A DNA stretch of 64,000 bases from Lenzites betulinus (lineage: Eukaryota > Basidiomycota > Agaricomycetes > Polyporales > Polyporaceae): NCBI GenBank assembly GCA_022264855.1, contig JABYQU010000012.1:248001-312000 (forward strand), read 5' to 3'. The stretch's first letter is position 1, and the number at the start of each line of letters is the position of its first letter. Below, in pieces: positions 1 through 64,000 of this stretch. The notes beneath the pieces are model-generated. The model made no database searches, was not told where the DNA came from, and saw only the letters and a list, made by a program, of their open reading frames with translations. The position numbers and the translations under genes were made by a program.

Positions 1-3000
1 AATAACGCTCACGGGGCGACCGTCTACGCCAACCCCGACGATGTTCTTGAACGAAGTCGGAACGTACTGTTTCGCGAACGAGAAGGAGACGAGAACTCGT
101 CGATGTACGGCCACCGCCAACATGCGCAAAACCGATTCCTGGCTCGTGAACACTACGAAGATGGAGTCCGCGAACGCAACCGCAAAGCAGAAGAATGGTG
201 GCACCAGAGAGCTGGAGACAACATGACTCGCGCGGGCACGGCTGCAGCGCCTAACCCAGACGATAGTGACTCCTCCTCCTCGAGTAATCACAGTAGAAAT
301 AATGATAATAGGTCGCGTAATAACGATCGTCGTGAACATGGGGATACCAACCGAGGGCGGGGCCGAGGCCGCGGTGGACGTCCGCCACCTGGTAGAGGCC
401 GAGGAGATGGTGGCCAGGGGGGAGACCCGTCCGAGCCATCGTCGTCAGACCACGGGGAAAGTCACCGTGAACACTCCTCAGACGCGCATCGCCGAGGCCG
501 TAACCGACCCCGAGACCGCTCGCCGTTCCGTCAGGACGCTACACGGAGCCCGACGTATTTACATGAGAACGACTACCCCCGCGACTCCAGTCGATGGAGT
601 GACCCTAACGCGGAATACATCGAATCTCAACTACGTCATATTCGCCGTATGATCAGGGATCGTGTCGACAGGGACCCAGAGGAATTAACGGCCCTCAAGA
701 ATCTAAAGGGAATACCCGCGCCTGATAAGTATGACGGGAAAGACGATGCGGAAGCATTCCTATCATGGTTGAAGCTCATGTTACGGTGGATGCAACTTAG
801 TCGTATCACTGGGCACGGGCTGGATAGCGCACGAACCAATCTTATTGGTCAGTTCCTGACTGGAGCGGCCAGCGAGTGGTATGACGGCGTTGTCGACAAC
901 ACTCACGTCACTGGGCGGATATGGGTGTTCGAAGATGCCATGTGTGCGATGTTCAAGAGATTTATACACCGCTCCACGGCTCGAGTAGCGGCCGATAAGT
1001 TTCACTCCGCCCGCTACCGTAAGGACGCGGGAGTACACGGTCTATGGGAATACATGATTAAATGGTCCCTCAAGATGCCAAAACAGCCTGACGATTACAC
1101 GTTCAACCGTAAATTCGTAGACGCGCTACCCGAAGAAATCTACGTACCTATGCTCACTAACCGAAATGTTTCGGTAGAGAAGACGCCGCCTAACTTGATT
1201 AAATTAGCGGCGTTGGACCAGGAAATGAGTAATAGAGTTGTCGAAGAACAACGCGCTGCTCACCGAAGATACGCGCCGCGGGAGGAGAACCGCACAAACA
1301 CCCAAGGGCGAACGCACCCTGGCGCCAACTCGCCGGCGAATACACGTACTCGCCCGGGCCATTCCTCGGTACGATTCACGAACGCACAACCGTCAGCAAG
1401 TCGCGTACAGCCGAGCAACGGCTCACGAGACAGAACGCCAAACACCTCGGGGAATCGATCATTTAACCCGTCCCGCATGGTCCGACCACCTGGGGTAGCC
1501 GCCCCTACCGCCGCGAACGTAGCGGCAAACAGCTCGACAGCCGCTGCTGTCTCCGCCAATAATTATGCTGCACCGCAAGGGAGCACTCACCGGAATCTGC
1601 AATGCTACAACTGCAAGGAATTTGGGCACATCGCTCCAAATTGTCCAAAGGCCGTGACGCCTAAGTTGCGCATGGCCAGGCCGGACCCAGTCGAGTCACA
1701 CGACGGCGATGATGGTTCGTCCCCTATGAACGCGGAAGAGATGGATAGCGGACCTAGTCAGAACATCGAAATATCCGATCAATACGAAGATGAGATATAT
1801 GAAGACGCGGTAGACGGTTCACAATATGAATCACCCGGAGAAGTACCTCTCGAAGATTATAGTGAGGACGACGACGGGCGAGAGCCGTGGTTCGGAATGA
1901 TGCGTCGTATTCGGGAACCGGAGGCGGAAGATAATGTCGTCCAAGGGGACCCGATGCGACCGTCCATCTGGCAGGCCACTATGAACGATTTCATTAACCC
2001 CGCCGAAACGGTAGCGTCGGATGAGGTTATGGACACGACGGATACCACATCCGACGACGAATTACCCGGCCTGCTTCCCTTGTCACCCTCCTATGACAGA
2101 GACTTCTCACTGACATGGTCGCCTCCTCGGCCGTCGGTGCTTACACAACGGAGAGACGGACATATCTCCCCGTCAGACAGCGCACGTCGCCAAGCTGAAT
2201 TCCCCATGACCACCGACCGCGCTGAGGAGTTATGGACGGCCTTCTCACTCCATCGTCAGGACCCAACAATAGTGGACGAAATGCGCCAGCGATTTATGAA
2301 CGTCGTAGTGGCCAATCAATACGTAGCGCATGAGAACATCGGTCTCGCAGTCGAGCTTCAACACGAGAGGCAACAGATCGATGTACTCAAGGGCACTCTG
2401 GCGTGGACCCGACGTGAATTAGCCAGGGCCCTCGAACGCGAAAGCGAGACACTCCGAGCGACAAATCAGACGATTACTGCCCGCGCGCTAGTACTTCAGA
2501 ATGCTTGCGAAACGATTTCTACCCGCGAGACCATTCTGAACAACCCCTTATCGGACTCGCTCCCTGACGACGCATTCGACGGGGATTACATAGATGATCC
2601 ATCTATGCAATCCGCAACTTATGAATTGACTCGGGCCCTACACCCCGACGAACACCCCACCTCGCCGCCGGCCTACCAACGGCGCGGCCCTTCATTGAGA
2701 GCCATGGGATTCGTACGGGCTCCGCCAACTACACCTGCCGGTATGACTACCCGTGCACGCATAGGGCGGAGGCCGATCGTACCTGTCATCGAGGACACAG
2801 GACTTACGTTATTCATGCGTGTCAACGGCCTTGAAGCTATCGTCTTGTTCGACTCCGGCAGTACTGGTGACTCGGTTAGTCCGGAGTTTGCACGAGTGGC
2901 AGGCATCCGTACGTTTGAACTCGAGAACCCCACCGCATTGCAACTAGGATGTACTGGCAGTCGTTCTAGAATCAGCCACGGGGCTCAGACCACCGTTACC

Positions 3001-3291
3001 GTGGGCGATGTGACAGTAGACACTTACCTCGATGTGGTGAACCTGGATAGGTATGACGTAGTGCTGGGCACACCCTTCATGCGACGCAACAGAGTGGTAT
3101 TGGACTTCGGCACGGGAATCATTACTTGTCAAGGCCAGCCGTTCGCGTCATTATCCCCGCAAGAAGAGGACGCCGGCGCCCGCCGTCGTACGCGACCCAA
3201 CCAGGATCGATGGTCTTCAAGGGCAACCATAGCCACTACAACTGTTACACCTGTCAGTAGATCAATGCGCATCGACGACGGGTCGAGCTGA
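1..3291 (+). CDS. gag: Element A Gag-protease polyprotein (5' partial)
   Basis: Open in frame 1 from the first base, so the first ATG at 103 may be internal. The N-terminal third is low-complexity and rich in Arg, Gly, Ser and Asp. A retrotransposon Gag domain follows at about 700-1240, with Trp- and Phe-rich helices. A CCHC zinc knuckle (CYNC...GH....C) is encoded at 1603-1644. After a long acidic linker comes an aspartic protease with DSGS at about 2848-2860 and a C-terminal VLGTPF motif near 3060. Putting protease at the end of the Gag frame, before the stop, is shared with element C. The frame ends at TGA 3289-3291, and the same frame stays open straight into RT. Confidence 0.88.
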   Translation, partial: NNAHGATVYANPDDVLERSRNVLFREREGDENSSMYGHRQHAQNRFLAREHYEDGVRERNRKAEEWWHQRAGDNMTRAGTAAAPNPDDSDSSSSSNHSRNNDNRSRNNDRREHGDTNRGRGRGRGGRPPPGRGRGDGGQGGDPSEPSSSDHGESHREHSSDAHRRGRNRPRDRSPFRQDATRSPTYLHENDYPRDSSRWSDPNAEYIESQLRHIRRMIRDRVDRDPEELTALKNLKGIPAPDKYDGKDDAEAFLSWLKLMLRWMQLSRITGHGLDSARTNLIGQFLTGAASEWYDGVVDNTHVTGRIWVFEDAMCAMFKRFIHRSTARVAADKFHSARYRKDAGVHGLWEYMIKWSLKMPKQPDDYTFNRKFVDALPEEIYVPMLTNRNVSVEKTPPNLIKLAALDQEMSNRVVEEQRAAHRRYAPREENRTNTQGRTHPGANSPANTRTRPGHSSVRFTNAQPSASRVQPSNGSRDRTPNTSGNRSFNPSRMVRPPGVAAPTAANVAANSSTAAAVSANNYAAPQGSTHRNLQCYNCKEFGHIAPNCPKAVTPKLRMARPDPVESHDGDDGSSPMNAEEMDSGPSQNIEISDQYEDEIYEDAVDGSQYESPGEVPLEDYSEDDDGREPWFGMMRRIREPEAEDNVVQGDPMRPSIWQATMNDFINPAETVASDEVMDTTDTTSDDELPGLLPLSPSYDRDFSLTWSPPRPSVLTQRRDGHISPSDSARRQAEFPMTTDRAEELWTAFSLHRQDPTIVDEMRQRFMNVVVANQYVAHENIGLAVELQHERQQIDVLKGTLAWTRRELARALERESETLRATNQTITARALVLQNACETISTRETILNNPLSDSLPDDAFDGDYIDDPSMQSATYELTRALHPDEHPTSPPAYQRRGPSLRAMGFVRAPPTTPAGMTTRARIGRRPIVPVIEDTGLTLFMRVNGLEAIVLFDSGSTGDSVSPEFARVAGIRTFELENPTALQLGCTGSRSRISHGAQTTVTVGDVTVDTYLDVVNLDRYDVVLGTPFMRRNRVVLDFGTGIITCQGQPFASLSPQEEDAGARRRTRPNQDRWSSRATIATTTVTPVSRSMRIDDGSS

Positions 3292-3294
3292 CTA
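3289..3294 (+). promoter_or_regulatory. Gag stop in readthrough-type context (TGA CTA)
   Basis: The Gag stop codon TGA is followed directly by CTA. RT is encoded downstream in exactly the same frame, with no other stop between 3292 and the element B insertion. UGA CUA is a known efficient stop-readthrough context, used in fungi for peroxisomal enzyme isoforms. That element A makes Gag-Pol this way is inference. Element C has the same arrangement, one in-frame stop, but with TAG CAC. Confidence 0.45.
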
Positions 3295-5252
3295 CCCGAC
3301 GGGACTGACCTACCGTCGCCGACACCAAGATCGACGGTACGACCGGACGCGCGAGCAGAATCCGACGAAGCGCGAATAGATAAATTCAGAAAATCAATAT
3401 TGCATGAGTACAGGGACTTACTGCAACCTGTTCCCCCGGATCTACCTCCTTTCCGTGAAATCAATCACTCGATACCCCTCATAGATGATCTGGCCCAGTA
3501 TAAGTATCGCCTGCCAAAATGCCCGGAAGCCCTAAAAACACAATTAAAAGAGAAAATTGAAAGATATACGAAGGCTGGATGGTGGGTGCCTACCCAAGTC
3601 AGCCAGGCTGCGCCGTTACTGTGTGTATACAAAAAGGACGGTGGCCTGAGGACGGTAGTCGATCTTCGGCTGAGGAACGATAACACGGTTAAGGACATTA
3701 CGCCGTTCCCAGATCAGGACCAGATACGACAAGATGTAGCGAGAGCGACTTACCGCACGAAATTCGATATGTCAGATGCGTATGAACAAACACGAATCAA
3801 CGACGCTGATGTGTGGAAGACTGCCTTTGCTACAATATTCGGCACATACATCAGTAAAGTCACTCAGCAAGGAGATTGCAACGCACCGTCCACATTTCAG
3901 CGGCTCATGACACACGTATTCCGGGACAAGATCGGGGAGTGTGTTCACGTATATTTAGACGACATATTCGTATATTCAGATTCCATAGAGGAACACATCA
4001 CACACGTGCGGTGGTGCTTGGACAAGTTGAGAGTAAACAAGCTGTATCTAAGCGCCAAGAAATGCGACATCTTTTCGAAGCGAATGGATACCCTAGGACA
4101 CATAGTAGACGACCAGGGACTACACGCGGACATGGACAAAATGGCCCGCGTACGGTCCTGGCCGACTCTGCAAAATTATAATGACGTCCAACAATTTCTC
4201 GGTCTCGTACAATACTTAGCGCATTTCATGCCAGATATCACGGCGTATACGGGACCGCTCTCGTCCATGATGAGAAATGGGCAAACATTCCTCTGGAGAC
4301 CTATACATCAAAAATGCTTGGAATCCATCAAGTTAATGGCTTGTCGCGCCCCCATACTACGGCCCATTGATGCCCGCAAGGAGGACCCCATATGGGTCGT
4401 CACCGACGCATCTACGGTGGGCGTCGGCTCAGTATACGGGCAAGGGCCAGATTGGCGTACTTGCCGACCGGCAGGTTTTATGTCGAAGAAGTTCACCTCC
4501 GCACAATCGAACTATCACATGTTCGAAAAAGAAGCATTAGCCATTCTGGAGGCACTCCTTAAGTGGGAGGACAAACTTATCGGGAGGCGATTTACTATCG
4601 TAACCGATCACGCAGCATTGCGTTTTCTTCGAGATAAAAAGAAGCTATCACCCCGGCTCGAGCGCTGGATGGAGTTCCTCAGTCGCTTCAACTTCACGGT
4701 AGAATACGTGAAAGGGGAGACAAACCGAGTAGCTGATGCACTATCCAGGTACTATGAACATGTGGAAAGCGATGGGGGGCTGGCTCCATATGATTTGGTG
4801 TCAGCGGATGCCCGCCTGGATCCCGAATATGAGTTGTTAACTCCTACTTGCATAGCGGAGCTACGAATGACACGCGTAGTCGAGTCCATCGTGGAACCAC
4901 GGACGATCGAAGCGGAGGAGTTACGGCGACATAACACCCCGGGGCCATCAATTGGCGAGGAAGCTCCAGAGGACCCAATGGTACTAGAATCCGGTATAGA
5001 CGGACGGAACCTCAATGCACACGTAGAGGGTGACTTTGACCTTCGACGTACACTGTTGGACGGATATAAGGTCGACGCACTATGCAAAAAGATAGTTGCT
5101 GAACCTACTCACCACAAAAGGTTCCGTGTGGCCGACGAGATGGTCGAACACAGTCCGCGACCGGGTAAATGGGTACGGGTCATACCCGATGTCGCCCATG
5201 GACGGAAACGACTTCCTCAGATTATAATCGACCACGCGCACAACTTGATAGG
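3292..5252 (+). pseudogene. pol: Element A Pol, 5' part: reverse transcriptase and RNase H (interrupted)
   Basis: RT starts around 3430 with the PPFREINH and IPLIDD region. The catalytic YLDD box is encoded at about 3952-3963, and the palm residue region FDMSDAY lies near 3765. RNase H follows with a VTDAS start near 4396, a TDHAALR block near 4606 and an ADALSRY block near 4735. The first AUG-independent codon of the track-style ORF is TTG at 3400, so translation probably depends on Gag readthrough rather than on an internal start. The frame runs into the left LTR of element B at 5253, within the integrase HHCC finger, and gains about 95 foreign codons before stopping at 5538. I annotate only the element A part. 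Confidence 0.9.
5248..5252 (+). repeat. Target site duplication of element B, left copy (ATAGG)
   Basis: ATAGG abuts the TGTTAC start of the left LTR. The identical ATAGG abuts the end of the right LTR at 12593-12597. A 5-bp duplication is typical of Ty3/gypsy integration. Confidence 0.95.
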
Positions 5253-5617
5253 TGTTACAACCGTACGTGCTTCAGTGACGGTTGGTCACACGATTATGTC
5301 TGGGATCGGTCACGGACTCTGCCTCGTGGTTACCATGTGTTTTGGATACGTGTTTCGGTGCCTCATGGCTACGGTGTGTTTCTGCTACGCGTTTCAGTAC
5401 CTTATGGCTACGGTGTGGTTACCTGCAGGCTGCGCCTCATGGTTACAGAGTGTCTCACATGTATATATACGAGTAGGAGAGCTGAGGAGAACCTCAGCTC
5501 GACCTGGTTATCTATCGCCCTTCGAACCTCCCCTCTGAACCTCGATCCCTCTGTGTGAAGCGAATAAGTCCCTGTGCTGAAAGCCTAACAAGCGAACCAC
5601 TGGGCATCGTCTTAACA
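5253..5617 (+). repeat. Element B 5' LTR (365 bp)
   Basis: Begins TGTTACAACC and ends CTTAACA, and repeats at 12228-12592. It holds a TATATATA box at about 5461-5468 that likely drives the element. It also holds a degenerate internal duplication, in which two copies of a unit ending ATGGCTACGGTGT lie near 5365 and 5405. ORFs reading through it are fortuitous. Confidence 0.95.
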
Positions 5618-6158
5618 TAAGGTCGAGCTCTCCCCATCCGTCGATCTACCAGGATCTAGACAACCAGCTGAAACCCGACGAACCCGAACCTGAACCGCTG
5701 CTGAAAAGCGAGCGGTAACCCGACGAATCGACACGGAACCAGTCCCGAACGAATCAGAAGACTGGTCCTTTGACCCCAGCACTGGGTTAATCTACCACGA
5801 AGAACACCTAGTCTACCCAGTAGGAAACGACAAGTGGAGATACGTAAACCAAGAACGAACAGACGTAACTATCGACGAACTCCGAGCAGAGAACCCTAAC
5901 TACGACGAACGATACTATCGCTTCACTGGAAGAGAAGCCCCGAGACTAAGAGTCACACCGAACCCGACCCCACTCGACCAGATCGCACAGGAAGATCCTG
6001 TCCCAAGAGAGCCAGAACCCGAGAACTCCGAGAGCGAATCAGAGCAATCTCAGCATAGCTTCGACACCCCCACCCCACGAACCACCGGAGAACTTCCTGC
6101 ATTAACAGACGCAGTAGCCACTATCCATATCCACGAAGAACCCCGACCGCAACCCAGA
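5618..6158 (+). other. Element B leader, AUG-free, with in-frame open extension of Gag
   Basis: No ATG in any frame occurs from 5461 (TATA) to the Gag ATG at 6159. The Gag frame is nevertheless open from 5694 (after TGA 5691-5693) to 6158, about 155 codons. It reads like protein, with Trp-Arg-Tyr, Tyr-Tyr-Arg-Phe and an acidic Pro/Glu/Ser stretch. Non-AUG initiation or a spliced start could make an N-terminally extended Gag. See findings. Confidence 0.6.
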
Positions 6159-7076
6159 ATGGCAGACGAAGTCAAGCTCAAGATGCCGCCGACCTTCGAT
6201 GGCAAACGAGAAGAGCTCATCGGATGGACCCAGAAATGCGCTCTCTACTTCAAGTTCTACGAAACCAAGTTCAACACCGACGAGAAGAAAATAACATTCG
6301 CGCTCATGTTGATGAACGAAGGAACGGCAGGACAATGGGCCAGCGACTTCATCACTGAAGCTGAAGCTCGGAATCCCGTCAACTATGGCACTTGGAATGC
6401 CTTCAAGGACGCGCTTAAAGCTTCGTTCCAAGACGTCGATATGGCCGCCAGCGCCAGAGTCCTGCTACGGAACCTCAATCAGGGCAAGAAGACAGCAGAA
6501 GAATACATTCTCGAGTTCAAGAATGTCATCAGTCGATGCGGAATCAAGGACTTCAACGTTATCGCCGACTTCTTCTATCAAGGGCTGAACAAACCCCTGA
6601 GAGAAAAGATGTTTGCATTGGCCACTATGCCAGATGACGCCAGCAAGCTCTACTCTCAAGCAGCCCGCCTCGAACAGCAATGGCGACTAGGCCAAGCCTA
6701 CGATAAGAACTCGACGAAGAAGCCAGTATTCTTCCCAAAGCGCTACTCGAGCCCAAAAGAGAAGGACCCTGACGCCATGGACGTTGATCGCATGACCACC
6801 GAAGAAAGAGACCGACACTACAAGGAAGGACGATGCTTCACCTGTCATGAGATTGGACATCTCTCTCGCCACTGCCCAACCAGGAAGAACAAAGGGAAGC
6901 AGCCAGCACGCAAGATGCGGATGACCGAAACAGAGGAGGAAGCCGAAGAAGAGGGCGACGAAGACGGGAACACTCGCACTGTTACAACAGCCAGAATTCG
7001 CACTGCACTCAGAGGAGTTACCAACCCAGTTGAGAGGGACTCGATGGTGAAGGACATCCTGGAGGAGGGTTTTTAA
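6159..7076 (+). CDS. gag: Element B Gag
   Basis: A 305-residue capsid-nucleocapsid protein. Residues about 8-185 form a retrotransposon Gag domain (TFDGKREE start, helices with AGQWASDF, AEEYILEF and FYQGLN). A CCHC zinc knuckle (CFTC...GHLSRHC) sits near residue 228, followed by a basic then acidic tail. ATG 6159 is the first AUG after the LTR promoter. The reading frame ends at TAA 7074-7076, immediately after a GGGTTTT heptamer. Pol lies in the -1 frame, which is open across the junction. Confidence 0.88.
   Translation: MADEVKLKMPPTFDGKREELIGWTQKCALYFKFYETKFNTDEKKITFALMLMNEGTAGQWASDFITEAEARNPVNYGTWNAFKDALKASFQDVDMAASARVLLRNLNQGKKTAEEYILEFKNVISRCGIKDFNVIADFFYQGLNKPLREKMFALATMPDDASKLYSQAARLEQQWRLGQAYDKNSTKKPVFFPKRYSSPKEKDPDAMDVDRMTTEERDRHYKEGRCFTCHEIGHLSRHCPTRKNKGKQPARKMRMTETEEEAEEEGDEDGNTRTVTTARIRTALRGVTNPVERDSMVKDILEEGF
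7067..7073 (+). promoter_or_regulatory. Candidate -1 ribosomal slippery heptamer GGGTTTT at Gag end
   Basis: In the Gag frame the heptamer reads G GGT TTT, directly followed by TAA. Slipping back one base gives GGG TTT TTA, and the -1 frame stays open through to the pol ATG at 7130 and beyond. This matches the X XXY YYZ rule for programmed -1 frameshifting. The alternative is a simple one-base loss in the T run, the same kind of lesion inferred elsewhere in these elements. Confidence 0.4.
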
Positions 7077-7129
7077 GAACGTGGTCCGAAGCGACGTCGA
7101 AACCACGCACGCAGGTCCGTGCTGTAATT

Positions 7130-9625
7130 ATGGCAGACACCACCAAGCAATCCATGAGGATACCGCTGGCCATAATCACGGACCGAATCGTCGAAACCCA
7201 AGCCCTTATCGACACGGGAGCACAAGACTCCTTTGTGGACTATCGATATGTCCTAGAAAAGAAACTACCGATACAACCCCTCAAGGTCCCTATCCGAGCC
7301 CTCAACGCCGATGGAACCCCAAACAAGCAAGGGACAATCAAAGACTGTTCAGTCCTAGAAATCGAAGCTGGAGGACATCGACATCTTGTCCGCATGCTTG
7401 TCACCTCTCTAGGAAAGGAGAAGATCATCTTAGGGCTTCCTTGGCTACAAAGGGTCAACGCCGAAATTGACTTCACCCGAGGCTCCCTTCACATCGACCC
7501 AGCAAAAGTGAATCTACAGCTCTCTGAACGGTTGCGACAGCTCTGGTTCCCAGAACAGAACCACTTCACCGGACGAATCATGCGGAAGACAACCATAGAA
7601 GATATTCCTGAAGACAATACGCGCCAACAGTCGGAAGAAGGCAGTATCATTGCACAACAGGACACCATGAAAGCACCCTTTGCAGAATTACCCACGCCAA
7701 ACGACGATCACCAGGAACAATGCACCGATAACCTGATACTAGCGTACCTGGACAAGACCATTGAGCACCACGGGGACTACCTAAAGCTAGGAGACAAACT
7801 CACCACAGAAAACCCTAGTGAGGAAGAAGACCAGCGAGTCCGTCCCCGCCCGCGAATAGGACGAATCTATCGAGCACCGGAAGGAACAAGCTTCATCTAC
7901 TCTATGAATCTCTGGATACGGGCCAAGATCAACCCGGCTATGGCGCTCGCACAACAAGCGTCCGAGAATAACCAGAAGATCCTACCTGAAGCATACCAAG
8001 AATTTGCATCGGTGTTTGAGAAGAAAGCGGCGGAACGATTCCCATCCTCCAGACCCTGGGACCATGCCATTGAACTGAAACCGGATTTCGTGCCTAAGGA
8101 TTTCAAACCATATCGGCTGTCTCCACAGGAGCAACAAGCAGCCGATGAATTCATTGATGAAAACCTAAAGAAAGGCTATATTCGCGAATCCAAATCCCCA
8201 ATGGCATCACCACTATTCTTTGTTGGCAAGAAGGATGGATCTCTACGGCCATGTCAAGACTACCGCTATCTCAACGAAGGAACCATCAAGAACGCTTACC
8301 CGCTCCCGCTAGTAGCCGAACTGATTGACAAGCTGCAAGGTGCCAAGATCTTCTCCAAACTAGACTTGCGATCAGGCTACAACAACGTGCGAATCAAAGA
8401 TGGTGATCAATGGAAAGCAGCTTTCAAGACCCACCGAGGACTATTCGAACCCATGGTCATGTTCTTCGGACTATGCAACTCCCCAGGAACCTTTCAGGCA
8501 ATGATGAACGCCCTATTCAAAGACATGATCGACGAAGGATGGCTTGTGATCTACATGGACGATATCCTCATCTTTTCGAAGGACCAGAAGACACACAAAG
8601 AACGGACACGAAGGGTGCTGCAAAGGCTACAAGAAAATGACCTGTTCTTGAAGCTGGAGAAATGCACTTTTGACGCACCAGAAGTGGAATATCTTGGGAT
8701 GATCATCCGGGAAAACCAGGTAGCCATGGACCCTATCAAGCTGAAAGGCATCCAGGATTGGAAAGAACCCACCGACGTCAAAGGAGTACGGTCATTCTTG
8801 GGCTTTGGTAACTTCTACAGGCGTTTTATCGATCACTTTTCGGATATTGCAAAGCCGCTGAACGACCTAATCCGAAAGAACACCAAGTGGGAATGGACAC
8901 CAGCCTGTCAGCAAGCCTTTGACACCCTGAAGAACAGATTCACCACAGCACCCGTCCTGCTAATGCCTGACACCTCCAAACCATTCTTCATCGAATCAGA
9001 CGCATCGGACTTCGCATCAGGAGCCGTCCTCCGACAACGAGACGAAAATGGCGACCTCCATCCATGCGCATATTTGTCCAAGGGATTCAACGAAGCAGAA
9101 CGAAACTACGAGATCTATGACAAAGAACTCCTAGGGATAATCCGATCTCTACAAGAATGGCGCCACTACCTCCTCGGAGCACCTCATCCAGTACAAGTCC
9201 TTTCTGACCACAAGAACCTGACCTACTACCGTGATGCCCACCGACTGAACCGACGGCAAGCAAGATGGCTACTCTTCCTATCCGAATTCGACATCCAGCT
9301 ACACCATGTCCCAGGAAAAGACATGATCCAATCCGACACCCTGTCCAGACGACACGACCTTGGCCATGATACGAAGAACGATAATAATGACCGCGTCCTC
9401 CTACCCGAACACCTCTTCGTCAGAATGATTGACTCCGAACTGCAAACACGCTTCAAAGAGTTTGTCATCAAGGACCAGATATTCCAGGCAATACACATGG
9501 CGCTGAAGACCGGAACACTTCCCCCATCAAGTCTGCACTATCAGATTGGGAAGAACGGGACGGAATGGTATTCTTCAAGAACAGATGCTACGTCCCCGCT
9601 GATGAACAACTTCGGAGAGACCTAA
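7130..9625 (+). CDS. pol: Element B Pol, N part: protease, reverse transcriptase, RNase H
   Basis: Aspartic protease with LIDTGAQ at residues about 25-31 and an LGLPWL end near residue 104. RT follows, with the [13 protein letters not shown] block, [10 protein letters not shown], and the YMDD catalytic box near residue 475. RNase H has [12 protein letters not shown] near residue 623 and SDHKNLTYY near 693. The frame then runs out at 9625 in residues that no longer look like Pol, while integrase continues in the next frame from about 9557. A single added G in the GGG run at 9557-9559 would join the two frames. The true N-terminus is probably reached by frameshift from Gag (open from 7067) and not from ATG 7130. 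Confidence 0.88.
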
Positions 9626-10887
9626 TCCAACGCTACCATGACACCCCGGCAATGGGACACCCCGGACGCTTCAAGACACTAGAACTCCTACGACGCGACT
9701 ACTGGTGGCCAGGAATGCACACAATGGTGTCTCGCTACGTGGAAGGGTGCGCGGAATGCCAGCAAAACAAGATCAATACGCATCCTACTACACCACCGCT
9801 GAACCCCATCTCGGCTGACGGCGTCACACGACCCTTCCAGCAAATCTCTGTTGACTACATCACCGATCTACCGACATCTGACGGTTTTGACTCAATCATG
9901 GTCATGGTAGACCACGGCCTTACAAAGGGGGTAATCCTTACACCGTGCAACAAGACCATCGACGCCATCGGAACAGCCGCGCTCATGTATCAAACCGTAT
10001 ACCGACGTTTTGGCCTCCCAGAAAAGATCATCTCCGACAGAGGACCACAATTCACATCACACGTCACCAAGGAACTAGGAAGACTCCTGAAGATCACGCT
10101 TTCTCTCAGCACCGCATACCACCCACAGAGCGATGGACAAACGGAAAGAGCCAATCAGGAGCTTGAAGTCTATCTCCGGATCTTCTGCACAGGTCGACCA
10201 GACACCTGGTCAAGACATTTGATCGACGCAGAAGTAGCGCACAACCAACGAGCCCATGCAGCCAGAAACGCCTCCCCCTTCTACCTCATGATGGGATACA
10301 ACCCGTCCTTGATCCCCATTGCCTACCCAAGGACCAATGTTCCCCTGGTACAAGACCGCCTAACTGACCTGCAAAAGGCACGTGACGAAGCACTAGCGGC
10401 ACATGAGTTAGCCCGGCAAATAATGAGGGACCGCATTATGGGAAAGTTCATCCCCTTCAAGAAAGGGCAGAAGGTCTGGCTCGAAGGCAAGAATTTGAAA
10501 CTGTCATACGCCACCAGGAAGCTTGCGCCCAAACGAGAGGGACCATTTGAAATCCTCGAAGTCATCGGCACCCTCAATTACCGTCTCAAGCTACCTGAAA
10601 CATGGAAGATCCACCCCGTGTTCCACGCAAGTTTCCTCACCCCTTATAAGGAAAACGAAACACACGGCCCCAACTACACGCGCCCTCCACCTGATCTGAT
10701 CGACGATCAAGAAGAATACGAAGTTGAGGCCATCGTGGGACACAAGAAGCAACGAGGCGGAATCAGTTACCGAATCAAGTGGAAAGGATACTCCAGTGCC
10801 GAAAATACATGGGAACCGGAAGACATGCTGCTGCCTCATGCCCGAGAGCTCTTAGAAGGATATAAGCGGGCCAAGAAATTGGCCTGA
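9558..10887 (+). CDS. int: Element B integrase with C-terminal chromodomain
   Basis: Begins inside the end of the RT/RNase H frame; the first in-frame ATG is 9565. It has an HHCC zinc-binding N-terminus (HPGR...CAECQ). The catalytic core carries the DDE triad: D in SVDYITD, D in SDRGPQF, and E in [13 protein letters not shown]. It also has the [14 protein letters not shown] and HPVFHASFL blocks common to chromoviruses. Residues about 390-440 form a chromodomain ([27 protein letters not shown]), a module that directs such elements to histone marks. It is separated from the upstream Pol frame by one apparent base deletion. Confidence 0.9.
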
Positions 10888-10895
10888 ATCTCAAC

Positions 10896-11066
10896 ATGCT
10901 CGCACTCCTCGTACTCCTCTGTCTCTACATTCTCGCCCTCTTCGCCATCTCCCTCGCAGCCATCGCCTACATCCTGCGAGAGTTCTCTCAACAACTACTC
11001 GAGAGGACCCTCCTCTCCAGGGACTACCCCCCCAAGAAGGACGACTTCAACGCATGGGGAACATAG
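10896..11066 (+). CDS. Element B small hydrophobic protein 1 (56 aa)
   Basis: ATG lies 8 bases after the integrase stop. The first ~28 residues are an uninterrupted hydrophobic stretch (MLALLVLLCLYILALFAISL onward), followed by a Leu-Arg-rich amphipathic part (REFSQQLLERT) and a charged tail. This is a predicted single-pass membrane peptide. Its stop overlaps the ATG of the next small ORF (shared ATGGGGAACATAG, 11054-11066). The two peptides have similar layouts and may be duplicates. I know no named family, and function is not assigned. Confidence 0.5.
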   Translation: MLALLVLLCLYILALFAISLAAIAYILREFSQQLLERTLLSRDYPPKKDDFNAWGT

Positions 11067-11269
11067 TCGCCATCCTCATCACCACCTTCACCGCTTTCCT
11101 CTTCGCTCTTGCCTTCCTCAGATACGTTTCTCAACTCTACTTCTCACTCCTCCAACACCTCCTCGACCACCGCGACCCACTCTCTCCCACCACCGTCGAA
11201 GACACTGCGACCAGCCATGGGGATGGAACTCCCATTCTCGCGCAATACCTGGGTCCCGACTCGGCCTAA
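11054..11269 (+). CDS. Element B small hydrophobic protein 2 (71 aa)
   Basis: N-terminal hydrophobic segment (VAILITTFTAFLFALAFL), then an amphipathic Leu/Tyr/Gln segment ending HLLDHRDP, then a polar tail. This layout parallels the 56-residue peptide upstream (LRYVSQ against LREFSQ). It overlaps the preceding ORF by 13 bases and the following zinc-knuckle ORF in another frame. A termination-reinitiation arrangement is possible but is inference. Confidence 0.45.
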   Translation: MGNIVAILITTFTAFLFALAFLRYVSQLYFSLLQHLLDHRDPLSPTTVEDTATSHGDGTPILAQYLGPDSA

Positions 11270-12188
11270 CACACCCGTTGAAGACACCGCCAATTACGTG
11301 TTCGTCGACGAAAACATCGCACCCACTCAATCGTCGAACTCGTCGGAGGAAACTCTTCACGAATCCGAAGCGGTACAATTGTCGGACCCACGGATAGAAG
11401 CTTTCGCTGTAGCTTATGCACGAGCCGTCGACACTCAAGACGAGCTCGAAGACATAGTCGACGAAACCCTTTCAAGACGCAACTACAACCTGTGGGTAGT
11501 GGTCAGTCAGGAGTTCTTCCAAAGGCGCGTAATCCGTCACCTCGAAGCAGTACAACAAGCGTTGGAGAATGTCCCTGGGGAAGAAGCGGCACACGCGCTT
11601 TACCACCTCGACGAAGGGATGCAGCACCTCTCGGACGCACGGGAGAACATTGACCATGCCCTCTCGTGGCCCACCAATCGACACCGCCTCCAACAGTACT
11701 TTGGACGAATCGTACCGGAACTTGGTGAACCAGAGCCAACCGAGCATCCGGGGGGTCCAGCATCGTCTCGACGAACACGCGCGCTATCCCCGGCCCCTGA
11801 AGCACGATATGTTCGACCTCGCCTCGAACAGATCCAGCCCCTACGACCTCGTCCCGACACCCCCAGACCCGTACCTTGGCAAGCACCACTGCCAATCCCT
11901 CCCCCACCGCAGCTATCAATCCCATTCTACGCCACTCCGGTACCTGTCGCTGCCGAAAACGCGACTACTAGCCGATACCCCATCCTCGACGCAATAGCCA
12001 ATGAACAGTTCTGCCTCAACTGCGTCATCGTCGGCCACGGAACGCTATACTGTCCCCAGAGACAGTGTCGTTGGTGCAGGATGTGGGGTGCAGGACATCT
12101 CGACGCGGACTGCCCTTGGTTCGGAACTGCGTCCCCTCGCTCTCCTCCGCGCTCACCGGAGACTCGACACTTCCGAGACAACATCTGA
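11217..12188 (+). CDS. Element B env-position ORF with tandem zinc knuckles
   Basis: The frame is open from 11109; ATG 11217 (MGMELPFS) gives 323 residues and the upstream ATG at 11109 gives 359. The middle third is predicted helical and acidic (EAFAVAYARAVDTQDELEDI, QEFFQRRVIRHLEAV). A Pro/Arg-rich linker follows. Near the C-terminus is a canonical CCHC knuckle, CLNCVIVGHGTLYC (CX2CX4HX4C), followed at once by a second Cys/His cluster, CRWCRMWGAGHLDADC (CX2CX6HX4C). This makes a nucleic-acid-binding role likely. It ends 39 bases before the 3' LTR. It is not homologous to a membrane Env as far as I can see. Confidence 0.6.
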   Translation: MGMELPFSRNTWVPTRPNTPVEDTANYVFVDENIAPTQSSNSSEETLHESEAVQLSDPRIEAFAVAYARAVDTQDELEDIVDETLSRRNYNLWVVVSQEFFQRRVIRHLEAVQQALENVPGEEAAHALYHLDEGMQHLSDARENIDHALSWPTNRHRLQQYFGRIVPELGEPEPTEHPGGPASSRRTRALSPAPEARYVRPRLEQIQPLRPRPDTPRPVPWQAPLPIPPPPQLSIPFYATPVPVAAENATTSRYPILDAIANEQFCLNCVIVGHGTLYCPQRQCRWCRMWGAGHLDADCPWFGTASPRSPPRSPETRHFRDNI

Positions 12189-12227
12189 AGAAGTCGAGGG
12201 CGACTTCCTACCATAGAAAGGGGGTTA

Positions 12228-12592
12228 TGTTACAACCGTACGTGCTTCAGTGACGGTTGGTCACACGATTATGTCTGGGATCGGTCACGGACTCTGCCTC
12301 GTGGTTACCATGTGTTTTGGATACGTGTTTCGGTGCCTCATGGCTACGGTGTGTTTCTGCTACGCGTTTCAGTACCTTATGGCTACGGTGTGGTTACCTG
12401 CAGGCTGCGCCTCATGGTTACAGAGTGTCTCACATGTATATATACGAGTAGGAGAGCTGAGGAGAACCTCAGCTCGACCTGGTTATCTATCGCCCTTCGA
12501 ACCTCCCCTCTGAACCTCGATCCCTCTGTGTGAAGCGAATAAGTCCCTGTGCTGAAAGCCTAACAAGCGAACCACTGGGCATCGTCTTAACA
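12228..12592 (+). repeat. Element B 3' LTR (365 bp)
   Basis: Matches 5253-5617 with no difference noticed. It is preceded by a purine-rich primer tract and followed by ATAGG (12593-12597), the second copy of the target duplication. Confidence 0.95.
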
Positions 12593-12597
12593 ATAGG

Positions 12598-14122
12598 ACA
12601 CCTGGGAACCAACAAAACCTTGTCATATATTCGACACTGGTTCTGGTGGCAGCGAATGACACGAGACGTCGAGTGATTCTGTAGTTCGTGCGGAGTCTGT
12701 CAGACCACAAAAGTGTCCAATCAGAAGCAGGCCGGCTTATTTCACAACTTGCCAATACCGACCCGGCCCTGGCAATCCATCTCTATGGATTTCGTTGGCC
12801 CATTTCCAAACTGTGACGGACTAGATTACCTATGGATCATAGTGTGCCGATTGTCTGGTATGACTCACCTGGTACCGGTGGTCACCACCATTCGTGCATC
12901 AGGACTAGCCTGGCTGTTCCTGAAAGATGTGGTTAGGCTACACGGCATCCCTGACTCCATCGTATCGGATAGGGACCCGAAGTTCACCTCCAAGTTCTGG
13001 AGAGAACTCCACCGACTCATGGGCGTAAAGCTTCTGATGTCCACCGCATTTCACCCGCAAACTGACGGGACGTCCGAACGAATGGTACGCACCGTATCGC
13101 AAATATTACGGTCATCCGTCCGACCCGACCAAACGGATTGGGCACGGCGTATCCCGATGGTGGAATTCGCTATCAATTCAAGCGTCAACGCAAGTACGGG
13201 CTACTCGCCGTTCGAATTGAACTCAGGATATATGCCTACGATGATGCGAGAACTGGCGCGCGAACCCGCACTACCCGGGGTGAAGGACTTCGCTGAACGC
13301 GCGATATCGCACCTGCGGGACGCTCATGACCATGTGATTGCTAGCAGGGTAAGCCAGACTCACTTCGCAAACCGAAACCGCCGCGAAGAAGACGACCCCG
13401 AGACCCCGGCGTTTGCGGTGGGGAAACAAGCCTACCTATCGACGGATAACATCAGCATCCCCAAAGGGAGAGCAAGGAAGCTCGTGCCGAAGTTCATCGG
13501 CCCGTACAAAATCACTCACGCTGATCCGAGCTCGTCGACGTACACGCTGGAGCTACCGCCTGACCTCCGAACCCGAGGAATTCATCCTACGTTTCACGTG
13601 TCCAGGCTACGTCGGCACGAGCCCAACGATGACGTACTATTCCCAAGCCGTGAGGTGGGAACATTCTATGACTTCGGGACGGACCCCGACCGAGAATATA
13701 TTGTCGACTCCATTGTAGCCCATGAATGGGCGGGCAACGTAGTAAGATTCCTAGTACAATGGGAGGACGGTGACAATACATGGGAGAACTGGGCAACCGT
13801 CAAAGACTTACAAGCAGTGGACGAATATTTCGACTTGCAAGGCGTGCGCGACTGGAGAGAACTACCGAAGTCGGCCCGCAGTAATCGACGGACAGTGTCG
13901 GCACGCACCGAAGCACCGTTGATGACAGACCAACGTACTGATAATCACCGTGCACCGCAAATACCGCGACCGCCGCCGTTGCAGCAGTCCGAGCAAGCAG
14001 CACACGACCGGTCACACGGTCAGCTGACCGCGACTGACCAGGCAACTCCGAATTCCCCGGAGGATATGGGCCGAGGCCGCCGTAACAAGCGCCCTTCCTG
14101 GAAACGGAAGGAAGGCGCTTAG
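12598..14122 (+). pseudogene. int: Element A Pol, 3' part: integrase and chromodomain
   Basis: Continues the element A pol frame after the element B insertion. It resumes with the GHLGTN half of the HHCC finger. An in-frame TGA at 12674-12676 lies where element C has a Lys codon, between the WFWW motif and the CxxC pair, so integrase cannot be made in full. Beyond it are SMDFVGPFP, SDRDPKFTS and TDGTSERMVR, giving the DDE triad. KGRARKLVPKFIGPY and HPTFHVSRL follow, then a chromodomain-like segment (YIVDSIVAHEW, VRFLVQWEDGDNTWE). CGA or AGA to TGA would explain the stop. No ATG start is required; GTG 12713 is just where an ORF caller would begin. Confidence 0.88.
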
Positions 14123-14257
14123 CAGATCGGACATTCAACCTAATCCGACTGACTGTCTAGGACGACCGATTAGGAACGGTGATCATTGGAACAGCGCCCA
14201 TTACCTATCACAGAAAAAACATCACAGCTACGCACTCGGATCTGCCCATCTGCTTCT

Positions 14258-16063
14258 ATGTACCACTCTGGCGGCCCCATGCGCCCTGTTTCTACACCGC
14301 CGACCACCCGCCGCCGGGAAGGCACCATCAACGATGGCTCCGACTACGGCAACCACGCCTACGAATACCTACTGGAGCCGGCGAACCGGAAACGCAGCCG
14401 CTCCCGCGGCCGAAGCCTGTCCCGCGACCCGCCCATGGCGCCCAACTGGACGCACGGCGGGCATGCCGGGCATGACCACCATAAACGCCGACACACGAGT
14501 CCGACCCAAGCGCCGCGCGGACGCGGGCCGCGCATGACGGAGTCGCGCCGGCTCGACGATCAATTCTCCGCGGCTAAGGACACTGCATACAAGCGCGGCT
14601 GGAGCGCGTGCTTCGACAAGTACAAGAAAACGATAAACGACGCAGAGACGAATCAAGAGGAGGTCTACCGACTCCGCGAGCAGATCCGGTCAGTACACGG
14701 CGAGTTACAAGAGGCGCGAGCAGCGATACAGCATGAAGAACGCCGCACACGCGAAGCTGAACGTGTCGCGAACGCCGCCCAACTGCGTCTGAAAGCCCGC
14801 AAGACGCGCAGGATCCCGCATGCGAGCGCATACGATGCAGACATCGTTATGGGCGACGCCGCGCCCCCGGGACGCACCTCCCGAGACTCCGCACATGCAC
14901 CACCCTATTCCCAAGCTAAGGGCTATTACAACCCCCAACCTGGAATTGCGGAAGTGGCGGCGCATACGTACACCGACCCCGACAGAACGAAACATGCTCT
15001 TACTCGTGATTCGACTGCAGCGTCGAATCAGAAAGGGGAGGAACCTGCGGATAACATGACGCGCGCGCCATCCAACGCCAACGTCAAGAAGATAACCCCG
15101 AACGCGTGGACGAAAGCCTACAAGCCGAAGGCCGTCCCAATCACCGACCAATTCGTCATGGTTCCTCGCTACGACCACGTACCAGAGAGCTTCGAAGAAC
15201 TCGAGCGCATCCATCGCAAAGCCCTCGCACCGCACGGCGCTATCGCGGTGTATCAACTTATCCAGTGGAAGCAGACCGCGATGGAGAAGAAGGGTTACGG
15301 ATTTGCGCTCGCCGCCCCGGATCGATGGCTGCAACAATGGGAGGTACCGCTATGGTTTGTCGACCAACACGACGAACTTCGCGGTTCTCTCGATTGCCAT
15401 GTCATGACGCCGCCAACATGGCACCACCCCCTCATCCATTGGTTCAGACACTACGACGCCAACAGAACGTCTATGCGCAAAGGGTTCCGGCGACACCCTG
15501 ATGGACGGCCGGACTTGCCGTCGATCGAGGGACTATACCTTGCGGCATTGCTCGCCTTAGACGAATTCAGCGAGCGCATCGGGCCCGACATGGCGGTCGT
15601 CAACACTCTCGCCGGCCTTCTCGTTAGCCCCGCCGCATACGAGGCCACGCTCGCTCGCCTACAACTGGAACCCGGCCTCGACTTGCACATCCTCCCATAC
15701 GATGGACCACGCCCTGCATCAGCCGACGCACTGTGCCGGCACCTCGCAATGTGTGGCCTGACGCCTTGGGACGTTCGCCAGTCCCTCAGCGAGTGGGCCG
15801 CCGCCTACCTGGCATCAAATGGGAAGTCCAATCGGACTTCCGTCGAGACACCAACGCCTTCCCCGGTCGTGACCAGCTCGCCGACGTCTGCCTCGACGCT
15901 GGACGTCAACACACCCGCTACGGAGCCCGCTAACATGAGCGCGTTGCAGGGAACTACGACTGTCGAGCCGTCCAACGTTCCGCTTCCCGATGGAGACGAC
16001 ATGGACCTCGACGAGATAGCGTCCCCCGGGGACGATGATAGTCACTCCGCCGTAAGTGCATGA
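14258..16063 (+). CDS. Element A env-position ORF (coiled coil plus globular C-terminal domain)
   Basis: Starts at ATG 14258, 136 bases after the integrase stop, and is intact at 601 residues. It has a basic Arg/Ser-rich N-terminus, then a heptad-like charged stretch (about residues 125-205, with REQIRSVHGELQEAR and HEERRTREAERV) predicted as coiled coil. A compact region of about 220 residues follows, rich in Trp, His and Leu (ALAPHGAIAVYQLIQWKQ, WHHPLIHWFRHY, LYLAALLALDEF), and then a Ser/Thr/Pro tail. No signal peptide or transmembrane segment is apparent, so it is unlike a classical Env. Its position and layout, coiled coil then globular domain, match the element C ORF at 24767-27134. Function is unknown. 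Confidence 0.65.
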   Translation: MYHSGGPMRPVSTPPTTRRREGTINDGSDYGNHAYEYLLEPANRKRSRSRGRSLSRDPPMAPNWTHGGHAGHDHHKRRHTSPTQAPRGRGPRMTESRRLDDQFSAAKDTAYKRGWSACFDKYKKTINDAETNQEEVYRLREQIRSVHGELQEARAAIQHEERRTREAERVANAAQLRLKARKTRRIPHASAYDADIVMGDAAPPGRTSRDSAHAPPYSQAKGYYNPQPGIAEVAAHTYTDPDRTKHALTRDSTAASNQKGEEPADNMTRAPSNANVKKITPNAWTKAYKPKAVPITDQFVMVPRYDHVPESFEELERIHRKALAPHGAIAVYQLIQWKQTAMEKKGYGFALAAPDRWLQQWEVPLWFVDQHDELRGSLDCHVMTPPTWHHPLIHWFRHYDANRTSMRKGFRRHPDGRPDLPSIEGLYLAALLALDEFSERIGPDMAVVNTLAGLLVSPAAYEATLARLQLEPGLDLHILPYDGPRPASADALCRHLAMCGLTPWDVRQSLSEWAAAYLASNGKSNRTSVETPTPSPVVTSSPTSASTLDVNTPATEPANMSALQGTTTVEPSNVPLPDGDDMDLDEIASPGDDDSHSAVSA

Positions 16064-16105
16064 ACCTGAATCCTCGTTTCCCACCTTCGTTCGTATAGCC
16101 ATTAT

Positions 16106-16272
16106 CAGGCGTTATAACCTGCAACTATACTTGTTACCGTTTTGTGAGGGTATAACAACCCATTCTCGTTAACCACCAGGGTATTACAACCCCCTCGACT
16201 ACGTCTTGTAAACTACCAGGGTATAACAACCCATGACTCCTGTTCCAATTACCATCAGGGCTATAACAACCC
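16106..16272 (+). repeat. Element A 3' untranslated iterons (GGGTATAACAACCC type)
   Basis: Four copies of AGGGTATAACAACCC or one-to-two-base variants begin at about 16147, 16178, 16218 and 16257. A looser copy (GGCGTTATAACCTGCAAC) lies at 16108-16125. Spacing is 32, 40 and 39 bases. Each unit is itself partly palindromic (GGGT...ACCC). They lie between the extra ORF and the polypurine tract. Confidence 0.6.
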
Positions 16273-16311
16273 AATTGTGCTATTGCTCGATTTACGGATC
16301 GCGTGTGCGAT

Positions 16312-16515
16312 CCAAGGGGGGAGGGTGTAAGAGGGTAGTTATTAAGCGCTCTACCTTATGTAATGTCCGGCGTCTGCCGGCCTGCAGCTTAGTAGAGGCC
16401 GCTCGTTACTCGAGCGACCTCACCTCTCTTCCTCACTTCTGTACTATTGCTTTAGCTTAGAGTTATTATACTCGGTTCTGAGCATCTCGGGCGTGACCTA
16501 GGGCGGTGACTTACA
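16312..16515 (+). repeat. Element A polypurine tract and 3' LTR (LTR 16326-16515, 190 bp)
   Basis: CCAAGGGGGGAGGG at 16312-16325 is followed by TGTAAGAGGG, and the LTR ends GACTTACA at 16515. The inverted ends TGTAAG/CTTACA are the same as in element C (TGTAAG...CTTACA). The partner LTR is outside the window, so length and end are inferred from the ends and the tract. Bases 16516-16520 (GGTAA) would be the target duplication. Confidence 0.75.
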
Positions 16516-17090
16516 GGTAAACTCAGCGCCCAATGCCGATGACAGCGAGCTCGACGGTTGCTTGCAGCTGACGTGGCCGCTACATAGGGACGACGTTGAG
16601 TGAATGGCTGATACTATACATACTAGACATATTTGGGTCGCCGTATTGACGTTTTTATGGAGCTTGGCACATGGATTTGCGGATGAAGACAGCGAAGGGA
16701 GGGTCGGCCCAGAGGGCAAGTGGTGGAAGACATGAGAGAGGGAGCTGACGTGGCCCTCGTCAGAAACGACAAGTACGAGACGCCCGTTCACGTGAACGGC
16801 ATCATCGGCCGACGGCACGGCGGCACTGATGCTCAGCGCCATCGTGGGAGCTAACTTCCTGAAGCATTTGCAGTCTGGGTTGGGGTCACGCAAGCGCCCC
16901 CAGCAACGAGCCCCTGGGCGGCATCATCTTAAGGGCAACACAGATCAATCTCAAAGTATCTTAAGAGACATTTCCCTGAAGAGCATCTCACTTACACCTT
17001 AACCGCATCACAAGATTTCCATCTCAAATTATTTCAAGAGTGCTCTCCCTTAAGAATGTTTAAAAATGCCCGTTGGCCGTGTACACAGGC
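16516..17090. repeat. Dispersed repeat, copy 1
   Basis: The segment from about 16663 to 17083 matches 28681-29106 with few differences. An upstream block (TTGCTTGCAGCTGA...) at about 16556-16650 matches 28137-28210 more weakly. Copy 2 has roughly 450 extra bases between the two blocks. A minus-strand reading frame of about 80 codons and a plus-strand one of about 70 are preserved in both copies, but neither resembles a family I know. The segment ends in the shared GCCCGTTGGCCGTGTACA and then diverges. Confidence 0.7.
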
Positions 17091-17426
17091 AGAGCAAAAT
17101 CTATGAATCTTCTTAAGAGATCAGACCTTTGAGATACCCCCCAGGAATTTTTAAGACGATCACGTTTGGAGGCCCTGGAGACGATCTTAAGAGCGGCCGA
17201 TTCTTAAGACCACCTTAAGGTCGGATCACGAGATCTCGCTATATTTGGCCGAAGCAACGGCCGGGGTTGGGCCAGATTGAGCAGGTTCCGGGCACTCCCG
17301 ATGCCTTTTGTGGTCATTTCCATCCATTGCAGCGCCAGCCGGAATATACTGGACCGGGCAACAAACATATATATTATCTGAACTAATCTACGATACATGA
17401 CTTGTACAAAGCGCTTTCTATTGACG
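17091..17426. other. Non-coding stretch with clustered CTTAAG motifs
   Basis: No gene recognised. Counting from the end of the repeat, CTTAAG occurs at 16928, 16960, 17049, 17112, 17186, 17203 and 17214. The last five bases (TGACG, 17422-17426) are the left target duplication of element C. Confidence 0.5.
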
Positions 17427-17722
17427 TGTAAGGAGCGCGTATCCTGCGCTCCTACAGGATCCTTTAGTTGTGCGAAACGCACAACTAAAATATACGGAAT
17501 CGGACCATACGTACACGCGCGCATATTAGCGCGCGGATAACCGCATGTATGTACTGCCACCGCGTACGGTGTCCCGAGTATTCGGAACTCGGGCGCCTGG
17601 TGGAGGGTAAGTCCTTACTACCCTCCACCATCCCTACGAGTACGCCGAGCCCAAATACGAGCCCGGACCAGAGTACCCAAGGGATAGGAGCCCAGTAAGG
17701 CACCTACCCCGTCATTCTTACA
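17427..17722 (+). repeat. Element C 5' LTR (296 bp), hairpin-rich
   Basis: Begins TGTAAGGAGCG and ends CATTCTTACA. It contains at least four perfect inverted repeats: GGAGCGC/GCGCTCC, TTTAGTTGTGCG/CGCACAACTAAA with an AAA loop (17463-17489), CCCGAGT/ACTCGGG, and GGTGGAGGGTA/TACCCTCCACC (17599-17629). Confidence 0.95.
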
Positions 17723-17827
17723 CTTTTTTACTCTCCGTGATACTTACACGCCCATATTTGGGGCTCGACGTTACCACGTCATCAATCATCAACAACATCT
17801 GCCATAAACAACTCGACATCCTTCCAA

Positions 17828-20800
17828 ATGGAAGAATCCGCGCCAGGTTCCGGAAGCAAGCGGCCGAGTAGGCCTAATTCCCCCCCGCGAGCTTCTTCCC
17901 TCCCGCCACGCACTGATATCGGTGCTGGCGTGCCACGTCGCAACACCCCCCCCGTGCCAGTGTACTCACACCCGCATGCGGGCGCGCGACGGACTCGGAA
18001 CGTAACTTCGCGTTCCGAGAATGTAAACGTGCCGGTCGAGACGACCGTACGCCCCGCAGCGAACGTTTCTCGTGCTCCGTCAAGAGCTCACTCGCATACG
18101 AGTGTTATGCCCCCTCCAGCGACTCGGACAGGCCCGCCGTCTATGCGCGCGGATTCCCCGTCGTTGGAATACGTCAGCCAACCACGTAGTATCGTGGTTG
18201 GCTCAGTACGAGGCCCGGAATCGCCGCGGCCAGCGGCGAGTCAATTGCCGAGGTCAGCAAGTAGGAGTTCCCAGCTGTCGCTAGACTCGAAAGGTCTAGC
18301 GAAGGTCAGCAAACGGTGGCAAGGCGTTCGCGACCGACATCGTCGCGACTCCCTTGCCCCATCAACCTCGCTCGAGCTGCTCAGCGCACTGCAGCGGTCT
18401 GCAACCCGGTTCCGCGAATTACGGAACCAGATATTGGACGCAGAAGACGAGCTGGCTGGCCACATTACAGGCCTGACCATATTACATGGATCCGACGGGC
18501 AAGGACCGAATAGGTCCGAAATGGACAGCGATGTCGAGCTGCCAGCAGGTGAAGCTGCTGGCGACGAACACGAGGTCGAAGACGAGCTACTCGGATACGA
18601 GTCAGCCCCAGATCTCGAGGCGGAAATGGACGAACAGCGTCGCTGGGAAGCCAGCCGACGCGAACGACTGAAGAAGGCTGGACTCAGTGAATCCGACATA
18701 GAACGTAGACGTTCGCAGCCGGCGTTTGAGTCGACACCGAGACCTATCGGTCAAGGCGGAGCATCGAATGCGATGCCTCGCAGGAACGTAGTGTTCGACC
18801 CGGAGGAACCGCGTTACGGTTCCATATCCAGGACGAACGCCTGGCCCGACGCGGCCGCGCCTCTTACCAGAGGCCTGAATGCCGCGGGAGTTACGGGCCC
18901 TACGCTTCCTCCTGCAATGCCAGGACTACGACCTCGTCGGTCGATGGCCCCTTCAGCCATGGGCGGGATGCACTACGCCCGCCCCGATAATGAGCGCGAT
19001 GCCAACACGGCACATGATGTACCCGAGTTGGTGTATACGGGTCCCAGTCCTATCGCGCGAGATAGTTTTGGCGTCCAGCGATTGCTGGACATGATTGAGG
19101 AGATGGTAAGCGAGGAGGCTACCTCTCCTCCCCCAGCCTATCTCAAGATGTCCAAGTTGCCGCCGCCGAAATCGTACGACGGCAAAGACAATCTGGACGA
19201 GTTCGAGCTGTGGCTCCGCGGGCTACTGGAGTATTTCCATACTCTCCGCATCACCGGAGACAGTATGGATGCAGACAGGTTACGTCTGCTCAGCTCGAGT
19301 CTCACGGACGAGGCGGCGCTGTGGTTTTACAACACGGTGCAGTCCACTTCTCGCGAGAAGAGAAACTGGCTCTTCTCCGAGGCCGTAATCGGGCTGTTCC
19401 GCCGGTTTATCCATCGGGATAATTACCTCTACGCGGCCCAGCAATTTGAACGTCTGAAATACGACGCTAGCAAGGGAGGAGTAGCCGCTCTGTATGAACG
19501 GCTACTATACATATCCGACAGGATGTGGGAGCGCCCTTCACGATACCAGATGAGGACCAAGTTCCTTGACGCATTGCCCGAGAGTTTCGAGCATGTGATA
19601 GCGGTAGTTAACGGCTTATCCGTTAAATACAATACCTTGACCGACCTGTACCATGCTGCTCTGGATATCGAGCAGAATACGCGCGCTATGCAGATGCGCC
19701 GGCGTGCCCGTGAAGGCCATAATACGGTCGCTTCAACTACGGTGACGCGCCCTACGAAGGACCTCTCCACTCGGAGGAAGCAAACTGCTCCTCCGAGTAA
19801 ACCGACGCAACCTACGTCGGTCTCACGGCCTGCGCACTACGCGGCTAAGCCTGCCGAACAAGGACGGCCTCGCACCGGAGGTCCGTCTGGGGACAAGACA
19901 CGTAACGTGCCTCACCCGAACAATCGTCCCAACGGAAAGCAGGCCGCCACCAAAGCAGCGCAGACTTGCTATTCGTGTGGACAGATCGGACATTTCGCGT
20001 CCGATCCAGTCTGTCCGAATGCGGGCAAACGCGACCACTCCGGTCCTCGCATGTTTGCTCAACGAGTATTGGACGATACGTCCGACCATGAACAGGCCGC
20101 GCACGACGAGCAAGTCGGCGTGGCCGATGACCATGTACCCGAACCAGAGGAGGATGAAGCTCTGGTAGAGGACGAACCCGACCTGCAAGTCGTAGGGGAT
20201 TACCCTCAGTCAGAATATGGCTGGGGAGGATCTCAGTATGAATCAGAGCACGAAGAAGTGTTCGACACCAATGATCACTACGATCAATTGGAGTTCGCAG
20301 GAATGCGCATAGAACCTTTGGCCGATGACGTATCGGATACGATACACATCCACAGCATGGCAGTAGGGCAAGACCGCGCTGCGAGACATGCGTGGATGTA
20401 TGACGCCAAAGTACGGCGCATCGAGGACCCGCAGGCACAACCAGCACGTACGCTGGATACGCAACGCACGTTATGTGCCGAGCTCCCGATCAACGGAGTC
20501 AAGGGCTTAGTGCTCTTTGACTCCGGATGCACCACGGACTCTATCACTCCGGAGTTCGCATATTTGTGCAAGGCAAGTCGTATCGACTTGAAGGAGCCAA
20601 TGGGCCTACAGTTGGGCACCAAAGGCAGCCGCACGAAGATAAACTTCGGGGCTCAAGCGTCAATAGCGCTCGGAAATATATGCGAAACGCATTATTTCGA
20701 CGTCGTGGATATTGACAAATACGATGCCATATTAGGCACCGTATTCTGTCGTCAATATGGCGTTGTTCTCGACTTCGCGAAGAACCGAGTAGTGATGAAT

Positions 20801-20863
20801 GGGAAGGAGATCCCGTTATTCATTGAAGGAGGCAAATACGCCAGCCAGCGTGCGGCGTATTAG
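17828..20863 (+). CDS. gag: Element C Gag-protease polyprotein
   Basis: ATG 17828 is the first AUG after the left LTR; 1011 residues. It has a Ser/Arg/Pro-rich N-terminus, a charged middle with EDELAGHI and DEQRRWEASRRERLKKA helices, and a Gag domain at about residues 430-610 (LPPPKSYDGKDNLDEFELWL, ALWFYN, FRRFIHR). A CCHC knuckle (CYSCGQIGHFASDPVC) lies near residue 717. An acidic linker follows, then a protease with LFDSGCTTDS near residue 900 and a DAILGTVF motif. The frame ends TAG 20861-20863, but the same frame is open onward into RT, as in element A. Confidence 0.9.
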   Translation: MEESAPGSGSKRPSRPNSPPRASSLPPRTDIGAGVPRRNTPPVPVYSHPHAGARRTRNVTSRSENVNVPVETTVRPAANVSRAPSRAHSHTSVMPPPATRTGPPSMRADSPSLEYVSQPRSIVVGSVRGPESPRPAASQLPRSASRSSQLSLDSKGLAKVSKRWQGVRDRHRRDSLAPSTSLELLSALQRSATRFRELRNQILDAEDELAGHITGLTILHGSDGQGPNRSEMDSDVELPAGEAAGDEHEVEDELLGYESAPDLEAEMDEQRRWEASRRERLKKAGLSESDIERRRSQPAFESTPRPIGQGGASNAMPRRNVVFDPEEPRYGSISRTNAWPDAAAPLTRGLNAAGVTGPTLPPAMPGLRPRRSMAPSAMGGMHYARPDNERDANTAHDVPELVYTGPSPIARDSFGVQRLLDMIEEMVSEEATSPPPAYLKMSKLPPPKSYDGKDNLDEFELWLRGLLEYFHTLRITGDSMDADRLRLLSSSLTDEAALWFYNTVQSTSREKRNWLFSEAVIGLFRRFIHRDNYLYAAQQFERLKYDASKGGVAALYERLLYISDRMWERPSRYQMRTKFLDALPESFEHVIAVVNGLSVKYNTLTDLYHAALDIEQNTRAMQMRRRAREGHNTVASTTVTRPTKDLSTRRKQTAPPSKPTQPTSVSRPAHYAAKPAEQGRPRTGGPSGDKTRNVPHPNNRPNGKQAATKAAQTCYSCGQIGHFASDPVCPNAGKRDHSGPRMFAQRVLDDTSDHEQAAHDEQVGVADDHVPEPEEDEALVEDEPDLQVVGDYPQSEYGWGGSQYESEHEEVFDTNDHYDQLEFAGMRIEPLADDVSDTIHIHSMAVGQDRAARHAWMYDAKVRRIEDPQAQPARTLDTQRTLCAELPINGVKGLVLFDSGCTTDSITPEFAYLCKASRIDLKEPMGLQLGTKGSRTKINFGAQASIALGNICETHYFDVVDIDKYDAILGTVFCRQYGVVLDFAKNRVVMNGKEIPLFIEGGKYASQRAAY

Positions 20864-23800
20864 CACAGCGTAGTGGAATCCACCAAGGTGGAGCCTCCCC
20901 AAACCCGCTACGCGATGACTAGTATGTCACCGGAAGGGGGAGGGAACGACGGCGAAACCGTCGTAACTCCGGTACGACATCAAGGTCGGGCAGCGAATGC
21001 CGCTGTTCCCGACATACGAGAACGTAGTGTACCTACCGTACATTCACAATCGAGACCGAAATTGGTCAACAACTATGGCAAAGACCCATTCGGCATCCAC
21101 GAGATGCTCGACCAGATAGCGAAAGAGCAGCTGGAGGATGAAATAATCCGACGGACACACGTCGGATTTGTCATAGATGAATCTGAAGAGGAGCTGAATA
21201 GACTCCGAGAACGGTGGTATAAGGAGACGGAGGACATAATGCGTCCTGCGCCTGAGACTCTACCACCGTATAGGGAGATCAATCATCGTATTCCGCTGAT
21301 TGATGAGAAAAAACTATACAAGTATCACCTACCGCGATGCGCGGAGGCGATCAAGGATGAGCTTCTTACGAAGATCAACCGGTATGTAAAGGCCGGCTGG
21401 TGGAGACCTGCTACGGTCACACAAGCAGCTCCGCTACTATGCGTAGCGAAGAAAAATGGCAAACTTCGAACTGTCATTGACGCAAGACAGCGCAATGACA
21501 ATACTGTACATGATCTTACGCCATTTCCGGATCAAGATCAGATCCGGATGGATGTGGCACGAGCGAAGTACCGCTCGAAGATCGACTTATCCGACGCGTA
21601 CGAGCAAATACGCATCGTAGCGGAGGATATCTGGAAAACCGCATTTTCCACTCCTTTCGGAACCTTCGTGAGCGAAGTAATGCAGCAGGGCGACACAAAT
21701 GCACCCTCTACATTCCAAAGGCTAATGACCACGATATTTCGTGAATTCATAGGCCGATTCGTTCACGTATACCTCGATGACATATTCGTCTTCTCGGATA
21801 CTATCGAAGACCACGAGAAACACCTGAAATTGGTGTTTAACGAGCTTCGAAAGGCACAACTATTCCTTAGCAAGTCGAAATGCGACTTGTATTCTAAGGA
21901 TCTGGATGTTTAGGTCATCGCATAGATGACCGCGGCTTGCACGCCGATACAGACAAGATGAGCCGTATCCGTAACTGGAGAACCCCGCAGTCTTACAATG
22001 AAGTCCAGCGGTTTCTGGGACTAGTGAATTACCTAGCCCATTTCATGCCAGATATATCGGCATACACATCTCCGCTTTCGGAGATGGTACACAACGATAG
22101 ACCTTTCGTATGGCGAGCCTTGCACGAGAAATGCTTCGAGTCCATTAAGACTCTAGCGTGCAAGGTCCCCATACTGAGACCAATAGACCCGCGCCGCAGT
22201 GAGCCGATATGGCTCATATGCGACGCCTCACTGTTTGGAATCGGGGCCTTATACGGCCAAGGCGAGGACTGGCAAACTTGCCGTCCCGCTGGGTTTCTAT
22301 CGAAGAAGTTCACCAGTGCTCAGCGTGCATATCACACGTACGAGCAAGAGACCCTTGCAATATGGAAGGACTCCTGAAATGGGAGGATAAACTTCTCGGC
22401 CGCAAGTTACGTATCGTAACTGACCATAAGGCCCTAGAATTTATGAAAGGAGTCAAGAATCCGAATCGTCGCCAGATTCGTTGGTACGAATACCTAGCCA
22501 GATTTGACTACGATATTACCTACGTACCTGGGCGACTCAACAAAGTCGCGGACTGTCTATCTCGATACTACGAGATGGACTCCTTGCATGACACGACGCC
22601 GGAATACGACGTCGTGAACGCTGACGCGCGATTAGATCCTGAGGGAGACGATCTACCTCAGAGTCGTCTGCTCGAGATACGAGCTGGACGAGTCATTCGG
22701 AAACCTGCTCGTTATCGTGACTCCGATGACGAGGCGCCAGTAGCACGCCCGAAGAACAAAGTCGTTCTCCCGGCAAAAGCGAAGCCGACAGCTACCACAC
22801 TGCCGGAGCCAGTGGAGGAGCGAGTCATAGAGAGCGCACGGTATGCCACACACGCTCCAGCGGCTGAGGTTACATCTGAACCAACGTCGCCTGACGACCC
22901 TACGCTAGCGATGTCGCTAGCGTCCGGCCCCTCACTGCGCACCCACTTCGAAAACGAAGATGGGTTCATGAAAGCCGTCCGTAACGGATACGTTACGGAC
23001 AAGACGTTTGGCAAAATTATGGCTAAACCATCTCAGTTTAGCGCATTCGCCACTCGCGATGGGTTGATTTTCTCCAAGAACCGCGAGGGCGAGGCTGTGT
23101 TATGCCTACCCCGGGTTCTATTGAACAAACGATCACTACACGAGATCGTGATTGATCGCGCGCACAGTACGTTGGGACATCTCGGTCCGCAACGCACATC
23201 TGAGTATCTCAGACGTTGGTTTTGGTGGCCGACTCTACGCAAAGACGTAGATAAATTTTGTATAACTTGCGGTACATGTCATACCGCAAAGTCGTCCACT
23301 CAACTACCTATGGGGCTACTACATAGCTTACCCCTGGCCCTGGCCCCATGGGCCTCGATCTCCATGGACTTTGTCGGTCCATTTCCATTGTCACACGGCT
23401 ACGACTACGTATGGGTAGTCGTATGCCGCATGACGTCTATGGTACACTTAATACCTGTACGAACGACCGACACGGCCGCGGAACTATCTCTCGTATATCT
23501 GCGAGAGGTAGTACGACTCCACGGGTTGCCTGAATCTATCGTATCTGATAGAGACAGCAAGTTCACGTCGAAGTTCTGGCGTGAGCTTCATAGACTCATG
23601 GGCGCGAAGCTGCTCATGTCCACTTCTTTCCACCCGCAAACGGATGGACTGAGTGAGCGAACTATTCGTTCAATTACTCAGATTCTCCGTGCTATAGTAT
23701 CGCCCAATCAACTCGATTGGTACGAGAAACTACCCTTGGCAGAATTCGCATTGAATTCTGCCGCCAGCTCTACTACTGGGTTTGCCCCGTTCGAATTGAA

Positions 23801-24452
23801 CTATGGGTATTTACCTCGGTCGATGAGTGGAATCAGAACGGAAACTCCGTTCGCGGGAGTACGCGAGTTCGCACAGCGAGCTCGTGCTAATCTTGAGATA
23901 GCGCACGATGCCATAATCGACGCTCGCGTGTCTCAAACCTACCATGCGAATAAGCATAGGCAGGAGGAACCTGAGTTCCAGATTGGAGACTTAGTCTATC
24001 TCTCGACTAAGAACCTAACCGTGCCCAAAGGTCGAGCACGCAAGCTCGTGCCTAAGTACATCGGGCCATACAAGATTTTGGAGTGCATACCTCGCACTTC
24101 CAACTATGTATTGGACCTACCCTCGGAATTACGAGAGCGGCGAATACATCCCAAATTCCATGTCTCCCTACTTAGGAGACATGAAGCCAACGACGATGCG
24201 GTATTCCCGCATCGCGATGCCCAAGCCTTCTACGACTTCGGGCTCAGCGACGACGCTGAATGGTTGGTCGACGAGATAGTCGGCCATGAGTGGCAAGGCG
24301 CCAAATGTCGGTTTCACGTACGGTGGACCCAGGGCGACCATACTTGGGAGCCGTATGAGAGCTGTAAGGATCTCGCAGCGTTGGACGAGTATTGCACGCT
24401 CATGGGAGTCAGCTCATGGCGAGCCTTACCCCGGAAACCAGCCGCACACTAA
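20864..24452 (+). pseudogene. pol: Element C Pol: RT, RNase H, integrase, chromodomain (two frameshifts)
   Basis: In frame with Gag after TAG 20861-20863, with the following codons CAC AGC GTA. RT with YLDD near 21770 is intact up to the TTT run at 21909-21911, where a one-base loss creates TAG. The second segment, 21914-22362, holds the end of RT and the RNase H start (ICDASLFGIG). A second one-base loss at about 22363 makes TGA 22375. The third segment runs to 24452: RNase H end (VTDHKALEF), HHCC finger (HSTLGHLG, CGTCHTAK), DDE (SMDFVGPFP, SDRDSKFTS, TDGLSERTIR) and chromodomain (WLVDEIVGHEW, FHVRWTQGDHTWEPY). Restoring one T in each run rejoins the frame, so decay is minimal, or these are sequencing errors. 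Confidence 0.9.
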
Positions 24453-24766
24453 TACGTGTGCGGTGGGGAGTAGCTACGCCGATACGGCGAGTGTAGCCAG
24501 TGCGGCGTCAAAGGAGAAAAGGACTTGTGCGTCCGGCGTTGAAGGCGCGAGCACAGCCACATGCTAGCAAGCGCTCGCACGCGGTCACATGTGCTACGCG
24601 CGACGCGTCGCGTAATTACAGCTCAGATTCGAGCTCAGCCAGCGCTTAGCGTGGCTCCGCGACCCTGCGACTGGCGAATTGCCAGCTCGCGCTCGCCTAA
24701 CTTCACACTCGTCTCTCTTGCTTTCACTACGATCTCTCACTCGCCCTCAACACTCGCACCACCGCC

Positions 24767-27134
24767 ATGAACCCCGACCAATCCCAGCCGCCTCACGCGC
24801 CCCTCAACGCACCCCCGAGCGCCACTACCGAAATGGTAGTGGATCGCCCAGCACCCCCCTCTACCGCCATGCCACCAAACGTGGCCTTCCCGGATCCTGC
24901 CGCCCCGCCGTGCATCAGCAAGTAGCTGGGTATCCTGCGCCGTATCCGGCCCAGTACCAGTACGGCGGTGCCCCAACGCAGACACCGCCTACGAATCAAT
25001 ATCCGCAGCCGGGATACGGCTACGCGTACCCGCCCGCGTACCCTCAAGCACATGGGGCGTCGGTCTCAGCGTTTGCTCCGCCCCAAATCAGGTCGCTCCC
25101 ATGGGCGTAATGCCAGGGATGCCGCCCATCATGCCACTGAGCATGAACCTGGCCTGGGGACCGGTAGCAGAGCATCCGCTCCTCGTCGCGCATACGACGG
25201 GCTGCGTGATCTGCGCCGAGTTCATCCGCCATCTTCGGGGCGCGCAGTCGGAGCCATCGCTGCGCGAAGCTCAAATGAGCGTGCAAGCTCAGCTTCAAGC
25301 CCGGTTCTGGCAGTACTTCGAGGAGCATAGTCGCTCCAAGGAGGGAGGGGACGCCGCGGAGAACGAGCGGCGTATAGCCGAACTGCAAGAGCAGTTGAAG
25401 GAGGCACGGCAGCTCGCAGATGAGCGTCGTGAGACGATGGAGCGGTACCGTCGCGAGCGCAACGACGAGCGCGAGCGGTACGACGATCTGCAAGACGAGA
25501 AGGATCGACTCCAGCAGCAGCTGGAGGATATGAAGAAACAACAGGAGTCTCGAGCAGAAACTGCTCGTTACCAACCTTACAGCCGTCCCAACGAGGACAG
25601 GACGGTGCGGCGCGGGGATAGGCGCGAGGACATGTCGTCCCGCTTTCCCCCGCCAATATCAGCAGGGGACGTTCGTGGATTTGACATGTTCCGACAAGGA
25701 TCGTCTACCACGACTCGGCCGACGCAGACGTCGCCCGAGACCCAAAGAATCGAGCCGCCGCGGGAAGAGCCGGCCCCGCACCCCATGGTCGACTACGACT
25801 TCTCGTCGGAAGACGAGGCTACGTTCGACGCCAAACGGGCGCGGCGTATTTCGAGTCGGCAAGTGATGCGGAACGCGCGTCGAGGAGTACCAGCTCCTCC
25901 ACGCCCGGGCACGATGACGTGGACAGGCACGACTGCCGCCTCTCATCAGTCGCTCATCCCCAACTGGCCCCACGACGAGTTAGCCGCACCGGCGAACTCG
26001 GACCCCAAGCTCACCAACCATTGGTACGACTTCGTGCCAATGACTCAAGAGGAGGCCCGGCAAATCTTGGATGCCTCGCACACTGACATGGGTCAGGCGC
26101 GGCATCGCATACAACATCTGCTGGCGCAGGTCAACGCCAACCCCGCACTGACCAGCGTGCGGGGATTACAAGTCTTGGTGAGCAGCTGGCGGAACCCCGA
26201 CCGAGCTGGTCCCTCGGGTGGCCCATCCAGTCGGACAGGTCCCACCGTAGACCAGCCCCACCCGGCTGCATATACGCCGCCGGGGTTAATCCCTACCAGC
26301 ACGGCGCATCTGCCGATGCCCACCACCCGCAACGACCGCCCGATTGCAGGACGGCCGTATCGCTCCAAGCAGCAGCCGCACGTGAAGCTCGCGCAGCCAC
26401 GGCTGGACTCCACCGCGAAGGAGCTTCGCGAGTGGATGAAGAACTACCCGTCGTCTCGTCCGTCGTGGATGACGGTCGCCCCCGACGGTCGGCCGCAACT
26501 GGTCCACGTCGAGTTCCACCAGATGGGTCGCCGCGCTTTGACGCGCCGTGTAACCCCGTCTGAACGCGGACGGTGGCTCTCGCTGACGAACGTATTGTTC
26601 TCAGTGCCGGGCCTGTACCGTCACATCATTCTGACGGGACAGTACCCTGTCAGCCCCGAGAGCACCACGCAGGCATATCCCGGCAGCTTCGCAGAGGACG
26701 CGCTGTCCCTGTTTCACGTCGCACTCTGGTACGCCCGACTAGGCGTCACCATCGAGTGGGCAGACGAGCACCGCGACGCGGCCGCGCGATCCCGCGCCTC
26801 TCGCGAAGGAATCACTCCCGGGGAACCTATCACGGCTCTCCCCGGCATACACTCTGTATCGGAGGTGGTCAATGTACCCCCTCCCCAATCCCTAAACATA
26901 GCGGCGACACCCACGTCGACCGCTACCAACGAGGCTCCGGCCGCTAACCCCGCTCCTCCCCCTCCAGCTCACGCGTCGAACGACAACATGGAGGTCGAGG
27001 AGGGCGAGGCTGCGCCCACCACCACGGCCCCGGTCACCGAAATGGGTGACGCAGGGGCTCGTCAAGAGACTCAAGGAGAGCCGGGAGGCGATGCTCCCCC
27101 TCCTTACGACGATGCTACGTCCATGGCGTCGTGA
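24767..27134 (+). pseudogene. Element C env-position ORF (coiled coil), frameshifted near N-terminus
   Basis: Best start is ATG 24767 in a ccgccATG context. The frame is lost at TAG 24923-24925 through an apparent missing C in CCGCC(C)GTG. It continues in the next frame as a Tyr/Pro/Gln-rich stretch (about 24912-25086) and shifts again at AAA 25085-25087. From there an uninterrupted frame runs to TGA 27132-27134 (677 codons from ATG 25101). The protein has a Pro/Tyr/Gln-rich head, a long predicted coiled coil (ERRIAELQEQLKEARQLADE, DEKDRLQQQLEDMKKQQE), an Arg/Ser linker, a compact C-terminal region (HVEFHQMGRRALTRRVTPSE, LFHVALWYARLGVTIEWADE) and a Pro/Ala tail. It shares layout and position with the element A ORF; detailed homology is uncertain. 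Confidence 0.65.
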
Positions 27135-27477
27135 ACCTATGTGGTTCACCGCCCATGATACTATCACCGCGCAGGTGCCTGCCCCACCTGCGTCGACTAC
27201 TATTGGCTAATCAACAATCATAACCCCACCGAAATTGGTGGACGAGTATATTATCGGGCATGCCGCCTCTTACCGTCAGCCTCGTCGAGCACGGTTCGTA
27301 CACCCAGACGCAGGGTCACCTATCGGTGACCCCTACCATGAACCGTCGGACGCCACGACGACTTCTGTGTATCATAGGCGTAATGGCCACTGCTATTTGT
27401 GGCCCTCAAAAAATATATACTATTTATATTCTTTACTATACATCTGTAGACCTGGGATCAGGTCTAGTGGGGGAGAG

Positions 27478-27773
27478 TGTAAGGAGCGCGTATCCTGCGC
27501 TCCTACAGGATCCTTTAGTTGTGCGAAACGCACAACTAAAATATACGGAATCGGACCATACGTACACGCGCGCATATTAGCACGCGGATAACCGCATGTA
27601 TGTACTGCCACCGCGTACGGTGTCCCGAGTATTCGGAACTCGGGCGCCTGGTGGAGGGTAAGTCCTTACTACCCTCCACCATCCCTACGAGTACGCCGAG
27701 CCCAAATACGAGCCCGGACCAGAGTACCCAAGGGATAGGAGCCCAGTAAGGCACCTACCCCGTCATTCTTACA
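27478..27773 (+). repeat. Element C 3' LTR (296 bp)
   Basis: Repeats 17427-17722 with one difference seen, and is followed by TGACG (27774-27778), matching the left flank. The purine tract lies directly upstream. Confidence 0.95.
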
Positions 27774-27778
27774 TGACG

Positions 27779-28109
27779 GGTGCAGACAGCGATTAACAGC
27801 GGGAATACTGGGGCCTTATCGATTACTCTGGGCTGCTCATGCACCCAGAGTGTGGGCCCGGTCTTGCTTACCTTGCGCACAGTCTCCTAATACTGTAGCT
27901 TGACATGAGCATGCCAGAAACTGTCTGACAAGAAAGCTAACACTTACCCAGCTGCGGTGGTGCGGGATGGCCCCCGCCGTTGAGCTGAGCCCGCGACCTT
28001 CAGCTTGCAGCGAGGAACTGCGTTGGTATTTGCTGTTATCTGTGAGTTCTATAGTTAGTGGAAAAGAATGGGCTTTATATTTGTCAATGACTTACGGATT
28101 CATAGTGGA
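27779..28109. other. Intergenic, no gene recognised
   Basis: Host or older repeat sequence to the right of element C. On the minus strand, a short open stretch ending in a GTAAGTG donor-like site (about 27950-28010) resembles an exon edge, but I could not connect it to anything. Confidence 0.4.
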
Positions 28110-29106
28110 AACGGTCGGTGTCCAATGAGCTCAACGATTGCTTGCAGCTGATGTGGCTGCTTCATGGGGACAACGTGAAGCAAATGGTAAATATCCCACA
28201 TACCAGACGTGTTTGAAGAACTCTGAACCTGGAAGGCTGTGAGCCGCACAAAGAGGAATCTTCAGTCTGTGAGCGAAAGACTGAAGAGCTATGGCAGAGA
28301 ATGTCCTCCTTATATACTACTGGAGGACTGCGATGAGTAAGCATAAAAGAGAAGCATGTGACGTCCAGAGGACGCTGAGTAAGTAGCCTATGCGATGAGT
28401 AAGACGATGAGCAAGACTAGGACGACATATCGCGCAAGAATGATGCCATATTCTAGAGACTTCCATAGGGATCTGGAATGTACTGGAGCAGCGTAGAACG
28501 CACCAGAATCATCAGTAAAGATGATGAGATGCCGTGTATAGTACAATGTCCATAACAGGTAAGTAAGAATGTCCATGCCGGCGTATTGTAGACGCACGGC
28601 CACACACGGCAACTCCCGGTCCGGCACAGCCGTAAACACGGAAGTTCAACAGTGTTTATGTAGCCATCTATCATGATTCTTGGATTTGGCGCACATATTT
28701 GCAAATAGGGACAGCAGAGGGAGGGTCGGCCCAGAGGGCAAGTGGTGGAAGACATGAGAGAGGGAGCTGACGTGGCCCTCGTCAGAAACGACAAGTACGA
28801 GACGCCCGTTCACGTGAACGGCATCATCGGCCGACGGCATGGCGGCGCTGATGCTCAGGATCATCGTGGGAGCTACCTTCCTGAAGCATTTGCGGTCTGG
28901 GTTGGGGTCATGCAAGCGCCCCCGGCAACAAGCCCCTGGGCGGCATCATCTTAAGGGCAACGCAGATCAATCTCAAAGTATCTTAAGAGAAATTTCCCTG
29001 AAGAGCATCTCGCTTACACCTTAACCGCATCACAAGATTTCCATCTCAAATTATTTCAAGAGCGCTCTCCCTTAAGAATGTTTAAAAAAGCCCGTTGGCC
29101 GTGTAC
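28110..29106. repeat. Dispersed repeat, copy 2 (longer)
   Basis: The right block, 28681-29106, closely matches 16663-17083. The left block, about 28121-28210, matches 16540-16640 at lower identity. Between them lie about 450 bases absent from copy 1. It retains three CTTAAG motifs. It ends at GCCGTGTACA and then diverges. The element class is not identifiable, as no terminal inverted repeats or target duplication were found. Confidence 0.65.
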
Positions 29107-29454
29107 AACCCGGAAGAAGGGCGCCACATTTAGATTACGTCAGCGACAAGTTTAATGATTAGCCGAGTTCGATAATGGGCGAGCCGCCGCTGTGGCCACC
29201 ACTTGCTCTTCTCGGGCTCCGATCTTCAAGTATCCACTGGCGAGGGTACGTACACTGACCTTGCGCGCGAGCGCATCGTATGATTTTTTTTTTTCAATTA
29301 AACCTTTTGGATACATTCGTCAGACATACAGATATTACACGCCAACAAAAGCTCAGGATGGATCCACGATCATACACGCCACAGGTGTTTGCAAGAGTAG
29401 GGAGTTTAAGGTTGGGGACGCAGCAAGAATATCCACATATGTGTACAATGCGGT
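29107..29454. other. Intergenic / 3' flank of the CigA-like gene
   Basis: No coding signal. Contains a T10 run near 29285. Probably the 3' untranslated region and terminator area of the minus-strand gene that ends at 29455. Confidence 0.4.
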
Positions 29455-31180
29455 TTACCAGAAGCGTGTACTGTCTGACGAAAAGCCGTTCGCCATGCGC
29501 ATCGTGACGATGTTCGCAGTCATCGTCGAGAACTGCACGAACCTCCATTAGCACAATCCTCCTCACTGCCAAAGTAAAAGGACTCACCCCGTTCCCAATG
29601 AAGACTTGCGCCCGCTGCCCGACCAGCATGTCTACCCCTTGCGCGACATACCGCTGCTCCCAGTCGAGCACAAGATCTCGACTTGTCGTAACGCCTTCAG
29701 GCCACTCCCCCTCCTTCAGCAGCGCCGCGCGCAGCTCCTCCACGAACTGTCTGTCTCCATTCGTCATGACATGCAGTCTCCGGACGCCCTCCCCCGCCTC
29801 ACTCCGTCTCACCTCCCCTATGCGGCGCACGATCTGCGCGACACTGGGGAAGCAATGCGGACGCGCGTGCGCCTGGTCCACCTCGACGTTTCCGGTGCGC
29901 GAGGGAATGTACTGGTCCTGCATAGTTGGGAATGCGTTAAACGCAGCATACGTCGCACCAATGGCGCCGAGCCACTCGCAGTGGTCCCCAAAGTCGCCGC
30001 GCCGCACATGCACTGCCATGAGACCGTCGATCTGGGAATAACGCTCTGCATTGGTGTGCGTCTGCGGGACGTGCGAGAGATACGACTCTGTGGAGGTCGC
30101 GGGGAGGAAGAGCGCGCGATTGGAGTCGAAGGCGAGCTCGACGAGCGCGGACCAGGCGAAGCGGGTGATGATGGGGGAGGTGGAGAATTCGGGCCAGATG
30201 TCGAGCATCGCGCCCGGGTCGCCGAATACGCTTGAGGCGGTTGTCAGTTCGTGTACATTCAAGTGGTGTCAGGAGATCCCACGCACTCAAAGTTGTAGAT
30301 CTGCCCCGACTCGATCGCGGTCTGCACACATGGATCGTCGACGCCGGCGAGCTTGTCCCGCCAGCCATCCGTAATTTCCTTGGCCGAGTTCTTGTAGTTT
30401 ATGATCTCGGAGATGTCCTCTCGTATGAAGGTCGTCTTCACTCGGCACATTGCTTCAAAGTAATCTCGGTGAACCGCTAGTGGGGTATCATCACCTGGAG
30501 GGAATGACCCGCCGACGATTTGACCTGCGACCGGGTCAAAGGCTATTCTAGCACAGCTTGAATAAAGACAGACCTCGTATGATGGCGGAGTACGGTATTA
30601 GGGAGGGTATTTTCTTCCCATTGTATTCAGAATACTGTGAACCGTCGGCGTTCCATGTGTAATTTGCAAAGACGAAGCTATAAGCAACATGTAAGCGATT
30701 AGGACTAAATCGTTGATGTTGCACATACGCTCTCCCAGATTTGTAGGCCATATACGCGTTCAGAAGAAGCTCTTGCATGGCATTTCCCCACCCACAATCT
30801 GCACGATCGGCCTGTAATCAGCACAACGGGATACAATGACAGCTTTCAGCCTGCGTACTGCGCGAATGGCCCGCGACGAAAAGGAACTTCTCATCCTTGC
30901 GCGCTTCAGTCTGTTCCCAGTGATGTTGTGGAAGGCTCAGCTCGGCCCTATGATAGTTTTCGTAGAGCGGTGGCAGAGACGTTGAGAGCGTCGGAACCAG
31001 ATCTCGATACGTATAACGGAAAGCAACGGGGGACTCCTCGCCCAAGTAGTAGATCCCCCCCGCAAGCAAGGACACACCAATGGCTAGGACAACCAGAGAA
31101 AGGTAGCGCCTGGCGATGTAGCGCAGGTAGTGCTGGGTCATGGGGGGCCGGGTCTTTTCATAGCGATAGGAGGGCAGCAT
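29455..31180 (-). CDS. CigA-like type II membrane protein (O-fucosyltransferase-like fold)
   Basis: Five exons by splice signals and phase: 31180-30859, 30798-30574, 30524-30287, 30230-29588, 29532-29455 (501 aa). Introns are 60, 49, 56 and 55 nt with GTAC, GTCT, GTGC and GTGA donors. A short cytosolic N-terminus is followed by one transmembrane anchor at about residues 27-46, so the bulk faces the Golgi or ER lumen. The family signature blocks are CGWGNAMQELLLNAY (exon 1/2 junction), SEYNGKKIPSLIP (exon 2), LDIWPEF and HVRRGDF..HC (residues 336-346, the donor-site Arg motif of the O-fucosyltransferase superfamily), and the C-terminal NGFSTMTANIVMLR. Mushroom genomes carry many such genes, often named CigA. 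A glycosyltransferase activity is inferred from the motif only. The last donor and acceptor were chosen to keep phase and to restore the conserved NGFS segment. Confidence 0.82.
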
Positions 31181-31812
31181 GGCGTGATGGTCAGGGATTC
31201 AGGAGGCGAGTTGGGGGTTGTCGACGACGACGAGACGTGCATATGAACGACAAGGTTCTGGCGACGCTCAGCATGCATCCCTACAGACGGTCGCTCGGAG
31301 GCGAACAAGGATGCCCCGCATACGCTCCCCGTGCGTGCTTCCGCTCACTCGTCCGAGCTTCCCGGAACGCTGTACCCGAGCAGCGTCCGAATAATGTGTG
31401 TTACTTCCTAATCTGCTGGGATGCGTCAGCCACTGGGCGTCGTAGCAAGGTGGCAGGAAATGCACTTGCCCTCGCTGAGAGCTTCTCTTCGCTTAACGGT
31501 CGTTCGGTAGAGACATCGAGCAGGGACACTCACCTCACGCTATTCCAACGACTGTGTCTGACACACCAGCTACGATCCTAACAGCAATGATACATTGGTT
31601 ATATCGTGAGATGATCATGAGCAGACATAATACAAAGCAAGTGGTATCCCGACGTACGGTCATCAAGGTCATGAGCTATAAGCCGTCACGGTCCATAAAT
31701 GGAGAGCACATCGTCCGCACACCACCCGCTGACCCCAGTCCGCCTCATCTCCATGTCGCCAACGTATCTCCGGTGGCACACGGGCACACCTCCAAGACTC
31801 TCCCAACCGCAC
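31181..31812. other. Intergenic region between CigA-like gene and RhoGEF
   Basis: About 630 bases holding the promoter of the CigA-like gene and the 3' end of the RhoGEF gene, both on the minus strand. No further coding signal recognised. ORFs here lack conserved motifs. Confidence 0.4.
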
Positions 31813-34759
31813 TCACGAAGTATCCTTCCCCCGGCCCAGCAACTCACTCAGCCGCCCCGCCGCCATACTATGTCTCAGCCCGGGGAACAGCTTCCCCGGC
31901 GAGTCCTCCCGCCCCTGCGCATGTATCACGCCCCCATTCTTGCCCAACACGAGCGAGAACCGTTGCCCGCCCCCGGCCTGCCCCGCGCGCGCCGTCACCG
32001 GGCTCGTCTGCAGCGCGACCGCAGGGAGCGAAAACCGCTTGTGCCGCCGCGCCGTGTTCTCCCTCCGCGGGCTCGCCGGCGGGCTCCCGGCGTCCACCTC
32101 CTTCTGCGCACGCGCGGAGCGCCGGTCGTTGTCGTTGAACACGTCCTCGTCGCGCTCGTCGAGTACCGCGTGCGTCTCGTCCATCGTGTGCTGGCTGAAG
32201 CGCGACGCGCGCGGGCTCGCGGCGGGGCTCGCGGAGTTTGGCGCCGCTGTTAAAAAGTACTCAGAGCGCACGGGGCTTAAGTTCTGCCCCGGCCCCGCGC
32301 CGCTCTCCTCGTGGAAGTCCTCGAGGAGCTGGATGTAACTCTTCGGGCGCGGAGCGGGTTTCACGCGGAGCGCCGCGACCGCGACCGCCTGCGCGCCGGG
32401 ATCCGCAGAGTCGTACTCTGGGCCGTCGGCGCTCTCGATGCGCGGGAGCTGTGGGCGGCGCGGGCTCGGGCTGTCGATGTCTAGCGCCATGAGCGCGGAG
32501 GCGGAGGGCGTGCTCGCGGCGACGTCGTTGAGGAGCAGAGAAGGCATCGACTTGAGTCCGGAAAGCGTGAAATGCGAGTGTGTCGTCCCCGCGGCGACGG
32601 AGATGTGCGACTCCGTTGTCTCGAGCAGGGGGAAGACGGTGTCGTAGCATGCCTCACAAGCGCGGGCTGACTTGGATGAGGCGTCCTTGGCGGCCGGGTC
32701 GACGATGAAGAATGTCTGTGAGTGAAGAGGTGAGCTTGCTACGTGGAGGGGCATTTGGCGAGCTTTCGTACCTTGCACGAGCAGCTCCCGCACACGCAGC
32801 GCCCGCAGAGCCGACAGTGATGTCTCCGCCTACGCCATCCAAATGTTCGTCCACACCGCATGCAGCTCTCCGTCTTCCCGTCCGGCACCCACACCGCAGG
32901 TACAAAGTGCTCGACCTTCCCGCGCCGTGGCTTCGATGAATCCTCTGGTGCGTATGGCAGCGCTTGCAGTGTGCGCCGGAGGTGGTTCGTCGATGCAGAG
33001 GATGTGAGCGTCGAGTTGAGCTGCATGACACTGAATGACACTAATAGTGACGACTTCGCGTTCCGGATGGCCGTGATCCACTCATCACGTTCCTCTTCGC
33101 TCACTGCATAACATGCCAAATGTGAGCGCACGCCACAGCCACATATTGAATCAAGCAGACGCACCGGCGTAGACCGCAAACGATTGGTGCGGGCTCAGGA
33201 GCTCGAACGCCCGCTCCGGCGAGTTCGCCCCCGGGACGCTCACGACCACCTCCAAGTCGACGAGCTCAACATGACCCTTATACACCCACCTATCATCCAC
33301 GCCGCTGCTCGCCTGCCGCACTTTCTTCCGCGGACTCCCGTTCAGTCGGAGTTGAAGCAGCGACTGCCGCTTTCTCAGCAAATCACTGCCCTCCGGCTCG
33401 CTCCGCGTGCGCGCAAGCACGTCCAGCCCGCCACTGCTCGCGCTCGTGCTTCCCGCCGCTGCGATACCCGCCCACTTGTCCGAGAAGATGTCGCCGTCCG
33501 CGCTAGCGAGCCAGATGAGGCAGTCCGAGAAGAGCAGGAACTCGCGCTCCTTGGGCGCAGACCCCTCCATCTGTAGCAGGGACGCGCGCCGGAGGAATGT
33601 GCGCCCGGGCGTGATCAGCTGAAAGGGCAGGTTAACGGTGTTCCGTTGCAGGGCGAGCAGGGAGAGCGTTTGCGCGTGCGTATGGAGAGAGGTGTTGAGC
33701 GACATCGTGACTGCCTGGATGTCAGCCCCGGTTCGTGCAGGTCAAGAAGGCACTCACTCTTTGATACGAGGGTGTGGACTGCCGTTAGGGAGGTGTATTC
33801 CGGATCATCGGGATCTGTGCAGCCGATCATGTCCTTGAGCAGGAGCAGGTACCGCGGACATCGCTGAACAATGGTCAGGAGCCAGTCTCGGAACTTGAGC
33901 TTCCCGCAGCGCGGATCTGCCTCTTGCTGGGCAATGAAGGCAGCGAAAGCAGGACTGTTCTTCAACAGCGAGGCGTACGATGCAAGTGCGTCGGAAAACG
34001 AGCTCACGAACGGGGTGTAGAGGGATAGGTAGGGGAAGTGTGCGAGGAGGACGGGCGAGAGGGGCGGAGGTGGTTCGTGTGGTCTTGCAGATGCGGAGGA
34101 GTTGAGGAACGTGGTGAGCGATACATAAAATGAGCGGTGAAGGTTCCATATGTCGATAAAGTTGGAGAATATGGATGTAAGCTCTGTGCGATCGAGCAGT
34201 GGGTGTGGGGTATCTAGCGACTTGATGATAGGTGTGAGGAAATGCTGCAAGGAACATCAGTTGTCCTGCTGCAGTATATCGTCGCGGTTGATATATGGAG
34301 GGTATGACGCACCGAGTGTATGAGCTCCAGCCCGTCTAAGTACGACTTCTCCGTCTCGTAGAACTCGGCGATGACCTTTCTCCGCTTGGCCTCCTTCTGC
34401 TCGTCCACCACCCGTGACTCTCTCCTCCGCGCTGCCCGCCTGGCCATGTCCACGGACGACGGCCGGGGCTTTGGACCCCGCACGGCATTCCTGATAACCA
34501 CAGGCGTGGTAGGGGCAGCGCCGTGCGGTTCCTCGGGAAGCGAATCGAAAGATGCGGTACTGACGATCGACTGGCGGTTCTGGAGGTTCGGCGCGGACGG
34601 GAGCGAGATACGACGAAAAGGGAGGTAGGTCGGACGCGGGTAGTGGAGGTCGGGCGACGAGGTGCTCGACTGAGCGTCCTGGCCGGAGGACGGGAAGTCG
34701 ACCATCGCTGCCGGAGCAGAGACTGGGTGCGTGCGACAGCGGTGAGTTATGAGGCGCAT
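31813..34759 (-). CDS. FGD-type Rho guanine nucleotide exchange factor (DH-PH-FYVE)
   Basis: Five exons: 34705 (or 34759)-34313, 34244-33758, 33710-33165, 33103-32772, 32715-31813. Introns are 68, 47, 61 and 56 nt. ATG 34705 sits in a better context and gives 886 aa; the upstream ATG gives 904. After a Ser-rich head, the DH domain starts at about residue 115 (RKVIAEFYETEKSYLDGLELI) and includes the CR3-like block FRDWLLTIVQRCPRYLLLLKD. A PH domain follows (FLLFSDCLIWLA ... VSEEERDEWITAIRNAK). The FYVE zinc finger spans about residues 550-612 and has R(R)HHCR at 568-573, eight Cys/His ligands and CEACY at its end. FYVE binds PI3P on endosomes and DH activates Cdc42/Rho, so a role in membrane-linked actin control is likely. 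The long C-terminal tail is Ala/Ser/Arg-rich and disordered. Confidence 0.88.
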
Positions 34760-35218
34760 GTTCCTAGCGAGGAGTACACACCTTCAGTCATGCTATAAGT
34801 ATATGAGATGATCCAGCCCTGGGCGGTACGGTCACTCTTTGTGTGTATCCGGAGAGTGTGGGTGGTGGCTGACGGCGGTGGCGGCAGAAACGCCCTGTCG
34901 CTTGTACTTGACCGATTTGGCAACCCTTCGCCGCTTCCGAGTTATAACATCCTATCCATGCCTTGGTAAATATGCTCGTAGCCCAAGCACATAGACAGGA
35001 GAACTACAGCAGATCGCGCCGAGGGAATAGGAGAACTTGCATACATGCGAATGCAATAATCGGCTTCGCACCGTCATTCACGCATGGGTGCCTGCCGGCA
35101 TCCCCCAGGCACATCCGGAGAAGTGAGTAATTTGAAAGAACGCACGGCGCATGGACAGCCAAGCAACAGCCGGAAGCATGCGTATTATGGTGCGAATAGT
35201 TTCAATATCTAGAGTAGA
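34760..35218. other. Intergenic, RhoGEF promoter and uS15m 3' flank
   Basis: No coding region recognised. Both neighbours run on the minus strand, so this holds the upstream control region of the RhoGEF gene and the 3' end of the ribosomal protein gene. Confidence 0.4.
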
Positions 35219-36189
35219 TCATACCACAAGCTCGCCTTCCACGGCACTCCGCTCCAGCCCTAGCCGCTCCAGCACCCTGTCGTACCGGTCCTCGTCGACG
35301 CGCTTCAGATACCGGAGGATCTTGGCTCGCTCGTGCACGGCTCTGCGGAGGCTGCGGCGGCTGAAGATGTCCCTTTTGCACCGGCTCAGGTGTTCCCAAA
35401 TGTTGCGGATCTTGTACGTCGCGAGTGCGGCTGCATGCAATGTGTCGGCTGCGAGACTCCCAGAACACGCCGGAGCAGGGCACACGCACCTTGGACCTCA
35501 GGCCTCCCCGTGTCGTTCGGGTTCTCCGGCTCGGAGAACGCCGCCACGATCCGTTTGCGGTTCTCGTACGCGACACCCCGCGCGTTCGCATTCCGGAGGT
35601 CGACCAGCCGCGCAAACAGGCCCGTTTTGTACAGTTCCTCCAACGCTGCCTCGCCCTGTATCCTCGTCAACACCACGGTTTCCGGCGGGGGCATGCCCTC
35701 CACAACTCGCGCGTCCGGGTGCACTTTCACCTGGCTCTGCACCGTCAGCTCGGGCAGCACATCGAACAGCGTCTCTCTCTCTGCCGCGCCCACGCCGTAG
35801 TTGAAGTACTGTGGGAGACGCAGCATGCCCGTTCGGATGTCTGAGCCAGGGAGCTCCGCGCCTTGGATCTCTGTCTCCGTCACGAGCACCTGGACGAGGT
35901 CGCTCTTCTGCCACTTGGCCTCGTCGCCCGCCCTGTGGCCGAGAACGACGTGCGGCCTGTTCTGCTGGGCTTGACGCTGGATCTCTTCACGTCGTTGGAT
36001 GTTCGCTTTGAGGGTTTGCTGGCTCCTGCGGTTGCGCGCGGACACGGCGTGTAGGACAGCGGATGTATGAAGGGGAGCAGCGCGCGCCGAACTCGACGAC
36101 GCGAGTGAGCGAGAGCCTGTCACCACGTTAGTGGTACGCTTCCCGGTCTTTGAGAATAACTCACACTGCGCCAGATGTGTCCCCAGCAT
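35219..36189 (-). CDS. Mitochondrial small-subunit ribosomal protein uS15m
   Basis: Three exons: 36189-36165, 36116-35490, 35430-35219 (287 aa). The first intron (36117-36164, 48 nt) has perfect signals (GTGAGT, CACTAAC, ACAG) but is a multiple of three without stops, so a naive reading keeps it. The second intron is 59 nt; of two in-frame acceptors I chose the distal one, because it gives the uninterrupted uS15 core EVQAALATYKIRNIWEHL, which aligns without a gap to bacterial S15 (EVQVALLTERINNLTEHL). The N-terminus is Ser/Ala/Arg-rich, as for mitochondrial import. The C-terminal half is the rRNA-binding S15 helical domain (RRSLRRAVHERAKILRYLKR), and the N-terminal ~190 residues are a fungal extension. 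Length is typical for fungal uS15m. Confidence 0.88.
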
Positions 36190-37410
36190 CGTACCCCACA
36201 GCGAGCTCGGTCTAAGCTTGAGGGTGCCGGAAATATTGCACTTGGTCTTCCACGTGCGCCTCTCTTTGCTGCCCGTTCGCTTATATAAGCATATTTGATC
36301 TCCGACGGCACAGCTCTGAACGCGACGCGACCTGACGCGACGCGGCGCAAGTCTACGCGGCGCAACGTCCCTCTAGCTAAGTCTAGAACGCATTTCTATA
36401 CCCTCATAATGCTTCAAATATACTGGTCGATGTTTAATACACTTCGGTTTGTCTAGCTACTGAACAGGGTCCCCTCCGTATCTCAAATAGAAGACCTACC
36501 TTGAGCGCAATTTGGTTTCCCCACCCGCGCGCCGCCCGACCAGCCTGAGGAGCAGCGCACAGGCAGGTACTTATCCCGAGGACCACGAAAAGGTATGCGC
36601 CAGGACAATGTCCCTCCCTCGGGACGCACCTTGTGTGTGGCAGCGGACGGCTTGCTACGGGTGTGCGCACCCGGGTCGCTATGCCTCGAGACAACACGAC
36701 AGGGCTAGCCACCCGGCAGACAACGGCTGCCCTCCCTCGCGGGCCCTTGAATGTCTTGGGCTGTCGGCAGTCGGCGGCGCTCCAGTGTCTGTGGTGGATA
36801 GCGTGTCAGCGGTGAAGGGGATAGAAGATATTGGCACAAGGGAAGGGGGGAAAGGAAGGGGAAACGCACCGGCCATGGAGGAAGGAAAGGAAGAGGCGGA
36901 TGGGGAGAGTGCACGTCCCTCCCCGCTTTTTATTCCCCGGGAGGTGTCTGCAGGAGGCTGACCATGTCAACCTCCCGTCGGCTCACCTACGGCCCAGAGC
37001 GTTGCGGCCGAACAACCATGTCGTCGCCCCGTCCGAATCGTGAGATGCTCTGCTGAGCACGTTCTCAGCATCCCCATGCGTCATGCTTAACGTTGAGCAC
37101 GGATTACATAGATAGATAGACAAACCGTTTGTCCGTGCTGAAGAGCCTGATTTCAGCAAGTGGTTGTTCAGGCCTGCAGGGCGCATCTAGGGTCTGACAC
37201 TAGTTTATAGAAAAGGAGATCGTTTATACCCCTACAGTGCACCTTGGTTTACATCTATCCCCGTCGGAGACCCAACACACATGCCTTCAAGTTCAAGGAA
37301 ACTGAAACCTGTGTATACGGGTACGTCGTACTTAGCTAGTTCATTACATGGAGACCCAGGTTACGCGAGGTCTTCAACTTCTTCGGTTCTTGCAGTGTAG
37401 CGGGGGGCGT
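36190..37410. other. Intergenic, about 1.2 kb, nothing recognised
   Basis: Contains the uS15m promoter at its left end. Open frames near 36434-36961 on both strands have low complexity and no conserved motif. I see no gene. Confidence 0.4.
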
Positions 37411-37870
37411 TCACGCGTCGTACCCCTTCGGGTTCTGCGTCTTCCAGTTCCACAGGTTACGACACATCGTTTGAAGGTCCTCCTTCGCCTTGAACCTGAT
37501 CTCCTGCTGTATACGGTCGCGCTGGACGAATATACGATGCGTTTGCAGTCGTACTCGGCCATCCTTTATAGAAGGTAGACAGTCGCGGATACATTATCTG
37601 CATAGTAAGTCAGGGCTGTTTATGTGTATCCGCCCTTCGCCTTGTAGGCCTGTATGGAAAAGTCAGGACATCCCGTACTTATTTGTGCGACAGAGAGTCC
37701 AAAACGCACCGCGACATGGACGAGCCCCAGATGCCACCCTTACCATACCTTTCAAAGATCTTCCCAAGCCTGACCTCTTCGCGCTTGATGTCGATGAGGT
37801 CAGCAGTGAACGCGTCGATGCCCTTGTCCTTTGCTGAAGCATCGACGTCTCGACTCTCCGAACCCGACGT
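37411..37870 (-). pseudogene. UDP-glucose 4-epimerase (GAL10-type) relic
   Basis: Reading the minus strand downward from about 37867, one sees DAFTADLIDIKREE and GKIFERYGKGGIWG. A 2-base insertion lies just before the VHVA codons, then an intact-looking 58-60 nt intron (donor GTGCGT, acceptor ACAG). Next come the AYKA block followed by a TAA, then LTYYADNVSATVYLL, another TAA, then MAEYDCKRIVYSSSATVY, which holds the SSATVY part of the epimerase active site. This is joined directly to the family's C-terminal end, KAKEDLQTMCRNLWNW and NPKGYDA, stop at 37411. The N-terminal Rossmann GxxGxxG part and the middle of the catalytic domain are missing. Two nonsense codons, a frameshift and a large deletion make it a dead copy; a working GAL10 must lie elsewhere. 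Confidence 0.85.
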
Positions 37871-38507
37871 CTGGACGGTGGTCCCGTGAGCAATTTCATA
37901 AGCGCCAGGTCGTGAGAACGTATTAGACGCCTGTTTCCCAAAGGTATATAAGACCGTGCTTTTGCCTCTTCCCTCTTCTTTAAGAGAGATATGCCACGCT
38001 GCTCGGCGTCAGCTCGCTCGACCGTCGCGACAGTGCCAGTGACTCTTCGGAGTCCTGTTCTCTCGAGAAGATACACAGGTTAGGAAGTGTCGCAGCTCAG
38101 ACTAACGATACTGCGGCATGTCGACATACCCCTGGGACATCTCTTTGCTTGTCTTCCGTAGTCGTTATCCAATGCATGCTTTGTTCCATAACGCGAATGC
38201 AGACTTGATTAACCTCGTTTCTTGGACGTTTGGTGTGCGATCTATTGGAGTACTCTTCGCCACTACGAAAATTTCTGCCGCACATGCATATGGGTGCTGG
38301 TGAAAGTCGGCGTAGCGTTCGCGACCGCGGGCACGACGTTCACGGCCATTGCAACTGTTCATACGTTCAATACACAAATCGACATCCTCCAACATGTCTA
38401 GATGATAAAACCAACGATCACAGATGAATTCCGCAAGGATTCGGGGCATCAAATGTCGGTCGCATTTGCCTGTCTGTCTTCCAGAAACGCCGCACTTAGA
38501 CCAGTGT
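37871..38507. other. Left flank of element E; unassigned open frame 38165-38505 (-)
   Basis: No recognised gene. A minus-strand frame at 38165-38505 encodes about 113 codons of protein-like composition (with RILAEFICDRWFYHLDMLED) and runs into the LTR. It has no family match that I can name and no upstream continuation across element E. The right end (AGTGT, 38503-38507) is the target duplication. Confidence 0.3.
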
Positions 38508-38922
38508 TGTTGTAAGTACGGTCTTACGAAGAGAGAAGCTGAGAGAGAAATCTTACGTCGACGAGTCTCGAGTCGTGAGTAAAGAAGCCGCTGAAGTAGT
38601 AACAACCTTAGTAGCGCGTAGCTTACTAACTTACTACAACGTCCAAACAGAGCTTATCTTGTTTGATTAGAACGGCAGGTTCACACGGGCGCTGAGCGCG
38701 ATGACTGGATTGACAGGTAAAACGATGATGATTCCAATACCTTCAAGGCGTTGTTCTTATATACATTTCGGAGCCTCTATTCTAGGTCATTCTAGTGGTC
38801 TTCCGAGCCATCAGTCAACCAGTCGAGTCAAGTATCGTATACAAGAGGATCAAGGAGAACGTTCGAGACCATTCCAGGTCGTATCAAGGACTATCAGGGA
38901 GATTCTAGGTATATCCACAACA
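38508..38922 (-). repeat. Element E 3' LTR (415 bp)
   Basis: Same sequence as 47653-48067. On the minus strand it begins TGTTGTGG and ends TTACAACA. Confidence 0.95.
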
Positions 38923-38971
38923 TGCGCCCCCCAGACTTGATACGTACCTGTTTCTGTTCGATCCGATACCA

Positions 38972-40144
38972 TCAGTAGCCCTCGAAGTCGTCCGAGTCCG
39001 AGTCCGAGTCCACGTAGATCGGGAACTCGTCAGAGTCCCCCGCGCGAACTTGTACGTATTCGTCCGAGTCGTCCGAGTCGTCCGACGAGGTCAGGACGTC
39101 GGCGAAGTCGTCCTCGTCGCTGAACGAGCCATGGTCCGCGCTGTAGTATGAGCGGAAGGAGGACCCCGATTCGGAGTCGGAGAAGTCGGAATCGTAGGGA
39201 GGAGGGGGCGACAGAGGAACAGCCGGAGAGTTCGGAGGCACGATGGCTTCCCTCGTGCTAGCCCAAGGCGTCGGCGGACGATATGGTACAAGCGCGTTTT
39301 GAGCTCCCGGCCCGTAGATGGGATGAGGGATGAGTGCGGTCGAGGTCGACGCCGTCCTCGAAGGCAAGGATAGCCGCGGATCCGTGGGTCGGTAAGGCAC
39401 GACCGCGTTCGGTGCACCTGGCCCGAGGACAGGGTGAGGGATGAGTGCGAGCGAATCGCACTGCGGAAGGTTCCATCGCACGAAGAGGATGTCTTGACCT
39501 TCCATTCCCACGTGCGAGCGTATCGCTAGGATGTCGTCTAGAGGAGTAGTGATGAGCCATCGAGGTCGGACAGCAGAAGACATCAGGGATGACAAACCTC
39601 GGGATAGGATACCACCCGGGACCGAGGTCTGGTTCCAGTTCCATCCCAGGCGCACCGAGAGAATACGTGCGCGGCGTTGCGCGATGCTTATCCAATCGCG
39701 GGTGTCGGAGAGGACCTCCGCGAAGATGTCGATCCAAATGTGGAGGTCCCGAGTCGATAGCGGTCCCTCGAAAGGAAGCTGTCCATGATGTTGACGGAAG
39801 AAGTCGAGTAGCGGAGGGGCGATGAGTCCGAGCTCGGAGAAGGCATTAGGACGAATCAACTCCCATTCCGGACGGTCTAGAGGGAGTGAACCCCCATATG
39901 AGGCGGCCGAAATGCGGAGCAGGAGGTCGACGGAGAGTCTGCTAAGCGTCTGAACTACGAACGAGTCGGCTTGCTGCAGCTCGGCCCCGGTCTCGTCGAT
40001 GAACGTGGCGGGTGCAAGGAGTCGTTGAAGGTCATGGCCAATCCTGAAGAGCTCGTGATACTCGAGGGGGAGAGAGAAGAATCCGGAGCCGTTATCGAAG
40101 CGGTCGATGGCTCCGAGACCAATGGGACGAGAGAAAGAAGGCAT
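38972..40144 (-). CDS. Element E env-position ORF (390 aa)
   Basis: ATG 40144 lies 112 bases past the Gag-Pol stop. The frame is open farther upstream to 40348, overlapping the pol end. Residues 1-230 look globular, with Leu/Trp-rich helices (FSLPLEYHELFRIGHDLQRL, LHIWIDIFAEVLSDTRDWIS). A tandem repeat then follows, two units of ALIPHP-x2-GPGA-x-NA-VPYRP. The last ~80 residues are a Ser/Asp-rich acidic tail (SDDSDDSDEY, SDSDSDD). No signal peptide or transmembrane span. I recognise no family. The position matches extra ORFs in elements A, B and C, but sequence resemblance to those is not evident. Confidence 0.62.
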   Translation of the reverse strand: MPSFSRPIGLGAIDRFDNGSGFFSLPLEYHELFRIGHDLQRLLAPATFIDETGAELQQADSFVVQTLSRLSVDLLLRISAASYGGSLPLDRPEWELIRPNAFSELGLIAPPLLDFFRQHHGQLPFEGPLSTRDLHIWIDIFAEVLSDTRDWISIAQRRARILSVRLGWNWNQTSVPGGILSRGLSSLMSSAVRPRWLITTPLDDILAIRSHVGMEGQDILFVRWNLPQCDSLALIPHPVLGPGAPNAVVPYRPTDPRLSLPSRTASTSTALIPHPIYGPGAQNALVPYRPPTPWASTREAIVPPNSPAVPLSPPPPYDSDFSDSESGSSFRSYYSADHGSFSDEDDFADVLTSSDDSDDSDEYVQVRAGDSDEFPIYVDSDSDSDDFEGY

Positions 40145-40256
40145 GATGCGTGAGGATGGAAGAGTAAACAGCAGGAAACGGGGAATGGTGCGATGAGCTC
40201 TTACCGTCGTCGGTGCAGGCGTATTTATGGGCAAAGCCTTGCTCGGCGTTGCTGCT

Positions 40257-43200
40257 CTACTGTGCCACTGACGAACGGGCTTCCTCGTTGGTTTGTCGCT
40301 GTGCCACCCGACGACTGCGACGCCGTTCGCGCTCGGGAATGGCGGCATCCGTCGGGGGAGGATTAGGTCCTATGGAAGGTCCTTCCTCGTCGTTCGCGAC
40401 AGCGAATCTCCCAGGTGTCTTGTCCTCGTTGCGGGTCAGAGGGTCTATGCTCGTTAATTTCCGTTCGAATGACTCACCCTGAATGCCTTGCGCCTTTAAT
40501 TTCGACTTGGAGTGCCACTCGTTGAGTACATCTGGCGCGTTGCGCAGTTCCTGTCGTGTGAGCCATTCGTCGTCGTCAGCGCTCATACCCGTAAACCTGG
40601 TCCTGTAGAGCGCAAAGCGTCGGCCGCCCTTACCTCGGCGCCATTTCTGTGCCACGATCTGCTCCACTTCTACCTCCGGCATGTCCTGGAAGTCGGCACG
40701 GTTCATCTTACGATGTGGTCTGACTCCGAATTCCGGCGGTGATTGCTGATAAGTTTCCAAATGAGCAATGTTAATCACCGGATGTATGCCATAAGAGGCG
40801 GGCAGCCGTAATCGATATGCTACTGGACTTATCTTATGCATGACTTCGAATGGGCCGTCGTACTTCATTAAGAGCTTTCGCCCTCTGCCCGATTCTTGCC
40901 GTAACAGATCCAGAGAATGCGGGTTGAGTACCACGAGATCACCAGGCTTGAATTCGAGGCGAAGTCTTCCTTTGTTGTAGGCCTTCTGCTGATGAGCTTG
41001 TCCGAGCTTCAGAGCTTGTTGTGCTCGGTGTCGATCAGCTTCGAATCTCTCGGCCATTTCATCTGCACTTTGATGTACCGAGGCGTCGGGCAATGGTATG
41101 CCTAGTTCTCCCCCCTTTGTCAAATGCCGAGGGAGTGGACGAGGGATTGAAGCAGGGTCATGCAGGAGAGTGGCGCCCGTTGTCGGCAAATACCCACGAA
41201 GAAGATAAGCCGGAGCGTAGCCCGTTGCTGTGTGAGTAGTGGTGTTGTATGACAACATCAGACTATCAAGGTGCTTGCTCCAATCGTCGCGAGTAGGTGC
41301 GATGTACGCACGTAGAGCGATCTCCAGGGTCTGGTTCAAAATTTCTGTTTGCCCGTCTGCCTGCGGATGATGAGAGGTAGTAAGAGCCCTACGTATGTGC
41401 GTGGCTTTACATAGCTGTTCCCAGAAGCTAGAACTCCACCGTGGGTCACGATCAGTGATTACCTGTCGAGGTAAGCCGTAATGAGCGACTACATGATGGA
41501 AAAATAGCTCAGCAGTTTGTTCCGCGGATATTTGGACTGTAGTAGGAATAAACAGACCATACTTGGTGAGCTTGTCGACGATGACGAGACAGTTATCAAA
41601 CCCGCTGGAATTAGGCAGCTCAGGTATAAAGTCCATGGAGACTACCTCGAAAGGACGCGAAGGAATTGCAATGGGTTGAAGTAGACCTACAGGCGCATGT
41701 CGCCGTGGTTTACTCTTCTGACAGATATCACAGGTGGACGTGTATCGTTTGATGTCCCTTGACATCCGTGGCCAGTAGTACACGTTCGCGATCCTATTGT
41801 AAGTTCTGTGATAACCCGCATGGGCTCCTTCGGTGATAGTGTCATGAATTTCCTTCATAATTTCCACTCGTAACGTTTCTGGTACTGCTAATCGGGACGC
41901 CCCATTCCAATCCTCAAAGTAAATCAAGCCTTCATCACTCAAGTAGTACTGAGGGAAGGCCGACGCCGCGGGGTCGGCTTCGGAGCGAAATTCCTTGAGA
42001 ACTTGTCGGAAATGTATATCATCCTCGTAGGCTGTCCTCCACCTGACTATCTCTTCTTGTGAAAGACCCACAATGAGCATACTCGTTCCCGCAGCATGAT
42101 AACTGAAGACGGCGTCCTCATCGGCAAATGGAGGTTCTTGAGGGACCGTTAGCGTCGTGGACAAGGGGTCGACCGCTTGTTCTAAAGAATAGGCGTGATT
42201 AGTCGCAACCTTGAGAAGTCGTTCCTCAAATCGCGGACCTAACTCTTCAAATGTATTCTTGAGCGGGTCATTGATTTGATCGCCGATTGTCAGAGGTATG
42301 GTACCTTCCTCCGCCGGCCCATCCTGAAGAGGGATTCGACGGCGTAATCGAGACACCGGATCGACGTTGGAGTGTACTCGGCCGGCTCGGTGCACGATGT
42401 GAAGGTCGGGATACGCTGCAAAGGTGGTTCCCCAAGTGAGTAGCCTTCGGTTCACATTCTGAAAGGTGCGGCTCCAGGTCAACGCAGCGTGATCGGTGAT
42501 GGCCACGATGGTCTCACCTTCGATGTAGCTTTGGAACTTGATTAGACCTTCTCGAAGGGCAAGCGCTTCTCGTTCTGTAGGGGAGTAGTTGCGTTCCGCT
42601 GACTTCAGAATGCGGGACCAGTATGCAATAACACGCTCAATATGAACCTCTGTGTCTTCGAAACTGGTTGCCCATGTCCCAGGTTCTGGGACATCATTGA
42701 CGTCCTTCACGGCCTGTGCCGCCAATCTCGGTATTGGCTCGCCGTTTCGATAAGCCCTTTCCAGTCGTGTGTATGTCTTCGTGCCGCGCAGATCCTTAAT
42801 CTTGATAGGTTGTACTTGCTGGAGGATGGCCGCTAGTCCGTAGTCACAGGCATCAGAATACAATCGGTAGGGCTTGCCTGGCAGGGCGTGCGCGCGCACT
42901 GGAGCCTGCACGAGGGCCTGTTTGCATAACGCGAAGGCTTCCTGATGTTCTTCATTCCATGCCCATCCTTCGCTGCTCTTGAGTAGGCGGAATAGCGGAG
43001 CTGCAATCCACGCATAGAACGGTACGTATGCAGAGAAATAAACCATCATCCCTAGAAATACTTGCAGTTCATGAACGTTTTTGGGAGGGGCTAGTTCAAC
43101 GATAGCATCTACCTTATCCTTGTGTGTTGAGAGGCCGAGACGAGAGACCTTTTGTCCTAGAAGCATGAGCGAATGGTAACCGAAATGACATTTGGTGGGC

Positions 43201-46200
43201 GATAGAGTTACTCCAGCCCGCGCTATTGCTTGTAGAACCTTGTCTAGATGTGATAGGTGCTCGTCAAAATCCTTCGAATAGACCACTATGTCGTCTATAT
43301 ACACCAGAGCGAAAAGGAACAAGTACGGTGCTAACGCATTCTGCATGATCCGCTGAAAAATGCTAGGCCCGTTACGAAGTCCGAAAGGCATTCGTCGGAA
43401 CTGCCAAAGCCCGCGGTGGGTGCGGAAGGCGGTTTTGGGGCGATCGGGCTCGGCGATCATGGTTTGCGTAAATCCTGCAAGCGCGTCCATGGTCGATAAC
43501 CATTGGGCTCCCGACAACGAGTGCATGATATCCTCCTGTTTGGGCAGAGGAAACTCGTCGGGAATGGTGAGTTCGTTGAGTTTCCGGTAGTCAATAACCA
43601 TGCGCGGCTTACCGTTCCGATATACTATAAAGCCCGGCGCTCCCCACGGTGATACCGACGGTTCAATCACTCCAAGTTGTATCCAGGTATCCATCTGTTT
43701 GTCCATGACCTCACGCTTCGCTGGCGAACTGGGGAACGGAGGAAGGGAGATTTCCTTGGAACCAGGACGTAACGGAATCGTACATTCGGTGGCAACCGTT
43801 CCAAGTCTTCCATCCAAGGCAAACGCAGTTTCATTACGTCGTATCACCTCCAGGATGCGCTCCCGCTGTTCAAGCGTCAACTCTTTAGAGACGTCTACCG
43901 AAGTCTCAAGAGATGAAGTGGGTACCTCTTCGGGCGGGATCTCAGACGTCTTTGGTCCTCCTTCAACGGGGTCTTCGGCGAGAGGGTCCTCCTCCACTGA
44001 AGAGACGGTTGAGCGCAGTGCTTCCGGTGCCTCGGTCGTTACCGTGCGTGATATTCCTCTTGTGGCGGAGTCGTCCGTAAGTCCCTGTATCAGGGCAGCA
44101 TGAGCCGTAATACGCGTCAGGTCTTGCGCCGAGTACTTATCAGCTCCATCCAGCCATAAGGCAGGGTTGTGCGCGATTCCGATGACCTCGCCTTTCTCGA
44201 TACGTATTGGCTGTCCGGAGAAGTTGCACACATGTAGTCGAGGCTTCTGGCGATGTAGCAGCGTGTCTGGAGCGCCGTAAAATCCTTCGCCTTCATGTCG
44301 CGTTAGCAGTAGTCTTTCGACATACACCTGAGTCGAGTCTGAAGGGAAACGAACCTTAACGGCGACAGAATGAGATGCTCCATTTGGTATGGTAACCGTT
44401 TCATCTGCTTGAACGCGGTCATCCTTAGGCGTGTGGAGGTGTCGCTGTTTCTGTCTCTGTCTGCGTACTCGACGTGATTCGGCGACCTGAATGTTGTCAC
44501 GTGGCTGTGTGCGGACGGTGATCTTGAAAGCATGTCCGTCCTCGTCTTGCGGTTCGGATGAGTTGAACGAGGTGTCCAGTACCGTCATCTCCCTTCGCGA
44601 CGATCCAAACCTTAGTCGGGTCTCCCCCCCTTGTCGAAGAAGGGATATCGAGTACTGGGTGGCGAAATCATTGCCCAGAATGAAAGGAGTTGACATTCCT
44701 TTGACTACGTATGCTTCTACAAACATTTTGACTGGTCCTTCCGGAGTCTCGAAGAACAAATCGAGCGGCACGTACCCTGAGATAGAAGCCGTGCCCGTGA
44801 CCTGAATCAGTTTGACCTTCTGTCCAAGACGGACGCGTGGCGGATCCGGAAGGCTGTTCAACATCTTCTGAGAGATCAGCGTGATGTCAGAGCCAGAGTC
44901 GATGACCACTGGGGATGGCGTACCCTCGGCCGTGAGCAATCGCGCTTCGACGGTGGTTGCTCGTGCACCAAGGAAGGAACAACCCGGCGGTTTTGCAAGG
45001 TGTCGCTCTAGTTCCACAAGTTCCCGATTCTCCACTGTCACGGGGGCTGTATCATTGATGACGGCCGAAGTCGCGGGCTCGGGAGAATCACTTCGGCGTC
45101 GTTTGCGAGACGGTCGTTCTCCGTGAAAAACCTGGGCAATGCGTTGACTTGCACCTTTCATCGTCGAAGCACTAGGTTGGTGAGTGCTTACCGTGAATGT
45201 CCGAACCGTGGTCGAAGGTTCATCGTCTGTGAAGCTGACTGAATGGTTCTCAGAGTGTCCTGCTGCGGCGCCGCAACTGGCTTGGGCGCTGATGTCGTCA
45301 TCTTGTTCGGACAACTCATCGTAGTAGTAAGCATCGTATTCTTCCTGCTCTGCTAGATCGTCCTGGCTAAACTCCACGAAGTTAGCGCGTGCACGTTTCA
45401 TGCCTTGATGAGCATACTTGCACTCATAGTCCCAGTGTTTTCCGCTTCCACAATGCCGGCACGGCCGTCGTCCCTTTGATTCCGGGGTTCCTTTCCGCGA
45501 AACGTTACTGTCGTCCTTGGGAAATAGAGGCGGCCCTATCGGGGGCGCGGCTCCTCCGACCGCGTTCACTCGGGAGCGGTACGGAGCTTGCGAGTTCGGT
45601 CTGCTGTCGTAGGTCTGGAACGACCCGCTGGGACGCCCCGGGAAGAGTCGCTCCAGCTCGAGCAAGTCATCTTCATGCAGTTTGATCGCTTGTTGCAGTT
45701 CCGCAGTAGTCCTGTAGAGACGAGGAGTCAGTATAGTATTCCATACTCGTGGTGCGCCGCTCATGATATCCGAGATCAACTCGCTTTCCGGGTTATCGTA
45801 AACCATCTCGAGTAGCTCCCGTTTGCGAATGAAATATTGACTCGGTAATTCCCTAGAGTAACCGGCTTCTCGGTATCGAATAGCTAGGGCCTGCTTCCGA
45901 GTCTTCTCCACCCAAGATCGATTCATGTAGTATGCTCCGATCTGATTGCGAATATACTCCCAGTCTTGTTCGCAAGACTCCCGCACGTCCTCGGGAAGAG
46001 AGAAGTACCAAACTTCAGCATCTCCTGACAGTCGTTGCGGAACAACCATACCTAGTTGCTTTCGGATCGTGGTCGACTTCTTTGCGATAGAGTTGATACG
46101 AATAATCCATCGCGCGAGAGTGTTAGTGTCCCCGTCCCATGTCGGCACAACATCCATTTTTAGCTTGAAATCGAAGTGAGCTTCGAATGCGGCACGTTTC

Positions 46201-47561
46201 GAGGATCGAGCTTGTGGCGATGGGGAAGACTTACGAGGTTCCTTCGGGCGCGCCCGGCGGTAACGGTCGCGTTCTCGTCGGGAACGGTCACTGTCTTCGT
46301 CGCTGCTCGAGTCACTCGGGTCTGGCTCGTCCTTGTGAATCCGCTGGGTACGGGAATGCTCTTGGAAACGTTTGGAGGCCTGTCGGTCGTGATTGCCGTC
46401 GGTGGAGTCGTCCTTCCGTCCGCGATCTGAGTCGTGTTCAGGTCGGGTAAGTCGGAACATGCGAGTGAAACTCGCAGGTCCTTGCGGGCTAGGCGGGGGG
46501 CTGATTTGTCGTGAGTGGCTGGAAAGACGCTCGCTGTCGCGACCGCGCGGACGCCCACTTACTGCTGGAGTGGGTGCCCTGGCGTTATAGGGCTGCACCT
46601 GCAATTGTTGACCTGATGGTTCGCGCTCTTCTCTGCCCGAGTTGCGAGCAGGCCAAGGTCTGGCCGTGGAGCCTTCGGTCTCCTGTTCGTCATGTGCGAA
46701 CGCGCGACTTACGCTTTCGTGCTTCGGCGTGGGGAGGTGTGGCGGCTGGGGCCGGTCCTTGAAAGGTGTCCGGAACGGGTCGCTGGTCGCGACCAGTTCA
46801 TCTTCGTCCTTCTGTTCGGGTTTTTCCTTGAAATCAAATACTTCGGTCAGTTGGGAGAGGAAGTACTCCACCTCACGCCGGAAGCAAGCGCCTAAAATTT
46901 CGAAATCATTGTTGCAAAACACGTACCTAACGTATTCCGGGCTCTTACCCCACATTGGCAGGGACGGCGGGGATCGCCGTTGTTCTCGGAAAGCCGGCTT
47001 GGCATCAGAGAGTCGGTCGTTGAGCAGGGAAACCAATTCATCGTAGTCTTCTTCGTCAATGAACCAACCTGGCTTCTTGTCATTAGAATCTTTCCATACA
47101 TACCCTAGCACTTGATCTAGCAGTTTCAACTCTTTCTTAAATAAGAGAGTCTCACTCCGTGATAAGAGATTCAGACTGGCTGGATGTCTGTAGAGGGCGT
47201 ACCTGTCACCGAGGTGTTGGTGGCCGTACATCAGCGCGTCCTTCAATCTTTCTAACAAAATGCTGTCGCCCTTGAAGTTGCGGCTTGAAGTCGCGCTCGA
47301 AGGGAACAGACCCGCGACTACTTCGCGCTCGACGCGTCCGCTACTGTCATCTTCGGGTAGGGGTCGAAATTCGGCAAAGATGCTGTGCAATTTCGAGATA
47401 TCCTCGCGTTCGCCATCAGAACGGCTGGCGCGGTACCTGCGAGAGGTCGGAACCCTAGTCGATGTGTTGGTAGTGGTGTTCTCGTTCGCAGCGTCGTAGG
47501 AGCCGGCGGCGTCTCTCGAGTTGTCCGTGACCGTAGCAGGCTGGTTGGGTACGACGGACAT
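40257..47561 (-). CDS. gag-pol: Element E Gag-Pol polyprotein (2434 aa, single frame)
   Basis: A charged N-terminus and Gag domain come first. The zinc knuckle CRHCGSGKHWDYEC is near residue 700. The aspartic protease (VIDSGSDITLIS) is at about 883-895. RT carries the MPFGLRNGPSIFQRIM block and YIDD near residue 1420. RNase H has YSDACDYGLAA near 1575. Integrase has an HHCC finger (HAGYHRTYN, CDICQKSK) near 1910-1950 and a DDE core (SMDFIPELP, TDRDPRWSS, ADGQTEILNQ). The chromodomain-like C-terminus (VEVEQIVAQKWRR, YRTRFTGM, DDEWLTRQEL) is near 2290-2340. Unlike A, B and C, no stop or frame change separates Gag from Pol, so processing must rest on the protease alone. ATG 47561 lies 91 bases inside the 5' LTR. 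Confidence 0.95.
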   Translation of the reverse strand: MSVVPNQPATVTDNSRDAAGSYDAANENTTTNTSTRVPTSRRYRASRSDGEREDISKLHSIFAEFRPLPEDDSSGRVEREVVAGLFPSSATSSRNFKGDSILLERLKDALMYGHQHLGDRYALYRHPASLNLLSRSETLLFKKELKLLDQVLGYVWKDSNDKKPGWFIDEEDYDELVSLLNDRLSDAKPAFREQRRSPPSLPMWGKSPEYVRYVFCNNDFEILGACFRREVEYFLSQLTEVFDFKEKPEQKDEDELVATSDPFRTPFKDRPQPPHLPTPKHESVSRAFAHDEQETEGSTARPWPARNSGREEREPSGQQLQVQPYNARAPTPAVSGRPRGRDSERLSSHSRQISPPPSPQGPASFTRMFRLTRPEHDSDRGRKDDSTDGNHDRQASKRFQEHSRTQRIHKDEPDPSDSSSDEDSDRSRRERDRYRRARPKEPRKSSPSPQARSSKRAAFEAHFDFKLKMDVVPTWDGDTNTLARWIIRINSIAKKSTTIRKQLGMVVPQRLSGDAEVWYFSLPEDVRESCEQDWEYIRNQIGAYYMNRSWVEKTRKQALAIRYREAGYSRELPSQYFIRKRELLEMVYDNPESELISDIMSGAPRVWNTILTPRLYRTTAELQQAIKLHEDDLLELERLFPGRPSGSFQTYDSRPNSQAPYRSRVNAVGGAAPPIGPPLFPKDDSNVSRKGTPESKGRRPCRHCGSGKHWDYECKYAHQGMKRARANFVEFSQDDLAEQEEYDAYYYDELSEQDDDISAQASCGAAAGHSENHSVSFTDDEPSTTVRTFTVSTHQPSASTMKGASQRIAQVFHGERPSRKRRRSDSPEPATSAVINDTAPVTVENRELVELERHLAKPPGCSFLGARATTVEARLLTAEGTPSPVVIDSGSDITLISQKMLNSLPDPPRVRLGQKVKLIQVTGTASISGYVPLDLFFETPEGPVKMFVEAYVVKGMSTPFILGNDFATQYSISLLRQGGETRLRFGSSRREMTVLDTSFNSSEPQDEDGHAFKITVRTQPRDNIQVAESRRVRRQRQKQRHLHTPKDDRVQADETVTIPNGASHSVAVKVRFPSDSTQVYVERLLLTRHEGEGFYGAPDTLLHRQKPRLHVCNFSGQPIRIEKGEVIGIAHNPALWLDGADKYSAQDLTRITAHAALIQGLTDDSATRGISRTVTTEAPEALRSTVSSVEEDPLAEDPVEGGPKTSEIPPEEVPTSSLETSVDVSKELTLEQRERILEVIRRNETAFALDGRLGTVATECTIPLRPGSKEISLPPFPSSPAKREVMDKQMDTWIQLGVIEPSVSPWGAPGFIVYRNGKPRMVIDYRKLNELTIPDEFPLPKQEDIMHSLSGAQWLSTMDALAGFTQTMIAEPDRPKTAFRTHRGLWQFRRMPFGLRNGPSIFQRIMQNALAPYLFLFALVYIDDIVVYSKDFDEHLSHLDKVLQAIARAGVTLSPTKCHFGYHSLMLLGQKVSRLGLSTHKDKVDAIVELAPPKNVHELQVFLGMMVYFSAYVPFYAWIAAPLFRLLKSSEGWAWNEEHQEAFALCKQALVQAPVRAHALPGKPYRLYSDACDYGLAAILQQVQPIKIKDLRGTKTYTRLERAYRNGEPIPRLAAQAVKDVNDVPEPGTWATSFEDTEVHIERVIAYWSRILKSAERNYSPTEREALALREGLIKFQSYIEGETIVAITDHAALTWSRTFQNVNRRLLTWGTTFAAYPDLHIVHRAGRVHSNVDPVSRLRRRIPLQDGPAEEGTIPLTIGDQINDPLKNTFEELGPRFEERLLKVATNHAYSLEQAVDPLSTTLTVPQEPPFADEDAVFSYHAAGTSMLIVGLSQEEIVRWRTAYEDDIHFRQVLKEFRSEADPAASAFPQYYLSDEGLIYFEDWNGASRLAVPETLRVEIMKEIHDTITEGAHAGYHRTYNRIANVYYWPRMSRDIKRYTSTCDICQKSKPRRHAPVGLLQPIAIPSRPFEVVSMDFIPELPNSSGFDNCLVIVDKLTKYGLFIPTTVQISAEQTAELFFHHVVAHYGLPRQVITDRDPRWSSSFWEQLCKATHIRRALTTSHHPQADGQTEILNQTLEIALRAYIAPTRDDWSKHLDSLMLSYNTTTHTATGYAPAYLLRGYLPTTGATLLHDPASIPRPLPRHLTKGGELGIPLPDASVHQSADEMAERFEADRHRAQQALKLGQAHQQKAYNKGRLRLEFKPGDLVVLNPHSLDLLRQESGRGRKLLMKYDGPFEVMHKISPVAYRLRLPASYGIHPVINIAHLETYQQSPPEFGVRPHRKMNRADFQDMPEVEVEQIVAQKWRRGKGGRRFALYRTRFTGMSADDDEWLTRQELRNAPDVLNEWHSKSKLKAQGIQGESFERKLTSIDPLTRNEDKTPGRFAVANDEEGPSIGPNPPPTDAAIPERERRRSRRVAQRQTNEEARSSVAQ

Positions 47562-47634
47562 GTTGCTAGAGCGGTTATCAGAGGAAGTTTATGGAAAGCT
47601 GAACGATTTGATGAGACTGGTCGAATCAAAGATT

Positions 47635-47651
47635 TCCCAGTGCGTCCACCA
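47635..47651 (-). other. Element E candidate primer binding site
   Basis: On the minus strand, one base after the 5' LTR, the sequence reads TGGTGGACGCACTGGG. A start in TGG, complementary to a tRNA CCA end, and the position fit a primer site. The tRNA is not identified; it does not look like initiator Met. Confidence 0.45.
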
Positions 47652-47652
47652 G

Positions 47653-48067
47653 TGTTGTAAGTACGGTCTTACGAAGAGAGAAGCTGAGAGAGAAATCTTA
47701 CGTCGACGAGTCTCGAGTCGTGAGTAAAGAAGCCGCTGAAGTAGTAACAACCTTAGTAGCGCGTAGCTTACTAACTTACTACAACGTCCAAACAGAGCTT
47801 ATCTTGTTTGATTAGAACGGCAGGTTCACACGGGCGCTGAGCGCGATGACTGGATTGACAGGTAAAACGATGATGATTCCAATACCTTCAAGGCGTTGTT
47901 CTTATATACATTTCGGAGCCTCTATTCTAGGTCATTCTAGTGGTCTTCCGAGCCATCAGTCAACCAGTCGAGTCAAGTATCGTATACAAGAGGATCAAGG
48001 AGAACGTTCGAGACCATTCCAGGTCGTATCAAGGACTATCAGGGAGATTCTAGGTATATCCACAACA
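47653..48067 (-). repeat. Element E 5' LTR (415 bp)
   Basis: Identical by eye to 38508-38922. Right flank AGTGT (48068-48072) equals the left flank. Confidence 0.95.
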
Positions 48068-48072
48068 AGTGT

Positions 48073-48312
48073 GCGATGCCAAAACGCGCACAGTATAAAT
48101 CAATCAACTACTTAAGCATACGACACCTATATTTAAGGACGTCGAGGACGCAGGACATTGCCAACTCTTACTAAAACTTCAGACTCAAAGAAGTTGCCCG
48201 ATCGCGATCTGGCTTGCACGGCTGTGAAAAAGTATTCCAAGCGCCCGTCCTCCTGAACGTCTCGCTCAATGAGGCAGACTCTTCCTCCGCCTCCTAGCCT
48301 CCCCCTGCAACC
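48073..48312 (+). promoter_or_regulatory. NOG2 promoter, truncated by element E
   Basis: Only 240 bases separate the element E target duplication from the NOG2 ATG. They include TATAAAT at 48094-48100, a CT-rich stretch near 48241-48305 and a CAACCATGG start context. Anything farther upstream has been displaced by 9.6 kb. Confidence 0.5.
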
Positions 48313-50639
48313 ATGGCTCCATCAAAGAAAAGCCCGTCGGCCTCGAAGCCTAAGTCTTCGACCTCGGACATCCACATCAAGAGGACGAAGGGAGAGAACT
48401 TCTACCGCGATGCCAAAAAGGTCAATCGGCTGAAGATGCTCAGCGGCGGCAAGGCCATCCGCGATCGCACGGGCAAGGTCATCCAGGCCGCTGCATTTCA
48501 GAAGGGAGAGGACGAGACGACGCCGGGTCGGGTGCAGCCTGACAGGCGTTGGTTTGGTAAGTCCCACTTGGAAGTGTTTCTTGTGCAGAGCTTGAGCTTC
48601 TCTTGTAGGCAATACGAGAGTTATATCCCAGACGGCCCTGGACCACTTCCGTACAAGTCTTGCGTCGAAGCAGAATGACCCCTACTCCGTTCTGCTCCGC
48701 AGGAATAAGCTCCCCATGGCCCTTCTTGACGATGCTGCAAACCCCAATCTTCGCAAGGTATGTCAAAATCCAATATCCCTGAAATTGGGCCTTACACGGT
48801 CGGGTCCGTAGCGGACACATATCGTCGAGACCGAGCCGTTCAAGGATACTTTCGGACCCAAGGCCCAGCGGAAGAAACCCAGGCTGGACGTTGGTACCTT
48901 TGAAGAGCTCGGGAAGCTGAGCGCGGAAGCAGCAGATGATGCTGAGACCGCGGCAGAGGAGGCAGAATCTGGTGAGTCTGGCCCTCTCGTAACTACCACA
49001 TCTGTTGCTCACCCTCCGTACGTACAGGGCCCTCTGCCATATCGGCATTCGACGCTGAATTCCAGACGCACGCCGATGTCATCGAACCCATCTACGCAAA
49101 AGGCACCTCTCGACGCATCTACGGCGAGCTATACAAGGTTATCGACTCGTCCGACGTTATCATTCATGTTATCGACGCTCGCGACCCTCTGGGCACGCTC
49201 TGCGAGTCCGTTCTCGAGTTCATCCGGAAAGAGAAAGCGCATAAACAAGTCGTTCTGGTCATCAATAAGTGCGACCTGGTACCGAACTGGGTCACTGTGA
49301 GTATTCTACGTCAATTCTCCACGGAGCAATCTTGCTAACACTTTTACAGGCCCGTTATATCCAACATCTCACCCCAAGATACCCTACCCTTGCTTTCCAC
49401 GCATCGCCCAACCACTCATTCGGCAAGGGTTCGCTCATCCAGCTGCTACGCCAATTCTCCCAGCTGCACTCCGACAAGAAGCAAATTTCCGTCGGGTTCG
49501 TCGGCTACCCCAACGTCGGCAAGAGCAGCGTGATCAACACGCTCAAGAGCGGCAAGGTCTGCACCGTCGCCCCCGTGCCCGGCGAGACCAAGGTCAGTCC
49601 CCTCGCTCAACTCGTGCACGCCCCGCGTCCTAACGGCCCGCACGGCAGGTCTGGCAATACATCACGCTCACGAAGCGCATCTACCTCATCGACTGCCCCG
49701 GGATCGTCCCGACGTCCGCAAAGGACACGCAGACGTCGACGGTGCTGAAGGGCGTCGTGCGCGTCGAGGCGCTCCCCACGCCCTCCGAGCACATCCCCGC
49801 GCTCATGGCGCGCGTGAAGCCGATCTACCTCGCGCGCACGTACGGCGTGCCCCTGCCCGACGCGGAGGACCCCGAGCGTGCATGGCCGCCCGAGACGCTG
49901 CTCGACAAGCTCGCGCGCATGAAGGGCCGGCTGCTGAAGGGCGGCGAGCCGGACATGGAGGCGGTCGCGAAGATCATTTTGACCGACTGGGTGCGCGGCC
50001 GTATCCCGTTCTTCGTGCCCCCGCCTGAGCGCACGGATGAGCTGAACCGCGCGGAGGCGAAGAAGGCGCGTATCGATGGCGCGAAGGCTAAGGGCAAGGG
50101 CAAGGCGGCTGCCACGGCGGAGGAGCGTATGCATGCGATCGGGGTCAAGCAGAACTTGGGCTCGATCATGCAGAAGAACTCGTTCGTTGGCGACGATGTT
50201 CGGCCTTTGGAGCAGGAGCTTGAAGGTGAAGAGGTCGTGGACGAAGACGCGGAGGTCGAGGAGAGTGGGGATGAAGACGCCGAGGGCGAAGAGGAGGAGT
50301 TGGCATGGGGAGACGTCTTCAAGGGTGATGCTCCGTCCAAACAGGAGGAGGAGGGCGAGGAGGATGCTGAGGTTGAAGCCGATGAGGAGGTTACGACCCT
50401 CTTCAGCAAGCTCAGTGACGACGAGTCGTCTGCGCGCCCTCAGAAAGAGGCTCGTATGAAGACAAACAAGGTAAGTACCTCTGCTTTAGGGTCCCTCTTG
50501 TACCTTTCTAACCGGTTTACCTCTACAGAAAAAGGCAGCCAACTTCTACACCAGCGCAAACGTCAAGAACAAGAACCGCGAAAAGTCTGCCGTGATGCGT
50601 TCATTACCGCGCAGCGACAAACGCAAGAAGAAGGCGTAG
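48313..50639 (+). CDS. NOG2: Nucleolar GTP-binding protein 2 (NOG2/NUG2 family)
   Basis: Seven exons: 48313-48556, 48609-48757, 48812-48971, 49028-49296, 49350-49592, 49649-50470, 50529-50639 (665 aa), with introns of 52-58 nt. It is a circularly permuted GTPase: G4 NKCD at residues 264-267 comes before G1 GYPNVGKSS at 326-334 and G3 DCPG at 370-373. The N-terminal NGP1NT region has [17 protein letters not shown] and [15 protein letters not shown] (across intron 1), as in yeast Nog2 and human GNL2. Residues about 530-625 are acidic (Glu/Asp runs), and the C-terminus is a Lys-rich tail ending in RKKKA. The family binds late pre-60S particles in the nucleolus and nucleoplasm and gates nuclear export. 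It converges with the GH31 gene, 198 bases between stops. Confidence 0.95.
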
Positions 50640-50837
50640 ACACACCCTATCATTATTCATGTACGGCTTTGAGAGCGACCACACCATGCGAGATGTACTG
50701 GGTCCGTGTATACATGCTGTCATCATCACAACTCTTGCTCGTGGATTGCGACAGGAATTCATTTGCGATGCGATATGTGTCGCCTATACATACAGCAAGG
50801 GGTACAATACAAGAAAGCAGAGAGCAGCAGACAATCA

Positions 50838-53800
50838 TCACTCCCAGGTAACTGACGCCGCGCTGTTCAGGTCCAACCCAGTGTCATGCACGATGAGCCT
50901 CTCCAGACCCGCGTCGAACTCCCACTCATGCACCGTCTTCCCGTTCACCTTCACCGCCTTCGGCTTCGCCGCTCCCGCACCGAGTACCGTCACCGTCTCG
51001 ATCTTCTGCCCGATCTTGAAGTTCCCGTGCGACGCGATATGCACCGCGCCCTTGCGCGCCGTGAAGGTGACGGTCGTGCTCGGCGTCGGCGGCACGCTCT
51101 CGCCGTCGTCCACATACGCCGTGCCGAACGCAACGCCGTCCGCTGCCTGTGACACAAGCAGCGAGTACGGCCCCGCACGCGTCTCCGCGGTCGTGTACTG
51201 CGGCGTCCCATGCAATAGCAGCGCAGAGCCGTCGCGAATGTGCACGTTGATGTGCCCGAGCGGCGCATCGAGCGTCGTGGGCACGCCCTGCTCGCTCGCG
51301 TTCACGACCGCGTGCGTGTACCAGTCGCGCCAGATGACGCGGCCGCGCCCGGGGAAGAAGCCCGCGACGGTGCTCGCGTTCGGCTCGAGCACGGGCGTGA
51401 CGAGGATGTCGCGGCCGACGAGGTACTGCGCGTCGACGGCGAAGAGCTCGGGCTCGTCCGGGAACTCGAAGAAGAGCGCGCGCGCGACGGGCGTGCCGTG
51501 CAGGGACGCGTTCGCGAAGAGCGTGTACCAGTACGGGAGGAGGCTGTAGCGGATGGCGATCGCGGTGCGGCTCGCGTTCGCGACGCTCGGCCAGCGGTAC
51601 GGCTCCTGCGGGATCGCGCCGATGATGTTGTGGTTCCGGTAGAAGGGCATGAACGCGCTGAGCTGCATCCAGCGGTTGCAGAGCTCCTCGTCCGTGTTGT
51701 CGTTGAAGCCGCACGTGTCCGCGCCGACCATGGGGATCTGGAAGAGCTGGAACTGGAGCACGCCCTGGATGTTGTAGTGCATGTACGACCACTTGCTGAA
51801 GTTGTCGCCGAGCCAGTGGCCGGTCCACTTGCCGGAGGAGGGGAAGGTCGAGCGGGAGATCAGGAAGGGCCGTTTCTTGGGCGCGATGGAGAGGAGCGCG
51901 AGGTGCGTCGCTTTCTCTTCCATGAAGCCCCAGAGGTTGTGTACATCGATCTCAACAAGCCCGCCCGCGTGCGTTGCGTTCGTGGAAAGGTCGTGCGTGG
52001 AAAGATCGCCGTCGCCTACAGGTGCGGACATTTTAGTATATCACTCCTTCGCCCCCGTATCACGACGAACCGTTGTGGATAGCATAGGGCGGCTGGTTCA
52101 CGTCGAGGCCTGTCTGTCCACCGGCGCCCTTGCCGCGCTTCACGAGGGTGGTCGTGGTCGTGTTGCTGAAGGTGAGCGTACCGTTGACGGTGATGTTCCC
52201 GCTCGTGCCCCAGACAGTGGGGTCATACCTGCGCAATAAATCAGTTTACGGTTCGTAGATCGTTCATGTGAACACTCACCCCTCAGGGAAGTTTGTAATC
52301 GGGTTACCGGGCTTGCCAGGGAGAAGGAACGGCACAGACGTGTTGCTGTGATCCACACCCGTGCCGCACGAGCCGACGCAGAACGACGACGCCTCGTTCA
52401 TGTCGAGCCAGATGCCCGAGAACTCGACGCCCAGCTTGCTCCAGTTCGTCAGCGCCTCCGTCCAGTAAGCGGTTGCATGCTCGGAGAACCAGTCGGGGAA
52501 GACGGTGTACCCGGGCCAGACCTGGCCGATGTACGTCGTGCCGTCGGGGTTCTTGAGCCAGACGTCGAGCTCGGTGCCGCGCGTGAAAGGGTCGTATACG
52601 TCCGTGTCGTTCACCGTGACCGCGACGGCGGCGTCGACGATGGGGATGTAGTGCTGGTTGTTCTTCGCCTGTTTTTACCATCATATAATCAGCAAACTCC
52701 GACTTTGCAGGGAGACCATGCACAAGGACTTACCAGCTCGCTGATGAAGTCGCGCATCTCGTTGGCAGGGAAGCTCGTAGGGTCGGTGGTGAAGTCACGG
52801 AACGCATGGTAGACATCAATGTCATTCCAGATCGTCTCAAGCGGGATGTTCGCTGCACGCATTGCCTCGACTTGCGCCTTGGTATCGTTCACGGACGTGA
52901 ATCCCCAGCGACAGAGGTGGAAGCCGAGACCCCAGTACGGCTGCCACGTCGGGAGCCCCACGAGCGCGCCATACTGCTCCGTGACCTTCTGCGGGCTCGG
53001 GCCCGAGAAGAAGTAGAAGTCGAAGGTGCCGCCGATCGAGCGGTACTCGATCAGCGAGACGGGCGAGGAAGGCGGGGTGAGCAGGAGCGTATCAGAGCCG
53101 GCCGCGCTGTAGTGGAAGACACCGTGCGACTGGGAGGTCTTTGTGGTCTCGTTGAAGCGATGTTCCAAGTAGATGGGGTGTGAGCCGTAGCTAAACAGAA
53201 AGTCAGACTATGGAGGTGATTTACAAGATGCGACGCGACTTACACATTCTCGTCAACGGGGTCCGCGATATCACGGGCCCACATCGTCTGGATAGTGCCC
53301 TTGCCGCCGTTGGTGCCGACATCACGGCGGAAACCGCTGCTTGCGACAATCTCGCCAAGGCCGTAGACGTTCGCGCCGAGGGGAAGGGCAGAAGTAAGCT
53401 GAAGGTACTGGTCCTCGAAGACGAGCGGGAAACCGTCGAGTGCTGTGCTGTTGTCATCGGCAATGACAGGGCCGATAGGTGTGGGCGGCAGGGACGACGG
53501 GCGGGTGTCAAAGAGTGGCTGAGCATGCGGGGAGTCGCGACGGGTGATCCAGAACGCAAAGGGCGAGGCCTCGTAGTTGAAGACAAGGTCGGAGTTGTGC
53601 TTCAAGGACGCCTGGCCGGACCCTTTTGCGAGCTCGATGACGGACTCGGGGATGGTGAATTGGGAGTTTGCGGTGTCGAAAATGTTCACATGGAGTCTAG
53701 TTTCGCGTGAGCCATTGCTTGTGCGCATATATGCACAGCTGCGATGACCTACCGTGTTTGGGTGTCGTAATTGACTTCCAATGTGAGGTTGGCAACGTCG

Positions 53801-54229
53801 TGGCCGAACGCGTTGCAGGCGGGGCCGGCGAGGTTGAGTTTTGCGGTCAAGCCAGTGCTAGTCTCATGCAAAGCAGAGAGGGTGTATCCTGTGGACGGGC
53901 CAGGTCAGTATTAGTTCCAGATCCGATCGTGCAGTAGTATAGTGAACGGAATAATGTCGGAGTTCGAACGGGACTTCGCTCTTGTCCACGATCACCAACC
54001 GAACGGAAACTTAAACAACTTGGACCAGGCCCACACTGAACCGGCGGCATATGCCACTAGTCTACACAGAACTGAATTGGCACATTCACGTACCTGGACA
54101 AGACGAAACATTGTGCGACAGAGTCGTGCCGTCCGCGAGTACGCTTCCCCCGACCAAGGTGCGTGCGAGGGATAACCCAGAAACGGTGCGCCCTAGGAGC
54201 AGGGTGCCCGCCAGGAAAGTGGCAAGCAT
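50838..54229 (-). CDS. Secreted glycoside hydrolase family 31 alpha-glucosidase
   Basis: Seven exons: 54229-54094, 53888-53753, 53696-53244, 53190-52734, 52668-52280, 52228-52071, 52015-50838 (968 aa). Introns are 205, 56, 53, 65, 51 and 55 nt; the first is unusually long. ATG 54229 is in a GCCATG context and opens a signal peptide (MLATFLAGTLLLGR); in-frame ATGs at 54340 and 54385 would lengthen it. The nucleophile motif GIWLDMNEASSF places Asp at about residue 483, and the acid/base motif GHWLGDN places Asp at about 647. PYWGLGFHLCRWG and GADTCGF are further GH31 blocks. Many N-glycosylation sequons (NAT, NTT, NGT) fit secretion. It likely releases glucose from maltose, starch or related alpha-glucans outside the cell. 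Confidence 0.93.
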
Positions 54230-55434
54230 GGCGAGGAGCAGGCAGCGAAGGAGGAGACGGAGGAAGTGGAGGTCGTCGCGCGCAAAAAACTGGGGCCCCA
54301 GGGCCTGATCTTTATATGCGCTCAGGCTGACGGGGAGCATGGTCGAGGATCCGGAGAGTGCAGCGTGCAACAGCGGCCTCGGCACCTGAACGACGCGACT
54401 GGACGCCCAGCCCGGGGATCCGAATCAGAAGGACGAGGAGGAGAGGTCAGGGGCGCGGGTCTACCAGACGCCGACGAGCAGCGTCCATCCCGGCCGCTAA
54501 CTGCGATTCGCTTACCGAGGATGAGTGCCATCATCCTTGCGTAAGTTGGCCTGACGCGCGGGGCCCCATGACCCCAGCCCCGCATCACCTGCTTCCCCAC
54601 ACCCGTCCCCGACCCCCGCCCATCCCTCCTCCAGCGAATGGCGCGCGAGATGGCCATGAGCGGCGATCCCGACGTCGCGCGTCGCGCGCCCCGCGTGAGA
54701 CAGGCACGCTCCCGCCCATCCCTGACGTCGGTGGCCCGCGCTCGCCCTCGTCTCGAGGAGCCCCGACGTCCCGCACACCTCGTAATTTGCGCTCGGACCG
54801 GCCCTCCTACCGCCGATGGTAACGGCGCGAATATTGAAACCGCCTCGGCACCGCTTCATTTGGGCGACGTCGCGATCAGCGCTCTTCTCGTCCTATCGAA
54901 GCATGTGCATCATGCGAAAGCCTGAGCTTGTGTGTGTAAATTCCGCAGCGAAGCAGGAACCATCGGAAGACGACTGAAACTTTGACCAACTCCTTGGACA
55001 GTTTCCTATCCGGTACATCATACTCGTTCGCGGATTCGGTACATACGTATGTACATTGACAATGACACCGGTACTGGGCCGGTCGACCTCTTGTTCGCCC
55101 GCTGTTCTCTCAAATCCATGTATGTTATACATCCCTTGAAACGCCGTTTTTGTCCCTCGATTCGGACGGTTGAACGACGCCTATGGTAGGTCTCTGCGAA
55201 AGGGAAGGAACAGCGGCTGAGGCCAGCGAGCATTTATGCTCCAGTTATAGACGTGTCTCGTCTTCGACGAACTAAGGGGGCATCCAAAAGTATGAGTTAA
55301 TAAATGCACAACATCCGGAGCTCGAGATGTCCACAGTCAGTACACCACCCGGCCGTATTACTCAAGATGATACTATACAACAGGCAACTTCAGCCATTTT
55401 CCTATAAGGATACACGCCCTCGTACACCTCTACC
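54230..55434. other. Intergenic, GH31 promoter side; nothing else recognised
   Basis: About 1.2 kb between the GH31 start and the 3' end of the next minus-strand gene. It would hold the GH31 promoter and 5' leader. Open frames at 54266-54860 are GC-driven and lack motifs. Confidence 0.4.
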
Positions 55435-58182
55435 TCATGCAGCACCGTCCAGCTCATACAAAAACACCGCCGCCATCCACGCCAGCACGATCTCCACCCG
55501 CGGCCCATGCAGCGGGATGTTGATGTTCAACGGCTTCTTCGCCCCGCCCGCCGCTCCGGTCGCGTTCACGTTCGCGCTCCCGGCGCCGCCGCCGCCGCTC
55601 TTTAGCCCCGCCTTCTCCGCCGCCGCCTGCTCCTCCTTTTCGCGCTGCCGCTTCTTGACGGGCGCGAGCAGGATGCGGGCCGCGTCCAGCGTGGCCGCGA
55701 GCTCTTCGCCCGGGCGGCCGTCCAGCGATGCGGACGAGGAGGACGGAGACGGGGGCACGTTCGGCCCGCAGGACGAGCTCGAGCTCGAGCCGTTCACGCC
55801 CCGCGACTGGTGCGCCGACCCCGACGCGGACGCGCCGTACGCATCGCTGTCGGATGTGGGGGACGTGGGGGACCGACGCGCCTCCTTCGCCTTTTGGGGG
55901 CGCATGGACGCGGACGCCTCGATCGCGAGCTGCTTCGAGTTCGTGCGGCTGAGGGAGTGCGGCTGGGTGCCGTTCCGCCAGCCGCCGGCGAGCCGCTCGA
56001 GGACCTCGACGAACTCCGCCTGGGCCATTGAGCGCGGCGGGAGGAAGACGGGGTAGCCCTCGAGCCCGTCAACGAGCGCGGCGGTGCGCGAGAACGCAGG
56101 GAGCAGCCCCTGGAAGTCGCCGAGCAGGAGGAAGCCGAGCAAGACGGAGTAGTGCGACTCGACGAGCAACGGGTGGTACGTCGTGAACATTGGGGGCGCG
56201 TCGGGCACGGGGGGCGGCGGGGACTGGCTCCCGGGGCGGAGCGACTCCGAGAGGAGGAACGCGTACTCGGTGCGCTGCGCGATGTCCGCGTCCGCGTAGC
56301 CCGGCGCGCTCTCGAGTGTGTCGAAGTGCGCGAGGAACTGGCGGTGGTCGCGCATGCTCTTCCGGACGATCGTGAGGATGTGCTCCCGGAAGGCGGGCTC
56401 GGCGAGTGCCGCGCGGTACGCATGCATCTTCTCGCCGTCGCTCTTCCCGAGCGGCCCGTCCGGGTTCCCGACCTCGACGCCGCCATATCGCCCGACATAG
56501 CACAGCCGCATCTCCGCACCGTCGACGGAGGCCATCTTGTGGATGCCCTCGAGCTGGAAGATCGCGTCCTCGATGAGGTAGACCGCGTGCTGGAGGTAAG
56601 CCGCGGCGCGTAGGAAGAGACACTGCGGCTCGATCGGCTCGGGCGCGTCGGGGAGAACAGACGGATGGAGCATAATCGACTCTCCGTCTGGTCCCTCGTA
56701 CGCGACCGCGTCCGTTCCCCCGTCGTTGGCGCTTGTCCCGCTGGGTGGCGCCTGGCCGTTCGACTTGCTGCCCCCGGCCTTCCCCTTCTTCTTTTTCGCA
56801 CCCTTGCCCCGTTGCTTGTCGCCTAGGTTCCCGTTGAAATGCACGTTGCGCGCTTTGCGCATCGCGCGCGCCTCCTTAAGGGCGTGCGTGAAATCTCGTG
56901 TGGCGAGTGCATACTCGTCGCGGAAACAGTGCACGATTCCGCGCGTGCGGTAGAATTCAAGCCGGTGAGGGTTTTGCGCTATAAGCTCATCAAGCAGCGC
57001 GGTGGATGTTGATTCGGCAAGCTGCCTAACACGCGCGAAGACGGGGTCAAGGATCGGACAACGCTATAGGAGACTGCACTGACCTGGAGGGTATCTTTTC
57101 GTGGAAAAAGTGGACATATCGTGCGTCGACGTCGCTGGGATCTGATGTAATAACACGTGTCAGCTTCTCTATGCGCGATAGACAGATGCAAGTTGGCCAT
57201 TACTTACCAAATTTGAGGACGCGCTCTGCAATGTCTTCGAAGACGCTCCCGCCTTGCATCACCATCACGCTCGACGCGATCTCATCTGTCTTGTAGGCAG
57301 CTGCCAGCTTCTGGACCGCCAGAGCCCGCAGGCGATGCACGCGCATGGCCGACATGGCGACATTCCTGCCATTCCCACTGTCGCCGAGCGGGTTGAGCCC
57401 GAGGGACTGCGCCGTTGCCCAAGCGCTCCCATTCATGCCGGGCCCTCCGCGTATCGAGCCAAGGGCTGCAGCGGAGAGCCCGGAGCTCGCGCGGACGGAT
57501 AGCTCGGCGGCTTCGTCTATTAGTCGCCGGATATGTGTGACGGAGCGGAATACGCCGGGGTCGATTGGAGGGGGCGTTGCCTTCCCTGGGCGCGGGGCAG
57601 GGAATGGAGGTGGCGGAGGCAATGCGGCGAATGTGTTTCTCGGGGAGTCGGGCGGGGAGTAGTTTCCGAGGCTCGCAAACCCGCGGTCACGCTGCCGCGG
57701 CTGAGGGGGTGGAGTATTCGAGGGTAGGGGAGGTAGTCTCGTGTCCGAGGCATGGAGTGTTGCAGGGTCAAGGTTGAGGATGAGGAGTGAATCGAGCAGC
57801 TCGAGCGGGAGTTGCAGCCATGGCCCCTGTGTGCCTGCGTAAGTCTGTAAAGTCGTAGAGAATTTCGTCGACGACGACGTACATGATATGAGCTGATATA
57901 TCGCCAGTGCTTGTTGCGACTTATGCAGAGCACCGGCGGGCGGTCGCGATCCGCGCCGGCTCCCTTCCCTCCCGCAGCAGAGTCTTTGGCCTTGGTACTC
58001 TTCTTCGTCTTCTTCTTTTTCTTCTTCTTGGACTCAGCCTGAGTCTCGGGGTCGTTCAGAGGGACGTCCGGCACATCCGGTGAGCTCGAGCGCGAGATGT
58101 GAGTGGACGGCGGAGTGGGTAGCATGTCTGACGCTATGGCGTCATGACAGTCGTCCGCGCAAGAGACTTGATTGTTCTTCAT
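55435..58182 (-). CDS. Conserved fungal protein of unknown function, helical-repeat (TPR-like), 855 aa
   Basis: Four exons: 58182-57883, 57826-57208, 57141-57084, 57025-55435, with introns of 56, 66 and 58 nt. ATG 58182 (MKNNQVSCADD) was chosen by position. The N-terminus carries a nine-residue Lys-rich run, then RPPVLCISRNKHWRYISSYH, which continues across the first intron as GPWLQLPLELLDSLL. A short exon encodes DPSDVDARYVHFFHEKIPS. The large exon starts RQLAESTSTALLDELI and has a TPR-like pair (HRLEFYRTRGIVHCFRDEYA, LATRDFTHALKEARAM), then PQCLFLRAAAYLQHAVYLIE and further helical repeats. A low-complexity Ser/Ala/Gly region and a hydrophobic end (IVLAWMAAVFLYELDG) follow. I do not recognise a named function; a scaffold role would be a guess. 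Confidence 0.72.
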
Positions 58183-58552
58183 GTGTTCTAGTGAGTGTAC
58201 AGATGCCCAGTGTGTGTGCGGAGGGAGGAGAAGAGACGAAGGATGCGGAGGATGGTTAGGCTGGAACACGGTCCGAGTTCCTCGCTCCGCCCACGCAAAT
58301 CGGGCAGGAAGTTATAACCGTGCACGTGTCTCGAACACCCATTCCTCCGTGTTTGGCAACTTCATCCACGAATGTCTCCAGAATGACCATCGACGCTCCA
58401 GCTCCAAAAGCCACATGAGACTTCCAAGTTACAGAACAGAAGCGTGGTTTAATACGTAGTATGCGTTGAGCGCCACAACATGTTGAACAAAACTGTAAAC
58501 AATCTCCACGATAAACTCTATTTCTAGTCGGGATGACCATTACACCATATCT
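58183..58552. other. Intergenic between the TPR-like gene and the membrane protein gene
   Basis: About 370 bases containing the promoter of the TPR-like gene and the 3' end of the next minus-strand gene. No coding signal. Confidence 0.4.
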
Positions 58553-59389
58553 TTATTGCGTACGATACTTCTTCGCATGTTCAACACGTATTCGGTCCGC
58601 GATAGCGAATAGATGTTTGCTGATCCTAGGCAACGCCACAAAGCCTGTGATGCCCACAAGCCCAAAGAGGAAAAGCAGGGTTGGCACGAGCGACGCCGGG
58701 ACGACTCCCAAATAGAGCGGCTCGACGATGACGATGCACGGCACAGGCTCTATCGTACGGTTCTGGTTCGAGGGCGAGGGTGTGAGGACGCCGTCGCTGA
58801 TGAGCCGAATTCTTGCGAACTTCGTCCGGGTGGAAGCCGTGTCGGAGGCGCCTCGAGGCGGGACGCCCTGTCCGTCGTACAATGCAGCGCCCAATGATTC
58901 TGGGGAGTACAGATCGATAAAGAAGTCTGTGGGATACTATGGGACATGTTGAGTGTGCGCCAACGATGCTTTAGAGTGGAGGACCTACCGACGTGGGCCA
59001 GGAGATTCTGAGCGTGAACCTCGAGTATGAGGACCAAGGCGATTTGTCCAAGTCCACGGCTAGCCATGCCTCGTGCGGACAGCGTCTTAAAGACTGTAAG
59101 CTGAGCGGTTCGCAGACCTCGCCAATCGAGGATCCAAGCGGCGCAGGTAGCACATGAAGGAGTGTTTGGTCATTGGTGGGGTTTAGACTGAGCCTATAGG
59201 TTATGTTAACACACAGAACTCTTCGCAAGTCAAAGACGTATCCCACCATTCCGACGCCCGGGGGATCGGTGTGTCTGGTCCAAATGAGGCTTCGAAGTTA
59301 ACAATCTCCGTGTTTGCTCGGACGCCGGGCAAGGACGCGGTGATCCCAAAGGCCAGGATTGACGCGATCAGCTCTCTTGGAAGTTGCAT
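58553..59389 (-). CDS. Small type I membrane protein with signal peptide (unknown; possibly PIG-X-like)
   Basis: Three exons: 59389-59238, 59187-58989, 58936-58553 (244 aa), with introns of 50 and 52 nt. The first donor (GTCTTT) is weak. Residues 1-25 form a signal peptide ending near PGVRANTEIVNF. The luminal region contains LLHVLPAPLGS, CPHEAWLAVDLDKSPWSSYS and FTLRISWP, then YPTDFFIDLYSP after the second intron. One transmembrane segment lies at about residues 195-220 (VPASLVPTLLFLFGLVGITG), with a short basic cytosolic tail. The layout, signal peptide then beta-rich lumen then one C-terminal span, resembles the ER mannosyltransferase cofactor PIG-X/Pbn1, but I cannot confirm that from the sequence. 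Confidence 0.62.
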
Positions 59390-59672
59390 CGTGGTTTAGC
59401 TACAGCGCTGAGCAAACGCGATTGCAGCGAAAGCGACAAGCATGCACGCCGCTGTTGCCAAACAAGTATGACGCAGAGCAGAGCGCCCACGATCCTGCTG
59501 ATCAGCGTAGCTCCCAAAAGAGCAAGTGTTTAGGTTGGACAGTCGCACCTGGCCCGTGCGCTGGAGCGGTCTGGTCAGCTGTCTCGGCCCCTCCCACACA
59601 CCTTATATACCCTCTGAACCGACGGGATATACCCAAACATCGTACTTGACTACCACTACATCCGCACTCACC
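59390..59672. promoter_or_regulatory. Divergent promoter between membrane protein (-) and 114-aa protein (+)
   Basis: 283 bases separate the two start codons. A TATATA box at 59604-59609 lies about 64 bases before the plus-strand ATG. Confidence 0.5.
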
Positions 59673-60161
59673 ATGGTAGACGCACTCGCTCAGCACGCCC
59701 CGGCTAGTGAGTATCATGCAGGTACTCGGGCGTACTACGCATGCCTCTGAGCACATGTCCCGCATTACAGTGAAAGTCGGCGGACGGAGGCTTTCGGTAA
59801 CCTCCAAGCCCAAGCCGGCTGTGGCACATGTGTATGTATCTGCGATACAGCGCCCATGGGGACCTCGGTTTACAAAGCGCCTTTACACAGCGAGGCTCAA
59901 AGTGCAAGCCCTGAGCACGACACCCCGGTTGACTACCCGCGTCCCGCACCACCAGGGGAACAGCAACAACACAAGGATGACGATGAGGTGCCCAGGAGGA
60001 AGCAGGGCAGTGGAGGGGACGACCACGAGCGGAGGATCCAAGAGAGCCTGTATCGCAAAGCCGAACACAACCGACCAACGAAGGAGTTTGTGGGATCCTC
60101 GAAGACTGTTGGAGCAGGCGGCAGGATCAGCCAGCCCGCAGGGAAGAGCCTCGCGATGTGA
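59673..60161 (+). CDS. Small conserved hypothetical protein (114 aa)
   Basis: Two exons, 59673-59706 and 59851-60161, separated by a 144-nt intron (GTGAGT...ATACAG). An extra internal exon in that intron is possible but would break the phase as I read it. The start is in an ACCATGG context. The protein is hydrophilic: a short head, VYKAPLHSEAQSASPEH, a Pro/Gln/Asp stretch, ERRIQESLYRKAEHNRPTKE, and a Gly-rich end, VGAGGRISQPAGKSLAM. The sharp composition and sensible splice signals argue for a real gene. I know similar short unannotated proteins in mushrooms but no function. Confidence 0.6.
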
Positions 60162-60398
60162 AACTGATTATTCTCAAGAACCATTCCATCCCCAAGTGTA
60201 CGAGTAGGACGTCTCCCAAATTCTGCCTTGTATCATTACCTGTAATATCTCATCACTGAGCAAGCTTCTTGACCAGACCGATATTGTGTGACATGCGTGG
60301 ACCGAAGCTGCATAGATTACTTCGTCATGTGGGCATGTGCATGGATGCGATGCAAGTGGAAAGCGAGAGTACAGATGGAAAGTCACACAATACAGCAT

Positions 60399-61406
60399 CT
60401 ACGCAGTCTTCGCCTTCTTGCCCCGAGTCTTCTTCGGAGGGGCAGGCTTCTTTTCCTTCTTCGCAACCAGAAGGGCGGAAACGCGCGCGAGGGCAGCCTA
60501 TAGGGGATCTCTGGTCAGTACAATTCACAACAGAACTATGAGAAGAGTGGGGGAGACGCGAAAAGAAAATAACGATAACTATGATGGAATATGTAAGTGC
60601 CAAAGAGTCGGGCAAACCGCGGCGAGTGTCGAACGGGACCCGATAGCGACATGGCGCGTATCCAGAGGAGATTTGATCGGTCTCCAACCGGATCAAGTAA
60701 TTTTGCACTTCATGTCCACACCTCACTTTCGTATGGCCTTGCGGCAGTCCAGTGGGCTCTAGATGGTGCTGATCGAAAAGCAAAGATCGTCGTACGGGAA
60801 TAGCAAGATAACAAAGAGAACGAAGGGCATATTTTTCCCGCAGGAGGGAAAGATGGGGCAAAAATCGATGAAGGGAAAGTACACTCACAGCGCGGAGGTC
60901 AGGGCGGTAGCCGCGCTTGGCGAGCTTAGCAGTCACACCGGCCGCGCGACGGGGGCCTGACCGAGGGCGGACAGAGATGGTAGAGACCGCGGGGTGGACC
61001 GCACGGGGCGACGCTGCCTTCTTGCGATAGGCAACCTGGACACCAGACTCGGTCTCCTTGACCGTAATCGTCTGCGGGGAGAATGGGCGCTTAGCATACG
61101 AACAATATACGACAATATACGCTAATGTCGACACGTACCTTCTCGTTGGCGAGGCCCGAGTACTTCCACGAGTGGATGTTCGTGAGGTTGCCCTAATTCA
61201 CAAGGAGATTAATCCTCAACGTCAAATAAATAGACCATCTTGTACTTACGGGCTCCTTGGAGAAGATCGGACCCTCTTCTACGCGCTTAACGGCGTAAGA
61301 GTTGTTCTTCTGCACATCCAGCAATCATGTCAGCCAGGAGAGGCAGGCTGGAGCATATCTGAGGGCGACGAACGCGAAGAAGCAGCCATTGGAGATCGGA
61401 GGACAT
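60399..61406 (-). CDS. RPL28: 60S ribosomal protein eL28
   Basis: Five exons: 61406-61374, 61309-61250, 61192-61139, 61071-60889, 60497-60399 (142 aa, the usual eL28 length). The protein starts MSSDLQWLLLR, continues KNNSYAVKRVEEGPIFSKEP, GNLTNIHSWKYSGLANEK, TITVKETESGVQVAYRKKA and KLAKRGYRPDLRA, and ends in a Lys-rich tail (KKEKKPAPPKKTRGKKAKTA). It is a component of the large cytosolic ribosomal subunit. Introns 1-3 are 64, 57 and 67 nt; intron 4 (60498-60888) is 391 nt, far out of line with the rest of the window. Several short exons at the 5' end are typical of fungal ribosomal protein genes. It is divergent from the Sec14-like gene. Confidence 0.93.
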
Positions 61407-61716
61407 CTTGAGGACGGGTGCTGCCTAACTTTTGGTGAGGGCGGGAACGTTGGCGGTGGTGGCTGAGAGGAACTGTGTAGTAACAAACACGCACAAACAT
61501 GTCTTAAGGTTCTGGTGCTGACCCTAACCTTCGAGGAGTACCAACCTCCGAGGAATGACGGGCCGGTGCCGGAGTATACGATCGGCATATGTTATAGACG
61601 CCCGTCGGTTGCTCTCGGACTCGGAGAACATCCGGGAGTCCGAGTCTGCCGAATTATCATTTCAATCGGGCGACTTTTCGTCGACGTTGATTCGGTGTGA
61701 TTGCGCAAAGCCCACG
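61407..61716. promoter_or_regulatory. Divergent promoter between eL28 (-) and Sec14-like gene (+)
   Basis: 310 bases between start codons. No clear TATA box. Holds both promoters and 5' leaders. Confidence 0.45.
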
Positions 61717-63189
61717 ATGGCGAAGACCCAGCAAATCCTGACGACCCCGGCCCCAGGCACCACAGTGCCTACGTACTCATACACCAACGATCAGAAAGAC
61801 AAACTACGAGCTCTACGTGAGGTGCGCACCCTGTAGCTTCCACTCCAGCGCCTCCAGAGGACCCCGAGCAGCCCGGCTAAATCCGCGCTATTTACGCACC
61901 AGTACGCGAATACCGAATTGCTGCCAGACTCGGACCCGTATCATCCATGGGAGCTGCGATGGCTCAACAGGCCCGATACCATGCCCCGCTACATGCGGGC
62001 CGCGAAATGGAACTTGGAGGATGCAAAGAAGCGGCTAAAGGGCACGATAGAGTGGCGGCGCGATTACAAGCCTGACCTAATCCCCCCGGACGAGGTACGT
62101 CTCAAACATATTCAAAACGTCGATGGTCGTGACGTCAACTGTCCCCGGCGGTCTAGGTCCAAATCGAGAGCGAGACGGGAAAGATGTGAGCATGCATTCC
62201 ACTCTTGCATGAACACCGCCACCAACAGTCAAACGTCTCGCTACTAGTATCATCAACGGCTTCGACAATGACGGCAGGCCAATAATATACATGCGTCCAG
62301 GCCTCGAAAACACCGAGACTAGCCCTCGACAACTCCGACACCTTGTGTGGTGCCTGTAAGTCGCCGTCGTGTGCAGTGTGTTCATGCAGACTTACGGGCG
62401 TTGACTCGGAAGGGAACGGGCCAAGGATCTCATGCCACCCGGCCAGGAGTCGGTCACAATTATCATCGACTACAAGAGCACCACCCTCAGAACGAGTCCT
62501 TCCGTTTCTGTGGGGCGCAAAGTGAGTCTTCAAGTGCTATGTTTGCTTAATGATGTCAGCAGCTTACGTGTATTCCGCGTGGTCAGGTAGTACACCTCTT
62601 GCAAAACCATTATGTCGAGACACTCGGCCGGGGAATAATCATCAACCTCCCCTTCCTTCTAAGCTTCTTCTTCAAGGGCATATCACCATTTCTGGACCCA
62701 ATCACTCGAGAAAAGGTCAGTTTGTTGTCCAACTAGTTACTTGAAGTTCTTACTGACGTGGTGCCTAAGATGCGGTTTAACCCCGACCTGCTTGAGCTGG
62801 TGCCAAAGGAACATTTGGACGCCGAGTTTGGCGGCGACTTCGAGTATCAGTTCGAGCGCAAGAGCTACTGGGAGCAGATCGTTTCGTATGCATTGAATAG
62901 CGGCCTCGATTCAGACCTCACTTCATTAACTGCGTTCACAGGGTCTGCAAGATTGCGCCAGACGGCACTCGAGTGGACGACCATCCTGTGCCGTCTACTA
63001 ATGCGCCTACAGATACTTCCAGTACAGTGGTATCGCTTCCCGTCGAGTCATTGGTGGACGCCGACATGATTGCGTATGTTGCATTTATTGTATATCATCT
63101 AACCTGCTGTTATTGACGATCGCAGAAGTCGAGAGCAAGCTACAGAAGCTCCCTCTCAGATCCCTGAAGCGGTAGCCGTCCTTGCGTGA
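61717..63189 (+). CDS. Sec14-like CRAL-TRIO lipid-binding protein (327 aa)
   Basis: Nine exons: 61717-61821, 61903-62094, 62157-62185, 62248-62355, 62413-62521, 62587-62715, 62770-62885, 62942-63073, 63126-63189, with introns of 52-81 nt. The N-terminal CRAL-TRIO-N region has LRWLNRPDTMPRYMRAAKWN and LKGTIEWRRDY. The lipid-binding core runs from GKIIINGFDNDGRPIIYMRP through ESVTIIIDYK, VVHLLQNHYVETLGRGIIIN and LPFLLSFFFKGISPFLDPIT to EFGGDFEYQF. After intron 7 it ends VCKIAPDGTRVDDHPVPST and a Ser/Ala/Pro tail. The family exchanges phosphatidylinositol and phosphatidylcholine between membranes; this subgroup also includes the yeast Sfh-type proteins. ATG 61717 fits the first coding exon. The short third exon (29 nt) rests on phase and conserved residues. 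Confidence 0.9.
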
Positions 63190-64000
63190 TGTTTGTCAAG
63201 CTGCATCGTTCCCTGCATCGAGAGGGTCATAGTAGAGGTTCAGTACCCGCATACCACATACCAGACGTAACAGTACAGAACCCCCTCCACCCGTCCACCG
63301 AACCATTCTCAGAGACTCTCACATCTTCGATTATCTATGTTGTTGTCACCACCACATATCTAACGCACTATGTATCGCTGCTACGTATTTTTACAAACAA
63401 AAGGAGATTACCGCTCCAATGTATCAGCGTTTCCGCAGAGACGCATACACATCCCTTATGTAACAAAGTCCTAACCTACCTACTTACGAGTCCGACCAAA
63501 GTCCGGCCTCCTTTCTTAGTGCGAAACTCTACAGTCTGCTCAGGATTGTACAAACAAGTTATACTGGTATGCACGTATTACATGAAATCACTACTAGTCA
63601 TGAATCTTATTACTGGGTGAAGCTCCCTCAGGCTGACATCTTTTACAGGATGCACAATGAGACCGGCTAGGAACAGCTAGGAGCCTGTACATACGGCACT
63701 GAGTGCTGAGTGCTGAGCCCCGTAGAAATCTGGAGTTCTAACACTACATTAAAATGCCTCATCAGCGTTATGGCATGATGCCTCAGTAGCAAATACTGTT
63801 TAGGAGCGTGGACGACGTAGGTCGTTTGACCGATGCTCCGTGTGATATAGTCACTATCAGTCTCGGAGCACCTGACGAAGCAGTCAAGTTGAAGTTTGCA
63901 TGAAGGTAACAAGCTGAAGATACTTCGCCGAATGCAAGCCTCCGCGTCCGCGTTTTTATTGCTACGAGTGCCCATTCTGGCATAGGGCAGGCTAGGGGGA
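63190..64000. other. 3' flank of Sec14-like gene; nothing recognised
   Basis: About 800 bases with AT-richer composition than the coding block. Open frames on both strands are short, without motifs or splice partners. It may contain the 3' untranslated region of the Sec14-like gene. Confidence 0.4.

Follow-up and report, generated by a model that had tools for sequence, protein, structure and literature searches.

Element C, a Ty3-type LTR retrotransposon in the 37.4-Mb assembly of the fungus Lenzites betulinus (positions 17427-27773, 10,347 bases, of the 64,000-nucleotide stretch of DNA analysed here, hereafter the window), is filled from LTR to LTR with short perfect hairpins. Its predicted end-to-end folding falls within the range seen in RNA viruses with strongly folded genomes, a level that an LTR retrotransposon would not be expected to reach. 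Defining a perfect hairpin, unless other limits are given, as a stem of at least 7 bp with a loop of 2-12 nt, we found 62 in the element against 5.7 (sd 2.9) expected from 10 dinucleotide shuffles. The original prediction had described this saturation and quoted five hairpins, all of which lie where it had placed them, and the excess proved stronger than first reported. We consider it somewhat better than an even bet (rough probability 0.55) that the folded single-stranded genome of element C is maintained by selection, as genome-scale ordered RNA structure (GORS); that selection rather than mutation made the hairpins, that RNA is the relevant strand, and what the structure would be used for are parts of this reading that we infer from the pattern described below.

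Architecture of element C

Consistently with a chromovirus-like Ty3-type element of the Metaviridae, element C, whose LTRs and ORFs lie on the forward strand, is flanked by a 5-bp target site duplication read from the sequence (TGACG; 17422-17426 and 27774-27778) and bounded by two LTRs of 296 bp with TG and CA ends. The 5' LTR (17427-17722) carries five hairpins with stems of 7-12 bp (16.9 per kb), and the 3' LTR (27478-27773) differs from it at a single position (17531 G, 27582 A), which lies within a stem. Directly 5' of the 3' LTR, a purine-rich stretch was read from the sequence (27466-27477), which we take to be the polypurine tract. The internal part holds a gag-protease ORF with a zinc knuckle and a retroviral aspartyl protease (17828-20863), a reverse transcriptase (RT) ORF (20873-21913), an ORF with part of the RNase H, the integrase and SH3_Tf2-1 (22209-24452), and an extra 3' ORF of 677 aa (25101-27134). 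Pfam matches followed the order zf-CCHC, RVP_2, RVT_1, RT_RNaseH, H2C2, rve and SH3_Tf2-1, that is the gag-PR-RT-RNase H-IN order of such elements, with rve scoring 32.0 bits against a cut-off of 32.6. A chromo-like stretch was seen by eye in the translation, without a Pfam chromo match; elsewhere in the window, Pfam chromo had one match in element A and one, slightly below the cut-off, in element B.

The extra 3' ORF matched no Pfam family at E<=0.001, and a search with its protein, in which 7990 candidates were scored, matched six proteins, three of them named Lenzites betulinus and one of these 99% identical. The window's copy of the element is young, with 10 private differences at 7489 sites readable in at least three other copies; its pol frame is broken downstream of the RT part, a region that stays open over a long frame in two or more of the other copies. 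Rfam gave no match at gathering scores in 16600-29000, and no relative of element C was found in the viral_contigs database.

Perfect hairpins exceed chance, also with protein and codon usage kept constant

With one LTR counted, element C has 58 perfect hairpins, the longest with a stem of 12 bp. Stems of at least 9 bp numbered 14 against 0.3 in dinucleotide shuffles, and nine stems, both LTRs counted, reached 10 bp or more. By stem length from 4 to 9 bp (loops of 3-8 nt), the excess over chance was 38, 46, 27, 20, 13 and 6. The excess also held against synonymous-codon shuffles, 40 per ORF, that keep the protein and the codon usage: we counted 19 hairpins against 1.7 in gag-protease, 7 against 0.4 in RT and 12 against 1.3 in RNase H-integrase, with a weaker excess in the extra ORF, whose 6 hairpins against 2.5 are inside the range of the codon shuffles (maximum 7) at stem 7. 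The gag, RT and RNase H-integrase ORFs together contain 72 hairpins with stems of at least 6 bp, and in more than half of these (40) second codon positions pair with third ones. Together with the folding energies of the four ORFs given below, these counts bear out the earlier suggestion that codon choice is bent towards hairpins. Some stems do sit within conserved protein motifs: a hairpin with a stem of 8 bp and a loop of 7 nt (21526-21548) lies within the RT motif PDQDQIR, a motif that four family-2 relatives retain at the protein level while lacking the stem.

Two further hairpins could be followed across copies. The LTR hairpin at 17463-17489 (stem 12, loop 3) was compared with four diverged LTRs, three of which have a stem of 13 bp and one a stem of 10 bp, and an outer pair is swapped (U-A/A-U); the hairpin at 23738-23762 (stem 10, loop 5) has 11 bp with a loop of 3 in two copies. 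The swap is real but single, and covariation over the five LTR sequences stayed within shuffles, which counts against selection for structure.

Element A (taken as 5253-12527) and element E (taken as 38508-47952) were near chance, with 6 hairpins against 3.5 and 5 against 4.9 in dinucleotide shuffles, and five control ORFs from A, B and E had counts inside the codon-shuffle range. The shuffle comparison proposed with the original prediction therefore came out in its favour for C, A and E, while the claim that B, too, was unremarkable did not stand: the 3' part of B (12528-17400) is enriched, with 25 stems of at least 6 bp against 7.3 and 7 of at least 7 bp against 2.9. Since 27774-30000 is enriched as well (8 stems of at least 7 bp against 1.2), the hairpin excess has no sharp stop at the edges of C; in 30001-38500 and 47953-64000 hairpins were at or near chance. 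An artefact of chance, composition or codon usage is hardly tenable as the source of the excess in element C, being refuted by dinucleotide, block-wise and codon-preserving nulls and by the neighbouring elements used as controls.

Predicted folding reaches the level of structured RNA genomes

Folding was measured on one LTR plus the internal part, as the folding-energy difference (MFED) of 350-nt non-overlapping windows against 15 shuffles. The MFED of element C was 22.6% for the sense and 19.3% for the antisense strand (28 windows, sense range 5.7-39.7%), compared with -0.8% for A and 0.0% for E, and in 120-nt windows the mean z was -2.64 sense and -2.55 antisense; windowed folding, also suggested as a check, thus agreed with the hairpin counts. 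When codons were preserved, the folding gain was +18.1% in gag, +26.1% in RT, +25.6% in RNase H-integrase and +12.2% in the extra ORF, each beyond 12 of 12 shuffles. The same comparison gave -5.1% and -3.7% in the pol of A, and +4.7% and +7.2%, beyond 12 of 12 shuffles, in B, a second respect in which B departs from what had been claimed. Element C thus has the property that marks GORS, a folding energy well above that of order-randomised controls along the whole genome, with codons preserved too. As in GORS RNA viruses, the excess runs along the coding sequence; unlike them, C is a fungal LTR retrotransposon that replicates through DNA, and the comparison concerns folding energy.

The RNA phages MS2 and Qbeta (Fiersviridae), computed alike, reached 29.7% and 31.1%. 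They resemble C in their z values (about -2.6 to -2.7 for all three), in near strand symmetry and in an excess of perfect hairpins (stems of at least 7 bp, loops of 3-8 nt: MS2 7 against 0.8, Qbeta 13 against 0.8, C 47 against 3.2), whereas their MFED is higher and their perfect stems per kb are fewer. One reason to favour selection is that C matches strongly structured RNA genomes in the range of its folding energy. A second is that structure persists in windows without a perfect hairpin: the 100-nt windows of C without a perfect stem of at least 5 bp (21 of 200) had a z of -1.28 (sem 0.29), against +0.33 in A, +0.32 in E, -2.23 in MS2 and -1.83 in Qbeta. Counting against it, perfect hairpins in E. 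coli rRNA, a truly structured RNA, hardly exceed chance (2 against 1.2, stems of at least 7 bp), so that the perfect-hairpin pattern is no general mark of RNA structure. In a published survey, whose method differs in details from ours, coronaviruses reach at most 23.4%, with SARS-CoV-2 at about 15%, while human pegivirus has 12.5% and HCV 7.5-10.7% (PMC7642675). The same source describes several hundred stem-loops, mostly unbranched, with duplexes often interrupted so that pairing does not run beyond 14 consecutive pairs, and with pairings poorly conserved among relatives (PMC7642675).

No strand preference was seen in C (paired z difference -0.09, sem 0.16), which counts against selection for RNA structure; the corresponding differences were -0.61 (0.16) in rRNA, -0.39 (0.29) in MS2 and -0.23 (0.22) in Qbeta. 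Because sense and antisense fold about equally and G.U pairs are not clearly preferred, selection could have acted not on RNA but on the single-stranded DNA, or on the two strands alike, through cDNA folding or through binding by integrase or by a host factor. However, MS2 and Qbeta, which never pass through DNA, are near-symmetric too, so symmetry is no pointer to DNA; we regard this alternative as improbable. Loops were compared in base and dinucleotide content, and they may yet hold a binding motif. G.U-containing stems were not clearly more in excess than A.C-containing ones (ratios of 3.8 against 2.4 in one test, excesses of 17 against 15 and 21.5 against 41.9 in two others), a result that would count against selection for structure. 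The lack of a clear G.U preference was withdrawn as evidence against selection on RNA, because MS2 and Qbeta also show no clear preference and the test hence does not discriminate.

Family copies and their relatives

Each of the 26 loci of the family that were counted (L009-L023, L026, L034-L040, L048, L052 and L059, which overlap, have flanks and include the window's copy) showed the excess, with 2.6-6.6 hairpins per kb; some of these loci contain a hairpin-dense 2.5-kb insertion. This insertion, with long inverted ends, occurs in the same genome and is probably a DNA transposon.

Folding-energy differences were 1.1-12.7% in ten loci of relatives, whose RT is 59-72% identical (87% over part of it in the locus on C33), and 2.7-4.8% in three more distant elements, against 25.7% for element C in that comparison. 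A modest hairpin excess was present in some relatives and was greatest in C55 (stems of at least 6 bp, 19 against 5.2) and in C34, which is nearly a copy of it (17 against 4.4), with loops often of 4 nt and with no excess in the relatives C53, C81, C62 and C98. None of 12 stems of at least 6 bp in the RT region of element C was intact in six relatives, as judged by eye and with some stems in alignment gaps. In the seven outgroups examined, where 15-34 stems of C could be mapped, 30-45% of their pairs are Watson-Crick and the overall level of structure is lower (1-13%). Amino-acid identity at stem codons was below that of the rest against four outgroups and above it against two (six compared). 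The strong hairpin form belongs to one lineage inside a mildly structured clade. A strongly structured lineage beside weakly structured relatives in one genome is a natural experiment, in which copy number, small RNAs and packaging could be compared between families with and without the structure.

Selection or template switching

The original prediction had offered two readings, selection for a structured RNA and template switching by the reverse transcriptase, of which the first is now better supported. Under the second, RT or host repair would switch template within near-palindromes and copy one arm onto the other, leaving perfect hairpins as a mutational signature, from which purifying selection on the protein would spare the synonymous ones. 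Such correction of quasi-palindromes is documented in yeast, coding DNA included, and would give perfect short hairpins with short loops, as in C (PMC8604942, PMC3820800). In agreement with it, the perfect class was far more enriched (99 against 7.1) than the one-mismatch classes (ratios 1.1-3.8, stems of 7), pairing is near strand-symmetric, and the hairpin-dense insertion, probably a DNA transposon, lies in the same genome. We looked for the marks of this process and, with limited power, did not see them: among 523 exact occurrences of hairpins, counted over overlapping loci that include the window's own, the loop was unchanged in 522, the sole inverted case (L048) lying by its coordinates in a piece of an oppositely oriented copy, and the outgroup alignments gave neither a consistently changed arm (six outgroups) nor a loop-first gradient of pairing (seven outgroups). 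The missing inversions are weak evidence, because in the yeast study no arm of 9 bp or less had an inverted loop (PMC8604942), and few arms in C exceed that length. Intact intermediates, at a divergence suited to seeing imperfect repeats become perfect in a single multi-base event, did not occur among the copies, and the classification covered single-site differences.

The loops themselves fit this process less well. Loop sizes in C peak at 3-8 nt, with no clear enrichment at 0-2 nt and an excess that fades as loops lengthen. Of 84 hairpins, 73 close with a G-C pair, against a chance share of 0.632 (p 2e-6), and loop A+T is 0.606 against 0.450 by chance; within coding sequence, loops are 58% A+T (stems of at least 7 bp) against 48% (chance stems of at least 6 bp in codon shuffles). 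Quasi-palindrome correction alone leaves unexplained both this bias and the structure of the hairpin-free windows, whereas G-C closing pairs with A/T-rich loops look tuned for folding and so favour selection. Stem G+C, which is not raised (0.603 against 0.641 by chance), counts against selection for structure. On balance we hold template switching to be rather less likely than selection; if RT mutation did make the hairpins, they would stand out as a remarkable imprint of an error process peculiar to that enzyme.

Sites polymorphic between lineages hit stems less often than random transitions (11 of 99 against 19.5%, p 0.019), and post-insertion differences hit them near the random rate (21 of 119; 28 of 182 in a diverged copy), in a test that is biased by the definition of stems on the window's copy. 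The direct contrast between the two was not significant (Fisher 0.12 and 0.14), which counts against selection. The diverged copy C76 has 9 stems of its own against 7 lost; we rejected these gains as a sign of independent upkeep, since random transitions gain stems at a similar rate and neutral decay therefore suffices.

Possible use of the structure

If selection maintains the folded genome, codon choice would let the proteins of element C be encoded while its single-stranded copy folds end to end. Shielding is the use we judge most likely: short local stems, the perfect ones up to 12 bp, would fold fast without presenting Dicer with a long perfect duplex, and folded sense RNA would be kept from annealing with antisense transcripts or small-RNA guides. 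In RNA viruses, genome-wide structure has been associated with persistence and escape from innate recognition (PMC7642675, PMC3950689), and if the shield reading is true, genome-scale ordered RNA structure extends from RNA viruses to a transposon. A second possible use is compaction for packaging by Gag via many dispersed hairpins. In MS2, the coat protein is described as contacting many dispersed RNA sites (PMC4751978); the likeness of C to MS2 lies in predicted folding.

The genomic RNAs of yeast Ty3 and Ty1, like that of element C, belong to LTR retrotransposons and have dispersed structured regions; for Ty3, the source describes a core, some 19% of the sequence, that is well folded, and as the string 'shuffl' is absent from its text, no excess over shuffles is stated there in that word (PMC11381356). 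In another source, the passage on retrotransposons concerns Ty1 dimerisation (PMC9784701), and miRNA-like structure has been reported for maize transposons with a measure other than ours (PMC10760457). Among the matches listed, covered in part through titles and the openings of abstracts, we did not find a genome-wide structure excess of this kind described for LTR retrotransposons.

We therefore propose, tentatively and at less than even odds, that element C represents an LTR retrotransposon lineage with an RNA-phage-like genome, in which hairpins from LTR to LTR, accommodated by codon choice, act as a shield against RNA silencing. The host genome encodes Piwi, RdRP and Dicer-dimer domains, so that there is a silencing machinery which C might evade.

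Hairpins in element C and its neighbours

The two LTRs of element C, the hairpin-rich Ty3-type LTR retrotransposon at window 17427–27773, differ only by a G/A substitution (17531 and 27582, respectively), and since this position falls within a 7-bp stem, the 3' LTR lacks the corresponding hairpin, a loss that presumably dates from after insertion. In the stretch directly following the element (27774–30000), which includes an LTR of another family (28686–28985), hairpins with stems of at least 7 bp were enriched, with 8 observed against 1.2 in shuffled sequence.

The extra 3' ORF of element C (25101–27134) has counterparts with 41–46% identity in several relatives (contigs C90, C100, C30, C53, C81 and C33); searches including Pfam matched it to no known family.

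Element E, encoding a Ty3-type polyprotein in one ORF of 2434 aa (40260–47561, minus strand), showed no hairpin excess and provides a handy contrast to element C within a single window. Element B comprises gag (103–3291), pol (starting at 3400), integrase (starting at 12713) and a further ORF (14186–16063), and, at window positions 1–17000, appears to be split by element A (5253–12527). The RT of element B is 61% identical to that of element C, and the folding energy of element B, compared with codon-preserving shuffles, indicated mild structure.

Hairpins in copies elsewhere in the assembly

Copies of the element C family on contigs C19 and C76 contain a 2.5-kb insertion (L017:2676–4175, L018:1–1500 and L023:1–1500) with inverted ends of ~880 bp, judged by eye to be putatively Mutator-like; a related stretch is present in C33 (L058:2081–3591). 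Hairpins were dense in this insertion too (8 vs 0.67 in shuffled sequence per 1.5 kb, in L017), and its diverged copies have stems of up to 17 bp in common.

One hairpin of element C (window 26141) has a counterpart with longer arms in a diverged, dead old copy on C17 (L064:5012); these longer arms consist of runs of C and G, and the length difference is coordinated across both arms.
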